Source of the DNA: Kappaphycus alvarezii
Lineage: Eukaryota > Rhodophyta > Florideophyceae > Gigartinales > Solieriaceae
Length of the DNA stretch: 64,000 nt
Direction of reading: 5' to 3'
NCBI GenBank assembly: GCA_002205965.3
Contig: NADL03000699.1
Span: forward strand, 1,550,001 to 1,614,000
Position 1 is the first letter of the stretch, and every line of letters begins with the position of its first letter. The notes beneath the pieces are model-generated. The model did no database searches. It was not told the origin of the DNA and was given only the letters and a program-made list of their open reading frames with translations. A program made the position numbers and the translations under genes. Shown piece after piece: positions 1 to 64,000 of this stretch.

Positions 1-1290
1 TCGATGTACCAATGGATAGTCAGGATGGGTATTGTACGGTATAATTATACTGCAATAATGCCGTAAAGTTCTTCATTGTACTGTAGAATGTTCTTTCGCG
101 TTTGTAGAAATGGTGTCGTGTCTACAACAATACGCGTGGAGTCTTGCAAGTGCGTGAGGACCAAAGAGAACAATATTGATCGGAGAAACAAGCGTTGGTG
201 GCACAGGAGAGGATCAACATAAGCGTGAATGTGGGCCATGATGGTGTTGCCTAGTACCAATAAGCGTTGAAAGTATTGAGGAGACCTATAAGTGCTTGCA
301 AAGTGTTGGTGAGGAAAACGCACAAAATAAAAAACATACTTATCGTCCACGTTTATGTTTGCAGGTTTTGTGCTGGTACATGATATGCAGAAATAGAATG
401 TCGTTTAGAGCTGTCTCAAATCGGAATTGCGCCCGCAATAGAAATGAGCCGCGCCAATTGTACCAACACTTTGGAATCTCCTGGGCAAATTGCCTTCAAA
501 TTATCATTCAAACATCGATTTCGGCAATTGCCACACCAAGCGACCGTGAATATTTTGACCAAGTCCAAAATGCATACTTCATTTACGACATGAAGTTCTC
601 TTGAGATCTTGTCACCGGCCTCCACCTATTCTGTTTAATACGTGGCTCAGGGCACCTTTCACCGCCACACCCTTTAAAAGGCATGCTCCATATATTAGAT
701 CCTCTCATGTATCATGACAAAGCTGGTAAACATCCCATACTATTTGGAGGAGAAATACGAAATTTGAACTCAGTGATGATGGCAAACATAATGCCCAACA
801 TAGAGCATTCCTGGAGTCTACCGTTATCCCTCTATACCGTTTCGTAATTGGTTGCTTCTTATGTTAGCAGGGCCCCTGCGATTTTGCCCCTACTCTCCTG
901 TGAGATTCTGGCAACCGATACCTTTTCTTATTATCCAAACATGAGACTACCTGATTCTTTCCGCGATCCCTCTCAATCCTATTCGCAGCCCCAGATCAAT
1001 TCATGGTAAATGTTCTTCCCAAGTTCCACGTAAATCCGGAGGTAAACAACCAGCACTGCAAAAAGCTACTTGGGGTAGGTTTGTTTTCCATGCACCCTTG
1101 TTCGAGCATTCAGTCATTCCCGACGACATTACTGCGACCTCTGCCCCTGTTCTTCTGCTATTTTGCAAACTAGCTTGTGTTCTCCTTCATCGCCCCGTGA
1201 CCAGGCGTGTCGCCCTTACTAGCACTATTTTTGTAAACAAACCGATCCATTTCTACATGTCTTCAGGACCTCGCATCCTTTTCTTCCAAC
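1..1290. other. Intergenic, no recognised gene
   Basis: Two weak reading frames on the minus strand (about 45-350 and 416-625, 101 and 69 residues) show no domain or repeat relationship that I recognise, and neither has a convincing start context. I see no LTR, TIR or tandem repeat here. The stretch is best treated as intergenic or unrecognisably old repeat sequence. Confidence 0.4.
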
Positions 1291-1300
1291 AGCTGAAAAA

Positions 1301-1308
1301 ATATATAA
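1301..1308 (+). promoter_or_regulatory. TATA box of the LPMO-like gene
   Basis: The sequence atatataa lies 92-99 bases upstream of the ATG at 1400, in an otherwise mixed-composition stretch. Position and strand fit a core promoter for the downstream secreted-protein gene. This is a motif and spacing call only. Confidence 0.5.
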
Positions 1309-1399
1309 AGACCCACTTCTCCCACCCGCCTTAACAGCCAAGACGTTCTCATCACTCAAAATTGATCCTCAATCATCCCTCTCTGCTCCATAGGCACAA

Positions 1400-2131
1400 A
1401 TGCATCACCATCACGTAATGCACCGCAGCGCTATTTTATTCCTACTGCTTATCCCGCATGTCATCTCTCACAACTGGATGACCCAACCAACCCCCTACTC
1501 CCCCAAACTTTTCAAATGCGATGATGGAAAGACCTGTTCTCATGCCTGTCCTATCTCCTCGTCCCCCGGTTCCCCGGTAGCCACCTATCGACGTGGTGAG
1601 GTCATACGTGTTACTTGGAACCGCAACAATCACCATGGCGGATTCTATCGTCTGACGTTAGTTCCCCAGAAATTCCATTACAACCGCACCGCCCACACTC
1701 GCTTCACTCTGAAGCACGGTTGCTGGGAGACGGGCGAACATGATTGCGCCCCTTCCGAAGATTGCGGCACTGACTCGCGGAGGGAGGCATATTCTACCAA
1801 TGTCAGGATTCCCTCTGTGTACCCAGATGGAACCTATATCATGGGATACGTTTGGTATGGCGGCGTAAGATTCCAACGTGACTTGGGTCAGTTCTCAGAC
1901 TACTTTTCTTGTGCCGTGGTGCGTGTGCAGGGAGGGGCTCCCTTAGGGGGCAGCTACAGAGCATACTTTGAGGCTGGAGAAGGTTCGAAAATTGAGAATG
2001 GGCAGTGCAGAACTTCTTCCGATGCCATTGGCGATTGTGAGCATGGTTGTCCCCAGAAGAGCACTTTTGCAGCGATTCGAGGGTCTTCCGCGACGGTGGC
2101 CTACCGCCAATTTCTGCTGCTGATGTTGTGA
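1400..2131 (+). CDS. Secreted LPMO-like copper oxygenase, C-terminus out of frame
   Basis: The protein opens with a hydrophobic signal peptide (residues about 8-23), and the predicted cut after VIS leaves histidine (H24) as the mature N-terminus, the hallmark of lytic polysaccharide monooxygenases. A second histidine pair in NNHHGGFY (H78/H79) could complete the copper-binding histidine brace, and DYFSC near 167-171 could supply the axial aromatic residue. Six or more cysteines (CDDGKTC, CWETGEHDC, EDCGTD) suit an extracellular fold. The family of secreted algal and protist proteins with GGF-R-LVP and YPDG-Y-GYVWYGG blocks is one I recognise, but its substrate is unknown to me. The frame ends at 2131. 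Comparison with the paralogue at 25.7 kb suggests one base is missing near 2080, because the other frame continues into a linker and a Cys-rich module (2302-2454). The gene is therefore either slightly damaged, mis-sequenced or differently spliced. Its start is the first ATG after the TATA box. The MHHHH start is natural sequence. Confidence 0.75.
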   Translation: MHHHHVMHRSAILFLLLIPHVISHNWMTQPTPYSPKLFKCDDGKTCSHACPISSSPGSPVATYRRGEVIRVTWNRNNHHGGFYRLTLVPQKFHYNRTAHTRFTLKHGCWETGEHDCAPSEDCGTDSRREAYSTNVRIPSVYPDGTYIMGYVWYGGVRFQRDLGQFSDYFSCAVVRVQGGAPLGGSYRAYFEAGEGSKIENGQCRTSSDAIGDCEHGCPQKSTFAAIRGSSATVAYRQFLLLML

Positions 2132-2463
2132 ATAGTGCGACAGGAGATATGGAGAATGGAGGTGGAGCAGAGGGGACGGGTGCTGCGGGGCTCGACAGGA
2201 GTGGTAACGGTCGCACCGACAACGAAGAAGAAGATCCAGATTCATCAGTTGGGAATAGTGGGAACCCACCTGGGAGCGGGGTCGGAACAGTGGACCGTGG
2301 CATCTGCTCAGGGCGAGTATGCTGCGCATCACAATGTGGACGGTGTGGAGGTCAGAATTGCCATCGCCTTCCAGGCGGTGGCCATCAGTGTTGCTCGAGT
2401 ACGATTTCGCGCTCCGGAAGAGCTTGTAGTGATACCGTCGGGGCCCCATGTATTAGGGGCTAA
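2083..2463 (+). other. Displaced linker and Cys-rich module of the LPMO-like gene
   Basis: In the frame one base off from the upstream gene, the sequence continues with the paralogue's VFRDGG block, then a Gly/Glu/Asp-rich linker, then a compact Cys-rich module at 2302-2454. That module contains CCASQCGRCGGQNC, a PGG turn, another CC pair and a terminal APC. Modules with the CC-CG-CGG-C-PGG-CC-I-C-APC pattern are common at the ends of secreted proteins in algae and oomycetes and are probably carbohydrate-binding. Such a module would tether the oxygenase to a cell-wall polymer (inference). It stops at 2461-2463. It would be the natural C-terminus of the 1400 gene if the one-base discontinuity near 2080 is an error or is corrected by processing. 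Confidence 0.6.
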
Positions 2464-2646
2464 ATGGTTTTCGCTCTTGTTGACCATTCATTGTAGATAG
2501 GAAATTTTTGGCTGATAAGGATGCTGCTTAAGGAGAAGAATGAATGAAATGCCCGTGATTTGTGATTGAGCGCAAACTAGAAGCGTAGTGTTGTAGGTCT
2601 GGAAGTGGGGCTCTTCAACAGGCATGAAAATTAGATCTGGAAGATG

Positions 2647-3010
2647 TTATGTTGCAAAAACATACCGAACTGCACTGTATGTTTGACTGATGTTTGAGCT
2701 GCAGGTACAGTAATAAGATTTAAGCATTGAAAGGGTGCGTTGAACTGCGAGTACGAAGACGGCATGACTCGCCGGCATCACGTCCTTCGCAACATTCTCG
2801 CCCGCTTCGGTAAGGAAGTTAGCTTTGCTGCAATCGTCGAACATACGCGGATCCCTACTCTTCTATTCATTGGGAGTCCCGTCCATCACGGATCGACATC
2901 TATGTACATTCCGGGTGTCTATGGTACTCACAAAACTGATATTGCCGTCGACGTTAATATTGTCAATCCTTCTGTTCGCCGCCATATCTCGCCAATTACT
3001 GTATAGTTAC
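2647..3010 (+). pseudogene. RLE LINE (family 2) endonuclease remnant, left half
   Basis: From about 2740 the plus strand encodes a C-terminal restriction-like endonuclease remnant: RRHHVLRNIL (the R-H motif) followed by DIAVDVNIVNP (the terminal Asp motif of the PD-D type nuclease). The reading continues after the Ty3 element: the five bases gttac end this piece at 3006-3010 and recur at 10497-10501, where the homologous sequence resumes. Related copies lie at 24.56 kb and, in reverse, at 27.1 kb. The 27.1 kb copy preserves the uninterrupted junction gttaccgcaggcgctgcc. No RT domain is present here, so this is a 3' (5'-truncated) LINE copy. Confidence 0.6.
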
Positions 3011-3729
3011 TGATAGGGGTAAATCGTCGGGAGAAGAGATACTTAGAACCAACTACCCCAAGACGGAGGTGTTGCGAGCGACAAAAGTGCTACCGTGGTA
3101 TAGTTGAACAATAAAAAGGAGTGTATATGGGAGAGAGTTGAGAGGGCTACAAGCAAGTATAAAAGGGGCAGGGTCTACCACTGATGCTCTGCGACCAGCT
3201 TAGGAAAAAGTTTTCTAGGGTCTGAAGTTGACTCTCAACTTCCTACTACTCGGAGCTTGACCTGAAGTTGTCTGCCAACTTGCTTGACCTCTCAAGGAGG
3301 AAGCACTTTACTCAGCTTATATAGACCTTTCGGCTAATCCTAAAGTCTCAATCAAACATACTAAATACCATAAAACGCATTCACGGGAATCGTGTGAACC
3401 AGAGAGACCATTAGAAGATATTTCCTCAAGGTAAATATCTAGGTGCCATACCCATGCCAGCCACCCATCGGCCAGGGGTGGGAATTGATGTGGCCATTAT
3501 ATAGACCTTTCAGAGTCACTCGTAGTATCACCCACAACCTAGAACTGTACTGACATCCACTATGACAGCGTGTCCTAAAATAAAAAATCAACCGATGAAT
3601 TTGCCACACTCACCCAAATTAAAAATATCTTGCAAATTCAAAAACTGTAAAAATATCTTCCCAGTTCCAATACTGTATACAATTATGGTCCTCATCTAAA
3701 TTTTTTCGTGTGCGAATTTGCGCACATCA
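3011..3729 (-). repeat. 3' LTR of the Ty3 element
   Basis: This is the left LTR of the pair, 719 bp, in minus orientation. It contains two copies of the core promoter motif AAAGGTCTATATAA (minus strand): 3316-3330 and 3496-3510. The first ~420 bp on the plus strand (3011-3430) is homologous to the 3' part of the gene-bearing LTR-like repeats at 12.5, 15.8, 46.2, 51.3 and 63.1 kb. The remaining ~300 bp is specific to this element. Confidence 0.95.
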
Positions 3730-3743
3730 CGCCCTCCCGCTCA
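3730..3743 (-). promoter_or_regulatory. Polypurine tract
   Basis: Read on the minus strand, the bases immediately before the 3' LTR are a purine-rich run (gagcgggagggcg). This is the expected position and composition of the plus-strand DNA primer of an LTR retrotransposon. Confidence 0.65.
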
Positions 3744-3762
3744 AGACGAACGTCCCGGCTCG

Positions 3763-4179
3763 TCACTGCTCTTGTTGTTCTTGTGGGAGTTCTATCCATT
3801 CATCAGGGAGAGTATAGGGTTCACTATAAGGATATGGTAGTAGCTCATTTCCAATATGATGAGAGAGTGTGTACCGTGCGATGACCGGCTCATCTCCTTG
3901 GTCAAGAGTTTCGTAGATTCGGCGTATGGTTTCATAGTGTTCTCTAATGAGCTCCTCCCGTTTCACTTCTCCAAACCTTCCAAATGTGAGGTAATAAACG
4001 TAGTATGCAAACTTTTCTGGCAACGGGTCCAGAAACGGGTATCTGAAGGAGAAAAAAACTCGCAACATAAGGACTGAGTCCTCACGAGTAAGGTGCGCCC
4101 CGTGAATGGTCTGGAAGCACATGCAAATACTAATTGCAAAAAAGGAAATTACTTCTGCTTCTCGTGGGTCCTCTGTCAT
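3763..4179 (-). CDS. Accessory domain copy 2 of the Ty3 element, unknown function
   Basis: This 138-residue reading frame lies between the end of the polyprotein and the 3' LTR. It is homologous to the tail of the polyprotein just upstream. Both share ICxCFxT, an acidic ED pair, RVxFSF, a GRxG turn, IRxxY and LxPYPxxEPY near the end. The pair looks like a tandem duplication of a ~130-residue domain that has since diverged strongly. I do not recognise the fold and see no membrane segment, signal peptide or zinc site. Being at the env position of a recently moved element suggests it is used, but nothing here shows an envelope protein. Confidence 0.6.
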   Translation of the reverse strand: MTEDPREAEVISFFAISICMCFQTIHGAHLTREDSVLMLRVFFSFRYPFLDPLPEKFAYYVYYLTFGRFGEVKREELIREHYETIRRIYETLDQGDEPVIARYTLSHHIGNELLPYPYSEPYTLPDEWIELPQEQQEQ

Positions 4180-4217
4180 TTCGCGAAGCCAACGTCTAAT
4201 TGGTAGCCGTCCAATAA

Positions 4218-7200
4218 TTAAGGATGCATAGTTTCCCCTGGGAGACTAGGCGGTGTTTGAGGCGATCTTCTTGGCGATCTTCCTCGCTGCTCCCGACGCC
4301 TTGCCCTCTTCGATGATCCGCCCCGATCACTTGATGGTCCAGCTCGTATCATCATCACGGCCTCGGGAGGATCCTGGTCTTCGGCTGAGGTTGTATTTCT
4401 GAGCGGAGCAACGTAAGGTTCCCATAGAGGATATGGGACCAGTCGATATTCCATATCAGGGGGCAAGCTGTAACCTCTCAGTCGCACATCTTGGTTGTTC
4501 TTGAGAAATACGTAAACTGGACGGATAATGTTCAGATATGTTTGCGACAAGTCTCCGATAGCTACCATTCCATACCTCCCTATAGAGTAATGATATATGA
4601 CTTCCACAAACTCTGGACCTGCTTCCGTGAACCTTCCGTTTTGGAATGAGAATAGAACTCTGATCAATAGTCGGAAATCTTCTTGAGGTAGCAATGGTCC
4701 GTTCAACGTACGAAAACATAGGCATATATTAATGTAGAAATGGATGATTACGTGGAGTTCGTAGTAGTCACGCGTAATCGAGATGATCCATTCCCAGGCC
4801 CTTTTTCCTCCCATAGGAATCATTCTATAGTTAAAGATGAGTATGCCTCGTGGTTGCGCATAGTCCTGTGTGAGAAGGAATTCTTCAGGCCTCTGATGGT
4901 AAGGGACCAGACGACGTGCATGGATTGCCCTCCTTGATCTCTTCCCTGAGCTTGAACAGAGCTTATAATGCGGGTGTCTTTCCTCCGTGACGATGCAAGG
5001 GTTCGAGTACTTTGTTTGGAAAGCCGGCCACTTCACAGCCTGTTGCATTGCTTTTCCGTGTGCTACAAGTACTTTAGAGCCGACTGAGAAAGTTTGGACT
5101 GGAGGCTCTTCATCCTTATTTCTTGTCTGTGTTAGCGCGCGGTGTGATCTCCAGCTTTCGGTGGCCAATAGTTCGACCTCTCTACTCTCTTCATCGATAA
5201 CATTTGTTTCCATATCTCTCTGTAACATTCTAGGAGCTCTTCCGTACATTAGCTCAAACGGTGACCGTCCACTTCTTCCTCTTCTTCGCCGATAGCCGTA
5301 TAACACTTTTGGTAAGGCATCTTCCCACTGGATTTCATTCTCGGACATAGTTTTCGATATTGATCGTTTGATGGTTCCAACCATCCTCTCCGCTTTCCCG
5401 TTTGACATAGGAGCATATGCGAGAACTGTCTTTAGCTGAATACCTTTTTCTTCCAAGAAACGAAGCAGTGAAGTTGCAGTAAAACAAAGTGCGTTATCCG
5501 AGATGATCCTTTTTGGAAGACCAAACGGTTCAATTATTTCTTTTTCGATGAATCTCAGGACCACTTCAGCATTGGCCTCCTCAACTGCAACTGCTATTGG
5601 CCATCCAGTAAGATGTTCCACCCCTATAAGGAGATATTTGTTTCCGGAAGAGGTTTCCTTGAATGGGCCGGCAAAGTCAATTGAAAAGGTTTCAAAGAGA
5701 CCGGAAACTGGAAAGCCTAGAGTTGTCTTATACTTTCGTATTGGCGTGAATTTTTGACAGTTGTCGCAGCTTTTCACGAAGTTATAGACGTCCTTATGGA
5801 TACTGGGCCACCAGAATCTCTCAGTAACGAATTTCTTGGTTGTTTCGAGATCCCAATGCCCTAACTCATCATGAAAAGTCCTCAAGATCTTCATTCTTTC
5901 TTTCAAAGGGGCCACTAGTCGAGGACCGGCTTTCGTGTGTCGGAAGAGTTTCCCATTCCATAGTGTAAAAGCCTTTTGATTCCTACGTACCCAATTTCTG
6001 TGTTCAATATCAACCTTTCTCATTTCTAGTCCATCCAGGAATTTAATTAGTCCGTCAATATTAGCTTCGTACTCGTTATTGTTCGGCACTTGCACCTCGG
6101 CAACTCCGACGATGTTCTCGGAAGCTTTTTCATTTGGAATCAGTGGATCCCTCAAGCGGGATAGGTAGTCGGCAGGCTGATTATTGCGTCCGGGCCTATA
6201 CACAATTTCAAACCGATATTCTGCGAAAATGTCGAGCCATCGGGCCAAGCGGTGATGTACATCTTTCTTTTGGAATGCTGTCTTAAGTGCCTGGTGATCA
6301 GTTATCAAGACAAATTTCTCGAGTGATAAAAGGTATACGCGAAACTTTTTCAGTGCGAAGACAACAGCGAGCGCTTCTTTTTCGCAGACTGAGTATCTCC
6401 TTTCCGCATCATTCAGAGTGCGACTTGCGAATTGAACCGGGTGTAGTCTTCCGTTTTCATCTTTTTGGGACAAAACGGCACCCAAAGACCGTTCTGAGGC
6501 ATCTGTCTCCACAACAAATGGTCTCTTGAAATCTGGATACATGAGCACTGGGGGGACACATAGCTTATCTTTAAGCTCTTCAAATGCGGTTTGCATTTCC
6601 TTGTTCCATAAAAATTTTCCGTTCTTTGTTGTGCTGGCATGTAACGGTGCTGCAGTCTTGGCGAAATCTTTGATAAATCTCCTGTAATATGAGGCCAGTC
6701 CTAAGAAGCTTCGAACCTCCGTCTTTGAAGCGGGCCTTGGTGCCAACTTGATTTTTTTCGTTTTCTCTGGATCCACTTTAATTCCCTCTTGATCGACGAT
6801 ATGACCGAGTAATTGGATAGACGTTTTCGCAAAGAAGCATTTGCTTAACTTAATTTTCAGGCTGTACGCAGCTATTTTCTCCACCACAGTCTTGACATGC
6901 GATATGTGCTGATCCAAGGTTTTTGAGAATATCACTACATCATCGATATAAACTCTTGCAAATGGAAGTCCTTTCAAAACCTCGTTCATCATTCTTTGGA
7001 ATGTAGCTGGGGCATTCATGAGACCAAAAGGCATCACTTCGAACCTGAATGTACCGGCTTTGCTGGTAAAAGTTGTTTTTTCCTTGCATTTTTCATCCAA
7101 TGGAATCTGCCAATAACCAGTGTAAAGATCAATTGAGGTGAAGTATCTCCCGTCCTTCAAGTCCTCGAGGATTTCCTCCATATTCGGAATCGGAAATCGA

Positions 7201-7511
7201 TCGGGTATCATTCTCTGGTTCAGTTGTCGGTAATCGACGCAAAAACGCAGCTTTCCATCCTTCTTTGGTGCGACCACAACTGGAAATGACCATGGGGATG
7301 AAACTGGCCGAATGATATCATTTTCCAGCATACTTGTAACATTCTCTGAGATAAATTGGTCATATTTTGGCGGTTGACGTCTAGGCCTGTGGTAAATTGG
7401 TTGAGTATCGGTAAGTTCAAATGAGTGAGTGACCGGTACACTTGCTTGTCTTAAATCTGATACACTCCATGCAATTACTTCGGAAGATGTTAACATGTCG
7501 GATATTATCAT
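4218..7511 (-). CDS. Ty3/gypsy pol: RT, RNase H, integrase, accessory domain copy 1
   Basis: The open frame of 1097 residues begins inside pol. RT shows FCVDYRQLN (90-98), SIDLY (D128), MPFGLMNAPATFQ and the catalytic YIDD (188-191). RNase H shows VVETDAS (D337) and ITDHQAL. The integrase has an H-H-C-C zinc site (H547, H552, C582, C585) and the core triad D612, D672, E708. A GPY/F-like region follows. From about residue 900 to 1050 comes a domain not usual for Ty3 pol, homologous to the reading frame at 3763-4179. The tail after it is basic and Arg/Ser/Pro-rich (KRARRREQRGRSPRRSP). All catalytic residues I can check are present. Confidence 0.93.
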   Translation of the reverse strand: MIISDMLTSSEVIAWSVSDLRQASVPVTHSFELTDTQPIYHRPRRQPPKYDQFISENVTSMLENDIIRPVSSPWSFPVVVAPKKDGKLRFCVDYRQLNQRMIPDRFPIPNMEEILEDLKDGRYFTSIDLYTGYWQIPLDEKCKEKTTFTSKAGTFRFEVMPFGLMNAPATFQRMMNEVLKGLPFARVYIDDVVIFSKTLDQHISHVKTVVEKIAAYSLKIKLSKCFFAKTSIQLLGHIVDQEGIKVDPEKTKKIKLAPRPASKTEVRSFLGLASYYRRFIKDFAKTAAPLHASTTKNGKFLWNKEMQTAFEELKDKLCVPPVLMYPDFKRPFVVETDASERSLGAVLSQKDENGRLHPVQFASRTLNDAERRYSVCEKEALAVVFALKKFRVYLLSLEKFVLITDHQALKTAFQKKDVHHRLARWLDIFAEYRFEIVYRPGRNNQPADYLSRLRDPLIPNEKASENIVGVAEVQVPNNNEYEANIDGLIKFLDGLEMRKVDIEHRNWVRRNQKAFTLWNGKLFRHTKAGPRLVAPLKERMKILRTFHDELGHWDLETTKKFVTERFWWPSIHKDVYNFVKSCDNCQKFTPIRKYKTTLGFPVSGLFETFSIDFAGPFKETSSGNKYLLIGVEHLTGWPIAVAVEEANAEVVLRFIEKEIIEPFGLPKRIISDNALCFTATSLLRFLEEKGIQLKTVLAYAPMSNGKAERMVGTIKRSISKTMSENEIQWEDALPKVLYGYRRRRGRSGRSPFELMYGRAPRMLQRDMETNVIDEESREVELLATESWRSHRALTQTRNKDEEPPVQTFSVGSKVLVAHGKAMQQAVKWPAFQTKYSNPCIVTEERHPHYKLCSSSGKRSRRAIHARRLVPYHQRPEEFLLTQDYAQPRGILIFNYRMIPMGGKRAWEWIISITRDYYELHVIIHFYINICLCFRTLNGPLLPQEDFRLLIRVLFSFQNGRFTEAGPEFVEVIYHYSIGRYGMVAIGDLSQTYLNIIRPVYVFLKNNQDVRLRGYSLPPDMEYRLVPYPLWEPYVAPLRNTTSAEDQDPPEAVMMIRAGPSSDRGGSSKRARRREQRGRSPRRSPQTPPSLPGETMHP

Positions 7512-7680
7512 TGAGGCGGGGCTGGAAGGTGCTGTACTTTTTCTTGAATTTCTCCAATTTGGCGCTGGTCCTTTTCTTGATCCTCACCCTCCAAATTTTG
7601 AAGGACCTCTTCCGGCGTGCTCACATCTTCAGATATGGAATTCGATATATTCCTGTTTTCCTTGCAATTGTAATCTTCTT

Positions 7681-8277
7681 TCATGCCCGAATTCCGTCCT
7701 TTGATTCGATATTATCGCAAAAAGAAACACATTCAGGTGTCAAACCTACCCTAGAATTCCATTCTTCATCTGTTTCAAACCCAGAATCATAATCGTCCCA
7801 TGTCATGTTCATTGTCCCCCGAGCGTACCCTTTCTCACTTCCGAAAGTGTTAGTTGGTTCGGAATCTTCGCTGTCATAGCTAGAAGTGAAATCTTCACTG
7901 TCCGTCTCTCTTAGATCTTCCGGATGTGTGCTTTTGTCGAAATCCAGGGGCATCTTCACGTTTCTGCCGTCAACATTAACTGAAACGATTTGGTTGCCCA
8001 AGTCAATGCAGGTCCCTAGTCTTTCCATGGTAGGACAGCCAATGATTGCATCGAAAGGGAGCTCCGGCATGACGAGAAAGTCTACATCAACTTTAGAGTC
8101 CCCAAAGAACACGGAAACCTTGTTAACAGTGCCCATGCATTTTGAGACGGTTCCATCCGCCACAGTTATTCTTCGAGTAGTTGGAATAATTTCGAGACCT
8201 AAATCTGTCACCAAAGTTTCTGAGATAAGGTTTGGAACAGCGCCCGAATCGAAAAGAGCTTGGGTTTGCATTCCCAA
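7681..8277 (-). CDS. Ty3/gypsy aspartic protease region
   Basis: The region encodes an aspartic protease with ALFDSGAVPNLIS (the D-S-G active site), then a hydrophobic ADG loop and FDAIIGCPTMERLG, the usual ILG-like second motif of retropepsins. It matures the Gag-Pol polyprotein. It lies between gag and RT, as expected. An acidic Asp/Glu/Ser-rich tail separates it from RT. Confidence 0.85.
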   Translation of the reverse strand: MGMQTQALFDSGAVPNLISETLVTDLGLEIIPTTRRITVADGTVSKCMGTVNKVSVFFGDSKVDVDFLVMPELPFDAIIGCPTMERLGTCIDLGNQIVSVNVDGRNVKMPLDFDKSTHPEDLRETDSEDFTSSYDSEDSEPTNTFGSEKGYARGTMNMTWDDYDSGFETDEEWNSRVGLTPECVSFCDNIESKDGIRA

Positions 8278-8485
8278 TACTTTGACTGGTACTAGTTTAA
8301 GACGTCTTGGTGCTGTCGAGGCCGATTGAAGAAACAGTTTCTTACCCTTAGCGGACTTATTAGACCTGATAATTTTTTTGAGTTCTTTCTCGCATCCTCT
8401 GCGTCGCCCCTCAAAAGTTGACCAAACGTTATCCCAGTTGGGGCCGATGCAAGCTCAGCCACCAAATTGTACTTCTTCACATATT

Positions 8486-9688
8486 CTAGTACGTCCTTCG
8501 GGATACTCTTAAATTTCTTACTCTTTCTCGTCTTCTTGGCCGAAGTGTTTCCCACCCTGGAACAACTTGATCAAGCCTCTTGGTTCGAGGAGGTACAGGT
8601 GCTGGGATATGCTCCAGCATTCCATAATCTAGCCTAGGTTTTTTCGACAAAACGTTCCCTTCCCCATCCCTTTTTGTCACATTAACTTGACTGATTTCTT
8701 CAGCGATGGATACATTACCGGCATCCGCCAACCTTTGATCCTTCCTGTTTTGTAAGATTTTCATCTCTGGTCCTGACTCACTCCTCGCGTCCGATAAATT
8801 TGCTCTTCTGTTGTCTTTAGACCAGCAGTTACTTTCATGATGCCCGTAACGACCGCACTTTCCACAACGAGTGTTTCTATGTGGATTATCAGGACACCTA
8901 TTTGCAAAGTGTCCAGGCTTGTGACAGTAGGAACAGACTTCTGCGGCCTTGGGGGCCCCAGACTGGTTCTTCTTAATGGTAAGAGTAAGGCTTTCCAACT
9001 GCGAGGTTATCATGTCAAGTCGATTATCGAATCGGGTTTCCAACCTTTCTTCCAAGTTTTTGACATCGCTCCTGACTGATTCCAATGCTGCTGCGCTAGT
9101 AGCTGGCCTTTGATAATTCTTTTCAGGATGCACGATCGGCATAGATGTACGGGTTTCCCTCGGTATTTCACTTAGTGACTGAAACGTCTCCGAATTTTTG
9201 ACAAATTCTACTATGGTACCCTTCAGTTCATTAAAAGTGTGAGGGCCCTTGATGAGGAGGAAATCGGAGAGCCGCTTATCCCCCATCGCCGCCTTACGCA
9301 GCATTCCGTACTTGGCTTGGGCGTTGAACCCAGCCTTTTCATAGAGATCACACAAGTATACCAATGAGCTTAACAAATCGTCGAAGTTGAGCCGGGCCTC
9401 TATGGCGGTACGAATCATCTCATCTGGTTCTACCTGCTTAGCATATTCTTTCACAAGCCACTCACATACCTCACCGAAGTTACGCCCATTCCCGTTAAGA
9501 GACCACCCGTTGATAAACTTGGCCTTATATTTGTGCTTTGCGTCACCATGAAGATAGGCGAAGATACTTTCGGCCTTCTCTTCATCGCTCTTCTCACGCA
9601 TCACAACGTTGACATATGTATAGAGAAACTCCTCAACGTCTTCATTCTTGCCCCCTGTGAACGTTATACGAGCAGCGTTGAGATCCAT
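8486..9688 (-). CDS. Ty3/gypsy Gag with two zinc knuckles
   Basis: The 400-residue protein starts MDLNAARITFTGGKNEDVEEF, cut here to its first part: a capsid-like helical region with the FTGGKNEDVEEF block seen in Ty3 capsids (residues 9-20), a middle region, then two CCHC knuckles, CSYCHKPGHFANRC and CGKCGRYGHHESNC, which bind the genomic RNA. A basic, Pro-rich tail follows. The ATG at 9688 lies about 70 bases inside the primer-site end of the 5' LTR leader, so the leader is short. Confidence 0.9.
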   Translation of the reverse strand: MDLNAARITFTGGKNEDVEEFLYTYVNVVMREKSDEEKAESIFAYLHGDAKHKYKAKFINGWSLNGNGRNFGEVCEWLVKEYAKQVEPDEMIRTAIEARLNFDDLLSSLVYLCDLYEKAGFNAQAKYGMLRKAAMGDKRLSDFLLIKGPHTFNELKGTIVEFVKNSETFQSLSEIPRETRTSMPIVHPEKNYQRPATSAAALESVRSDVKNLEERLETRFDNRLDMITSQLESLTLTIKKNQSGAPKAAEVCSYCHKPGHFANRCPDNPHRNTRCGKCGRYGHHESNCWSKDNRRANLSDARSESGPEMKILQNRKDQRLADAGNVSIAEEISQVNVTKRDGEGNVLSKKPRLDYGMLEHIPAPVPPRTKRLDQVVPGWETLRPRRRERVRNLRVSRRTY

Positions 9689-9756
9689 GATTACAGAAAA
9701 GAATCCCCTCGAATGGTTCCCTAAGACTGCTCAACTCGAATACCTCGGGTGCAACC

Positions 9757-9774
9757 CCCTCCACAAGAGTACCA
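9757..9774 (-). promoter_or_regulatory. Primer-binding site
   Basis: On the minus strand, two bases after the 5' LTR, comes TGGTACTCTTGTGGAGGG. The opening TGG is the complement of a tRNA CCA end, and the following bases would pair with an acceptor stem ending CAAGAGT-A-CCA. I cannot name the tRNA from the window. Confidence 0.6.
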
Positions 9775-9776
9775 AA

Positions 9777-10496
9777 TGATAGGGGTAAATCGTCGGGAGA
9801 AGAGATACTTAGAACCAACTACCCCAAGACGGAGGTGTTGCGAGCGACAAAAGTGCTACCGTGGTATAGTTGAACAAATAAAAAGGAGTGTATATGGGAG
9901 AGAGTTGAGAGGGCTACAAGCAAGTATAAAAGGGGCAGGGTCTACCACTGATGCTCTGCGACCAGCTTAGGAAAAAGTTTTCTAGGGTCTGAAGTTGACT
10001 CTCAACTTCCTACTACTCGGAGCTTGACCTGAAGTTGTCTGCCAACTTGCTTGACCTCTCAAGGAGGAAGCACTTTACTCAGCTTATATAGACCTTTCGG
10101 CTAATCCTAAAGTCTCAATCAAACATACTAAATACCATAAAACGCATTCACGGGAATCGTGTGAACCAGAGAGACCATTAGAAGATATTTCCTCAAGGTA
10201 AATATCTAGGTGCCATACCCATGCCAGCCACCCATCGGCCAGGGGTGGGAATTGATGTGGCCATTATATAGACCTTTCAGAGTCACTCGTAGTATCACCC
10301 ACAACCTAGAACTGTACTGACATCCACTATGACAGCGTGTCCTAAAATAAAAAATCAACCGATGAATTTGCCACACTCACCCAAATTAAAAATATCTTGC
10401 AAATTCAAAAACTGTAAAAATATCTTCCCAGTTCCAATACTGTATACAATTATGGTCCTCATCTAAATTTTTTCGTGTGCGAATTTGCGCACATCA
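9777..10496 (-). repeat. 5' LTR of the Ty3 element
   Basis: This is the 720 bp partner of 3011-3729. By eye it is identical except for one extra A in a short A-run about 107 bases in. It carries the same two GGTCTATATAA core promoter motifs at 10083-10097 and 10263-10277, read on the minus strand. It is followed by the right target duplication gttac at 10497-10501. Confidence 0.95.
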
Positions 10497-10900
10497 GTTA
10501 CCACAGACGCTGCCGCGGCACTCGCAGAGCGCGAGCAACATCGTTATTACGGCGATTACTGACACCAACACGATATCCTCCTTTCTCCCGTCTGGGTGAC
10601 GAGGGCCACAGGGTTTTTCCACAATTCGCTTTCTTCTTTGCTTCCCGTCGTGGTTCCTCTCCTCAGCAGGAACGCGACTTCGTTACTCGCTTTGCGTTTA
10701 GCCTCCAAGTGTTGCCACCCGCCGCCTGCCTGCGTAGTTGATCTCTGAATACTCTCCGCACACTTTCGTGTCTTAGAGCTCGCAAAGATTTTCCGTTCCG
10801 TTCCGAAAAAGGGTACAGAGTAGGGGTTTCGAACGCCTTGAAAATGCCATCGGGCTGAGATCAGAAGAGCGGGATAGTATCACGTGTAGTAACTGCTTCG
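10497..10900 (+). pseudogene. RLE LINE (family 2) 3' remnant, right half
   Basis: This continues the remnant interrupted at 3010. Translated pieces such as ALAEREQHRYYGDY and FFASRRGSSPQQ followed by FVTRFAFSLQV correspond to the same blocks at 24.6 kb (ASRRGSSPKQ, FVTRFASGLQV) and in the reversed copy at 27.1-27.4 kb. These blocks follow the nuclease motif at the extreme C-terminus of RLE LINE proteins. The copy is degraded, with several frame changes, and fades into 3' untranslated sequence after about 10800. Confidence 0.6.
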
Positions 10901-10995
10901 TAACAGTGCCAGCTATGCCTCCTACTGACCCATAAACAGCTCCACTGCTTCGTAACAGTGCCAGCTATGTCTCCTACTGACCCATAAACAGCTCT
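10892..10995 (+). repeat. 52 bp tandem duplication
   Basis: Two adjacent copies of a 52 bp unit start at 10892 and 10944 (actgcttcgtaacagtgcca...). They differ at two positions by eye. The duplication is local, and I see no coding consequence. Confidence 0.85.
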
Positions 10996-10999
10996 ACTT

Positions 11000-11440
11000 G
11001 TCCTGCAACGAATTCTCCGAAGCCATCGCTGGGCACAGCACGGTAACTACACCAGTCCATGCAGCGAGCAGGCACCCACCACAGCTCAGTCCCGTAAGTT
11101 GCCAGCATAGAAAAACTAGTGTTCCTCTCTCTGGCCGTCACAGCTCCACTCTAGTGCCATAACAGCTCCCCATAGACGTCGTCGGATTTTGGTAAACATG
11201 GGTGCCTTCAAAGCATGAGTTAGATTACGCCTCACGTTGCGACAGTGACAGGAGTGGGGTTCTCTGTATCACATTGAAGTGAACGGAAGACTTCATCACT
11301 GGCGGAAGGAAAAGTGAGACGAATTAGAGCAGAGCCAGAAAATGCCTCCGAAAATACTGTCAAGAGAGAAAGGGGGAAAGGTTTGGGTGTTTTACTCTTG
11401 GAAGATATATCCGATCTAGAGAGAAAGTGAAGGTATTCTC
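11000..11440. other. No gene; fragment of the 25 kb inverted-repeat unit
   Basis: The stretch has no supported gene. Bases 11361-11420 (ggtttgggtgttttactctt and following) match both arms of the inverted repeat at 24.94-25.63 kb. That places the unit downstream of two separate family 2 LINE 3' remnants, so it is plausibly part of that LINE's 3' end. Confidence 0.5.
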
Positions 11441-12770
11441 CTTACACACAGGAATTCTTTCTCCTAATGTTTCTCTTTACACTTTCTTGTTTCTTTTACG
11501 CGACGAAAATCCTGTTCCGTTTTACTCTTTTTCTCTCTTCATATGCAACTATCTCCCTCTTTGGCAGAGATTTTTTTCGTCTTCTTGGATTATTTGAATT
11601 TCTTCAACTTTAGACATCTCTTTTTCTATAATCAAGATTTCTTCACGTAATTTTCGCGAGAAGTCATCCTTTCAAAGGTGATTTTCACGAATTCCGACTC
11701 GTAAGAATAATTTACGCATATTTTGTGATCCAGCAGACCCGCCAATCTGAACCTTTTAAGGCTATTTACACCTGTGGGATTGGGGCTAAAATTTATCCAC
11801 GGCCCTTCTAATAACAACCACTCGACAATTTCCACTCCGTTGCTAGCCAAAATGCACAAACTTCTCATTTCTAAATCCAGCTGTCCTGGCCAAATGGCCA
11901 TCTCCCTCTATATGTTTCGGGCCGAACCGACGTAGAGGACTATCCCAGTCTACATACAAGAAAGCGCCTGACGGAGCTTGCAGCCCGTCATCTGGTATAA
12001 ATCGCAGCACAGGACGGGGTGGGGGGACTCGGAAGAGGGGAATGCTAAGGCAGAGGAGTGCGTCACGGAGTGGGTGACTCCGGAACTGGTCTATATTACA
12101 AGAGAGAAAGAAGGCGAAGAAAAGTCTTGAGATGAAATGCAGGAGGCCGAGGAGTCTGAGGATGAATAAGGAGACTTCGAATCGGTTCATATGGAAAGGT
12201 AAGGAATGAATTGGATGGATCATGTGGTCTCGACCACGGAAGGGCGTCAGGTGAGCTGGATTCATTGCATGAGGAGATAGGCAATCTTGAATTAATCACA
12301 AATACGTGTGGGGACTACATGGCTACTTATGATGCCTTAAGGTAAGTGCTCGATTATGATCTAGAAGACAAAGATTTTGAGGAACAGTTTCGTTCAGTTT
12401 CTGTCAAGTATTTTTTTCCAAATTAGCTGCTTCTTCATGTAGTCTTTTCATGCATTTTTTTGCTCATTTAGTAGTTTTATCGAGATTTTAATTTGGAGAA
12501 AGCATATAAAAGTTTAATAAATTTCTTTCTTCAAGAGAGGGAAGGCAAGTTGGCAGTCAAATTCGAACATAGAATCATCGCTCGGCTCTCTAGCCTCTAA
12601 GCGAGTTGGTAGAGCTTGCCCCATTAGTATTGGTTAGTAGAGCGATAAAATTTCTTTTACGTCCGTTCCTCGCTTTTGTCCGTTGAATTGTACTGTAGCA
12701 CTTTCGTCGCACGCAAAACTCTCATCTTGGGTAGTTTGCGGTCCCCTTTTCCGTTGAAGATATTTTCAGT
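11440..12770 (+). mobile_element. Gene-bearing LTR-like repeat, copy A (old, broken)
   Basis: This is a heavily decayed copy of the repeat family seen at 14.4, 46.2, 49.9 and 63.1 kb. A recognisable acidic reading (EWVTPELVYITREKE, then EEAEESEDE-like text) and a CGDYMATYDAL equivalent of the family's CGDCLGGMDIL motif lie at about 12000-12345. The 3' LTR-like part spans about 12540-12760, including a TTGTCCGTTGAA and gtagcactttcgtcgc block homologous to 15710-15780. Both ends are uncertain and no target duplication is visible. It is the oldest copy in the window, with many breaks. Confidence 0.6.
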
Positions 12771-14049
12771 CGTCAAACATCTTTGCGCACCGAATCGCAA
12801 AATCAATATTCTTTGATCGTTGAAATTTTGTCTCAAATATTCAAAAATAAGTTATCCACAAAAGCCTTTAATACATTTATGCAACTTTATCTACGTTCCA
12901 TCGAGTTTAATGTAAATATTGTTGCTAGATGTATGGAATATTCCATTCTTGGCGTTACTATTTTGTGGTGGGCTTTTTGGGTAGATTTGTGGTTTTTGAA
13001 CTACCGATGAAATTGACTTAGGTCATTATAACTTAGAATACATTTACGTAGCTATCGATGCTTTCAGTATTTCTAGAGGCGAGCGTAATGATTATTAGTC
13101 TGCTGTAGAATAGCTGGCTGAGGACTTTTAAATCCCACACCGCTCCCGAACGGAAACTTGTATCTGCCCATTTGTTTTCAACGGTCTGCTTTGATCTTTT
13201 GTTAATGAGATGAACTCTGAATATTTTAAAAAAATTCTGCGAGGCGCTTGGGAGCAAGCAAGATTTCAGAAGCTTATTTCTTCCGTTTTTATAGGCGATA
13301 ATTGGAAACCGTGAACGAAACAGATAATAAGTCCAGCGGCTGTCTGCGTTGATCATAAATCGTCAAATCAAGTCTCGTCTGTGCATTGGCTAGGAATAGT
13401 TGAATCTAGTATTTTCACAGGGCACAGATCGACAGTAGAAAAGAACGATGGAAAGGAACGTATAGAAGTGTTACTTCGGAACGGTAAGTGGAGCTACTTC
13501 CAATGATTTCTCTCCTTTTTGTTCTGAAAGCTGAAGTTTTGCATGAAGCGAATCTCGATGAGCAGGCAGATTATGCTTTATTTTACGCGGACGTGGACTT
13601 GAGTTCTTTTTGATTTCGATTCTTGTTTGAGAGACCTTGATTGGATGGTCCGCCCGCATTTGAGCTGAAAGATGTCATTTAGTCCTTAGTAATATCAAAA
13701 AATCGGACATCAGGATGGTCAGGGAGCCTTTACATTTTTTTGGCATTGAGACTTACTTTTCCTTCCATTTCAGAAATTATACTGGGACTCGAAACAACTT
13801 AAGTGTTAGAAGTGATGTCATGTGCAAATATTTTAATAACATTCAATCAGTATGAATGTATACGAGAGGGACCTGGATAGAAATAATTAACATTTTTATG
13901 AACTGGGTAAACAAATCCACGAGATGGCTTTATTTATGAAAAGGGAGACGAGATGCAATCCTATTCTTTTTTTTAGGGCTGTTAAACTTGACGATGACTT
14001 TTGGTTGACTCGTGTGAAAAATATTCAGCTGAAATCAATCAGGGACACG
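12771..14049. other. AT-rich stretch, no recognised gene
   Basis: Short open frames (for example 12783-13010 and 13033-13356) show no family resemblance that I can support. The base composition is AT-rich and I see no terminal repeats. It is probably old element debris or intergenic sequence. Confidence 0.4.
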
Positions 14050-14455
14050 CGGACAAGTTTCAAGCCACAGTTATTGGATTTTTTAAGTATATGTATTGAA
14101 ATTTCAGTGGCATGTTCACTGAGATACCAAGTAAACCAATTTGATTGACATCTGATTTTATAAACGGAATGCTTGATGATGAAGAATATATGTTGCTCCC
14201 TCCCCCGGCTTGGATTAGTACTGAACTACGGGTTGATGAAGTATTGCGGTTTAGTAAAGCACTGTATGGGCTGAAAAGAGCACCCAGAACTTGGAATGTG
14301 ACATTTAGAACGTCTGTATGCGAAATGAGATTCTCTTAATTCAAGTCAGATAATTGCATTTAATATCGTGATATTGATACAAAGAGAGTTTATTTGCTAG
14401 CATAAGTTGACTATATTCTCATCACGGTACCGACGACAAGGATTGTGTTGTTACA
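14050..14455 (+). mobile_element. Ty1/copia RT fragment (fossil)
   Basis: Translated text includes QVNQFDVTSDFINGMLDDEE, then ALYGLKRAPRTW and a VDYILIT reading, which are the order and spacing of the copia RT blocks (DVKTAFLNG, LYGLKQAPR, YVDD). Only the RT palm is left. The right end is cut by LTR-like copy B. The fragment is broken and old. Confidence 0.75.
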
Positions 14456-15823
14456 GAAACGGTCTTTTCTGTTGGAGAGCTGTCCTCTCTACAAATTCTG
14501 TCTTTTCTATTTTATCTTTGGGTATTTTGGTCCTTTTTTCAAATAGGAATCTTTTGACTCGTGACTCGCTTCGTCCTCCAAATTAAGTTCCGATATTTTA
14601 TCAAGCAGAGTTTTAATTATTGTCCTAATCGCATGCAAATTCAAAGCTGTGGCATTGCTTCACATTTTTTATTTCGTCCAACGCCGTGAAACTTTTCGAT
14701 TACGTTGCCCTATTTAAAGTCCGAAATCGACGTCGTTGAGGCAAGCCCCCGCCTTCAACTACCCCATCGACTCACCCCTTTTTTTTTACTCTCAACATGA
14801 CCATCCTCCGCCCGTCCCTCACTATCGCCAAGTCATCCCGAGGTCGCCGTCCCCTCAACGCTCTGGCCCTGATGGCAAATGATCCAACCGACTACGATGA
14901 CTACTGTAGAAGAATAGACCGAGAACGGGTTCGGGAGTAGGTCCGCCGCAACTGCTTCGAGCAGGCAGAAGAGGCAGAGGAGGAAGAGAAGGTAGAGGAG
15001 GAGGAGGAAGAGGAGGAAGAGGGGGATGAAGAGGAGGAATGGGTGGACCCGTGGGAGCCACTAGTGTACAACGGTGGGGGAGCTCCCATGGAGAACGAAG
15101 GGGAGACTGAGGGATTAATTGTGATCTCTGACTCTTCTGACGAAGATGAAGGGAAGAGTGAAGAGGAGGACGAGGAGGATGAGGGGGAGGGAGACATGGA
15201 AAGTGCTGGAGTAGTGGGGAGGGGGCCGGAAAGAACGGACCAGGTGGTCCCTACTCTGGAACCGGATGGGGGCATCTTCAGTGGTCTAGATATTTCGCAG
15301 GAGGTAATGGAGAATTCTAAGCCGTTCGCGGATATTTGTGGGGACTGCTTGGGTGGAATGGATATTCTGGGGGAACTGTTTGGCTCTTATCTAGAGGACT
15401 AAGATATCGAGGAAGAAATATAGATATTTATCCTGATAGTATCTTCTTTTGATCTTTCTCGTTCACACGATTCCATTTGATGCATTTTATGGTTCTTAGT
15501 AAGTTTCTTTGAGACTTTAGGGATAGCCAAAAAGTCCATATAAGCTGAGTAAATTGCTTCCTCTTGTGGAGGTCAAGCAAGTTGGCAGACAAGTTCAAGT
15601 CAAGTCCCGAGTAGTAGGAAGTTGAGAGTCATACGCTGGTCGCAGAGCATCAGTGGCAGACCTTGCCCCTTCTATACTTTCTTGTAGCCCTCTCAACTGT
15701 CTTGTTTATCCACTCCTTTTGTCCGTTCAACTATACCACGGTAACACCTTTGTCGCTTGCAACACCTCCTTCTTGGGGTAGTTGGTTCTGAGTATCTCTT
15801 CACCCGACGATTTACGCCTATCA
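14444..15823 (+). mobile_element. Gene-bearing LTR-like repeat, copy B
   Basis: This repeat of about 1.38 kb ends TATCA at 15823. The left end, near a TG at 14444-14446, is approximate. It carries one gene (14797-15402), then a 420 bp 3' portion homologous to the LTR of the Ty3 element at 3011-3430 (reversed), including a core promoter GTCCATATAAG at 15534-15544. It lies between a copia fragment and a LINE endonuclease fragment. The gene has about one break. No clear target duplication can be read. Confidence 0.75.
14797..15402 (+). CDS. Acidic protein of LTR-like repeat, copy B
   Basis: The reading spans about 202 codons. The basic N-terminus (MTILRPSLTIAKSSRGRR) is shared with copies C (MNNLRPSASITKN) and D (MNNLRPLAAINKN). 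The middle is a long Glu/Asp-rich low-complexity stretch containing IVISDSSDEDE, which resembles a SUMO-interacting motif followed by acidic phospho-sites. The C-terminus, QVVPTLEPDGGIFSGLDISQ then ADICGDCLGGMDILGELFG, is the most conserved part across copies. There is no enzyme motif. A nuclear regulatory or chromatin-binding role is conceivable, but only from composition. It carries about one break in this copy. Confidence 0.65.
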
Positions 15824-16260
15824 ACGTCATCAATGAAACCGCCCAGCTCTTTTGCGCGGAATGCGAGGTCGCCACTGACCATTGTAACAAAGGCCTCGGT
15901 TGGAAGAGCTGCCACGAAGCAAAGACCTATTCAAAGATGCTGGAGCCGGCTTCCACTACGAAGTCCCGTATTTACTTCCCGGACTGGATTCCTGACCGGC
16001 CGACATCCTCGTCCACCCGACTACCTCTGCGGACAAAACCACGCCCCCTCTCCCGGTATCGTATGACTTCACAGTCTCCTCGCCTTTCCAACAGTGCTTC
16101 CTTTCCAAGGAAGTCCGGGAAGCGCAAATGCTACGGAACGACGGAAGCTGAGGGATTTCGCCACCCAAATCGCCGCCATTCCTGGCCAAGCTCTACCTGG
16201 ACGCTCGATACTCTGATGGCATTTTGCGTCGCTAGCCTTTGACTCCCTGGAATGCCCGTC
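15824..16260 (+). pseudogene. RLE LINE (family 1) endonuclease fragment
   Basis: One frame gives FKDAGAGFHYEVPYLLPGLD, then PADILVHPTT and PLPVSYDFTVSSPFQ. These match the nuclease of the LINE at 47.6-48.1 kb (TGATGLDTRHEVPLLVPGTE, RPADILVQTPTT, ISCDIAVVSPF). This is the E-x-PD-x-D core of the restriction-like endonuclease. Further on, SLAFDSLECPS matches the LINE's C-terminal PVAFDSLGALSP. It is a plus-strand, truncated, frameshifted copy that starts directly after copy B. A run of nine or more G follows at about 16280. Confidence 0.7.
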
Positions 16261-16635
16261 TGAGACCACATCCAAGGCGGGGGGGGGGGAATTGGCGTGC
16301 TTTACCGATTAGGGATGCAGGACGGCTATTTTCCGAAGACTAGGGGAGGACAGGTCTGTGTATTACAGAGTCTGAAAATAAGGCCTTGTCATGAGGTACG
16401 ACCTCACAGGGCTGGTGTGAGGCCAGCCACGTGGCATGCTGCGTTTGACGAAACCATCGCCGCAGCCAAGGTGTTCGACGAGTACGCGGCCATTATCGCA
16501 GGCCATATCGGGAGCGCTAAGGCGAGAGTGCCATTAAAAAATAGCAAAAGCTGAGCTTTGTCATTTGGTCTACGTGTGCGGCTTCAGTAATTGGTCGTAT
16601 TCCGCAATACTGTACTATGTAGTGCAGTACAGTAA
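16261..16635. other. No recognised gene
   Basis: An 85-residue plus-strand frame (16297-16554) shows no family resemblance. The last bases before the next element, gtgcagtacagta (16622-16634), recur immediately after the right end of that element at 24492-24504. Confidence 0.4.
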
Positions 16636-16859
16636 TGTTAGGGTTCAATTAGTACGAGGCACGTACACGTATATTGTCAGCAAAGTGCATTAACACCTAC
16701 AGTAGTATTCTGTCAGCAACGTACCTAGTTTGCATTTAGAGCCCCTCAAAGGTCTATATAAAGTGCCCTGACCTGGTCCCCAAGGCCAGATAGGCAACAG
16801 TGATTGTGCTACTACCAGTCCTAGTCCATGCTTTACAACTTCGGAGTGAAGTAGTAACA
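16636..16859 (+). repeat. 5' LTR of the old Ty3 element
   Basis: The 224 bp LTR starts TGTTAGGG and ends GTAACA. It contains the core promoter AAAGGTCTATATAAAG at 16748-16763, the same motif as in the LTRs of the unrelated element at 3-10 kb. Its partner is at 23825-24491. Confidence 0.9.
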
Positions 16860-17218
16860 TAAAATCGATTTTACCACCACAAGTACCCAAGCTAGTCAAG
16901 GCGAGGGTGCAATCAATGTACGAGTGTCGTTGAATCTGTGGACGGGACCCCGTTGCGAAGGCAAGGTAACGCCGTTTAGAAAATATTTGTGTTTGGTGAG
17001 TCTGTCGCGCACTTCGCAGACTTCTGGGATTCCGGCTTCTCGTAGGCACGTTAAATAAGAGTTTTTAATCACCATATATTTGGAGGGGATTCCTTCAACA
17101 ATTTGAGTACTCAATGGCGACATTTCGCAGAACAAAGAGAGGAGACGTCCTCAAGAAGTTAGTAAGAAGGCATGTAGTTGCCAAATTTGAGGCCAAGTTT
17201 CGCCTGTGAACAAGAAAC

Positions 17219-17960
17219 ATGGTTTGTCCAGGAACAAGGGCGAATCCAAGCGAATACATACTAAAAGACGCCCAAGAAAGTGTTGTGTTTCAGAAGCTTC
17301 TGCCAGAGGCTCAAGCAGAAGTTTCTCAATCTCCCGACGTTGAAATTGAAATGGAAGTTACATCAAAGACCGGTCAGTACTCTGTCGCAATGTACTCTGT
17401 CGCAATGACGGAAGAAATCCGCTGGGCAGCAAATGGTATTTCGACGGCCATGAGGGAGGTCGTTCAGCTTACTGAGAAGTTTGAAACGATAACGGAGCCC
17501 CCGAAAGCATATTCTGCGGAAAGCAATGAAAGATAGGCACGCGCCGTGGAGGGTGCGCAAAAAGATGATGGGAATAGAGTCTTTGAAGAGGAGGCGCCCG
17601 CCATATACCTAGTACATATGGCCCACAAAATATACAGAAGTTCTTTGGAGAACTATTGTTGCCGAAAGGCCGGTAACGGATCATTCTTTCATGCAAAGCG
17701 CTCGTTGAACCGTCTTTTTAAAGACAGGGGAAGGGTCCATTTCGTTCCAGATATGGGGATTGCATCTCGAGGAGGAGGTCCGTGTAATGAACACGCTTCC
17801 GGATAATTTGTTGTTAGGCAACAAGTTCTGAAGGAAGCATAAGCTCCTGTTGGACTTGGAAACCGTCAAAGTGTCCATCTTGTATGAAGCAGAGCGAGAC
17901 TGGGGTCCCCTCACGGCTAGAAGAGAATCGGAATTTGGCACGACGGAAGTAATACAGGCT
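17219..17960 (+). pseudogene. Gag/protease-like region of the old Ty3 element (fossil)
   Basis: This follows the 5' LTR leader and precedes RT, the position of gag and protease. Readable pieces include an acidic stretch (VEIEMEVTSKTGQ) and a helical segment, but no zinc knuckle or D-S/T-G site is clear. It is assigned by position and broken. Confidence 0.4.
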
Positions 17961-18246
17961 GTGATTGAAGATCATGAAGTGGACGGTGCGATCAAATCCA
18001 TAGAACTAACGGAGTTTTCCGCAAGCAAGGAAATGCAGCATACGCTCCGAGATTTGTTGTGGGAACGGCGTGAAATTTTCAAAGGTCTTGGAGAATTGTC
18101 GGTATACAGCACAAGATATCACTCAAGCCCAATGTTCAGCCTGCTTGTGCTCTCATGCGTAGACGCTCTCCAAACGAGGAATAAATCGAGCGTAAGTCTA
18201 TGCAGAGACTCATAGATCCTGAGGTTTTCGAGCCTTCCGTATCATC

Positions 18247-18835
18247 GTGGGCGACAAAAAATGTATTCGTGAAAAAAAGGACTCAGGTATGCTTGTTACA
18301 TGGGATTTCCGTCGCTTGAACGACTTTACGGTAACAGACTCTTACCCTATTGAGAAAATGAGAGAAATATTGGACTGGTTGGGAGGTAAGAGGATCCTTT
18401 CGGTGTTTGACCTTAAAGGATGGGTTTTACCATATCCTATTAAATCCAGACTACAAACCGTATACAGCGGTTCGTACAGTGCTGGGTTTGTATCAATACA
18501 AACGGCTCCCTAATGGGCTGAAGAACTCCTCAGGAACTTTTCAGAGGGTTTTGAACAACATGTTGGGAGATCGGAAAGGCAAAGACGTTTTGGCCCTCCT
18601 AGATGATACAAGTATTGGGACTACTACCGAGGAGGAACATCTCAACTCCCTTATGGCTAACTTGTATACTATGTCTAGGGCAAAAGTGAGACTTAAGTTG
18701 TCCAAATGCTCTTTTGGTGTCGGGCAAGCCGAAGTCCTCGGCCATGTCGTGGATAAAAACGATCTGAGGCCCTCGGAAAAGTATATGGAGGCTATTCGTA
18801 AGCTAGTCGAGCCGAGACATCAGGCGACGAATTGA
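18247..18835 (+). pseudogene. Reverse transcriptase of the old Ty3 element (fossil)
   Basis: RT blocks are readable in order: VTWDFRRLNDFTVTDSYP (the RQLN block), KRILSVFDLKG (first Asp), RLPNGLKNSSGTFQRVLNNM, and LALLDDTSIGTTT at the YxDD position with L-L-DD. The connection text LKLSKCSFG and VLGHVVD is typical of Ty3 elements. The region is broken. Confidence 0.85.
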
Positions 18836-19079
18836 TGAGATCACTTGGTTTGTAGAACTTTTTCGCCGCTTTTGTCGACCATTTTACGGACAAAGCCGTC
18901 CCGCTCTACGAAGCATTACAGGGGACCGGGTTTACCAAGAAAAGAAGACATATGGAGCCGCTGGACATCCCAGATTGGACACAAATTTGGGGACCGCCAC
19001 AGCAGAAGGCATAGAGGGAGCTGAAAGAATCTCTGAGTGACCCCAAGGTCCTGGTAGCACCGGTTCGCCGGGCCCAAAA

Positions 19080-19440
19080 AGGATAATTACCGATGCCAGC
19101 GCATAAGGACTAGGCAGAGTGCTTCTCCAGTCAGATAAGAGGGGTCAGTGGAGTCCCATTTCGTTTTCCAGCAGAGTTCTGGGGAAGTCGGAGAGGAACT
19201 ATGATCCAACGGAAAATGAATGTCTAGCCATCATGTATGCCCTGCAGAAGTGGCGCCACTATCTTCATGGGGAGTCCTTCACAATTTTAACGGACCAACT
19301 TTCTCTGAAGTAGTAATTAAGCTTGAACGAACCTCGTGAGAAGTTGGCTAGATGGGTGATCGCAATTCAGGATTTCTATTTCGAGATCGAGCATCTAAAC
19401 GGACCAGAGCTAGTGCTGCCAGATGCACTTAGCCGCAATG
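19080..19440 (+). pseudogene. RNase H of the old Ty3 element (fossil)
   Basis: Text such as GQWSPISFSSRVLGKSERNY, NECLAIMYALQKWRHYL and FTILTDQLSLK is the standard Ty3 RNase H pattern with its catalytic Glu and Asp positions. It follows RT directly, as expected. The region is broken. Confidence 0.85.
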
Positions 19441-19789
19441 CAGTTCCCAAGCCCTTGTGCCAACGATGCTATGGGGAGATGGACTCCAAGAGCTTGTAGC
19501 GGGCTATGGAAGAAGCCGAAATACGTGTATGTGGAGGCAATATCGCGACTAGTAGAAGGATCTCCGGTGGTAACGTCAGGGGGGGCCAAGATATTTATCT
19601 ACCACGTCACCAGAGAATACGAGAAGAACAGATCGCGGAGCTCGGAGATTTTAATGCATACGCATAAACCAGTGTTAAGATCGCCGTGGACGAAGACGAG
19701 GTCTTGCGATACTCAGGCAGAGACGAGCTTCCTGTGGTTCTATCTAATTTATTGGTAGAGGATGTTCTGGAATCGGTCCACGGGTCAAA

Positions 19790-20830
19790 AGTCCATGCTA
19801 TTTATGGCCTCTGAAGAACGATGAGGAAGTTACTTCCTTGTTACCACTGGAATGTTATGACCAAAGATGTGATCTCGTTTGTGAAGAACAGTCTGCAGTG
19901 CAACGTGGCCAGGGAGCACCAGCCGTCAAGACAGGCCCCCCTTTAATTGCCCCTTGAATTGGTTCACCCTAAGCGGAGATTCCAACAGGTTGCTTTCGAC
20001 ATCCAGACCATTACACCAAGAACATCGAGTAGGAACATAAAATTGTTGTAAGTGTTGCCTATTGTGTATGTCTTCATAAGGTTCGTTCGAGCAAGGTCTA
20101 TCCCAGATGAACGGGCCGAGAAGATAGCACAGATTCTCATCGATGAATGGATCTCGATATTTGGCACTATGGAAGCTCTTTTGTCGGAGAGAGGACCAAA
20201 TTTTATCGGATTGGCAGTTTGACATCTCACCGGATTCCTGGGTATCGGCAGAATGCAGTCGTAATCTTTTCATTCGCAGGCAAATAGGACCGTAGAAAGA
20301 TGGAACCGTACTCTCATCAGGGACCTGGCTCGTTTTATGCCCACCGGAACGGAGGAATGGGATGATCACGTCACCATGGATTGCTTCAGATATAACACTG
20401 GTGTCTGCGGCCACGAGTATGATCCCGTACAAGGCTATGTTTGGAATAGAAGCCTTTCAAGCATAGGGCGATGTGGACGCGGCTTGTTTTGAAATCGAAC
20501 CGGAAAATCTTTCCCGTATAATGGAATTTCTCCACCGGCAACTATATGCGCGAGGTAGGAACGCAAGATCCAAAGCCAAGAAGGAGTACGACAAGAGAGC
20601 TAGTCTGATCGAGTGCGCGGAAGGGGACCGTGTCCTGCTGTGGTCGAATGAATTAAGCAAGTCAAAGAGTAACAAAGTGGTCAAGCATTGGATCGGACCG
20701 TATAAGGTGAAGCAAAAGCTGGGCAGGGTCGAGTACCTAGTCGAATCAGAAATAGGCGGAAAGATAGCCCGATCGCATGCCAACAACCTCCGAAGGATTG
20801 GAAGCGGTGTGGTGGAGACTGGAGACCCGA
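19790..20830 (+). pseudogene. Integrase and GPY/F tail of the old Ty3 element (fossil)
   Basis: Degraded integrase text is followed by a better preserved C-terminal segment from about 20473: RSKAKKEYDKRA, EGDRVLLWSNEL, VKHWIGPYKVKQKLG and ARSHANNLRRI. This is the GPY/F module of Ty3-type integrases, which binds DNA non-specifically near the target. No chromodomain follows. The region is broken. Confidence 0.8.
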
Positions 20831-21199
20831 CAGATGGCCTGGTACCCGATTCCCTGAGTATCTTCAAGAAAATATCCGAAACGTGTATGAGGACCAACAA
20901 AAAGACGGGGAATGTGGAACGGCACTTGAAGGTGGAGCTCTCCGGCAGGAAATGCACAGGATGCACCCCAGAGAGCGAGCTACGGGAGGTGGTGGTTCGG
21001 TTGTACAACGAGAGAGAGAAGAAGGGTTCCGGTCAACCCGACACTCAAGAACGGACGACTCCTATAGGGAGGACACCATGGCGACTGCGAAGACTTGGGG
21101 GGAGTCGGACTCCAGGCCCCCACAGGCCCTGTAAGAGGAGCATGATTTCATCACTGACCACATCTTGCGCGAATGAAGATGGGCCAGGCATCCTCACAT

Positions 21200-23700
21200 A
21201 ACTGCAAGAATCCATAGGTGTCGGACACCCTACCCCCAGCATGACTCGCTTGGTAAGACGTGATTTCAGCTGCCTGCCTCATCTCTGCACGTACGAGATG
21301 GGTGCAAAGGATCCTTACGAGACGTCCCAAGGAAGCTATCGGCAAGCCGTCTTCACCTTTAAAGCCAAGGCAGCCTCTTGCGGGAAATCGCGCTTCCAGT
21401 TTCAGACAACACAAAGACTGTGCGCCACGACACCCTGTCTGCCATATATACTCGCTTTCACTCACCTTTATCCTACCCGAAGGACCGGTCGAGGCAGCAT
21501 GGCAGTACATCCGGTATTAGTTCAAATCGCCAGGCTCGCGTCCGCGATGAATCGCATCAACCGCTCGTTGTCCAAGCATTGCTGAAGCTGAGGAAGAAGG
21601 AATTATTGTCCTTGTCATGCGCGGGGCTTACAGTTGCAAGATGCATCCCTGAGAGGTACAGGCACTCCGGGGGTAAGATCATAGTGGAAAGAGAATTAAG
21701 GATTACAATCGCACGAAGACCATTATGACAGTGCCATCGTGAACGCAATCGAGTCAGCCTTGGATTAGACAAAGAAAAAGTCAAGGGCTTTCGTAGCTGC
21801 TACAATGGATGCCCGAATGGGAGGCATCGAAAGAGCAGCTCGTTTCTGTCCTGGCAACTTCGTACCAATCTCTTGTTAGACCAATTTCAAGAGCTACCCG
21901 ACCGCGCCAGGTGGGGCTTTTGCGTTCCCCTTTTAGGTTTCCTAGAAAACCTCTAGGACGACGTCAATCTCCTGCTACCAGTGAACCCCTTTGTTCGAGC
22001 CTGAGTGTATTTTCTTCCACGGCTGCAGTTTACCAAGCCACGGTCAGTACCGCCGTTTTTACTGGGGCAAATCCACATTCACGTATCTCTACTACAACAG
22101 AGCTTGAGGAGACACTAACTGCACATTTAGCACCAGGAGGGGATGAGAAACGGAGTCCTGGGCCAATAAGGGCGTTCATGAATTTGACGTTTGATAGAGG
22201 TGTTCCAGAAAAACTTGCCCGTAGGACTATGCACCAGGGGATGCATATTTGGCCGCAAGAATTCTACTCCTGAAGATCAGGGTCTCTGATGATTTCATTG
22301 GAACTTTTGAGAGACTAGGCACAGAAGGGTGGCATGAATTCCAGCGTCACGCTGGCTAAGGAATGCCTTGAAGCGGTTCTTGGCTCGAGATATCGCAGAA
22401 CCTTGCCACATGAACACTTGGAGAAGCTTGTTCTAGAATATATTCTCTCCATAGAGAGAATGCGGGATCCGTACAAGCGCGTTTGCCGTGTTGTAACAGG
22501 AGGGAGAAGAGACGGAGACAAGAAGGGAAAATGAAAAAAAGGGCAAAATGGTAATTTGAGGTAGTCTCGGTGAAGAATGGAAGAAGAAGTTGTGACGATG
22601 GGCCAATGGCGAACAGATAGTTACGATGCAGACTATTCGTTCCTCTTTTATTCTATTGAGGACTACCTGTGGTTGCGGCTGAGTGTGGTAGTAGAGAGGT
22701 TGATGATAAGGTACCATACTTCTCGACGCGGCGCATGTTTCGTAGGTGCTTTACTATTATGGCATCCAGCGAAATGTGGGCGATTCCAACAGAGGCGAGG
22801 CCATGGACGAATTGGACTTCTGTATTGAGTATGATGACGCAGATTTGCTTTGCAGTTACTTGTCCCGCTTTTCGACAAGTGATCCCGCGTTGGTTGCAAT
22901 TTATCTGTTCACTTTGCGCAACGCTGATGTTCGCAACGAAAGGGTACTCAAACTTTTGTTGGAGACAACAAAGTTTGGATTGCTCTTGGAAACAACTCGA
23001 CGAAAGCAAGTGATCGTGGGGTCGAGGAGGGGTTTATGAGTATCTATGGCAGTCGGATGGACGTGGTGCCGCAATTAGGAGGGTAGCAAGACCACTTCAG
23101 TCCGAGGGGAGGCCACGAAGGTAAGGCTCAGAATTGAGCAGGAGGGAGTAGGAGGTTGGTTGGCGCCTTTTGAGGAAATAATTCCGAGAGTCGGGGTCAG
23201 AGCCCAATTGGGCAAGATAGGCGAAGGACCGAAATGGGTTGCAGCGGTTTTATAAGAGGAAGGGGCAGTCCGGGAGTGAAAGAGGAGAAGGAAGGCTGAG
23301 CGGAGGAAGGAATGATGGATCAATTAGAGCGCGCTTTTGCATCAGCGGGACAGGCTATAGAAGGGATGGTGGCTGTGTTGCGCCTAGTGGAGAAGGTGGA
23401 GGAGGAGGTTGAGGCAATAAACAATACGGATGTGGAGAAGGTTGAAACGGGAGAAAGGGATCTACGAGAGGCGGTGATAATAGAGCTGTATGGAGTCTGC
23501 AGGGCCTTAAGAGAGACGCAAGGGTTGAAAGGGGAGTTGGTCGATCGCTGGGAGGGGACTTGCGAAGAGCTGCGTTCACGGGAGGAGAAAGAAGTTGTAT
23601 TCTTCAGAAAGGTACGCTGCCTGCAACGAGGATGGTTAGCAAGCAAGGTTGGGGCCGACTAGTTGCAGTTCCGGAGGGAGGCGGTGCACACCGGTGCGAA
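21200..23700 (+). other. Unexplained 3' region of the old Ty3 element
   Basis: About 2.5 kb lies between the integrase tail and the right LTR, far more than a plain Ty3 element needs. Open frames at 21809-22273, 22334-22534, 22746-23039 and 23312-23662 are plus-strand. The last (116 residues) is strongly charged with coiled-coil-like heptads (RLVEKVEEEVEAINN). The 22746 frame reads ELDFCIEYDDADLLCSYL and then Leu-rich helical text. I recognise none of them. They may be an accessory or env-position gene, or host sequence picked up. Confidence 0.35.
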
Positions 23701-23824
23701 GGGGAAAGGCAATCCGAACGGTACTGATGATACGGAGGCGGGGACTACATTTTGTTGTGTTTTGTTTTTTGATGTTGTATTTGTTTGATTTTTAATTGTA
23801 CGCGAGGTGTGCAAAAGGTACAAA

Positions 23825-24491
23825 TGTTAGGGTTCAATTGGTATGTGACACGTACACGTGTACTTTCAGCAAAGTGCATTAACACGTACAGTAATATTCT
23901 ATCAGCAACGTACCTAGTTTGCATTTAGAGCCGCTCAAAGTGTAGTATCACAGCCCAAAAGGTATGGAACGTGTAGCACACACCAAGATTACTGGTGGAG
24001 GTCTCCTGTAAGCCCTACAAGGCGAGCTTACAATGTCTGACACAACTACTGACCGTTGTACTCGACGGGTTGGCTTCCCCTTATTGGGGCAAGAACAAGT
24101 GTTTACTTCTTCTGTCTGATGGCTGATGATTCTTGTCCTGGACTTGCTCCGCTATTCGGTACGCTAGCCCTTATAAAGACTTTTTTGTAGCCCGTCTGCA
24201 TTGTAATAGAATGTGCAATACAGTGCAGTGTAGAACTAGTCCACCATAAAAATTAAGTCTATTGGCTAGAGTGGCATTTTGTACTACATTAATATCATAA
24301 AATATCTATGCATTCCTGCTGAGCTGTCACGGATGCTGCGCTGGCACTATCGAGAACCCTTTCTGCATAACACAAAGGTCTTTATAAAGTGCCCCTGGCC
24401 TGGTCTCCGAGGCCAGATAGGCATCAGTGATTGTGCTACTACGGTATCAGTCCTGGTCCGTGCTTTGCAACTTCGGAGTGAAGTTGTAACA
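23825..24491 (+). repeat. 3' LTR of the old Ty3 element, split by a solo LTR
   Basis: It starts TGTTAGGG at 23825 and ends GTAACA at 24491. It is homologous to 16636-16859 on both sides of an inserted 432 bp sequence (23941-24372). The core promoter here reads CAAAGGTCTTTATAAAG (24373-24389). Confidence 0.88.
23941..24372. repeat. Solo LTR inserted in the 3' LTR
   Basis: This 432 bp insert has TG...CA ends (TGTAGTATCAC to CATAACA) and a perfect 5 bp target duplication caaag (23936-23940 and 24373-24377). The other LTR of the host element gives the empty site (cctcaaaggtct). It contains a TATA-like cttataaagac near 24169. It has no coding capacity and looks like a solo LTR of a third family. 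It is younger than the element it sits in. Confidence 0.88.
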
Positions 24492-24559
24492 GTGCAGTAC
24501 AGTAGATGTTTGCCTCCCCTTCCAAAGCTAGTAAATTCTAGCGGCCCTTGACGTTGCAC

Positions 24560-24930
24560 TTCCCTCTAGCTAGTCTGTTGAGCAGAGCGCGAAAAACATC
24601 GTCATTTTGGCACTTACTGCGACCAAAACGATATACTCCTTTCCCCTGTTGGAATTGATATCTACGGCGCCTTGGGCGACGACAGCCGGGGTGTCTTCCG
24701 TCGCCTAGCTTCCTTCGCTGCTTCCCGTCGCGGTTCCTCCCCTAAACAGGAGCTTTGCGACTTCGTTACCCGTTTTGCCTCTGGTCTCCAAGTGATGCAG
24801 GCGTGACAGGTTTCCACCCGCCGCCCGCATTCGTAGCTAATTTCTGCATACCTTCCGCACGCTTCTGTGCCACACTGCACAACTTGTAAAGATTTACCGC
24901 CACAGTCTGTTCATAAAGCGCGAATACGTT
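24560..24930 (+). pseudogene. RLE LINE (family 2) 3' remnant
   Basis: The clearest copy of this C-terminus reads ERENIVILALTATKTIYSF, GIDIYGALGDDSRGVFRRLA and FAASRRGSSPKQ, then FVTRFASGLQVMQA. The block GIDIYGALGDD occupies the place of the AFD-x-FG-x-LG block that ends RLE LINE proteins. The nuclease core itself is not preserved. It continues into an untranslated stretch (taaagatttaccgcc) shared with the reversed copy at 27.1 kb, and then into the inverted repeat. Confidence 0.6.
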
Positions 24931-24939
24931 TCCCCACTG

Positions 24940-25630
24940 TAAAAGGGGGGATATTTGGGTGTTTTTACTCTTGGAAGATATGTTCGATCTGTTCTTAAGT
25001 GTTCCAGACACCCACAATCGACTCAAAAAGGTTTGCCGACACTGAGATGGGGGTGGAACCCCGCTCCCTACAAGGCCACCTTCAGGCCAGCTATCAAGCA
25101 GGCTGCATTGGACATGACGGCTACTGTAAAATGGCTACCCTGTGAAGATCTACTTTCCTTACACACTTTCGAAGTCCGACAGTCCTTGGCGACAGTACCA
25201 CTCCTTCCACCCTTGCTATTCTGCTCTTTAGCAACCGAGCTAGTGTAAACTTTCCTCGAATCCAATAAAAAAGCGTATCGACCATACTGTCAGTCTTTTC
25301 ATCGGAAAGCTGCACTGTACTCAATCCAACATGATAGCAGAACCTGAACGCCCGCCGTCCCGACTTCAAGAAAAATAAACTTACTCCTACTTTTCCCTCT
25401 CTCCGTCAATCAGGTATCTCCTCCCAACCACGCACTCACGCCGCAGCAGCCGTCATGTCCAATGCGGCCTGCTTGATGGCTGGCCTGAAGGTAGCATTTT
25501 AGGGAGCGTAGTTCCTTCCCCATTACTGTGTCGATGTACCCTTTTTGAGTTGATTGCGGTTGTCTTGAAAACCATGGGATAGACCGGATATATCTTCCGA
25601 GAGTAAAACACCAAAACCTTTTCCACTTTC
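24940..25630. repeat. Inverted repeat with ~190 bp arms
   Basis: The left arm at 24940-25127 and the right arm at 25444-25630 are reverse complements at roughly 80-85% by eye, including gtgtttttactcttggaaga and gcaggctgcattggacatga. The spacer is about 316 bp. A third partial copy of the arm lies at 11361-11420. Two opposing copies of a LINE 3' untranslated region would produce this, as would a folded-back MITE. I see no TA or other target duplication. Confidence 0.65.
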
Positions 25631-25706
25631 CCGAGTAGTGTTCCTTCGATACATCAGTCAGCATTTGAAACTCCTACCCCGATAATTCGCCTCCACCGAG
25701 AACGAA

Positions 25707-26468
25707 ATGCATCAACGTAATATTTCTAGTCTGAGCACTGTTATCATCTCACTGCTCATCTCACTGCCCATCTCCCATGGCATCTCCCATAACTGAATGA
25801 CTCAACCAAACCCCTCCTCCCCAAAATTCTTGAAATGCGAGGACGGCCAGACATGCACCAATGCCTGTCCTGTACCCTCCTCCCTAGTTCCGCGGTCGCT
25901 ACAAATCGACGTGGAGAGGTTATTTGCGTCACTTGAAACCGCAGCAATCACCACGGCGTATTCTATCGTCACGCCCTTGTTCCCATAAATCTCCGATACG
26001 ACCGCCCACGCATACTCGTTTCACCCTGGAACACGGTTGCTGTGAGACGGGCGAGCACGACTGCGCTCCTTCCGAAGATTGCGGCACGGACTCGCATCAG
26101 GTGGCATCTTCTACTAATGTGAAGATTCCCTCTGTATATCTGGACGGGATCTACATCATGGGATATGTTTTGTATGGTGGAATACGATATCAGAGAGACT
26201 TGGGTCAGTTTTCAGACCACTATTCATGTGCCGTAGTTCGTCTGCAGGGCAAAAATCCCCTGGGGGCAGCCACCTGCCATATTTTGAAGCTGGAGAAGGT
26301 TCAAGCATTGAGAATGGTCAGTGCAGAACATCTTCAGATGCTATTGGAGATTGCGAGTATGGGTGTCCCCAGAGAGAGACGTTTGCAACGATTCCAAGAG
26401 TCTTCCGCGATGGAGGTCCAGCTCCAATTACTATTGTGGATGTTGATGTTACGAATAGTGCGACATGA
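25707..26468 (+). pseudogene. LPMO-like pseudogene, paralogue of the gene at 1400
   Basis: The start MHQRNISSLSTVIISLLISL is a good signal peptide, followed by GISHN, so the mature His is still present. The next Trp codon is now TGA (HN-stop-MTQP, near 25797). Further frame changes follow, but EHGCCETGEHDCAPSEDCGT, SVYLDGIYIMGYVLYGG and GQFSDHYSCAVV are clear, as is GQCRTSSDAIGDCEYGCPQ. The copper-site region NNHHGG is degraded (RSNHHGV-like in one frame). The frame after GCPQ runs VFRDGGPAPITIVDVDV and stops at 26466-26468, with no Cys-rich module. It is a host gene copy decaying by ordinary mutation. It is useful because it shows where the frame at 1400 slips. Confidence 0.8.
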
Positions 26469-26469
26469 G

Positions 26470-27090
26470 ATCTCGAGGAACGGAGTGTAGCACGGGGGAA
26501 GGATTTTGGGATGCATGGCAGAGGTGATCGCAACGGCTACAGACTCAAGGAAAAGGTCAATGATCATTATGGTGGTGGAAGAAAGTCAGTTGGAAAAGAG
26601 GCCGAGGAGATAGTCCGCATAATTGCCAGAGCGAGTAATCTGCACATGACAGTTTAGAGAGTTTCGAGATACAACTGCCAACTTGTACCCGGTACTGAAC
26701 GTTATTACTCTCCAGGTACAACTTCGGCCCGGCAGCGTGTGGACGCTTTGGGTTACGAAGTCGTCGGAGCAGCAATTGGAGTGCGGGAGCAATGGTGGGC
26801 AGCTTGGTCATCTGTTGTGATGCTCAGACTTCTGTCTGTTAAATAGACTAGGGGCGCCCATTCTGTTCCCGCTGTCCGGTCGTTGCCCCGGAATAATTTC
26901 CATGCACGTGTATTGCAGATAATGGTGGATCTAAAAGGCAACCAATCAATGGATGCCATTCTAGCATTACAGTGTAATTATTGTACGCAGCATTCGCCAG
27001 TGAACTTCCCGGCTATGCGTGCACTGTGATTGGTTCAGTGTACTATACAGTACAGTACTTTCGGTACTGCGGTGGTAAATCTTTATGGGT
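26470..27090. other. No recognised gene
   Basis: No frame of useful length has a recognisable family. The end of the stretch contains several CAGTACAGTA-type motifs (about 27045-27058). Part of it is probably the 3' untranslated region of the reversed LINE remnant that follows. Confidence 0.4.
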
Positions 27091-27099
27091 TGTACAATG

Positions 27100-27480
27100 T
27101 TGCACAGAAGCGCGCGGAGGGTATTCATAAATTAACTACGGATGCGGGCGGCGGGTGGAAACCTGTCGCGCCTGCGTTACTTGCAGACTAAACGCAAAAC
27201 GGGTAACGCAGTCGCAGAGCTCCTGTTGAGGGGAGGAACCGCGACAGGAACCAGCGAAGGAAGCAAGGCCTCGGAAAAAACCCTTGCCGTTGTCGCCCAA
27301 GGCGCCATAGATATCAATCCCGACGGGGGAGAGGAGGATATCGTTTAGGTTGCAGTAAGTGCCAAAATGACAATGTTTCTCGCGCTCAGTGAGTGTTGCG
27401 GCAGCGCCTGCGGTAACCGTACTTGGCGAAATGTGGCGGAGTGCGAAGGCGCGCGTCTAGCACAGTACAGTAGTTCCAAA
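27100..27480 (-). pseudogene. RLE LINE (family 2) 3' remnant, reversed
   Basis: On the minus strand this copy reads from the post-nuclease region (HFAKYG then VTAGAAATLTEREKHCHFGT) to GIDIYGALGDNGKGFFRGLA and GSSPQQ, then CVTRFAFSLQVTQARQ. It is colinear with 24560-24900 and with the piece split by the Ty3 element, and shows the unbroken junction around gttac. Its 3' untranslated part lies to the left. Confidence 0.6.
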
Positions 27481-27511
27481 AACACGAAAGCATGGCGCCT
27501 AAAGGCCCTAG

Positions 27512-27554
27512 AGTACAGTACAGTACTGTAGGCATAGTGCAGTACAGTACTGTG
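27512..27554. repeat. Clustered CAGTACAGTACTG palindromes
   Basis: Two closely spaced copies (27512-27530 and 27539-27554) of a motif containing the perfect 10-base palindrome ACAGTACTGT. Related CAGTACAGTA words occur at 16622, 24493, 27046, 41129 and 59719. Confidence 0.6.
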
Positions 27555-27928
27555 TTGGTGTCGGTCCTTTTTTGAGTTCTCTGTTTACTCGCTCGCATCC
27601 AACGCTTTGCCTACATATTTAGGCAAGCGCCGAAATGCATGTGCGTGGATAAAGGGGAACGCCGACGACCGACTTTTTTTTTTGTTTTCCCGACGTCCGG
27701 GACGTGAATTTCAAAGTCTCCCTTTTTTCTTGGCTGCCTGTGTTTTCTTCTCTAGCGGGGAGACAAAAATGGTTTATATCAAGCCCTCATACAAAGCAAA
27801 TACATGGTTGCGCAACGGTAGCTAGATAACCCACAAAACACTTAAAAATAGACACTCTAAAACGGTGACATTGCGAGACCGGAAGAGCGGACCAGAAGCC
27901 ACTCTAAAGCCATTAGCCGCATGGACAT

Positions 27929-27966
27929 CCCTAATGCCGATTTTGCTCAGTATACCGTACAATAGA
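27929..27966 (+). repeat. Left terminal inverted repeat
   Basis: This end reads CCCTAATGCCGATTTTGCTC and then AGTATACCGTACAA. It pairs with 31249-31288 with a few mismatches and a short length difference in the T-rich part. Confidence 0.75.
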
Positions 27967-27996
27967 CATTTTCGCGAAATTGATTGAATGTGTCCA

Positions 27997-28016
27997 TTGC
28001 ACTGTATACAGTGCAA
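27997..28016. repeat. Left subterminal palindrome
   Basis: TTGCACTGTATACAGTGCAA is a perfect 20-base palindrome 68 bases inside the left end. The right end has TTGCACAGTATACTGTGCAA. They are likely binding sites for a dimeric transposase or able to form a cruciform (inference). Confidence 0.8.
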
Positions 28017-28207
28017 TAAGTGCTTATAGTAAGGCGAGTTTGTTGGTTAACTAGTGGAAAGCGAACGGTTAGAACTTGTATCTTTGATCTAATTCTTGAT
28101 TTAGAGATCATCCTGCATCGACGAAATATTCAAAATCCCAAATCCGTCATTTTCCAGCCAAGCAGTGTGCACAAGCAACTCTCTTCATCGCGCAACCTGC
28201 ATCCAAC

Positions 28208-28792
28208 ATGGAAGTGCCTCTACCAGACCATTTTGCATATCTCACGCCCCATCCATCACCTCATCCTGGGCCTTCCCAAAACCCCTACCGTAGTCAGCCT
28301 CTGCATCCCCTTCATGCTGCGGTGGCATCCCCAAGGAGCTGTACCGTCAACGGTCGCTCACCACGTGAGTATTCAGTAAGAGCAATCTCTGGTGCTCATT
28401 CACGTTCTCCCGCAAATGTTCGTCACACACAGGCACCTTCCGGCGCTTTAGTTATTGCAGAATCGGAAGACCGTGCTAGACAGAGAGAGGTCAGAGTCCG
28501 AGGAGAAAATGTCAACCTACCGCAAGTAGCTAGATCATTGCAGCCCCAGTTAGACTCAACGGAAACAGAAAATGCAGTAGGATGTGTTGAAGAAAATGGC
28601 CGCAACGGACAGCCTAAAGATGTGTGTGCTCAAGAAGGAAATGGTGGAGGAGGGTTAGGAGGTCCAAGTGCAATAGGAAGTACCTCAGATGGCTTAAATG
28701 CTAGGGGTAGGGCTAGAGGGGGCAGAGGAGGGTCAGCAGCGAGGGGGAGAGTTCGACGAAGAGGGGGAGAGGGAGAGAGAGAGGTCGTATAA
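28208..28792 (+). CDS. N-terminal Gly/Arg-rich protein of the piggyBac-like element
   Basis: The 194-residue frame has a Pro/His-rich start (PHPSPHPGPSQNPYRSQPLH) and ends in RGG-type repeats (ARGRARGGRGGSAARGRVRR), a composition common in nucleic-acid-binding tails. It lies just inside the left end and ends 14 bases before the next frame. It may be the first exon or a separate ORF of the transposon. No catalytic motif is visible. Confidence 0.5.
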   Translation: MEVPLPDHFAYLTPHPSPHPGPSQNPYRSQPLHPLHAAVASPRSCTVNGRSPREYSVRAISGAHSRSPANVRHTQAPSGALVIAESEDRARQREVRVRGENVNLPQVARSLQPQLDSTETENAVGCVEENGRNGQPKDVCAQEGNGGGGLGGPSAIGSTSDGLNARGRARGGRGGSAARGRVRRRGGEGEREVV

Positions 28793-28806
28793 GCCTGCAG
28801 AACATC

Positions 28807-29274
28807 TTGGATGACCTAAGTTCGTGTTGGAAGCTGGAAAGTCATACAGGGTCCGTCTTGATGGAGAAAACGTTTGCTAAGGAGGTGGTACATAATAGAG
28901 CAAGGGTTTTTTGTACGTCTGCTGTTAACAAAATGCGATTGGAGTGTAGTATTCGTGAAATAGCACCGACAAGGGGTGGTTTCATGGTGCTTCTGTTGGA
29001 TGAACTTTTGCAAAAGCTCTTTGGCTGGCTAAACGGTTGGATAAAGCTGCACAAGAAGGACATGCCCATGGTGACGCTTGCTGATATGTATCGCTATGTA
29101 GCAATTATACTTTATTATCATTCTTCAAACCACAGTCTGGAAAGGTCCGCTCCGGATTGGAAATCCGGAGCGTGTGACCAACAGATCGACCTTACAATGA
29201 TTCGAGATTTTCGCAGACAGCTGGGTCAGCTCAAAAGTTTCTACAGAGGCCATGATGAGGGGAAGCATCAATGA
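28807..29274 (+). CDS. piggyBac transposase-like N-terminal domain
   Basis: The 155-residue frame contains DELLQKLFGWLNGWIKLHKK, then MVTLADMYRYVAIILYYHSS and further on DLTMIRDFRRQLGQL. This resembles the helical N-terminal part of piggyBac transposases (an EL-L-F-NW-YA helix, an EL--F-GI-L-G helix and an I---R-RF-L helix). The usual next part, with the DDD catalytic core, is not found. Instead the sequence passes into the exonuclease-like domain, overlapping it by 23 bases in another frame. Confidence 0.5.
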   Translation: MDDLSSCWKLESHTGSVLMEKTFAKEVVHNRARVFCTSAVNKMRLECSIREIAPTRGGFMVLLLDELLQKLFGWLNGWIKLHKKDMPMVTLADMYRYVAIILYYHSSNHSLERSAPDWKSGACDQQIDLTMIRDFRRQLGQLKSFYRGHDEGKHQ

Positions 29275-30028
29275 AGACATGGTCGTGATGGGGCTCAAGT
29301 CAAAGTCAATAGTGGTTGACATTTTTCAAGTCGAGATGTTAGCCATGAAGGATTGGCCCTATCTGGCTTGTTCTCCAGATGGCATTATTGTTTTGCGAGC
29401 AGAAGTGCTGCGTGGATGTGCTGATGAAGACTTTTCTAGCAATCCAGATGAAAACACAATCATCCTAGCACCGCTTGAGATCAAGACGAGAGTTGCTGCA
29501 AGAAAACTTGGGAGGGGTATTACTTTAGCTAGCCCAGATCTGAAAAAATGTAATCTCGGTGATGAAACGTTTCGAAAGTATGTGCTGGCGGAGCATAGGG
29601 CGCAATTGTTTCATCAGGCAATTGTCATAGACTTCAAATATGTTATGTATGTGGCTGCAGCAGAATCTGGGCTGCTGTATTCGGTATTGATTCGATTTCC
29701 TCTTGTTTCGAGGAGACAAGGGCTCATGGTTCTTGAGCAAGTTGCAGGTCCGGCTGTTGAATGGGCGAACACAGCCAGTCCTAGCATACCCAACTTTGTC
29801 TGTCCAACAATTAAATGTCGTATTTCAACAAGAATAAAGTTCTCGTCCACAGTTAATAATCATGTGAAGAAGAATGGTCACATTGTTCCTCTCAAATCAT
29901 TTAAGCATGCAAATCAATACTTCTACTGCAAAAAAAAGGTGGTGTCGATGGTGCTACGCAGTTTCGGGCTAGTTTTTGAGCACCCTCAAGTCACTTTAAG
30001 TGGGAACAGAAAGTTGTTTCGCAAGTGA
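29252..30028 (+). CDS. YqaJ-type exonuclease-like domain
   Basis: This 258-residue frame has the layout of YqaJ/lambda-exonuclease nucleases of the PD-(D/E)XK fold: GSINEDMVVMGL (the helix that opens the domain), PYLACSPDGII with the catalytic Asp (D43), and APLEIKTRV with E76 and K78. A helix with EHRAQLFHQAIV follows, which suits the Q-motif that contacts DNA. Such 5'-3' exonucleases process double-stranded DNA ends in phage recombination. Inside a piggyBac-like element it might process donor or target ends (inference). Later text (VPLKSFKHANQYFYCKKKVV) is unassigned. Confidence 0.65.
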   Translation: MMRGSINEDMVVMGLKSKSIVVDIFQVEMLAMKDWPYLACSPDGIIVLRAEVLRGCADEDFSSNPDENTIILAPLEIKTRVAARKLGRGITLASPDLKKCNLGDETFRKYVLAEHRAQLFHQAIVIDFKYVMYVAAAESGLLYSVLIRFPLVSRRQGLMVLEQVAGPAVEWANTASPSIPNFVCPTIKCRISTRIKFSSTVNNHVKKNGHIVPLKSFKHANQYFYCKKKVVSMVLRSFGLVFEHPQVTLSGNRKLFRK

Positions 30029-30165
30029 TCAAGACTGTGGCTGTAAATGCCTTTATTGGATATCGGATGTTTGAACGTCAAGATTTACATGAAAGCGAGC
30101 AATCGTTCAAGTCTCTTGATGAGTAACGCAATAATCTGAACAAAGTCCAGAACATTGGAGACTTC

Positions 30166-30540
30166 ATGGAGGATGCCTCCGAAGAGCTGCTAACACACGC
30201 GGCTTCTTTGGTAGAAGAAGCAGAGCCGGAAACAGGAGTGGGTTTGACGGATAAGGCAGAAGCTAGACGGTTGATAGACACTGCCCACAACAGGAAGAGG
30301 AAACGACTAGCTTGGTTCAACAGTACGGATGGTATAAAACTGAGGTTTGCGGGGAGTGGGCACGCTCCTGTCCAGGAGAAAACGTTTTTGTTATGTGCAC
30401 TCTGCGGCCAGAATAGACATATCTGGTCAGGTCACAGATCTTCTTACAAGTGCAAAGTCTGCGGTGTTACGCTTTGCCTCCGAACGTATGATGGTCTACG
30501 AAAAGTTGTTTTAATGTATGGCATTAAAAAAAGGTGCTAA
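30166..30540 (+). CDS. C-terminal zinc ribbon of the piggyBac-like element
   Basis: The 124-residue frame ends in LCALCGQNRHIWSGHRSSYK followed by CKVCGVTLCLRTYDG, i.e. four Cys-x2-Cys-type ligands in the pattern C-x2-C...C-x2-C-x4-C. PiggyBac transposases end in a comparable cysteine-rich finger with the LC motif that binds the subterminal repeats. Upstream is a charged helical stretch. The palindromes near both ends would be natural targets (inference). Confidence 0.6.
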   Translation: MEDASEELLTHAASLVEEAEPETGVGLTDKAEARRLIDTAHNRKRKRLAWFNSTDGIKLRFAGSGHAPVQEKTFLLCALCGQNRHIWSGHRSSYKCKVCGVTLCLRTYDGLRKVVLMYGIKKRC

Positions 30541-31001
30541 ACCACAGAAACTGCTCTGGTGGACCTGCTAAGTCTTCAAGTAGTAAGAGATCGGGCAAGA
30601 GTAGTAATAAGAGCTCATCTAGGCCGCAACAGTCTTTAGCTGAAGATGAGCACTCGGGAGGCCAAGTTGACGTCAGTGAAGGAGATAATGCAGATAAAAT
30701 TGGAGGTGGAAACTCCCCGGCTGGAAGGACCCGATCGAAAACACGCAATCTTCAAATTGTAAATAGAGACGGAGAGGACTTGTTGGTTGATAATACACAG
30801 GCGTCAAGAACCGTCGGTGTTGGGGACGTAGAGGAAGCAAATAGGAAGGTAGAGGATCCAGAACGGACTGTTGAATTGGACGTCCAGATCTCCTCCGAGC
30901 CAATCACGACCAGGTCTACCGCCTTGAAGGCGAAGCGGAAGCAGAGTCGTGGGCACGGACGTGGTGGAGCAACGCTTCTCAACAAAAGACGCAAAACTTA
31001 G
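30534..31001 (+). CDS. Low-complexity Ser/Lys-rich frame in the piggyBac-like element
   Basis: The 155-residue frame starts within the end of the zinc-ribbon frame and is Ser/Lys- and Glu/Asp-rich, ending KRKQSRGHGRGGATLLNKRR. It has no fold that I recognise. It could be the C-terminal tail of the transposon protein reached by splicing or a frame change, or a chance frame. Confidence 0.35.
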   Translation: MLNHRNCSGGPAKSSSSKRSGKSSNKSSSRPQQSLAEDEHSGGQVDVSEGDNADKIGGGNSPAGRTRSKTRNLQIVNRDGEDLLVDNTQASRTVGVGDVEEANRKVEDPERTVELDVQISSEPITTRSTALKAKRKQSRGHGRGGATLLNKRRKT

Positions 31002-31045
31002 CTCGTCAGACTAGATGAGGTCCTGGTAAATGTTGTGCAGCTTTA

Positions 31046-31065
31046 TTGCACAGTATACTGTGCAA
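31046..31065. repeat. Right subterminal palindrome
   Basis: TTGCACAGTATACTGTGCAA is a perfect palindrome 223 bases inside the right end. It differs from the left one at only two central-flank positions (CTG/CAG swapped). Confidence 0.8.
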
Positions 31066-31248
31066 TGGGCATTTTTCGACCCCTTTGTCCATCCTTGGGA
31101 AAGGATTTTGTCAGACCCATAACTTCTGAACCACTGAACCTATCGTGTTCAAACTTGGTGGCATTACAGTCCCACATTCAGAGAGTATCCCTGTTGCCTT
31201 AGAAATTTAATAGAAGCAACATACGATGAACTTACACTAGTTCAAAGT

Positions 31249-31288
31249 TGTTGTACTGTATACTGAGCGAAAAATTCTGGCATTAGGG
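31249..31288 (-). repeat. Right terminal inverted repeat
   Basis: Read in reverse, the end is CCCTAATGCCAGAATTTTTC and then GCTCAGTATACAGTACAA. It pairs with 27929-27966. Confidence 0.75.
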
Positions 31289-31423
31289 ACCGACCACAAC
31301 TTCCATGCATTAAAATAACCCAAAATTTCCCCCTCTGAGGAATATTGGTTGTTAGATTCATCCAATCACAATCCCACCACTCCCAATTCGAGCAATGTTA
31401 TCTCGAATGACCCACCGGACAAC

Positions 31424-31846
31424 TTAAGTATTGTCAATTCCTACAGATAAGATCGTATCAAAGGACTTGTGAGCCCCTTCTTTCGTAAATGCATATGCAA
31501 TGTTGTCTGTTCCCTTAACAAGACCCACTTCTGAAATTTCGAAGGTATTGTACGCTGCTATAACATCGGCCATTAGTCGCCTTTCAGATGTACCAGAAGC
31601 CTTGGTCACCACGTCGAATAGTTGCAATGAATCCTTACACATCTAAATTGGAATCCGACGGCCATATAGCGTCTCAAGATTGTGGTGAAGCATATAGGCT
31701 CCATAAAAAGCTTCAGTTAGTGCGTAAACCTCGCCTCTTAATATTGGACGGACAAATCTCTTCGACTTTTGGTTTAATAACTCCAATATGTGACAAACAT
31801 TCTCACTATCGCACTGAAGAATGATATAGCCAAGTTGGAAAGTCAA
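31424..31846 (-). mobile_element. Ty1/copia RNase H fragment (fossil)
   Basis: Minus-strand text QLGYIILQCDSENVCHILEL, RFVRPILRGEVYALTEAF, then VTKASGTSERRLMADVIAAY and EVGLVKGTDNIAYAFTKEG is colinear with the RNase H end of the copia element at 37.0-37.5 kb (QLGYIVFLGD, SRRVTRSAMSSEVIAFSD, ISKGSRTSEKRTMLDIAAAR, FVRSHNNVANGLTQ). Only this end survives. The fragment is broken. Confidence 0.8.
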
Positions 31847-31849
31847 AAT

Positions 31850-32597
31850 GTACTCACTTCCAAACGAAGCACCTCAGTAGACCCTTAGCTGCAGATGACT
31901 TTCATTTAGCTTTAGGTACTAAAGAACCACGCTGTGTCTCTTTAGGGAACGGATTGATTTCCTAATAATGCGAATTCACTTGATACAAATCTCTCTTCGG
32001 TGATCTGAGCTGCCTTGTTGGAGTTGCAGGACACATCTGGGCGTGTATTTGTCGCCCAGGCGATAATTGTGCGGATGCTTCGGAATTGATTGAAGCTGGA
32101 ATCCTCTGATAAGATAGGGATCCTTGAGACATACGTCTTTTGATCTAGTTCAATACATTTTTCTTTCTTTGATATGTGTATTCCGAAAGACTAGTGTCAC
32201 TTTACACTGTAATGCTAGATGGAACACTTCGTTTTCGGACGCAGCGTTGCACACCTTTGCACGTTAAATGTCTGTGATCTCCACCTCTCCTTCGCCGACG
32301 TAAAAGACATCATCGAGAAGTATTACTACGTCCGATTACGTCTAATCCGTAGTTCCGCTCACGCCACAGCATCGGCCCTTCTCCGCTCCTTATCCCTCGA
32401 GTAAAAGTTTTATTTTCTTGTCCATCTACATCTACTGTTGGCAATTAAGGTTGATTGTACAACTTTACAACAGTACCTCAACGAGGCGGATAACACGACA
32501 ATCCGGATTCGTTTTCCGCTTTCATTGAGGCCAACGCACTCTCTATTCATCTTATTGCCGCTTAATCTTTCGATGTTACTTCTGTCAAGTACTAAAA
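31850..32597. other. No supported gene
   Basis: A 61-residue plus-strand frame (32219-32404) is the only coding-like stretch and I do not recognise it. I looked here for a left LTR of the copia element that follows and found no match to the sequence after 37536. Confidence 0.4.
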
Positions 32598-33272
32598 ATG
32601 CCGCCGGTTTCTCGTAATCAGTTCAAGCAGAAGCCGGCCAAAATTCTCAGGATGATATCAACTTCTTCGTTGACTACAGGACTCCCTGTTCAGATCTTGA
32701 ACGCCACCAAGGCGACCCTGGAATTCTTCATGCTTCCTGACCCGCCTTCTGGAAGCGCTTCCGATTCTTCTCCGCTATTACCTGAGCCCGATGATGTAGC
32801 AGAGCTTTTCTCAGATCTTCTTCCGGCTCCTCAACGCATTTTCAGTGATGAGTACTTCTCTATGCCGTTATTCCCGTTGAAGGTTATTGTTAAGGTCGCT
32901 GAGTTGTATGGATTCGAGCAGATTCCCGTCGAATTTATGTCTTATTTGAGAATCTCCGAAGCAGATAACAATGTTATCTCGATTCGCACTAATATTTGGA
33001 TTTTTCACCTCGTGAATTGCACGCATGAATTCACACAGGCAGTTGTATACAAGTTCAAGAATAGCCGTGGGTCGAGTAACCGTCTAGTAATTCCTTCCGG
33101 TGAAGCGAACAACCAGCTTGATATCAGTGCTCAGAACCTGGCACACAATATCCCGGTTCGAGGAAATGGATCTTCAGGTACTGCAGGAACTCCTCGTCGC
33201 ACGTTTGGTAACATCCCTCCAGGTAGTGCGATGACCTTTGTTGCTGGACCATCTGGTAATGCGAGTGCCTAA
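32598..33272 (+). CDS. Gag-like frame of the copia element
   Basis: The 224-residue frame starts MPPVSRNQFKQKP. It is followed, at the expected distance, by a capsid-like segment (QQMFKETRFTGDISQDINEN) and a zinc knuckle. The C-terminal part is Gly/Ser/Pro-rich. It is assigned to gag by position at the 5' end of the copia internal region. No motif is decisive. Confidence 0.5.
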   Translation: MPPVSRNQFKQKPAKILRMISTSSLTTGLPVQILNATKATLEFFMLPDPPSGSASDSSPLLPEPDDVAELFSDLLPAPQRIFSDEYFSMPLFPLKVIVKVAELYGFEQIPVEFMSYLRISEADNNVISIRTNIWIFHLVNCTHEFTQAVVYKFKNSRGSSNRLVIPSGEANNQLDISAQNLAHNIPVRGNGSSGTAGTPRRTFGNIPPGSAMTFVAGPSGNASA

Positions 33273-35799
33273 AATTTGCACTCTGGTGATAGGGGACCGG
33301 ATGAATCACGAAAGTTCAACTACATCCAACAAATGTTTAAGGAGACCAGATTCACAGGGGACATCTCACAGGACATCAACGAAAACCTTCAGATACTGCT
33401 AGAAGATTCTTCTTGGGAAACTGCACCGGTGCAATGAGCTATGGAAATATCGTTAAGGTAATGATCTCGGAATATCTCAGTGATGCTAGGCAGATCCAAG
33501 TGAAGGGCTCACTTGATACACTCCGCCTCAAGTCGTTTATGCCTAGTAAGGGTATAAAAATTGTGTCCGACTGACTCACCAAGCTGGTTGAGCACATCAA
33601 CGAGCTCACTACGCAGTGTCCAATGGACTTTCGCACCGATTCTCACAAGACAGATTTCTTGCGAAAGGCAGTCACGGAGTACCAAGAATGGTCGATTATT
33701 CTTATCCAGAGTATAACATCTCAAAATTCCTCGTTCAATAAGTTTGTGATCACTTTACACGAATAGATTCAGAATCTACGCCAATTGAACTAGATCGCGG
33801 CCGAGGATACTCGTTTCGGGAGAGAAATGGGAACGCATATGATGCGGTATGGTCGAAATCCTCGAAAATACCGTCGAAATTACAGGGGTACAATCACAAG
33901 GAGGAATACCGATAATAGTCGACACAGACCCTCCTCCAAAGAATTTGAGGAGGCACGACGACGTAATGAGTGTGTGAGATGTGGGGAACCGCGGAGCCCC
34001 AAGCATCACTGTACCAAAGAAGCACTTGACGCTCATACTCGTCGTCGTCTCAAACGGGGGACCCCTCTGTTCATGTTCTTGCCGATATTGTCGGGGAGCA
34101 CGAAGAGAGCGAGGCACTGCAAGATGATAACACGGACTCTGAAACCAGCGAGGATAATGAAGGTAACACTGAATTGGAAGAGTTTGACGCACACTTGGCT
34201 GACACCGATACTTGAGACGTGGACGCCATTGAATCGGCTGACAGATCCGTTTACATTACACAACTTTCATCAATGATGCCCCTGTCTTCGACTGAACAGG
34301 ATGATCCCAGGAGGGATTTTAGTCTCGGCGGCGGGGAGCGACAGTGAAACGCCATGCTTTTTTTCCGCGCCCGCGTCGCCGAAGTCAGCAAAAGACCATC
34401 ACCAGTGTGGAGACATGGAGAAATTTGCATATGACTGATATACTTGTTGGCGGTCTGAAGAGTGAAGTACATCGTAGACGGCCCTTGGGTATGTTATGCG
34501 ACACAGGAGCACCATCATCTGTAGTCGGCCGAAAGGAGCTGACCAGAATCTGTCATGATCTTGGAATACGTCGCAAGAAAATTTTACCTTCGAGGAATCG
34601 TTTCCGTTTCGCTGATGCTACATACAAGTCACTCGGCAGAATGGCTCTACCCATTGATGTACCACTTGGTTCCCCAAGTATAACGGTTACATTGGACATC
34701 ATCGATGCGGATATTCCAGCACTCCTTGGACTGGACGCCATGAACACCGCGTCTGTTACCCCATGCACTGTATCAAACAGAGTAGTGAAGCGGATTCCGC
34801 ACGTCACTGATGAAGGTAACACCATTTACTTTGACGAATGGTCAATCCCTATGGTCAGGTCCCGTAGCTCGCATCTTTACGTCCCGATTCGTGTCTCTAA
34901 CGACATGTATTTCACTCGAGCGGAACTGTCTAAGCTTTATAGGCAATTTTTCCATCCAACAGCGCAGAAACTGTACGATCTGATCAAAAGATCTCGCCCT
35001 GAGGAGGCAACTCCGGAAACACTGAAGGAGTTGCAAGAATTGTCGAAGCGTTGTGGTCCATGCCAAAGAATTCAACACGCTCCCACAAGGTTTCGAGTTT
35101 CTCTAGGGGCAGAGGATGTCAAGTTCAATGAATGCGTCATTATAGACATCATGTACCTCGACTCTGATCCAGTACTTCACATTGTCGATGAAGGAACAAG
35201 GTTCAGTGCCGCACGTTTCCTCCCCAGTATTTCGACGGAAGATATTTAGAAAACCACTATTGAATGCTGGGCCGCTGTGTACACAGGGCTCCCAAACAAA
35301 ATACTTACTGATCAAGGTTCTCAATTTGGGGACAGATTCATGCATTTGGTCCATGTTTCTGATGTTACCGTTCACAAGACAGGCGTAGAATTCCACTCAA
35401 GTCCTGGCTTAGGAGAACGATACCACGAACCACTCAGTACTAATTACTTAAGATCAAGATTGCTCAACCAAATGTTGGAAAACAACTGGCTCTTGCATGT
35501 GCCGTGAAGGCAATGAACGATACTCTTGGCCCAGAGGGACTTGTACCGTCTGCGCTTGTGTTTGGAGAGTTCCCGCAGATATCGGTAGCACCTGAGCCGA
35601 GATCGAGTCGTTCAACCTTGGCAGAACGGGCAAAAATTGCACAGATCGCTCGCAAGGAGATGGAGAGCCAAATCGCTGGCCTAAAACTACGACGCGCTCT
35701 TCGCCATGCAGTACCACCATCATGTGACCGCAGTTCCTAACCTGGAGATAGGGTGCTTGTATGGCGTGAAAACAGATAAAAAACCGCTTCGGAGAGTGG

Positions 35800-37536
35800 T
35801 TGGGTCCTTTCGAGGTTGAAGCAGTGGAATATCAACGCAAACTCGTGTTCGTTCGAGATCAACCGCATAGCCCAGCGAGGCCGTTTAACTTAGCACAGGT
35901 GAAACCATATCTCACCCCTGAACTTCTCTCACATTCGTTCATGACGGATCTTGACTATGGTCTGGCCTTTTTCCGTTCGCCTTATTCGTTTGATATTATG
36001 GCAACGGAGATCATTAAAGAGCACGACGAAAGGGCCACCAGTACAGAGATGAAAAAAGCCAAGAGAAAAGAAATTCGAGCACTGTTGGAACGCGGTACCT
36101 TTAAGGTTATCCTCAAAGAAGAAATACCCCCAGATGCCAATGTTATCCCTGGACGCTTTGTGTTGGCTATCAAGTCAAAGGTTGATGGGAAGATCAAGTA
36201 TAAGGCCAGGTATGTTATTGGAGGACATAAGGACAAACTAGAGGACCTCATGGTTCATTCTTCCGCCACCCTTCAACCACAGTCGGTGCGATTGTTACTT
36301 GCATTGGCAGCAGCTTTCGGCTGGGATGTTTGGACAGCGGATAAAACTCAGGCCTACCTCCAATCCGCTGAACCATTAGCGCGTCAGGTACTTATCGAGA
36401 AGCCATCCCCGGAGTTCGACCTCGACCCCGAGCATTGCCTTCAGCTTCTACGTCCCCTTTATGGAATTTGTGATGCCGTTGATCTATGGCACGCTACTTT
36501 CGACAAGCATCACCGCCAAGAACTTGACATGACGAAGTTCCGTATGGACCTAGCCTTGTACTATATCCTTGATGGCGGTTTAGTGAAGGGACTAAGTGGT
36601 AACTATGTTGATGATTTACTACGGTGTGGTGACGATGATTTCAAAAGGGTTTCGAACCAAACTAAGGAGCGCTTCGAAATGGCTGATGATGTTCCTCTAC
36701 CGACAGAGTTCATAGGCTTCATTCTCGGTCAAGACAAGAATGGAGACTTTGTCATCGACCAAAGTTCTTACTTAAGGAAACTTGAGTACCTAACGAAGGA
36801 TGCAAGCTTTAAGCAATTCCGATCAATGCGGATGAAACTTGCATTGTTATTTAACTCTCGCCCAGACTGCTTCTTTGAAATTTCGCAAATCGTACAGGTC
36901 ACTGAAATTATTTTCAATGAACAGAAGGGCCTGATCACTCGAAGGATCAACAAGGCAATTATGTACGCTATCGACCATAGAGTTAAACTCAAGATGCCCA
37001 AACTAGATCGGAAATCGCTGAAGATTGTAGGTTTCTCCGACTCCTCTTTCGCGAATAATGCCGACCTGTCCTCGCAGCTTGGATACATAGTTTTCCTTGG
37101 AGATCCAAGTGAAAGAGTCGCACCCATCTCTTTCAAGTCGTACAAGTCACGGCGGGTCACAAGATCAGCGATGTCATCGGAGGTCATCGCATTTAGCGAT
37201 ATGTTTGATGTAGCCATTTCCGTTGCCCAGGAACTTGGAAAGGTGTTAGACAGCCCGATCCCGGTTCAACTTTTCAAGGAAAGCAAAATTCTTTTCGATG
37301 TCATCTCGAAAGGGTCACGCACTTCCGAGAAGCGAACGATGTTAGATATCGCCGCGGCGCGTGAAGGTTTTCGAGATAGAGTGATTTCTGACATCGGTTT
37401 TGTTCGAAGCCACAACAACGTCGCCAATGGTTTGACCCAGGTAATGTCCCAAGCAGTGCTCAGAAACATTATCGAGACAGGCAAAATCGATATCGTGCCA
37501 GATCAGTGGATAATCAGATCTGAAGAGATAACATGA
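35800..37536 (+). CDS. Copia reverse transcriptase and RNase H
   Basis: The long frame of 578 residues shows RT opening text (VIPGRFVLAIKSKVDGKIKY, KARYVIGG), DVWTADKTQAYLQS (first catalytic Asp region), LLRPLYGICDAVDLWHATF and the catalytic NYVDDLL. RNase H follows with FSDSSFANNADLSSQLGYIV, RSAMSSEVIAFSDMFD and SHNNVANGLTQ. The family is Ty1/copia, distinct from the three Ty3-type elements here. Confidence 0.9.
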   Translation: MGPFEVEAVEYQRKLVFVRDQPHSPARPFNLAQVKPYLTPELLSHSFMTDLDYGLAFFRSPYSFDIMATEIIKEHDERATSTEMKKAKRKEIRALLERGTFKVILKEEIPPDANVIPGRFVLAIKSKVDGKIKYKARYVIGGHKDKLEDLMVHSSATLQPQSVRLLLALAAAFGWDVWTADKTQAYLQSAEPLARQVLIEKPSPEFDLDPEHCLQLLRPLYGICDAVDLWHATFDKHHRQELDMTKFRMDLALYYILDGGLVKGLSGNYVDDLLRCGDDDFKRVSNQTKERFEMADDVPLPTEFIGFILGQDKNGDFVIDQSSYLRKLEYLTKDASFKQFRSMRMKLALLFNSRPDCFFEISQIVQVTEIIFNEQKGLITRRINKAIMYAIDHRVKLKMPKLDRKSLKIVGFSDSSFANNADLSSQLGYIVFLGDPSERVAPISFKSYKSRRVTRSAMSSEVIAFSDMFDVAISVAQELGKVLDSPIPVQLFKESKILFDVISKGSRTSEKRTMLDIAAAREGFRDRVISDIGFVRSHNNVANGLTQVMSQAVLRNIIETGKIDIVPDQWIIRSEEIT

Positions 37537-37583
37537 AAACTTTACATCCCCTTTTGGTCTACCATCTCTCTGACCCCAGCCAG

Positions 37584-38519
37584 TTACAGGTTAACTGTGT
37601 CCTCCCCGCCACACATACGCAAACTATCCGCACACAAACGGATAACGAATGATTGCGCTAAGTCAAGAATGATGCCCATGTTTGCGTTAACCAGGATGCA
37701 GTGATCAACACGCCGCCCAGATGTACTTGTCAAACGTAACAAACATATACCACTCCGAAAACTTCCGATATAGTCGAACGATTTCCCTTTTCTATTCTGG
37801 TGTATCAAAGTTCGAAAAAACGGTTTGCGTAATGCCAACTTCAACCCGAGACCTTGGACCATAGTGCCAACTTGCCTAAGGTTCTTTGATCTCACTGAAC
37901 TATTTAGCAATTTCTCATGGGCCACATCAACACCCCTTTGCCCTCTGAAGATTTGTATGCCATTTAAAATGGCAGCCGGAACACAGTCGAAGAGACCCTT
38001 TGCTTGAATAAGATCAATGTACTTGGCAACTTCGTATTTTAACAATCCAACTTTTGTCCCCGTGCTTCCAGGGCCACCGCAAGTGATTACCGCCACGCCA
38101 GGATTCTGCTTACAGAATTTAGTGATACTTTCCAAGACAAAGTGTTCAGTCCCACAACCTAAGGAACCCTTTCTCAGTGTCCCTCTTACCTTTAGAGGGC
38201 AATGCTCAGGAGCATCGCCAATGATAGGGTCCAACAGTTTAGTCGGGAAAGAAACCTGCCGGGCTCCGCAGTCTGGTGGTGTGATACTCTTGGGCTCGAT
38301 CTCAAAGTACGACATCGTGTCATTGACAGAAGTTTGACAGGCGTACCAGGTCTCCTTCCTCAGCTCCCTGTTGCCTATCCGCACTCCACTCCCCAGAACG
38401 ACTCCATCGATGCTATATTGCGTGCGATCAATTACGAACGCAATAACTATTTGGTCCTCGCCCAGTGTTTGTTCGACAATTAGATGTACATTGGAATCAT
38501 TTCGGGTGACATTGTTCAA
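37584..38519 (-). CDS. Unknown 311-residue protein with cysteine-peptidase-like layout
   Basis: This is an open, well composed frame with no low complexity. Its C-terminal half has FDCVPAAILNG (C179 at the start of a helix), SGICLLRLTSTSG, VDHCILVN (H273) and GIILD (D286). Cys at a helix start, followed far downstream by His on a strand and an Asp about 13 residues later, is the arrangement of papain-fold enzymes such as peptidase C39 and related proteins. The N-terminal half is unassigned and has several cysteines. It lies 48 bases from the end of the copia RNase H frame, on the opposite strand. Whether it is a host gene or part of an element cannot be told here. I recall similar DHC-V--D proteins among uncharacterised oomycete and algal genes, but cannot verify that. 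Confidence 0.55.
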   Translation of the reverse strand: MNNVTRNDSNVHLIVEQTLGEDQIVIAFVIDRTQYSIDGVVLGSGVRIGNRELRKETWYACQTSVNDTMSYFEIEPKSITPPDCGARQVSFPTKLLDPIIGDAPEHCPLKVRGTLRKGSLGCGTEHFVLESITKFCKQNPGVAVITCGGPGSTGTKVGLLKYEVAKYIDLIQAKGLFDCVPAAILNGIQIFRGQRGVDVAHEKLLNSSVRSKNLRQVGTMVQGLGLKLALRKPFFRTLIHQNRKGKSFDYIGSFRSGICLLRLTSTSGRRVDHCILVNANMGIILDLAQSFVIRLCADSLRMCGGEDTVNL

Positions 38520-38540
38520 GACAGAGAGGTTAGTACTGTC

Positions 38541-39997
38541 CTAATTAACAGCTACTGTGTTTTGAGGACCCCCTGTAGATCCATAACCAGCTGTTTGCGT
38601 CACGGGAGAATTGCCAGGCGCCGCGGAGAATCTTGACTTTCTGCGAGGCTTCGCACTGTCATAACGAAATCGATCGAGGCACGCTAGTGAGCATATGGAT
38701 GCATCTAAATGCACTTGAAAAGCACTCAAGCTTCCGAACATCAAATTTGGTATCCTGGGAGATTCGGATGTATACTGATACACGTCGATACACACGTATA
38801 ATAGTGAAGTGCGCATTTCTTTCCAATATACAGTTGCATACTAGCGATCCTTCCATGATTGAACCTTTTCAATTAATTATGTATTTTTTTGCATTTCAAT
38901 TTCTTGTTATCAAGCTGAGATCAGCAATTTGTAGATTGGGCCAATAAAAAGTTCTAGACTACTAAGAGGAAGTAGATTAGTTGCGGAAACTGAAAAATTG
39001 AAATGTGTAGATTATTTGCGGAGACTGAAAAATTGAAATGACGCATTTGACTAAAGTCCATGAAAAGTGTTCTCTGGGAGCCCATGCTTCTATTCGAGAA
39101 CTACTAACTCTTATAGAGAAATATTTACACATATGATTTTACATAAAACCTTCTGAAGCAAACAATAGACGACCATGGAATACTCGAACCTGTTCTGCAA
39201 AGCTTTTCAAAATATTCGGCCATTTATTATCAGTTCCAACTTAAAAATACATGTATGATAAAACCAAAAAATAACGCTTTCGTTTGGAACCACAGAAAAG
39301 GAACATAACTGGGACTGTCATACATCTGAAAAACTCTCATAGATCAATAGGTCGTATGTAAAATATAAAAGAAGAGACCATTTTCCTAAGAGAAAGGAGG
39401 GCAGCAGTGGAATTGACCAAATAATCGCTGCAGTGGTGCATTGGGCTCTATAAAGTCAAGGAAGATCTGTTTTTGAAGATATAGCTATATTCCATATCAG
39501 TATCCATTGCATCAACTTCTACAATTAGCAGATATGTAGATCTGGAAGAATACCTGTTGATTATTATCATTTTATTGAAAACGTAATTGGGAGGTTCACA
39601 ACAGGAACATATTGAGATCGATAGAAACGTTAATTTTGAATAAAAATTTTAATCTTTTCCTATATTGAGATAATAACTCCAACATTTATCAGGAAAAAAC
39701 CCAAAAGTTCAATATTATACGGAAAAGGAGTCTTCAAAGAAAAGAGAATCGTATGCCTTACAATTTTGGCAAAAAACTGGTCGAAAAAAATTTCAGAAAT
39801 TCAAAAGAGCAGCTGTTTACTGCTACTTTTTACATTTTTACCTCCTCCAAAATACTCTACATTATTTATTTTAAAGTATCGATAAGGAAGGTTCGGATAA
39901 TAGATAGACCAATCGGTTAAAGTATTTTGGATTCATCTGTTATTTATTTTTTATTGTTAAGTTGCATTGTCATCCGAATTAGTTTTAGAGCCTACCG
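38541..39997. other. AT-rich stretch with a short tandem repeat
   Basis: No recognised gene. Minus-strand text next to the 37584-38519 gene (SAAPGNSPVTQTAGYGSTGG, ending 38541) may be an upstream exon or leader of that gene. A 35 bp tandem pair lies at 38974-39042 (agattagttgcggaaactga...). The rest is AT-rich. Confidence 0.45.
38974..39042 (+). repeat. 35 bp tandem duplication
   Basis: Two adjacent units start at 38974 and 39009 and share gcggaaactgaaaaattgaa with three or four differences. Confidence 0.8.
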
Positions 39998-40633
39998 TCA
40001 GGAATCTCTTCTCTTGAAGCCAAAAAGAACCCTAAATGAATTTACTTCGCCGAGATCTAAATATTTTGTGTTCTTGACGACAAATAAAATTTGCTGCGCT
40101 CCAATGGAATAAATGTAAATTAAATGGATTTTTAAGCTTAGATATAAGACTAGCTGGTAAAAGGGACAAAAAATTAATTTATACCCCTCATAGTGATTAA
40201 TTTTCGAAATAAACAGCCTGAGGGGCTGGTGAGTTGTTTCGAAAACCAGCTCCATAAATTCTATGCGATGCACAAATATAACAGTAATGAAGCAGTATAA
40301 CTCAGTAATAAGATGCAGATTAGGCTTAACCAATAATGTCCTTGCGTAATCAGAATATCTACACAGAGTGTGGACTGCTTGAATGTATATCTTTGATTCT
40401 CGGTTAAATTCGGAAAGGTATTGGGAACGAAGATTTACAGTTACAAGAGAAGTACAATACACACCATCAATATACAAATCCGACACCCAATATTTGTACC
40501 TGATCAGGGACTGCACCTTTTGAAACACAGATAAACATCTCTTGCTAGAAATAATGTCATCTAAGTGCATGGGTATTATTGTAAACACATGGATTGCGAC
40601 TGCAGTGATCGAGAATACACCGAAGAAGATCAT
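39998..40633 (-). CDS. Hypothetical 211-residue protein with hydrophobic N-terminus
   Basis: The frame begins MIFFGVFSITAVAIHVFTII, which would act as a signal peptide or membrane anchor. Further hydrophobic stretches lie at about residues 110-125 and 160-175. The composition is rich in I, L, Y and F, as expected from AT-rich DNA, so a chance frame is possible. No family is recognised. It ends about 40 bases from the LTR at 40674. Confidence 0.25.
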   Translation of the reverse strand: MIFFGVFSITAVAIHVFTIIPMHLDDIISSKRCLSVFQKVQSLIRYKYWVSDLYIDGVYCTSLVTVNLRSQYLSEFNRESKIYIQAVHTLCRYSDYARTLLVKPNLHLITELYCFITVIFVHRIEFMELVFETTHQPLRLFISKINHYEGYKLIFCPFYQLVLYLSLKIHLIYIYSIGAQQILFVVKNTKYLDLGEVNSFRVLFGFKRRDS

Positions 40634-40673
40634 GCTATATAAACATGTCTTTTTTCATTGAAGACATACTTTC

Positions 40674-41190
40674 TGTTGGGTGCTAAGCGCACACGAGCAG
40701 ATCAAGGTAGAACTGTGGTTTAACTTTGGTTGAGGCTGGCTGGGTTAAAGCGGCTGCTCCAAACCAGGGGTTATATAGACCTGAAAATAGCTACAAATTA
40801 AAAGAAAAATGCAGTCTAACAGTAGCCAATTCAAAGATTTTTCCCCAAAACAGCCCTTACGGTATCGTAAGTAGCGCTTTCAGAATTGTAGTCGGCACGA
40901 GTGACATATTCTTACAAGATGTAAGAAGTACATTGGTCCAGGTGGTATGTGATAGCAAGGAAAATTTTGATTGGTAAAGCGATGATATAATATCCCAGTG
41001 TATATTTCGCCTATAACTATTCCAAGTGTACCAATGTGGTCAAACGCTGTGTTCAGAACTGTAAGGAAGTGTAATGACATCAAAGTGCCTAGTAGCCCTG
41101 GATGTAAGTTTACCAGTGGTTTGAATCTACAGTACAGTAGATGCAGTGGATTCGTGTAAAGCTGTAAGATCTGTGAAGTGAAATACAACA
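40674..41190 (-). repeat. 3' LTR of the chromovirus
   Basis: The 517 bp LTR reads, on the minus strand, TGTTGTATTTCACTTC to ACCCAACA, with TG...CA ends. It contains the core promoter CAGGTCTATATAA (minus strand, 40771-40783). It is homologous over its length to 59263-59780. Confidence 0.85.
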
Positions 41191-41205
41191 TCACCCCCCC
41201 CATAG
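41191..41205 (-). promoter_or_regulatory. Polypurine tract of the chromovirus
   Basis: On the minus strand, the bases before the 3' LTR read atggggggggtga, a strong purine run immediately at the LTR boundary. Confidence 0.75.
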
Positions 41206-41239
41206 AGAAGAATCACCCCGATTCTTGAGGTTCTGCTTG

Positions 41240-42870
41240 TACTTATTCAAAAGGTCTTGTGAATTCTTGAGGTATGATTCGGAAAGCCACGAGTTCTCAT
41301 AATCTCCATACCCTTTCCATTTGACAAGGAATTTATTTTTTCCACCTTCTTTCTTATGAGCGAGTATAGATTCAACTTTTTACTCTTCATGTCCATCTTG
41401 AAATCCGAGAGGTGGCAGAGGTGGAATTTGTCGGTTGAATTTATCTTCAAAGAACGGTTTCGAGAGGCTAACGTGGAACGCATTATGTATTACTCTGTCA
41501 ACAATCGGTTGAGATAACTGCAGACGGTACGTCACACTGTTAATACCCTCAGGGATTTCAAAGAGACCACAATGCTTTTGGTTCGGTTTGTGTGATCCAG
41601 CCGCCCCTTCAAGTGATAAGTTCTTTGTGGGTAGCCAAACCTTATCACCAATCTTGAACGAAGACGACCTTCTTTTCTTTGTTTACATATTTTGCAGTGG
41701 AAGCATTGGGTTTTCGGATCTGATGGTGGGCTTTCCTTAATGCTTCCTGCATATCTTTTTGGAAACATGCTGCAGTTGGATTGTCTGACGCTAAAACATC
41801 CAAGGGAACTGTTCGTGGTTGAATTCCATAATTGAGGAAAAATCGTAAGAAAGTTGTGGTTAAATTCACGGAGGAGTTGTAAGCAACTCTAAAGTATACC
41901 AGGTAAATATCCCAATCTAATTTGTCGAAGCTAATGAACGCACGGATCATTTCCTCTATCTTCCGGTTCATTATCTCCGATTGTCCATCATTTTGTAGGT
42001 GGTATGCAGAGGAGGGAGATATCTTTGTCCTACTAAAGCAAAAGGTTTTGTCCCAAACTTGCTCATGAAGATGGGATCTCGGTCACATATGATATTCTCT
42101 GGTAATCCATGATTCGGGTATACGTAGTTCTTGAACAGCAGAGCTGTTTCAGGAGCTTCTGTGTTTGGTTTCGATGGTATTATTCTGATCATCTTAGAAA
42201 GTCTGTCAACGACTGTTATCACGCCGTTGTTTCCACTCCTCGACTTTGGGAGAGGTGTGATGAAATCCATGGTTATGTGGGTCCATTTCGCTTTCGAAGC
42301 TTCTAGTGGTTGTGAAAGACCTGCAGGATTCTGATTGGTTGCTTCGGTTCTCTGGCATTTGTAGGAACGTACGTATCGGATTACATCTGATCTTCGATTT
42401 TTCCAATAAAACTTTGGTGATATCCTGTTGATAGTTTTGCATATTCCTAGGTGTCCCGTGTTAGGCGTGCAATGAAAGTCATACAGGAGCTTGACTCTAA
42501 AATTTCTTTCTGGTACACAGATATTCTTGTTTCTAAATAGAAGCATCACTTGACGCTCAAAAGGAGCTTTAGGATCATGGTAATGGGTTCTGAGGTTCTC
42601 ATCCTTATCATAATCTTCTGCCAACCCCACTAACTCAGTGTTCGTGAATGATATGGTCGAAATGATATTGGATTCTGAGGATGTCTTGGTAATAAATTCT
42701 TGGAGTAATGAATTTTTTCGGTGAGCAGGTGACGGCACATCTTGTGGTTGCCTCGATAGTGCGTCCACCACTACATTTGATTTTCCTGAGATGGGTATTA
42801 TCTTGAAGTCGAAATTAACTAATCTTTCCAGCCATCTCACTTGTCTTGGAGACAAGTTTTCTTGGGTTTC
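41240..42870 (-). pseudogene. Chromovirus RNase H end, integrase and chromodomain (fossil)
   Basis: From right to left: RQVRWLERLVNFDFKI and SGKSNVVVDALSRQPQD (RNase H end with the conserved DALSR), integrase zinc site HCTPNTGHLGICKT and YKCQRTEA, catalytic-region text WTHITMDFITPLP and ICDRDPIFMSKF, and NRKIEEMIRAFI. The far end reads NKFLVKWKGYGDYENSWL and SESYLKNSQDLLNKY, a chromodomain with the aromatic KWKGY signature. Chromodomains direct integration to methylated histone H3 chromatin in chromoviruses. The region is broken. Confidence 0.85.
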
Positions 42871-43246
42871 TAGGTATCTTCGAGGATAGTGGTCCGAGTG
42901 AATAGTGAATGAGTTACAGTAAATGTAGTATCTCCACCACTTTAGGGAATCTGCAATGGCCGAAATTCCCCTTTCATGGGCCGCATAGCTTTGGTCCGCA
43001 TCATGAAGAGTACTCTATGCAAAAGCGACAGGTATTTTAGAACCTAATTCATCCTGTTCCAACATTGCGCCAATTGCATACTGTGATGCATCTGCGGCTT
43101 ACGTAGATAAGCAGTGTGGCGTCGAAATTTCTGAGAACCGGTGCGCTACAAAGTGTTTGCTTGAGTACTTTGAAGGCATCATCTTGAGTGCGGCACCATT
43201 GGAAATTCACGTTTTCTGTCAATTTTTTCAGAGGTTTTGCAATAAT

Positions 43247-44307
43247 TTAACACCCTTTTATGAATCCCCGGTAATAATTGACAAAACAAAGAAAAGACTG
43301 TGCTTGTTGCTTACTCTTTGGTATCGGCCATTCCATGACTGCACTTATCTTATTTGGATTAACAGACATACCACTTTGAGAGATGATGTGTCCTAGGTAC
43401 TCCACTTCTGTAACTCCGAAAACACATTTAGATAATTTACCAAACAACTTTTCTTTTCTGAGGATTTCGAGTACAGTTCGAATATGATTCAGGTGATCCT
43501 TCCATTTCTTACTGTAGATGCGAATATCATCCAGATAGACGATCACAAATAAGTCGAGCTGATCCTTTAAAATATCATTCATTAGGTTCATGAAAGTTGC
43601 TGGGGAAATAGTGAGTCCAAACGGCAGAACAAGAAATTCAAAGTGCCCGTATCGTGTTCTGCAGGCGGCAAATTGAATTGAATCTTCGTGTAGTCTAATC
43701 TGGTGATAACGAGATCAATTATCAATTTTGCTGAAGAACTTTGCTCCTTAAAGCTGAGCGAAAATGTCGTCAATTCGGGATAGCAGTTTTTTACAGTAAG
43801 CCGGTTTAAGGCTCTGTAATCCACAAACATCCGTAGACCATCATCCTTCTTGCTCATGAATAGAATAGAAGCTCCCCAGGGGCTCTTACTAGGTCTTATA
43901 AACTCAGCCTCCAATAGCTCGTCCAACTGTTTTCGGAGTTCTGACATATTTTTGTCAGAAAGTCTATAAAGATCTTTCTTCTGTGGTTCTGCTCCTTCCT
44001 TTAATTCTATTTCAAAGTTCTGTTTCCTTCTCGATGGCAAACCTATTGGGAGCTTTTCTGAAAACATATCAGCAAATATTTCCAAAACCTTCTGTACGTC
44101 TCGAGGGTATACTGATGCTCTTGCCTCACTAGAATGTAAAGTTCTAAGTAAAACTGCAAATAAATTTTTTTCATCGAAATCACTAACTATGGTACCGAAA
44201 GATACAAAAAGACTTACTACGGTATCATCAGCAGTAAATACGAATGGATTTCCCTTATGTTCGAATTTCACCTCATTAATAAGGCAATTGATTTTTGCCC
44301 TATGCAA
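43247..44307 (-). pseudogene. Chromovirus reverse transcriptase (fossil)
   Basis: Text includes YRLSDKNMSELRKQLDELLE, IRPSKSPWGASILFMSKKDD, GLRMFVDYRALNRLTVKN, then LFVIVYLDDIRIYSKKW with the catalytic YLDD, and LFGKLSKCVFGVTEVEYLGH. This is typical Ty3/chromovirus RT. The region is broken. Confidence 0.88.
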
Positions 44308-44477
44308 ATCTCACCATTTTTTTCAAAGAATTGCATCATAACGCTTCAATGGGCTGACCGCAAAGTACAGAGGCTCATTATAGGCGGTAATATATACATT
44401 GACAGCATTTAACAATTCTTGAAGTATCTTGTCCGCTCAGTTCGCCATTTCAGCAAGCTCTCTGGAATCTCGGGCCT

Positions 44478-45815
44478 TTATTTGATGTTTCTTGCAAAAA
44501 ATGATTCACTCAAAAATTTGATCTCACCACCAGGGTCTATAAGTGTTTTTGCTGGCCCACCGGCAGCTGTACCCTCGACAATGAGAAGGCGCTTGTGATT
44601 TCTCTCGAATTCAGGGGAGAATGTCTCAATGAACGTTGCATTCCATCTGATAGTGGACAAGATGGACCTTTTGGTTTGCTTCAATGATAAATATCGAGTT
44701 TCTTTGTCTAAAAAAAGGGCTTCTAATAGGTTTTCAATGATTGTAACTGAATAAAGACCTTCAATCAGTTCCTTCGGGCTTTTGGGCAGTTCTTGGCCAT
44801 CTAGCCTTTCTGTCTGCACCTGAGACAGAGACCCTCTCGAATATACCTTTCACGTTCTTTTTCGTCAAGCTTCTGTAAATTGGGAGTGTTTCTTTTCAGA
44901 CCCGGTATCACTTCCATGTTCCGAATTTTCATCGGTACTGGACTGCTGTTTCCAGCAAAAGAGCTCCCAGTTCCATTCTTTCCTCCAGAATACTTTGGTA
45001 GGTTACCGGGTCCAGAACGCCGATAGGCCGACTCTACTCGCTCAAAATCCCTCATTAGGTCGAATATGTTGACGTATTCTTCGGTGCACAACGCCTTCCA
45101 GATATGGGGCTTTAAATTGCGAGAGTAGCGATCTACCTGGTCTTTAACTCCAATACCGGGGATGTCGAGTATAATTTTGTTCAAGTCTTCGTTGAAGGTA
45201 GGAACATATTTGATTTGTTTCCAGCAGGCGAGTTTGTCTCGAGCGATCTCCTCTTTGTTCAGTGTCTCAAAACGCTGGATCAAAGAACCCTCAGGGTCTG
45301 CCAGGAATTTATTCTTTTCCTTTCTTTTTTCTTGGACTGGACCATCCACCATTCATGGGAATTGCCAGCCAAGTAGCTGAGAGATATGTGTAGAGGTCCA
45401 TTGCCATCAGTTGCTCCGAGGTAGTTGTCCATTTGAACACACCAGCTGCCAATTAATCCTTTCCCGGTGAATGTAGTTGGCTTTTTTCTCTATGGGCCAG
45501 CCTGACTATCCACTGGTGCATTACTTGACGAATTAGCCTGGTTTCGGGCGTTTACGAGTTCAGATTCTAAGAAGGATACCTTTTGCGCTGCAATAGATAG
45601 CTCTGATCTGCGTGCCGCAATCTGGTTATTGGCATGCTCTAGATTCTGCTGCAACTGAAGCACCATTTGCGTAAGGGACTCTAGTGTGACTTGCGACTGA
45701 TCCATAGCGATTTGGTTCACAAATGCGGTAACAGTGTTTGGACTGGTCTCTGAGAAAAGTTCCCGACTTTACACGTGTACACGTTGTGATGCGTGTACAC
45801 GTTTTCTGTAACACC
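44478..45815 (-). pseudogene. Chromovirus gag and protease region (fossil)
   Basis: The right part has a coiled-coil-like N-terminus (TLESLTQMVLQLQQNLEHAN), then Gag text WKQIKYVPTFNEDLNKIILD and LPKYSGGKNGTGSS, with GLCLRCRQKG beginning a zinc knuckle. The protease part reads GGPAKTLIDPGGEIKFLSES, with a D-P-G where D-S/T-G is usual. Assignment follows order and composition. The region is broken. Confidence 0.65.
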
Positions 45816-45940
45816 TGGAGTAACAGAGAGTCTCCTAGATGGTTTCTAGGCTAACTACCCACGATGCGAAGCCTCCAGCTAACTGATTTCTTAAAATGCC
45901 AAGATGAAGAAAGAAGAAAGAAGTTTAATGCATTCAGTAT

Positions 45941-46222
45941 CTACTGGGGACTGCGCACTTCCGAAATATACGGCTGAGATCTAACCGGATGTACCTTGTC
46001 GTCCATGCGAATCGGGGCTCCGGACAGGATAGCTTGAGCAATAGATGACCAGAGGGTGCAACTCAGTCGCTGGTAGATACGGCGGCGGATAACACCAGAT
46101 GTCGATCGACACTTGGACGCGATCCGCGGAACTAACTCCTCGATAAACGCAATTTTACCAGGGGAAAGGGCACCTAGGGAATCAAACGCCACAGGTCGAA
46201 ACGTGAAGTTCGGCGTGTAAGG
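45941..46222 (-). pseudogene. LINE family 1, extreme C-terminus
   Basis: The text NFTFRPVAFDSLGALSPGKI and IRRRIYQRLSCTLWSSIAQ is the block that ends proteins of this RLE LINE family (AFD-x-FG-x-L..., then QRLSVALQ-like). The stop is at 45941-45943. It is separated from the endonuclease by copy C, inserted with a 4/5-matching duplication taagg/taggg. Confidence 0.7.
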
Positions 46223-47596
46223 TGACAGGGGTAAATCGTCGGAGAAGAGATACTCAGAACCAATTACCCCAAGAAGGAGGTGTCGGGAGCGACAAAATTG
46301 TTACCGTGGTATAGTTGAACGAGCAAAAAGGAGTGGGTAAGGAAGAAAGTTGAGAGGGTCTACCACTGATGTTCTGCAACCAGCGTAGGGAAATTGTTTC
46401 TTGGGTCTGAAGTTGACTCTAAACTTCCTACTACTCGGGACTTTACTTGAAGTCGTCTGTCAACTCGCTTGACCTCTCCATGAGGAAGCAGTTTACTCTG
46501 CTTATATAGACTTTTGGCCATCACTAAAGTCCAAACAAAACTATAGAAGATACCAGGAAATTCATAAAAACACTTTGTGTGGATGATATATTCTAAACAA
46601 AAGATACTTAAGAAACCAACAATCGATATGGTCCTCTTATTTTTCATTCTCTACATCAGATCCAAACAACTCCTCCAAAATATCCATGCTGCCCAAACAG
46701 TCCCCACAAATATCTGCGAACGGCTCATAGCTCTCTATTTCCTCCGGGGAGATATTTAAAATACTAAAGATATCCCCATCTGGTTCCAGCGTCGGCGCCA
46801 CTCGTTCCATACTTTCCAGTCCCGGCCCCACCATTCCAACACTTCCTATGCCTCCCTTTCCCTTATCCTCCTCGTCCTCGTCCTCATCCTCCCCATCATA
46901 CCCCTCATCCTCCTCCTCGTCCTCTTCCTCATCGTTAACCTTGTAGACCAATTTCGGGGCTGCCCACTTCTCGAAGGTCTCTCCAGCTCCCTCCTCGATT
47001 TCCAACTCCTGTCCCTCAGGTACCTCCTCCGCCTCCTCCTCGACGAACAAGCGACGCACGAATTCGATCACCTTTTTTGTTTCTCGGCGTAGGTATTCAT
47101 CACGGTCAGTAGGTCCGAAAGGGAGTAGGGGAATGGAGATTAGGAGGCGGGTGTGGCGATTTTTGGTGATAGAGGCGGAGGGGCGAAGGTTGTTCATTTT
47201 GGTTGTAAATGGAGTGGGGCGGTTGTGGATGGAGGATGGAAGGTGTGAGGGGTAGGGTAGTGTGTGAGGGGGAGGGTAGTGTGTGTATGAGTTGGTGGAT
47301 CTCAAAAAAGTTGGGAAAAATGGGTTTAAGTACAACTTAGAGGCGGACTGGATTCGGTACTAAAAAGTTAAAATCGAAATTGCGGTAGGGCATTTGCGTG
47401 AAATTTCTACATAAGGAGTGAATATGATAAAGATGGTAGATAAAAAACACGTAAAATGCTGATTTGGAGAAGAGGATACAGTATTAAAATATCTAGGGAG
47501 GATGGTAGACAAATTTGGAAAGGAGGGTAAGCGGAGTCAGGGGCGGTATCTTTGTAAGTTTCTGGTCCCATCTGTAGGACCATTTCCTGTGTTACA
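46223..47596 (-). mobile_element. Gene-bearing LTR-like repeat, copy C (looks whole)
   Basis: At 1374 bp with TG...CA ends (minus: TGTAACACAGG to CCCCTGTCA), it is flanked by taagg (46218-46222) and taggg (47597-47601). It carries one intact gene (46637-47197). Its 3' ~380 bp is homologous to the Ty3 LTR at 3011-3430, with core promoter AAAAGTCTATATAAG (minus, 46501-46515). It has no RT, primer site or polypurine tract. It lies inside the LINE, in the same orientation as the LINE, and is an inverted copy of D. Confidence 0.85.
46637..47197 (-). CDS. Acidic protein of LTR-like repeat, copy C (intact)
   Basis: This 186-residue protein is taken from the ATG at 47197, because copies B and D start at the same point (MNNLRP / MTILRP). 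N-terminus: MNNLRPSASITKNRHTRLL, basic. Next comes a helical segment RDEYLRRETKKVIEFVRRLF, then Glu-rich, then KWAAPKLVYKV, then Asp/Glu-rich low complexity. C-terminus: ERVAPTLEPDGDIFSILNIS and FADICGDCLGSMDILEELFG. The two cysteines of ICGDCLG are kept in copies B, C and D and changed to ICRDCVS in E. The acidic middle plus a short hydrophobic C-terminal helix is reminiscent of transcription activators, but the function is unknown. It is the only copy without a visible break. Confidence 0.75.
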   Translation of the reverse strand: MNNLRPSASITKNRHTRLLISIPLLPFGPTDRDEYLRRETKKVIEFVRRLFVEEEAEEVPEGQELEIEEGAGETFEKWAAPKLVYKVNDEEEDEEEDEGYDGEDEDEDEEDKGKGGIGSVGMVGPGLESMERVAPTLEPDGDIFSILNISPEEIESYEPFADICGDCLGSMDILEELFGSDVENEK

Positions 47597-48978
47597 TAGG
47601 GCGCAGAAGATGGGCCAGTTGAGGGAGTGGGGAGGCATCGGTTGAGGTTGCGTTCCAGAGTTGTAACTCTTTCGCGGACCGCCAGTTCAGCAGCGCCACC
47701 AGCAACCTGGGTCGCCTTGGTGCGAACTGCGGCCTTGAACGGTGAGACGACAGCGATGTCACACGAAATGGGGCGCAACGTTGTGCCTTCCGGGGTTGTG
47801 GGGGTTTGTACCAGGATATCGGCGGGCCGAAGCTCAGTACCCGGGACGAGGAGCGGAACCTCGTGCCGAGTATCCAGACCCGTGGCGCCGGTAACGTGTG
47901 TCATAAACTTATAACAGAGCGAGTTATGGCTGTGACGATGGCCGAAACCAGGGCAGCAGAGGTCGGCTGCGTGAACCTCGAGGGTGGCCAAGGGGTGGTA
48001 ACAGTGGTTGCAGTTGAGGGGCATGGAGTCATCACACACTGGCAGTCCGAGGTGACGGCGGAGCATGGTATGCCAGTTTGTGGTGTGCACCTTCGTAGCT
48101 GCCGTGGGTGAGCGAAGAGAAACGCCGCAGCGGGGCTGCGGCGGAACGCTAAGCCCCGGATGCGATGTCGAATGTCGGCGTCGCTATGGGCGGTCGGGTT
48201 TGGGGCATTCGTCCAGGAGCCTTCGTGCCAATGTACCCTTGCTCGCGCTTCTTGCTGCACCCGTTTGAGAAGGGTTAGAGTCCTGGTGGGTGAAGCAGCT
48301 ATAGTTGGAGGGTCTAGAATCGGGAGGTCGACTATCCCGGGGATGGACAGGGCGAAGCAGCGGCGAGAAGGCCCAGCCTGTCGGAGGAGGAAGGATTGAT
48401 CGCCGCGGAAGCGGCCAGAAGCTGTGCACAAGCACGCGGCGTGGCGTTTGCAGAATTCCGCTGCCGTGCGGGCGCAGTATCAATGATGCTGGCAGCGGCA
48501 GCGTCGTGGAGGCACAAGGCGATTATTTCGAAGCCCTGACCTCCGAGGTGCATGGGGAGGCAGACTTGGTCCCAGGCGCGGTCCGTGAGTGCGATGCCGT
48601 GTAACTTTTCATAAAATGACCGTTGAAGGTCATCAAATTTTTCTGCGCAGACTCAGCTAAGCGCGGATCTGAGAGCTTGAATGCATGCGATAGAAGGCAT
48701 GCATAGGCACAGATCCGGTGCATGTGGAACTGGACGCGGGTGTCGTGGACCAGCAGGAGGCGGTCCAGAGTGCGGCAGCACTGGGCGGTCTTGGACCGGA
48801 GAAAACTCTCCGTGAACGTTCTGTTGCCAATGGGGGCCCCGAGAAGCGGACAGCCGTCCCGCGAGCATTCTGTGAGAGGGAATTCCGCTAAGAGGGCTGC
48901 TCGATCCGGAGGCATGACGTGAGGCCAATATATCCGTGTCTTACGTGAGTTGACATGGAAGCAAACCGTGGGGCCATC
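47597..48978 (-). pseudogene. LINE family 1, connection, zinc knuckle and restriction-like endonuclease
   Basis: From right to left: GCPLLGAPIGNRTFTESFLR and LLVHDTRVQFHMHRICAY (the thumb/connection block of this RT family), then HLGLPVCDDSMPLNCNHCYH with a Cys/His knuckle continuing through EVHAADLC. The nuclease follows: HRHSHNSLCYKFM (R-H-N motif), a conserved Glu in RHEVPLL, RPADILVQ (PD motif) and RPISCDIAVVSPF (last Asp). This fold nicks the target site to prime reverse transcription. Several frame changes are present, so the copy is inactive. Confidence 0.75.
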
Positions 48979-49907
48979 TCAGGCGAGGAGCCTGAGCACC
49001 TGACGGATGGCGCCAAGGCTCCCGATGATCGTGCCGTCATCGGCGTACCATTGGCAGATAGCAATGTTGGGGATCTCAGCAACCCGAAGGATGAGGGGTT
49101 GGATGGTTAGCGAGAACAACAACATGCTGGCCGAGTCACCCTGTTGGGTGCCCTGGGCACTTGGTATGACGGTGCAATCCCGGTTCGGGACAACCAATGG
49201 CGGTTGCAGTCGGCCATAGATCATGTTTGCGAAGCGGGCTAGCGAGGGGGCGAGCATTGGTAGGTGGTCCAGCATAGACTGCCGATCATCACGGCTAGAG
49301 GCGTTTTTGGCGTCTATGAGGACCGTAGGGACATTCCGGGTGGCGGAGAAGCGGCGTAGTGTCGTGCGCATGTCGTTGAAAATAGAGTCCAACCCGGCTT
49401 TAACACCGTTGGCCGTCTGATGCGGCGACATAGCCGAGTGTGAATCGACTATTGCGGCCGGAAGCAGTGCCTTCGTCACTATCCTGCGGAGCACAGACCC
49501 GATGGCAATTGGGAGGACCTTGACGGGAGTCGGCTGAAGCGGGAGGAGTGTCGCCGCTGCCACGAGGGGTAGCGCAGCGTCCGGGAGCTCCCCCCGTGTG
49601 AGCCGGGAAACAAGCTGTGTCAGGACACGCAGACCGGTCACGCCGGCTTCAGGACTGACGTGAGTCTTAACCAGGAGGTGAAAACAGCGGGATGGCGTTC
49701 GTTCAAGTCCGGCAGTGGTGTCCCGCGGGACGCCGCGGACCGCGTGTTCCACAGCAGCCTCGGTGATGCACGGGGCGGCGGGAGTCGTTCTTCCGGGAGC
49801 GGCGAGAAAGGGCTCGGCGGGGAAGGGTGCAGATCCCGGAGCCGCTAAATTGTCGCTGGGTCGTCGACGTTGGCGAGCGGGCCGTTTTGGAGGCCGCGCA
49901 TGGCCTT
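48979..49907 (-). pseudogene. LINE family 1, reverse transcriptase
   Basis: The open frame of ~310 residues has TTAGLERTPSRCFHLL (family equivalent of the AGPDG block), VLPIAIGSVLRRIVTKALLP, PHQTANGVKAGLDSIFNDMR, VPTVLIDAKNASSRDDRQSM (motif A, D of IDAKNA), AQGTQQGDSASMLLFSL (motif B, GxxQGD) and CQWYADDGTIIGS (motif C; YADD at 49036-49047). These motifs are all intact. The first ~46 bases of the apparent frame (49908-49953) belong to copy D, not to the LINE. The family is widespread in algae, protists and some invertebrates but has no well used name that I can cite. Confidence 0.8.
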
Positions 49908-51393
49908 TGTAATACAGGAATTGGTCCTCCCTAAAGGGATCAGCAACTGACAACGATCCCGACTCTGAATCCGCTTACTGTCCTTTCCAAATTTGTCTAC
50001 CATCCTCCCTAGATATTTTAATACTGTATCCTCTACTCTAAATCTACTCCAAATCAGCGTTTTACGTCTTTTCCATCCACCTTCTTCATGAAATTAACTC
50101 CCTATGTAGAAATTTCACGCAAATGCCCTACCCTAATTTCGATTTTAACTTTTTAGTACCGAATCCAGTCCACCTCTAAGGTGTACTTAAACCCATTTTA
50201 CCCAACTTTTTTGAGATCCACCAACCCCTACACACACTTCCCTCCCCCTCAAACCCTCCATTATCCATCCAAATCGCCCCACTCCATTTACAAACCACAA
50301 TGAACAACCTTCGCCCCTTAGCCGCCATCAACAAAAATCGCCCCTCTCGCCCCTTTAACGGCCTTGCGCTTCCTGCGTATGGCCCGATGGACGCAGACGA
50401 CTACCGGCGACGCCAGACGAAGAAGAAGATCATAGATTTCGCTCTTCGTCGAAGGTGAGGCAGAAGAAGTCAGTGAGAGTGAGGCGGAGAAGGAAGAGGA
50501 TGAGCTCGGCAAGTCGTTTGAGGTGTGAGTGGCCGGTGATTTAGTTTAGGAGGGAGGCGAGGACGATGACATGGACGACGACGACGATGATGAGGAGTGT
50601 GGGGAGGGGAGTGAGAAAGATGAGGCAGAAGAAGCCAGTGAGGTGGGGCGGGTTCTGAATAATATGGACCAAGTGGTCCCGAATATGGAAACGGATGGGG
50701 CATCTTCAATGGTCGAGATATTTCGCAGGAGGCAATGGAGAATACTAAGTCGTTCGCGGATATTTGTGGGGATTGTTTGGGTGGAAAGGATATTTTGAGG
50801 GAACCTTTTGTCTCTGATCTAGAGGACTAAGATATTAAGGACGAATTTAGATATTTATCCTGATAGGACGTTTTGCTAGTCATTCTCGTTCACACGATTC
50901 TAGTTGGTGCATTTTATGGTTCTTAGTATGTTTCTTTGAGACTTTAGGGTTAGCCAAAAAGTCTATATAAGCTGAGTAAACTGCTACCTCTTGTGGAGGT
51001 CAAGCAAGCAGGCAGACAACTTCAAAAGACATACTCCAGAAGTAACGAAGTTGGTAGTCATCTTCGGGCCCAAAATTTATAAACGGCTCTCAAGCCTCGA
51101 AGCTAGGTAGGAGAGCCTGCTCTTTTTAGGATTGTTCGAGGATCCACTAAGCCTTCTTCTACTTCAGCCTATTGTATTTGCCTTGCGACGTACAGGGAGA
51201 CAGATCCGTCGTTCGCAAGCCCAAGGTACAGCCTGCCCCTTCCGGACAAAGTCGGTTTCCATAGATTTCTCGTCCGTATACAGCACATTTTGTTCCCAAA
51301 AATACCTTACCATAGCACTTTAGTCGCTCGAAGAACCTCCGTTTTTGGATAGTGGGCGTCGGATATCTCTCTTACGCCGACTTTCTGCTAACA
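49908..51393 (+). mobile_element. Gene-bearing LTR-like repeat, copy D (broken)
   Basis: At 1486 bp with TG...CA ends (TGTAATACAGG to CTAACA), it is flanked by gcctt (49903-49907) and gcatt (51394-51398), a 4/5 match. The gene region is 50300-50830, broken with about two breaks. The core promoter AAAAGTCTATATAAG is at 50957-50971, and the 3' LTR-like part is more diverged than in copies B and C. It lies in the LINE 5' of RT, head-to-head with copy C. Confidence 0.8.
50300..50830 (+). pseudogene. Acidic protein gene of LTR-like repeat, copy D (fossil)
   Basis: It starts MNNLRPLAAINKNRPSRPF and has a RRRQTKKKIIDFALRR helix matching copy C, an Asp/Glu-rich middle (MDDDDDDEECGEGSEKDEAE), QVVPNMETDG, and an ADICGDCLGGKDIL-like end readable just before 50830. 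It has about two breaks. Confidence 0.65.
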
Positions 51394-51815
51394 GCATTAC
51401 CGCATCGCGCATCAGCGCAAAGGGCCTCTGCACGACGGGCGCACCCGGTGTCGCCGGGAACTGTTGGAACACACAGCGTGTTTTCTTTCCAGGATTCAAG
51501 CGGAGCTTGATAAGCTGCGAGAGCTTCGGCCCAGAGTCCCCCCAGTGTGAGCCCGTGTGCGCACGACGGAGGCGTTCTCGGAGGGCGATCCGTTGCCTGT
51601 TGGGGTCCCGCCATCCGCGCTCTCCCAGAAGACAGCGACGGAGGACAGCCGTGGGCAGCATGTGGAGGTGCAGGAATGCTTGTTGAGTAGTGTCTTCACC
51701 AAGGGCATTCGCCGCAGCTTTCACCAACTTGATAAACAGCAGGATTAATTGGGTCAGGCAGGGCGCGGGATATCTCGGAAGATATACGTCTCGCGGTAGA
51801 TTGTTGAGAGGATTT
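51394..51815 (-). pseudogene. LINE family 1, segment N-terminal to RT
   Basis: Minus-strand text LILLFIKLVKAAANALGEDT, FLHLHMLPTAVLRRCLLGER and VFQQFPATPGAPVVQRPF corresponds to the helical region that precedes RT in this LINE family (a leucine-rich FAALLALPK-like block followed by a charged region). It is bounded by copy D on the left and the Ty3 element on the right. The frame continues across the Ty3 site into 56572 and beyond. Confidence 0.6.
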
Positions 51816-52230
51816 TGTTGGCGTGTCTCGGGAGAGGTATCGATGGAAACAGGAATTGATTACGTAATCACAGTAAAAGGATTCAGGATAAGGTAGAGCA
51901 AGGTAAATTCAGGATAGAATATCGTGGAGATGGAAGGCAAAAGCCAAGAACGGGTAGCACGCTAGAGCGATCGCGCTCTAGCGGTCCCCCAACTGCAATC
52001 GGCAGTTGGAAGTTTTATTCACCGAGGATCTGACCCCAAGAGCTTGAGCTCCCGGAGCTCGGGCTGGTCCGAGGGGTGATTCGCAGAATCCCCCGTTCGG
52101 CCAGTAAGAAAGTCCCATCATAGATACTTGGGTATCGGATGGATAAGAAAAGCTAAGGCTAATCTATATGTTCAGGATGATGCAACTTGAGTCCGTAACT
52201 TTGCAGCTAAGTTGTGCACACTCGACCGCA
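51816..52230 (-). repeat. 3' LTR of the Ty3 element at 52-56 kb
   Basis: The 415 bp LTR contains three strong hairpins: GCTAGAGCG / CGCTCTAGC around a 4-base loop (about 51961-51983), CCAACTGC / GCAGTTGG, and a GAGCT-rich stem at about 52035-52060. They are shared with the other LTR, so would be present in the transcript if within R. Confidence 0.85.
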
Positions 52231-52279
52231 GCGCCCCATGGTGTCGGGGACAAAGGCTTCGGTGCATCGAGACCAGTGA

Positions 52280-52642
52280 CTAGAGTAGAGGTTGTACAAG
52301 TTGGCGTTGACGAGCGGTGCCATTCTTAGCGGTATCCTGGACATATTCTTGCAGGAGATCCGGAACGTCTTCCTTAAATGATTCATATGTTACCCAGGCA
52401 TTCTCGTCATCGCTAAAACCTTTCCACTTGACATCGAGCTCTATGATTCCATTTCGGCGGCGGATGTCCTGAAACTCATCAACAACAAGTAACTCATTCT
52501 CCTGGTACGCTAGGTGATTGCGCACTTCTTCTGTTACATCAAAGTCCGAATTGCGAAAGAATTTGAGCCTGCGTCCATGAAATTCCAGCGTCTTCTCGGT
52601 GATCAAATCCTGAACGTCGAAAAGGAATTCCGACTTGATCAT
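52280..52642 (-). pseudogene. Chromodomain-like C-terminus of the Ty3 element (fossil)
   Basis: The 120-residue frame reads LLVVDEFQDIRRRNGIIELD, VKWKGFSDDENAWVTYESFK and EDVPDLLQEYV. It has the chromodomain pattern (V-x-I--x-R---G--x-Y-VKWKG-----TWEP). It lies next to the 3' LTR, as in chromodomain-carrying Ty3 elements of oomycetes. Confidence 0.75.
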
Positions 52643-52908
52643 GATACGAAGCTTGAGCAGCGTATCGTCTTCCGGAACCCAAACGATCTCGGGTCATCCT
52701 TGAGGATGCCGTCCTTGTGCTGAAATCTTTTTCCTGGCTTATTTTTCGTCCTGGATTGTGCGTTCAGGACGTCCTTCAAGTCAGGCCAGTCGAGCCTGCT
52801 ATCCAGACCAGGTGAGATAGGCGCCAGCATGAGAGCCTTGAGGCTCATCTTGCCTTCAGGTGATACTTCGCGCCTTGGTTCGACTGCCCATCGCGTGAGG
52901 ATGTCAGC

Positions 52909-54390
52909 TCAAACGTTACGTTCACCGGGCATGTGCTCGATGATATACCGAAATGCACTGAGCTTGATAGCCCAGCGCATGAGCTTGCTTGCAGTATGTC
53001 GGGATACACCCAGGTTCTTCCCATAGGGGTCAAACAGATAGACCAGGGTGGCATGATCCGTGAAGATGGACACGGTTCTACCAGTGATGAGGTAGTCCAA
53101 CCTGGACATTGATTCCACTATCGCAAATCCTTCCTTCCCGGGAACACTCCAGTTCGTCGACGCACCCGTAAACGCGCCAGACAGGAAACACAAAGGTTCA
53201 TGATCCTGGTCTTCGACCGGCTTGCGCTTCTGTGAGTTCGGAATCTGGGTCAGGATGGCTGCCCAGTGGGTTTCGGATGCATCTGTGAACATACAAATGG
53301 TGTGATCCTTCTTGGGTGTGCGAGTTTCGTAGAAGCGGCTAGTTGTTTCTTGATGCGCGTGAACGCGTCATCGTGCTCACTACCCCACGAGTCGCTTATG
53401 CGAAGCTTGGATACGGCTTTCTTGGTACGTTTCCCCGCGCGCTTGTACGTGCCTTCCATGAGGGAGTGTAGCGGCGCTTTGACTTGAGCATATGAAGGGA
53501 TAGATGTAAGCATACAGTTTGTAGCACAGAGCAATTGCTGCAACTCGTGGCCATAGGTGGGGGTCTTCATGTTCAGAAGAGAATCAAAATGACGTGGGTC
53601 AAATTGAATCCCGTCGCGAGATAGAATGCGGCCACAGTACTTGGCTTGGCGCAAAAAAGATGGGTCTTGAGAGCATGGATCTTGAAGTTATACTAGTCGC
53701 ACACCTTGAGGAATTCGAACAAGTTATCCAGTAGCTCAGCCTCATCCGTCGCGTACAGGACGAAATCATCGATCCATTGGAGGATGTTTCGCACTCGTTC
53801 GGAAAGTGCTTCTGAGGTGACGGCTTGATAATAGTTACCAGCGTCAGTTCCGCTTTGGAGCACACGGTTAGAGGAGTAGACACCCAGCGGAGTTTGAATG
53901 GAAAGCATCTCTTGTGACTCCTTTGCCAGTGGTAATTGCCAGTAGGCATGAGCCATATCGATCTTGGCAAAACATGTGCTACTTCCACCGACTGTAGTGT
54001 AGACTCCAAGTGCGGCATGGCCGATGGAATCGGCTCGGTTTGAGAATTCGGACCGCGAAGGTCCACCGTGAAGCGCAGCTTCTCGGTTCCAGGTTTAGGT
54101 ACAGCGAGTGCGGGACTTGCCCAACGAGCAGATGAGTTCTTGTAGATAGCACCGATTGATTCCAACTTGCGAATGGTACTGGAGCTGAACGCTGTCTGCG
54201 TTGGTGCGTACCGGCGTTGAGGGGATCGGAAAGGACGGGCGTTCTTGGCAGGAGTGATGACAAGCGGTGGTACACGCGCAGGTGGATCCGATCCAAGTCG
54301 GATACGAAACACATGACGGTACTCCTCCAATATCTTTCGTAGACGGTCCGCACCTTCTGTTGACATGCCATTTTCCTCTGCGCCCGACAA
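52909..54390 (-). pseudogene. RT and RNase H of the Ty3 element (fossil)
   Basis: RT text: APALAVPKPGTEKLRFTVDL (opening block), AHAYWQLPLAKESQEMLSIQ, ILQWIDDFVLYATDEAELLD at the YxDD position (WIDD), and YGHELQQLLCATNCMLTSIP. RNase H text: MFTDASETHWAAILTQIP, EPLCFLSGAFTGASTNWSVP and SIFTDHATLVYLFDP, ending AFRYIIEHMPGERNV. This LSG-F-GAS--WS text is characteristic of the oomycete/alga Ty3 group. The region is broken. Confidence 0.85.
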
Positions 54391-54524
54391 GATCTTTCCA
54401 AATGCATCCTGAATTTCATGTTCAGGATCTTCACCTATGGTAGCGCCGGCGGTCTCTGGCAGCTCGATAGGGTCATATTCTGCCGCACCATATTGCAGCC
54501 CCTTGTATTGAAACGAAGTGGACT

Positions 54525-55730
54525 TCAGATTTTTGGTGTTGATCTCATCGACATGCTTTCGTGAACAATGTCTCCCACTGACCTGAGGTGGGAGTCCAGG
54601 TCGAAACCAATTGCTTGTTGAAACGGGCGACCGATGAGCACTTCATCCATTTCCTGATCAACGACGAGGAACTTGACTCCTCGAACTCGAATCGGCAGAT
54701 TAGATCCAGGAAGATTGAACGTGATCGAAAGTCGGACCACTTTGGAAGCAGTGAAAACAATTGGGTTTTCTTCCGTGCGCTTGACCGCGGCCCGCAAATG
54801 GTGAGGTTCCTGAAATTCTTCAACCTGAACAGTTGGATCTTGCTGAATAATCTTCTCGCACAAGTCGTTCGGGATCGCGCTCTCGTCAGATCCATAGTCA
54901 CCCAACGCGATAACTTCGAACTTGCCCTCCAACTTGGCATGATACCTGCCGCGACTAGCATCAGCTTGTGCGGCTGCATAACCTTGAGGGCCCGCATCGG
55001 CGTCATCAACGACGGCTTTGAAAGACTTTCCATCGTCCTTCTTGGCACTCCTGTATTCAACCAGGAGTTCCTTCTTACGCTTGGGCGTCGTGTTCTCGCA
55101 ATCCTTTAGAGGATGGAATTCCTTGCATTCCTTGTTCAAACAAGGCTGAGTCCACTTCCCCTTGTCGGAATGGTCTCCTTTGTCGGACTTGCGGGACTTA
55201 TCCTGCTTGTGCTTCTTGAACGAAGGCTTGTCCTTGGAGTCATCCTTGTTGGAGGATGGACCACCTTTCCGAAAGGACTTACGCTTAAGGCGGCTCCGAG
55301 CGAGCTCACCTTGAGCTACATCAACGGCGACGGCACTTACACGTGCCTGGAAATAGGCGAGGTCGGACTCCTGGTCCCCTGTCCAACACTCGCGGGCATC
55401 TCGAATACGCTCGCGAAGTTCCGGTGGTTCCAGCTTAGAGATCAACTTAGGTATCAGCGACTTGCAAATCTCCTTGTCCTGAACAACTTCGGAAGCATTG
55501 TACTTGTAGAGTGTGGATACGACGTTCAGGACGAAATCAAGTGCTGCACCAGCCGGATCCTTCTTGCAAGGCTCGAACTTGACGGAATCGACGGCGGAAC
55601 GCACACGCTCGGCGATATCCTGCGGTGCCTCGGCAAGCCTGTCCTCGAACCATTTCTTGACATTCTCATCCGTAGCATCTTCGATGGTCGTGGCCTCGGT
55701 GATCTGGCCAGTAATGCACAGGCTCTGCAA
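54525..55730 (-). CDS. Gag-protease of the Ty3 element
   Basis: The open 401-residue frame has a helical capsid-like N-terminus (TDENVKKWFEDRLAEAPQDI), a Lys/Asp-rich linker, a zinc-binding CLNKECKEFHPLKDC (C-x4-C-x4-H-x4-C spacing) and a protease-like segment, ALGDYGSDESAIPNDL with D-Y-G in place of D-S/T-G, then VDQEMDEVLIGRPF as the ILG-like block. It lies on the 5' side. A leader of about 250 bases separates it from the 5' LTR. Confidence 0.75.
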   Translation of the reverse strand: MQSLCITGQITEATTIEDATDENVKKWFEDRLAEAPQDIAERVRSAVDSVKFEPCKKDPAGAALDFVLNVVSTLYKYNASEVVQDKEICKSLIPKLISKLEPPELRERIRDARECWTGDQESDLAYFQARVSAVAVDVAQGELARSRLKRKSFRKGGPSSNKDDSKDKPSFKKHKQDKSRKSDKGDHSDKGKWTQPCLNKECKEFHPLKDCENTTPKRKKELLVEYRSAKKDDGKSFKAVVDDADAGPQGYAAAQADASRGRYHAKLEGKFEVIALGDYGSDESAIPNDLCEKIIQQDPTVQVEEFQEPHHLRAAVKRTEENPIVFTASKVVRLSITFNLPGSNLPIRVRGVKFLVVDQEMDEVLIGRPFQQAIGFDLDSHLRSVGDIVHESMSMRSTPKI

Positions 55731-55979
55731 TAGAGCTGGTTCGAGGCAGTTGCGAATGCTCGCTGGCTTGACCTGTCTTGCGGCATCGCGAGAGCGGTTA
55801 AATTCCTTAACCTTCTCTTCGTAACATCGATATTCAACTTAGACCTCAATGAGGCTAGGTTGGGTAACACTCTTGAGTGTGGGCGGATTGATTGTCGAGA
55901 TAACACTGTAGTTCGACATCCTGAAAATTTTCACTCGAGTCTCTCTCTCAAGACAACTACCCTTTGGACCGAAGCGCTT

Positions 55980-56566
55980 TGTTGGCGTGTCTCGGGAGAG
56001 GTATCGATGGAAAGAGGAATAGGTTACGTAATCACAGTAAAAGGATTCAGGATAAGGTAGAGCAAGGTAAATTCAGGATAGAATATCGTGGAGATGGAAG
56101 GCAAAAGCCAAGAACGGGTAGCACGCTAGAGCGATCGCGCTCTAGCGGTCCCCCAACTGCAATCGGCAGTTGGAAGTTTTATTCACCGAGGATCTGACCC
56201 CAAGAGCTTGAGCTCCCGGAGCTCGGGCTGGTCCGAGGGGTGATTCGCAGAATCTCCCGTTCGGCCAGTAAGAAAGTCCCATCATAGATACTTGGGTATC
56301 GGATGGATAAGAAAAGCTAAGGCTAATCTATACTGATCTGTAGAAACAGTATCGTACATATGCGCATGGGCGCATACTATGGTTTCATGATGCCACGTGA
56401 GGGCGTTCCCTGGCGGCCCTTGAGAGCCTTGAATTGTCAGATCAAAAAATTATGTAGAAATTGCTAACCTGAAAATTCAGGTTAGTTGTCCTGGATATTC
56501 AGGATGTTCAGGATGATGCAACTTGAGTCCGTAACTTTGCAGCTAAGTTGTGCACACTCGACCACA
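55980..56566 (-). repeat. 5' LTR of the Ty3 element at 52-56 kb
   Basis: The 587 bp partner of 51816-52230 carries an extra block (about 56330-56500) with further inverted repeats (AACCTGAA / TTCAGGTT). Followed by the target duplication gattt at 56567-56571. Confidence 0.88.
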
Positions 56567-56571
56567 GATTT

Positions 56572-57893
56572 GCAGGGGAGTGTACAAGGGGAATGACGCC
56601 GATGTCTCATGCGGCGGTTGGTCCGATTTCATGGGTTGGACGGAATCCATGGTGGGGAGGAGCGGAGTTAGGCCGACTGGCCTCTTGGCTGATGGAGGGG
56701 CTCCTCCACACCTTGTATGCTAGCCGTCAGCGGCTGCATGGGAACGTGCGGGGCGGACTTCTTACCCATCGTTGCCGCGGAGGTGCACCATCAGGTGGGA
56801 GGGAAAACGGCCGTCGGCACCGGTGGTGCCCTGGGCACCATGAGAATCTCCGACGCCTGGGCTTCTTCAGTTGCAGGGCATCGGCGTTTTGACGCCGACG
56901 GGGAAGAGCCCGGGGAGCGGAGTGTGAGTGCTTCTGCGGGACCGGGTGAGTTTGGAGCGTTTTTGGTCGGGCCAGGCGCGGTGGGTTTGAAGGTGTTTTC
57001 GGCCGGTCTGCGTGCAGGCGTGCGGGCTATATTCCCGCGGGTCGGGCGGCGCGCCTCCGCAAAGAGGCGGGCATCGTGACCTAAAGCGATCGCCATTGCG
57101 TTGCGGACGTGGGGGGCAACCTAAAAACGCAGCTTTGGGGTCATCAGGCGAACCGCTTCCCGTTGGAAGCGGGTGGCCACACCCTGGGCGGCGAAGATAT
57201 CCAGTGTGGAGCAGTGCTTAGTGAGCGTAAGCGTCGAGACGTGCAGGTCCGGATAGGTCAGACGAAAGTGAGCGAGGACGTTGAAAACGTCAGGGCGGGC
57301 CGGCGCGGGAAAGTTGAGATGAAACAATTTTCCGAAGTGCGGGACTAGGACGAAGGGGGGCAGGTTTGTCTTGGCGAGGGCAGCGGCCAAGCAGAGCTGG
57401 CGGTGGGCTTTGTGGAATGCGGGGAAGGAAGACGTATTAGACGTGGCAAATCCAACTCGGAGGAGGTCGGGGGCAGGCGGGCGAACGGGTTCGGGCTCAC
57501 TCGTCCGAGGGTCGAGGCGGCAGGGGTTCTCTGTGAGGGTGGCGAAGATGGCGCGGGCGCTGGCAAGGTCGGCCAGGGAAAAATCTTTGGGGCGGCCAAT
57601 CATATGGCGCGCCTTCGAGAGATTCAGAATATTCTGGGCAATGGCCGGGTCGATTTCTGGGAGCCGCACCGATGGTAACGGAGGCAGCGTGGAGGGGGTG
57701 GATGGGCGGGGTGGAAGGCGAGATGCGACGACCGCGTACGGCGCGCGCATCCAGGGGGAGGACGTCTGATTGGTCCATGCGGGCGGAGAGAGCGACCGCG
57801 TGGGAGACGAAAGGGGCGCGGGGGCCGCAGGAAGTGCGGGAAGTTGTGGGAGTTGGGGAGTGGGGAGGCTTGGGAGGGAGACAGTTTGATTAA
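56572..57893 (-). pseudogene. LINE family 1, N-terminal region
   Basis: Minus-strand text is Pro-rich at first (PTPQLPQLPALPAAPAPLSS), then helical (AQNILNLSKARHMIGRPKDF, SLADLASARAIFATLTENP), then FPAPARPDVFNVLAHFRLTY, followed by another frame with FAEARRPTRGNIARTPARRP. The assignment to the LINE rests on the open frame across the Ty3 insertion site and on GC-rich composition like the RT part. I recognise no DNA-binding motif such as a zinc finger or Myb domain here. Downstream text near 56580-56790 is degraded. Confidence 0.5.
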
Positions 57894-58382
57894 CTTTATG
57901 GCATCAGTAGAACGGGTGTCTGCTGCAGGATCCGACTATACTGCTAGCTACGTGACAATGATTTTTGAAAAAAATAGTGATTTATAAACTGATTGGCTCT
58001 CCTTGCACCTTCAATTTTCGGTTTTAGTGACCTAGTGGCTAACAGTAAGCAGCTCCTGATGAAGTGGTCGCGGGTTCAAATCCGCCAGGAGCACTTACAA
58101 AAAGTTCCTTCTCGGACGTCAGTGTTGACGTCAGTCACGTCGGGTGCGTTGTAGTAGCCCTTCTTCCGATTCTTGCTTTGCGGTGGTTGAACTGTCTAGG
58201 TCCTGATGGCGATAAGGACTTACAATTATAAGTCCTACTACAAGGATCTGGGGCAGCAGAGGAAAGCTTGCAATCACAACGGAAGGATGAACACAACACA
58301 CAAAGTCGATTCAGAAATGAACTTGTTGCTATTTTCCTTTTCGTTGCTCAAAAACAAGTAATTTTAATGGAAATTAAATATA
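57894..58382. other. Spacer with a tRNA-like fragment
   Basis: No protein gene is supported. The GC-rich LINE sequence gives way to AT-richer sequence at about 57890, which may be the LINE's 5' boundary. The only structured element is the tRNA-like stretch at 58028-58093. Confidence 0.4.
58028..58093 (+). ncRNA. tRNA-like fragment with A and B boxes
   Basis: TGACCTAGTGGCTAACAG resembles an A box and GGTTCAAATCC (58073-58083) is a good B box. GCTCCTG (58052-58058) and CAGGAGC (58086-58092) form a 7-pair stem followed by A, like an acceptor stem closing on a T-arm. Only 27 bases lie between these strands, so D and anticodon arms do not fit between them, and no canonical cloverleaf forms. It could be a tRNA pseudogene, the head of a SINE, or an unusual tRNA-like RNA. 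Confidence 0.4.
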
Positions 58383-59130
58383 CTAATTGTGAATCCTGAC
58401 TATGAGTCGATGCTGAGCCCCGTTCTGATGGCAGACAAGGTTTTGTGCACTGAACAACTCAATATTGCAGTCCTTGCACTTGCAGTCCTTCTTGCTTGTA
58501 CGGCGATGTGACGACGGGAACGGAGGTGCTCGAAGAACTGAGCGCGACCGGAGCAGGTGAGTTGGCAATGGTGACAATGAAACGGAGAGGACTTCGGATT
58601 CCTGTTCATCCGCGGCCTTTTCGATGGCATAGCCTTGCGTATTCGATGTTTTATCACCCTTTGGATTGAAACAGAGGCGGCGTCAGGCAGCACTTGAAGC
58701 CTTCTCGGAAGAACCCTTGAAATTTCGGGTGGCCTTGACGTGCTCGGGACGGTCGGACGCGACGGCTTCCTCGGGACCCTGGGTAAGGATCGAAGACTGG
58801 TCGATGGGGTAGAGCAAACGATCGAAAAGGGGTGCGAGGCTCTTCGACCGTAACAAGGGGAGGTGCTACTGAAAGTGCTCGGCGTAAGACGAGATCTTGG
58901 AAAGTCGGCCTCGGTGTCTTGGTCTCCTTGGGGCTGAGTAAGGCGATCGGGGTTCTTGGAGTCGACGGACGAGGCAGGGTCTTGGGATCTTCTTCCTCGC
59001 CAGCCGGTAAAAATGGCGAGGTGGGCGGGGAGCGAAAGTCGGCGAGGTCTTCTGAGTCGTACTCTGACGGCTACGGAGGGCGGCCCTTTGACTTACTGTT
59101 GTAAGAGACCACGGGGTTACCGCGTAAGGA
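58383..59130 (-). pseudogene. Reading frame with two C2H2-like zinc fingers
   Basis: On the minus strand a Pro/Ser/Glu-rich region (LADFRSPPTSPFLPAGEEED, PRPSTPRTPIALLSPKETKT) is followed by FHCHHCQLTCSGRAQFFEHL (C-x2-C...H) and, in another frame, KCKDCNIELFSAQNLVCHQN (C-x2-C...H). Both resemble the C-x2-C-x12-H-x(3-6)-H fingers of RNA/DNA-binding proteins. The frames do not join without changes. It follows an LTR and primer site on the same strand (59263-59780), so it could be the gag region of an LTR element, or the 5' end of a LINE, or a host gene. It is treated as a fossil of unknown type. Confidence 0.4.
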
Positions 59131-59240
59131 TCAGAGTGAAAAACGCAAGGTTAGTCTCTGTTCGCAATCGGGCAGCTGAGATAAATCTAGTAGAGATTTT
59201 ATCCCAACTGGCAGATTGGAAAATGCACAATAAGGCACAA

Positions 59241-59260
59241 CTTACGTGCGATGCTACCAC
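59241..59260 (-). promoter_or_regulatory. Primer-binding site next to LTR
   Basis: On the minus strand, three bases after the LTR, comes TGGTAGCATCGCACGTAAG. TGGTAGC resembles the complement of initiator-tRNA 3' ends used by many LTR elements. This makes 59263-59780 a 5' LTR and not a solo LTR. Confidence 0.55.
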
Positions 59261-59262
59261 GA

Positions 59263-59780
59263 TGTGGGGTTTTAAGCGCACAAGAGCAAATCAAAGGTAG
59301 AACTGTGGTTGAACTTTGCCCGAGGCTGGCTGGGCTAATCCCGTTGCCCCAAACCAGGGTTTATACAGAACTGAAGATAGCTATAAACTAAAGAAAAATT
59401 CAGTCTCACAGTAGCGAATTCAAAGTTTGTCCCGTAAAACAGCCCTGACAGTATCGTAAGTAGCGCTTTCAGATTTGTAGTCGACACGAGTGACCTACTC
59501 TTACAAGATATTAGAAGTACATTGTTCCAGGTGGCATAGGATAGCAAGGAAACTTTCGATTGGTAAAGTAATGATATAATATCCCAGTGTGCAACTCGCC
59601 CGTTACTACTCCAAGTGTACCAATGGGGTCAAAATCTGTGTTCAGAACTGTAAGGAAAGTGTAATGACAGCAAAGTGCCTAGTAGCCCTGGATGTAAGGT
59701 TACCAGTGGTTTGAATCTACAGTACAGTAGATGCAGTGAGTCCGTGTAAAGCTGTAAGGTCTGTGAAGTGAAATACAACA
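59263..59780 (-). repeat. LTR of the chromovirus family (5' LTR type)
   Basis: The 518 bp LTR is homologous along its length to 40674-41190, same orientation, roughly 88-90% alike by eye. It has TG...CA ends and an adjacent primer site on the left. It is either the 5' end of the chromovirus whose 3' end is at 40.7 kb, separated by later insertions, or the end of another copy. Confidence 0.8.
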
Positions 59781-60255
59781 ATTTTTGTACACGAGACCAT
59801 TGTGCTTCGGAGAACCCACAATGGCTATGTTTGCCAGATAACATAAACTCTGATCTGGGGATTATACTGTGCATAAAAGGGAGTATATTATGTGCAAGAC
59901 CAGAAGAAAGGTGGACTAATGCTACAAAATTGGATTTATAACGGGTCAAAATACCCGCTGAAAACTTGAATATCTTTTCTTCTGATAGTTTTTCGGTGGT
60001 TCAGCTCTGAAAGTCAAGCACTAGTTTCACTAAAGAATACGTGAATGAATATATGCCCTCCGCATTCCTCATGCCGAGATAATTACACTCCTTTGACTTA
60101 ATGTGGGAATTACAAAGTACTTCGTGACGTGTACTACTGCGAAGAAACTAAGAGTTCTTGGCCAAGAGTGATTTTGTTTACCAGCACCTTAATTCTGTTA
60201 ACGTGCTTTTCAGTAATCTCCAAAACTTGCATAGGGTACAACCTGAACTCGCATT

Positions 60256-60792
60256 ATGAACAATAAAAAGTCAATTTTATGTACTGCAGCCAGACAATCC
60301 CCCGGGAAACCAATGAAATACGGAAATTTTTTGCAAATGGTACCATCTGGTTGTTCGACGTCGATTCTTGTGGTTGTTTCGCTAACGATATGTTCCAATG
60401 TATATGAAAATACTCCATTGCTTGGGACACCGGGAATTGTCAGTTATATCATTATTATGGAACTACTGCAGCGTCTTACTTCTGGGGGAAGGAACAATAG
60501 TATGAGAGAGACACAATATGCCGAATTCTGTGGATATATCGTAGAGAATGAGTTAAAATCGTTGAAAGACAGTATGATATGGTGCAATATGTATGTTATT
60601 CCGTCCTGTAGAACTACTCGGTTCATTTACCCAGCTTGTTACGAGAGTCTGGATAGAATTTTATCTGGAGTAGTTCTTTTCAGATTAACTGAACAAATCG
60701 TTTCCTGTGGTATGAAAATTTCAGACTCATTTCTTCTATTAACGGCACGCCAGTTTAGCTTTCGAGGATGTTATACTCGTTCACATCTCTAG
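60256..60792 (+). CDS. Hypothetical 178-residue protein
   Basis: This is the longest frame in the AT-rich right flank. It has two hydrophobic stretches (STSILVVVSLTICSNV at about 33-48 and PGIVSYIIIMELL at about 59-71) and eight cysteines. There is no motif I recognise and no promoter I would defend. A chance frame is possible, though its length is unusual for such AT-rich DNA. Confidence 0.25.
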   Translation: MNNKKSILCTAARQSPGKPMKYGNFLQMVPSGCSTSILVVVSLTICSNVYENTPLLGTPGIVSYIIIMELLQRLTSGGRNNSMRETQYAEFCGYIVENELKSLKDSMIWCNMYVIPSCRTTRFIYPACYESLDRILSGVVLFRLTEQIVSCGMKISDSFLLLTARQFSFRGCYTRSHL

Positions 60793-62632
60793 AAGATGTG
60801 ACTAGTAATCTCGACAAATATGTATGTGAATTCCGTATTTGTGGAATGTTTAATCTCATATCTTCATATTTTAGACGGTATGAATACCGTTAAGATATCA
60901 CCAGGCCTAAATCAAAAGTCATTAATACTTCCAATATAATTAATATATTATTCTACGTCATTATAAAGGTAATGATGGGGAAAGATGACCGCTGCGCAGT
61001 ATTTTATGAAAACTTGATCAGTCACATGTACTTCTGTTGACAAGGAAGTTCGCTCTGTGTGTAGTGCATTGGTAGGAGTATCAATTTGGACCATCTAAGT
61101 GGATCACAAAACACCCACACTTTTCATCAGTAGTTTCAATCAGATTAGGTATTCTAGATATTGGTTTATCGTTAACAACCAGTTCTGCACCGGGAATACG
61201 CAGCAACTTGAACAACTTCATCATAGATGAAGATGAATTTCCTTGGGTCCATTCTTTCGTGTCCCTTTATGACTACTAGGATTGTTTTAATGGTTACTTC
61301 CGGTAAAAAAATTAGCTCTCTCTGATCCTACACTTCGAAATAAATCATGCGTGCCCATTTAAGAATGGAGATTTCCATATATTATTTCGAAGAGAACAGA
61401 ATGGTGTATATTATATGCTGCCCAAGAAGTAGGTGCAATGATGTGAACTTTTTCTTTCCAATCTTTGTTGCGGACTGAACTTTCTACGATATAGGTAATT
61501 TCATACGAGGTGACATGCTCACCAACGCCAGTGCTGCTCTCGCCATTTTCTGACTGAATTATAGTTGAGGCCTATAGCGAGGATATATCTGGTAGGAGTA
61601 CTCCCGTTCCAATTTTCTTGGATGGCAGTTAAACTTGCCGGAAGGCAGTTTTGGAGAATCTTATCATTGAGCCTGCTCATTGTAGTATAGCTGGGTAGCC
61701 TATTATTCTCGGACACTTCCCAGATAAAACTCAACTACGTTTATTATAAAAATGTACGTCATTTTAGTATTAGTCAAGAGATTTATCATCATCAGTTGCA
61801 TCAACTACGCTGCTACAGTCGACATTAATGACATTTGTGGTGCATCTAAAGTACTCGGTGGTGAGACGTGCGCTGTCAGAAACCATAGACAGCGCGAGTA
61901 TAGTCTTATTTCTTCTCCAAAATCCCAATAATGCACGCAAAATTCTTATATCCGATACCCGAGCCTTCTCACTGTTAATGCATGGAACATCCATCCCGCT
62001 CTTATTTGAATCAGATCGGTATGTATCCGAAGACAATGCAAAACGGTTCCATAGTTTTGAGTTGGATAACAGTGGAACTCTTTTTTATCATCGTTACGAT
62101 CGTTTGTGTGTTCGCCATCGACGAAAAGACTCGGGTTGTCAGCGTTTACCTGTGTGTTTACGTTGCCTGAAGCAGCTCGATGCAAGGTGTGAGTTCCCCT
62201 TTGCCTCTTGTCCTATAGTGCATCTCCTAAAGAAGATTTTAATGCCCTTCTCCTTCTCTTTGCCATGAGTGGAGAATGGAAACAGAAAACTTCTAAACGT
62301 ATGTTCCTAGCAATGAATTCCTCCGAGGACTAACTGATCTGGTACCAGACTTCAGTATTTGATGTAAATTCCAGGAAAAATTGTTTACATGGTTTTTTTA
62401 TTGAGACAAGTTCAAGAAAACTGCTATATGTGGCATATTTTTACTTAACGTGTCACTTCCTTCAAAAGCATGAAGCATGTTACAGAATTAATGTCTGCTT
62501 ATAACAACAGTTGTGTGATATACAGTAACACTTCGACTAAGAAAGTTTGATACCACGGACACAGATCCTGTACTTACGTCTTGAAGGCTTAGTGTCTCTA
62601 GTACCATTACAGAAGTACTAGTAGCAATACGG

Positions 62633-62668
62633 CATAAAAAAGTAGTGGGACATAAAAAAGTAGTGGGA
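62633..62668 (+). repeat. 18 bp perfect tandem duplication
   Basis: cataaaaaagtagtggga occurs twice in direct succession (62633-62650 and 62651-62668). Confidence 0.9.
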
Positions 62669-63085
62669 TGGCTATAGCATATTTCAGGTTGGCGCCGTAG
62701 ACAGTGACTACTAGTATCGTACTGGGTTATTATACTGATTCAGTTCTGTATTAATGGTTCTAGTAAGTTTAAAAAGTTACATATTGTGATATACTGTATA
62801 TAAAGCACAAAATGTTCTTCAAATGATCAACATAATAGGTTTGTATATAAATTTAACAAATTTCGTATATAATTGTACATGGTGATTATTTTAATTCAAG
62901 GGAATGTGGAAATATGAGTTTTTCAAATGTAATTATTTCTAAGTATCAATGTTCAAATTAAAGCCCCACAAGCAGCGTGCAATAGAGTTCTAATACTTTA
63001 AAAACGAATGGCGCCATTAACATTGAACCTCAGTTAAATGCAACAACCAATTCCGGGAATCAAACAGGAACCTGATTGATTTCTG

Positions 63086-64000
63086 GTACTATTAGGGATA
63101 AAGTTGCAGAGGATGATATCATCGGAATCAATTATTCAAAGATGGAGGTGTGGAGCGACAATAGTGATACTGATGTATCGTGAAAAAAAGTTGGGGCCAA
63201 GAGGATGAAGTTGCGTATGGAAGAAGCAGGTTCTACCACTGGTGCTCACGGGCTGTTGTTGCAGAGACTTTCTCTAGATGGTAAGTTGGCTTTCAACCTC
63301 TGAACTACCTGGGTCTGGACTTGAAGCTATCTTTCAAATATCTTGCCGTAACCTGGAGGAAGCGTTTTTCTCAGCTTTAATAAGATTTTTTGCTAGCCTT
63401 AAAGTCTCAAACAAACGTACTGAATACATAGTAAAATGTGTTATAGGGGAATAAAATGGACAGTAAAGACTAAAATTAGATAAGTTAAAGATAAAAATCT
63501 TTATTTCTCTCTAAAATCTTAGTCTTGGAGATTAAAGCCAAGAATTCGTCTAAAATATCCATACTGCTCACGCAATCCCTGCAAATTAATTCGAACGGCC
63601 CGTCATGATGGATAGCCTCCTTGATCATATCAAGAACCTCCACTATCTCCTTGAGATCCTGTCCTTCCACCTCATTTCCACCAGTAGTGCCCGAAACGAC
63701 GATTGATCCCTACCTCTCCTCTCCGCACTACAATGCGGCGCCCCGCCGTTTTTAACCAGTGGCTAACATAAGTCCCCTAAACTCTCCCCATCTTCTGATG
63801 CGTCTAAATATGCCTCAGCTTCCTCCGGCTCATCTACCTCCTCTTCCTCAACATCCTCTTCTGCCTCTTCGAAGCATTTAAAGAGGACAAGCTCTCAAAC
63901 CCTTTCCGAGTCCATCCTCCCATGGTAGTCTTTCTAGTCGCCTGGTCCATTGGCCATCAATGCCAGGTCTTTGAGGGGACAGTGAGCTCTGGATGCCTTG
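63086..64000 (-). mobile_element. Gene-bearing LTR-like repeat, copy E (broken, runs off window)
   Basis: From about 63086 the plus strand is a diverged copy of the LTR-like part (ggataaagttgcagaggatg, then gatggaggtgtggagcgaca, aagtctcaaacaaacgtact). The gene lies from 63485 to beyond the window end: C-terminus PFELICRDCVSSMDILDEFL, acidic middle text with EEEEVDEPEEAEAYL, and KDLALMANGPGD, matching LNALALMANDPTD of copy B, near 63950. The N-terminus is outside the window. It is broken, with several breaks. Confidence 0.75.

Follow-up and report, generated by a model that had tools for sequence, protein, structure and literature searches.

A U3 gene within the LTRs of a high-copy Ty3/gypsy family probably explains a coding repeat in Kappaphycus alvarezii

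A repeat of about 1.4 kb that carries a reading frame for an acidic protein occurs five times in a 64,000-nucleotide stretch of the Kappaphycus alvarezii genome (contig NADL03000699.1, positions 1,550,001 to 1,614,000; hereafter, the window). The locus raises two questions: whether such a repeat is an element in its own right, mobilized in trans by a Ty3 element as a sequence-only reading had proposed, or a part of something longer, and whether its reading frame is a gene at all. We favor, with a probability of about 85%, the reading that the repeats are the LTRs of a high-copy Ty3/gypsy family with a complete gene in U3.

The five copies differ widely in preservation. Copy C (46223-47596, minus strand), a solo LTR of a gene-bearing Ty3/gypsy subtype, is 1374 bp long with TG...CA ends and 5-base flanks (TAAGG/TAGGG) that match by eye at four of five positions. 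It alone among the five has an intact ORF, as had been noted. Copy D (49908-51393, plus) is an LTR in which frameshifts and stops disrupt the gene; its flanks (GCCTT/GCATT) likewise match by eye at four of five bases. Copy B (14449-15823, plus) represents a second gene-bearing subtype, with TG...CA ends, one in-frame TAG seen by eye in its gene (14798-15403, plus), and flanks (TGTGT/ACGTC) that by eye do not match. Copy E (63061-64000, minus) is a diverged gene-bearing LTR, recognizable but cut by the window edge. Copy A (11380-12830, plus) is a degenerate remnant of a gene-bearing LTR with uncertain boundaries; the copy C query missed it at E 1e-3 in the window self-search, and it was recognized by short LTR matches (73% over 113 bases) and a tblastn match at E = 0.005. 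Copies B, C, and D are clear; of the TG...CA ends formerly ascribed to all five copies, those of C and B were confirmed, and the 4/5 flanks described before are those of C and D but not of B. Similarly, the C-terminus thought to be common to all copies is well kept as ADICGDCLGSMDILEELFG in copy C and ADICGDCLGGMDILGELFG in copy B but is altered in D and E and barely recognizable in A. None of the five copies was seen joined to reverse transcriptase (RT), integrase, or any other internal part, in line with the earlier description, and inspection of the ~1.4-kb unit revealed neither a primer site nor a purine tract.

Copies C and D interrupt an RT-like gene without a Pfam match but with a cysteine/histidine-rich stretch, which is found from 46222 downward and at 47407-49953 (minus), and also from 15824 onward (plus), where by eye it apparently adjoins copy B. 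Its ORF at 47407-48090 (minus) is broken by copy C, and by eye the frame apparently resumes from 46222 downward. This gene is possibly another retroelement family serving as an insertion target. The window holds further repeats: a Ty1/copia-type reverse transcriptase (RVT_2, E 7.7e-21) at 35800-37536 (plus) belongs to another LTR retroelement, and a 355-bp direct repeat, 98.9% identical and 4.2 kb apart (51814-52168 and 55978-56332), possibly represents the LTRs of yet another element.

A complete gene-free Ty3/gypsy element lies at 3011-10496 on the minus strand and is bounded by the same LTR family as the copies. Its 5' LTR (9777-10496, minus; 720 bp) and 3' LTR (3011-3729, minus; 719 bp) are 99.86% identical, with GTTAC on both outer sides. 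Between them, all on the minus strand, are a 400-aa gag with two CCHC motifs seen by eye and no Pfam match (8486-9688), an aspartic protease (7681-8277), and a pol comprising RT, RNase H, and integrase (H2C2 plus rve; 4218-7511). The Pfam order in this pol (RVT_1, RNase H, H2C2, rve) is that of Ty3/gypsy elements, and its closest relatives are proteins at ~52% identity. The element is young and has spread recently, with a gag-pol related to that of gene-bearing elements. Over its first 317 bases, copy C shows 79% identity to the plus-strand start of the 720-bp LTR, which in the sense of transcription is the R/U5 side. Downstream of the integrase, an extra domain is present in two similar copies (FAYYVYYLTFGRFG and FVEVIYHYSIGRYG), at 3763-4179 (minus) and in the C-terminal part of 4218-7511 (minus). 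This domain, which has no Pfam match at 3763-4179 and is also matched at the 3' ends L029, L030, L032, and L034, is a second accessory module of the element.

In the genome (336 Mb, 884 contigs), the copy C DNA query returned at least 43 matches, i.e., itself, 40 at 81-88% identity, and two short ones, a lower bound given that 40 of 5224 first-look candidates were scored. Twenty of these matches were taken with ~4.3 kb on each side. At two of the 20 places (L014 and L020), a C-type LTR is immediately followed by a primer-site-like sequence and then by gag, protease, and pol, the last three of which are by piece 83-89%, 78-90%, and 72-84% identical, respectively, to those of the window family. 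At the 3' ends of these elements (L029 and L030), the LTR is of a different subtype than at the 5' end, with 73-77% identity over about half the length of the LTRs. The two elements are thus recombinant or rearranged, which suggests recombination between subfamilies. The L029 LTR, ~1340 bp overall, follows a purine-rich stretch and consists of the TGATATGCGC start as in the 720-bp LTR, TATTTAAA, the ATG and the (broken) gene, and then the element's TATA box, R/U5, and the CA end. The 720-bp gene-free LTR aligns to both ends of this LTR, without the gene between.

Same-strand neighbors came from searching the genome with the protein, which gave at least 182 matches from 150 scored out of 9793 candidates. 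C549 has LTRs of ~1475 bp with TG...CA ends, 99.5% identical and with GATTG on both sides, that enclose a primer-site-like sequence, gag, and a purine-rich tract; its gene bears the same frameshift near the N-terminal start in both LTRs and is open beyond. In C575, the LTRs (~1480 bp, 99.6% identical) have GAGCT on both sides, a target duplication to be read with the last bases of the 3' LTR missing, so that two of the five bases could be LTR. The C575 gene, of 186 aa, is intact and identical in both LTRs, and the start of pol is 98% identical to that of the window element, whereas gag is missing, which implies that help in trans occurs within the family. The C628 pair was rejected as an LTR pair, since a segmental duplication that takes in flanking sequence accounts for it (99.8% over 1849 bp). 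The primer-site-like sequence TGGTACTCTTGTGG stands two bases after the LTR, and a purine-rich stretch precedes the 3' LTR; no tRNA gene as primer source was found in the window or in L001-L028.

Since Ty3/gypsy elements bounded on either side by gene-bearing LTRs exist in the genome, the window copies are apparently best read as solo LTRs of this Ty3/gypsy family; they look LTR-like, as was observed earlier, because they are LTRs. Among 14 C-type copies, the target duplication is exact in one (L019), matches at four of five bases in eight (three of which share one flank), and is absent from five, a group that includes L014 and L020, which are not solo.

As a sample independent of similarity to copy C, we used a 17-base gene-end motif encoding DICGDC, with up to one mismatch, which occurs at 2999 places in the genome versus 3 for a reversed control. 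The LTR core TCTATATAAGCTGAGTAAA is found at 5900 places versus 6 for its reversed control. Pair spacing was derived from the first 100 places listed, all of them exact matches, of the 2999 and of the 5900, and the comparison of the two motifs used the 53 gene places on contigs C1-C29. Among the first 100 of the 2999 gene-motif places, 31 fall in 17 same-strand pairs 4-12 kb apart, 15 of these at 7.0-7.8 kb, and there are three opposite-strand pairs at 4-12 kb, none at 7.0-7.8 kb. Eight of the 17 same-strand pairs were aligned. Each of the eight is a pair of LTRs with 95.0-99.4% identity and 0-13 substitutions over the stretch compared, which for L044/L045 is limited to 768 bp, and in all eight the start of gag follows the upstream LTR. 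The long element with the unit as both LTRs, whose search had been recommended, is therefore represented by C549, C575, and these eight pairs.

Spacing also separates gene-bearing from gene-free elements. At least 33 of the 95 LTR cores listed on contigs C1-C29 are preceded by the exact gene motif at a distance of 197-206 bp; the count is a minimum, since inexact motifs did not enter it. Among the places listed, 23 same-strand LTR-core pairs lie 5.5-9 kb apart, with the motif in both members of eight, in neither of 13, and in one of two. Spacing is 7551-7619 bp in five of the eight pairs with the motif in both (7120, 7119, and 6526 in the rest) and 6611-6952 bp in 11 of the 13 pairs with the motif in neither (6151 and 7701 in the rest), again among the places listed; the gene-free element of the window, with 6766, resembles the motif-less pairs. 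The pair classes are shifted by ~0.8 kb, not far from the 0.6-0.76 kb by which their LTRs differ in length. At G000:C6:282838-304204, four gene motifs on one strand are spaced 7121, 7121, and 7124, apparently a tandem array of the form LTR-internal-LTR-internal-LTR-internal-LTR.

The gene itself lies inside U3, upstream of the element's TATA box (a position like that of MMTV sag). In copy C, the intact frame for the 186-aa acidic protein occupies 46637-47197 on the minus strand (46640-47197 plus the stop), with a TATA-like box, TACTTAAA, by eye ~135 nt upstream of the ATG (47325-47332, minus); in C575, C606, L029, and copy B, TATTTAAA stands by eye ~84-117 nt upstream of the ATG. Downstream of the gene, ~200 bp after the gene-end motif, comes the TATA box of the element's own putative promoter, TATATAAG (46501-46508, minus), and R plus U5 extend from there to 46223. 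The order along the LTR is thus TG, an upstream region with the TATA-like box, ATG...stop, the element's TATA box, R/U5, and CA. That the LTR carries its own gene, as the sequence-only reading held, is borne out by the presence of this gene in both LTRs of full-length elements; the case in which the C-terminus would be part of an ordinary gag or pol does not apply, since the ORF lies outside both. With the gene in both LTRs, each round of reverse transcription makes two copies of it. The expected start of the genomic RNA lies past TATATAAG, which in the 5' LTR is downstream of the gene; the gene would thus be transcribed either toward the 3' end of the genomic RNA or by a promoter of its own. 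A candidate promoter of its own is favored by the TATA-like box, which lies ~84-135 nt from the ATG even in subtypes with otherwise dissimilar upstream sequences. In many C-type copies (e.g., L010 4228-4284), the LTR opens with two or three units of the 28-bp sequence TGTAATACAGGAAATGGTCCTCCCCTCG, which duplicates the TG end as well; copy C has a single unit. The 5' flank GTCCTCCCCTCG, shared between copies, was considered a sign of a longer repeat and rejected as part of this tandem repeat.

The copy C protein has 54 D+E and 18 K+R among its 186 aa, and the four intact copies range from 186 to 204 aa with 29-36% D+E. Conservation is concentrated in an N-terminal block (MxNLRPS), internal blocks (GPTDxDxYxRRxTKK-IEF-R and EPDGDxFSxLxIS), and a C-terminal block (EPFxxICGDCL-MDIL-ELFGSD-EN-K). 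No Pfam family matched at E 0.001, superantigens included; the best of the weak Pfam matches (E up to 1) is to an unrelated family at E 0.021, and PDB gave two weak matches, at E 0.018 and 0.69, both overlapping the acidic stretch. The AlphaFold model, which draws helices at 32-55 and between 151 and 177, is unusable at a mean pLDDT of 35, and neither Pfam nor AlphaFold revealed a DNA-binding domain or a usable fold. In a database of 5.8 billion proteins, the copy C sequence alone found no relative (1911 candidates scored), and a four-sequence profile found one, P0121, at E = 3.5e-12 (8000 candidates scored). This 141-aa protein, whose longest contig has 1708 bases, matches the IEFVRRLF region and the C-terminal block at ~37% identity, so a diverged version of the protein exists in at least one other source. 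There were no relatives among viral contigs in 600 pattern matches.

Most copies of the gene are broken. Only two (C and L014) of the 22 full copies aligned (C, D, and 20 from the genome) are intact, a partial 23rd is also broken, and the eight pairs contribute one intact ORF in 16 LTRs. LTR partners differ mostly by one-base indels, many in single-base runs (e.g., 0 substitutions and 6 indels), which suggests assembly errors; as these indels look like residual long-read error, the number of broken genes may be overstated. Among the matches listed, 51 of the 118 rows spanning at least 169 residues have by eye no internal stop; of the next 32, 31 match only about residues 1-112 and one matches 88-186. 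L037, a row matching only about residues 1-112, has a longer acidic stretch and the same C-terminus.

Codon-position counts show a third-position excess that, in four comparisons with copy C, is also found in noncoding DNA (C-D, 1.43; C-L029, 1.43; C-L025b, 1.77; C-L028b, 2.00), and the gene end of L030 (62 codons) shows no such excess. In view of this noncoding excess, dN/dS (NG86, with stop and gap codons skipped and frames used unmended) was run with wrong-frame and noncoding controls. Nine C-type copies, a set that excludes L030, have a mean of 0.70 over 36 pairs, as expected of dead copies. Means between groups are 0.25-0.42 where computable, which two group comparisons with E were not. 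For the four intact genes, the values with the acidic stretch left out and included are 0.17/0.17 (C575-C606), 0.24/0.24 (C-C606), 0.24/0.26 (C-C575), 0.26/0.25 (L014-C575), and 0.33/0.31 (L014-C606); C-L014, of the same subtype, gives 0.84/0.87, i.e., no selection in this pair alone. Across the five between-subtype pairs, the true frame yields 0.21-0.31 versus 0.96-1.80 when the gene is read in either wrong frame; noncoding parts of the LTR, treated as if they were codons, yield 0.41-1.14. Synonymous divergence is 0.59-0.85 in the gene, similar to the upstream side, versus 0.14-0.27 on the R/U5 side; the R/U5 side is thus constrained or exchanged between subtypes. The gene was under purifying selection between subtypes, selected while active and then decaying. 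The outcome named earlier as adverse, a dN/dS of about 1 with no intact copies elsewhere, contrasts with between-subtype values well below 1 and uninterrupted copies at other places. The repeats are very probably LTRs and their gene very probably selected, the two claims taken jointly.

The original proposal, a separate non-autonomous LTR-like element with its own gene that a Ty3 element mobilizes in trans, would agree with the five window copies being devoid of an internal region and with C575, whose missing gag shows that some gene-bearing elements need help. Solo LTRs arise by ordinary LTR recombination anyway, the unit shows no primer site or purine tract, and it is the terminal repeat of elements with gag and pol; the proposal was rejected once gene-bearing LTRs were found flanking gag-pol, and we now hold it very improbable. 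Its Ty3 link survives, as does a need for help in the case of C575, but the separate element does not. Just as little credit goes to the idea that the ORF is a by-product copied along with the LTR, either a former gene or a chance frame rich in GAG/GAA repeats. The broken state of 20 of 22 full copies and 15 of 16 pair LTRs, the activity of gene-free LTRs, the simple-repeat nature of the acidic stretch, and the C-L014 dN/dS of 0.84-0.87 would all fit it. Nevertheless, between-subtype dN/dS outside the acidic stretch is 0.17-0.42, and not so in the other two frames, 51 of 118 rows among the matches listed have no stop, and the distant homologue P0121 keeps both conserved ends; a chance ORF was rejected on the wrong-frame and noncoding controls.

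In the favored reading of LTRs with a complete, selected U3 gene, a short mRNA would start from the gene's own TATA-like box and end at the LTR polyadenylation site, so that a solo LTR alone would be a self-contained gene. The protein would act in trans for the element family, most likely by regulating LTR transcription, and copies with a broken or missing gene would be helped by others. An element can do without the gene in cis, as shown by the young gene-free element of the window and by C549, which spread although both of its LTRs bear the frameshift. A trans-acting regulator of LTR transcription is our tentative first guess, held at less than even odds, given the position beside the LTR promoter, the acidity, and the C-terminal hydrophobic-acidic stretch, which in this acidic and apparently disordered protein is conserved and resembles an activation domain; with no DNA-binding domain or usable fold found, the guess draws on composition and position. 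Its main rival, which we judge unlikely but to be taken seriously, is an accessory protein against host silencing or restriction. Suppressors of this kind are often acidic, disordered, and lineage-restricted, and absence of the gene from some active lineages is expected of a trans-acting factor; no Pfam match was significant. Quite improbable is a protein that limits copy number or assembly through Gag or genomic RNA, like a trans-acting inhibitor. The dose from solo LTRs would rise with copy number, there are thousands of motif copies, and the MMTV U3 is reported, in the part of the source available, to code for the negative factor Naf besides Sag (PMC9412291), but within its own lineage the element would be under selection to lose such an inhibitor, unless the host were protected.

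A more far-reaching possibility, which we regard as speculative and somewhat doubtful, is that the LTR is a self-contained selected gene with promoter, ORF, and terminator, that each retrotransposition or solo LTR sows a shared trans-acting regulator, and that gene-free subfamilies live off this pool. If so, an LTR retrotransposon would have up to thousands of copies of a regulatory gene scattered as a common pool. A selected gene in U3 in itself makes solo LTRs, usually seen as dead scars, potential protein-coding genes, and the family offers a system for studying the sharing of a trans-acting factor among scattered copies and the coexistence of lineages with and without the gene.

Cassandra TRIM elements have a 5S RNA gene in the LTR, a gene module with a promoter as here, but they are non-autonomous and the gene specifies an RNA. 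Foamy virus Tas, HTLV Tax, and lentiviral Nef are products of accessory or transactivator genes that lie close to the 3' LTR or overlap it; we liken them by position, as small accessory proteins at the element's 3' end, some of which act on the LTR, but these genes are internal or only overlap U3, unlike the gene described here. Additional lineage-specific ORFs in gag-pol elements, as here, are known from bdelloid rotifer ORF3 families, in which the extra ORF is counted after gag and pol (PMC5408684), and from rice Retrosat2, whose ORF0 lies upstream of gag-pol (PMC3485330); the available parts of these reports do not describe either ORF inside the LTR, in contrast to our gene. A literature search in narrow phrasing, which is weak evidence, found no LTR retrotransposon with a selected gene in its LTR, and PMC8775202 and PMC11117352, in the parts available, are not about genes in LTRs.

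LTRs are ordinarily noncoding, and a known exception is MMTV, with most of sag in U3 (PMC4667437). The U3 ORF of MMTV encodes Sag and Naf, a negative regulator of transcription, and Sag is driven by the U3 promoter P2 (PMC9412291). MMTV is a mouse betaretrovirus with env, whereas here a Ty3/gypsy retrotransposon present in thousands of copies carries the gene, directly preceded by a TATA-like box, and the Pfam search showed no relation between sag and the acidic protein. Judging from the available parts of these sources, MMTV sag is the closest precedent: it is expressed from a promoter in U3, the MMTV LTR is conserved because it is coding, and the gene lies mostly in U3 and hence in both LTRs, as in the K. 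alvarezii family.
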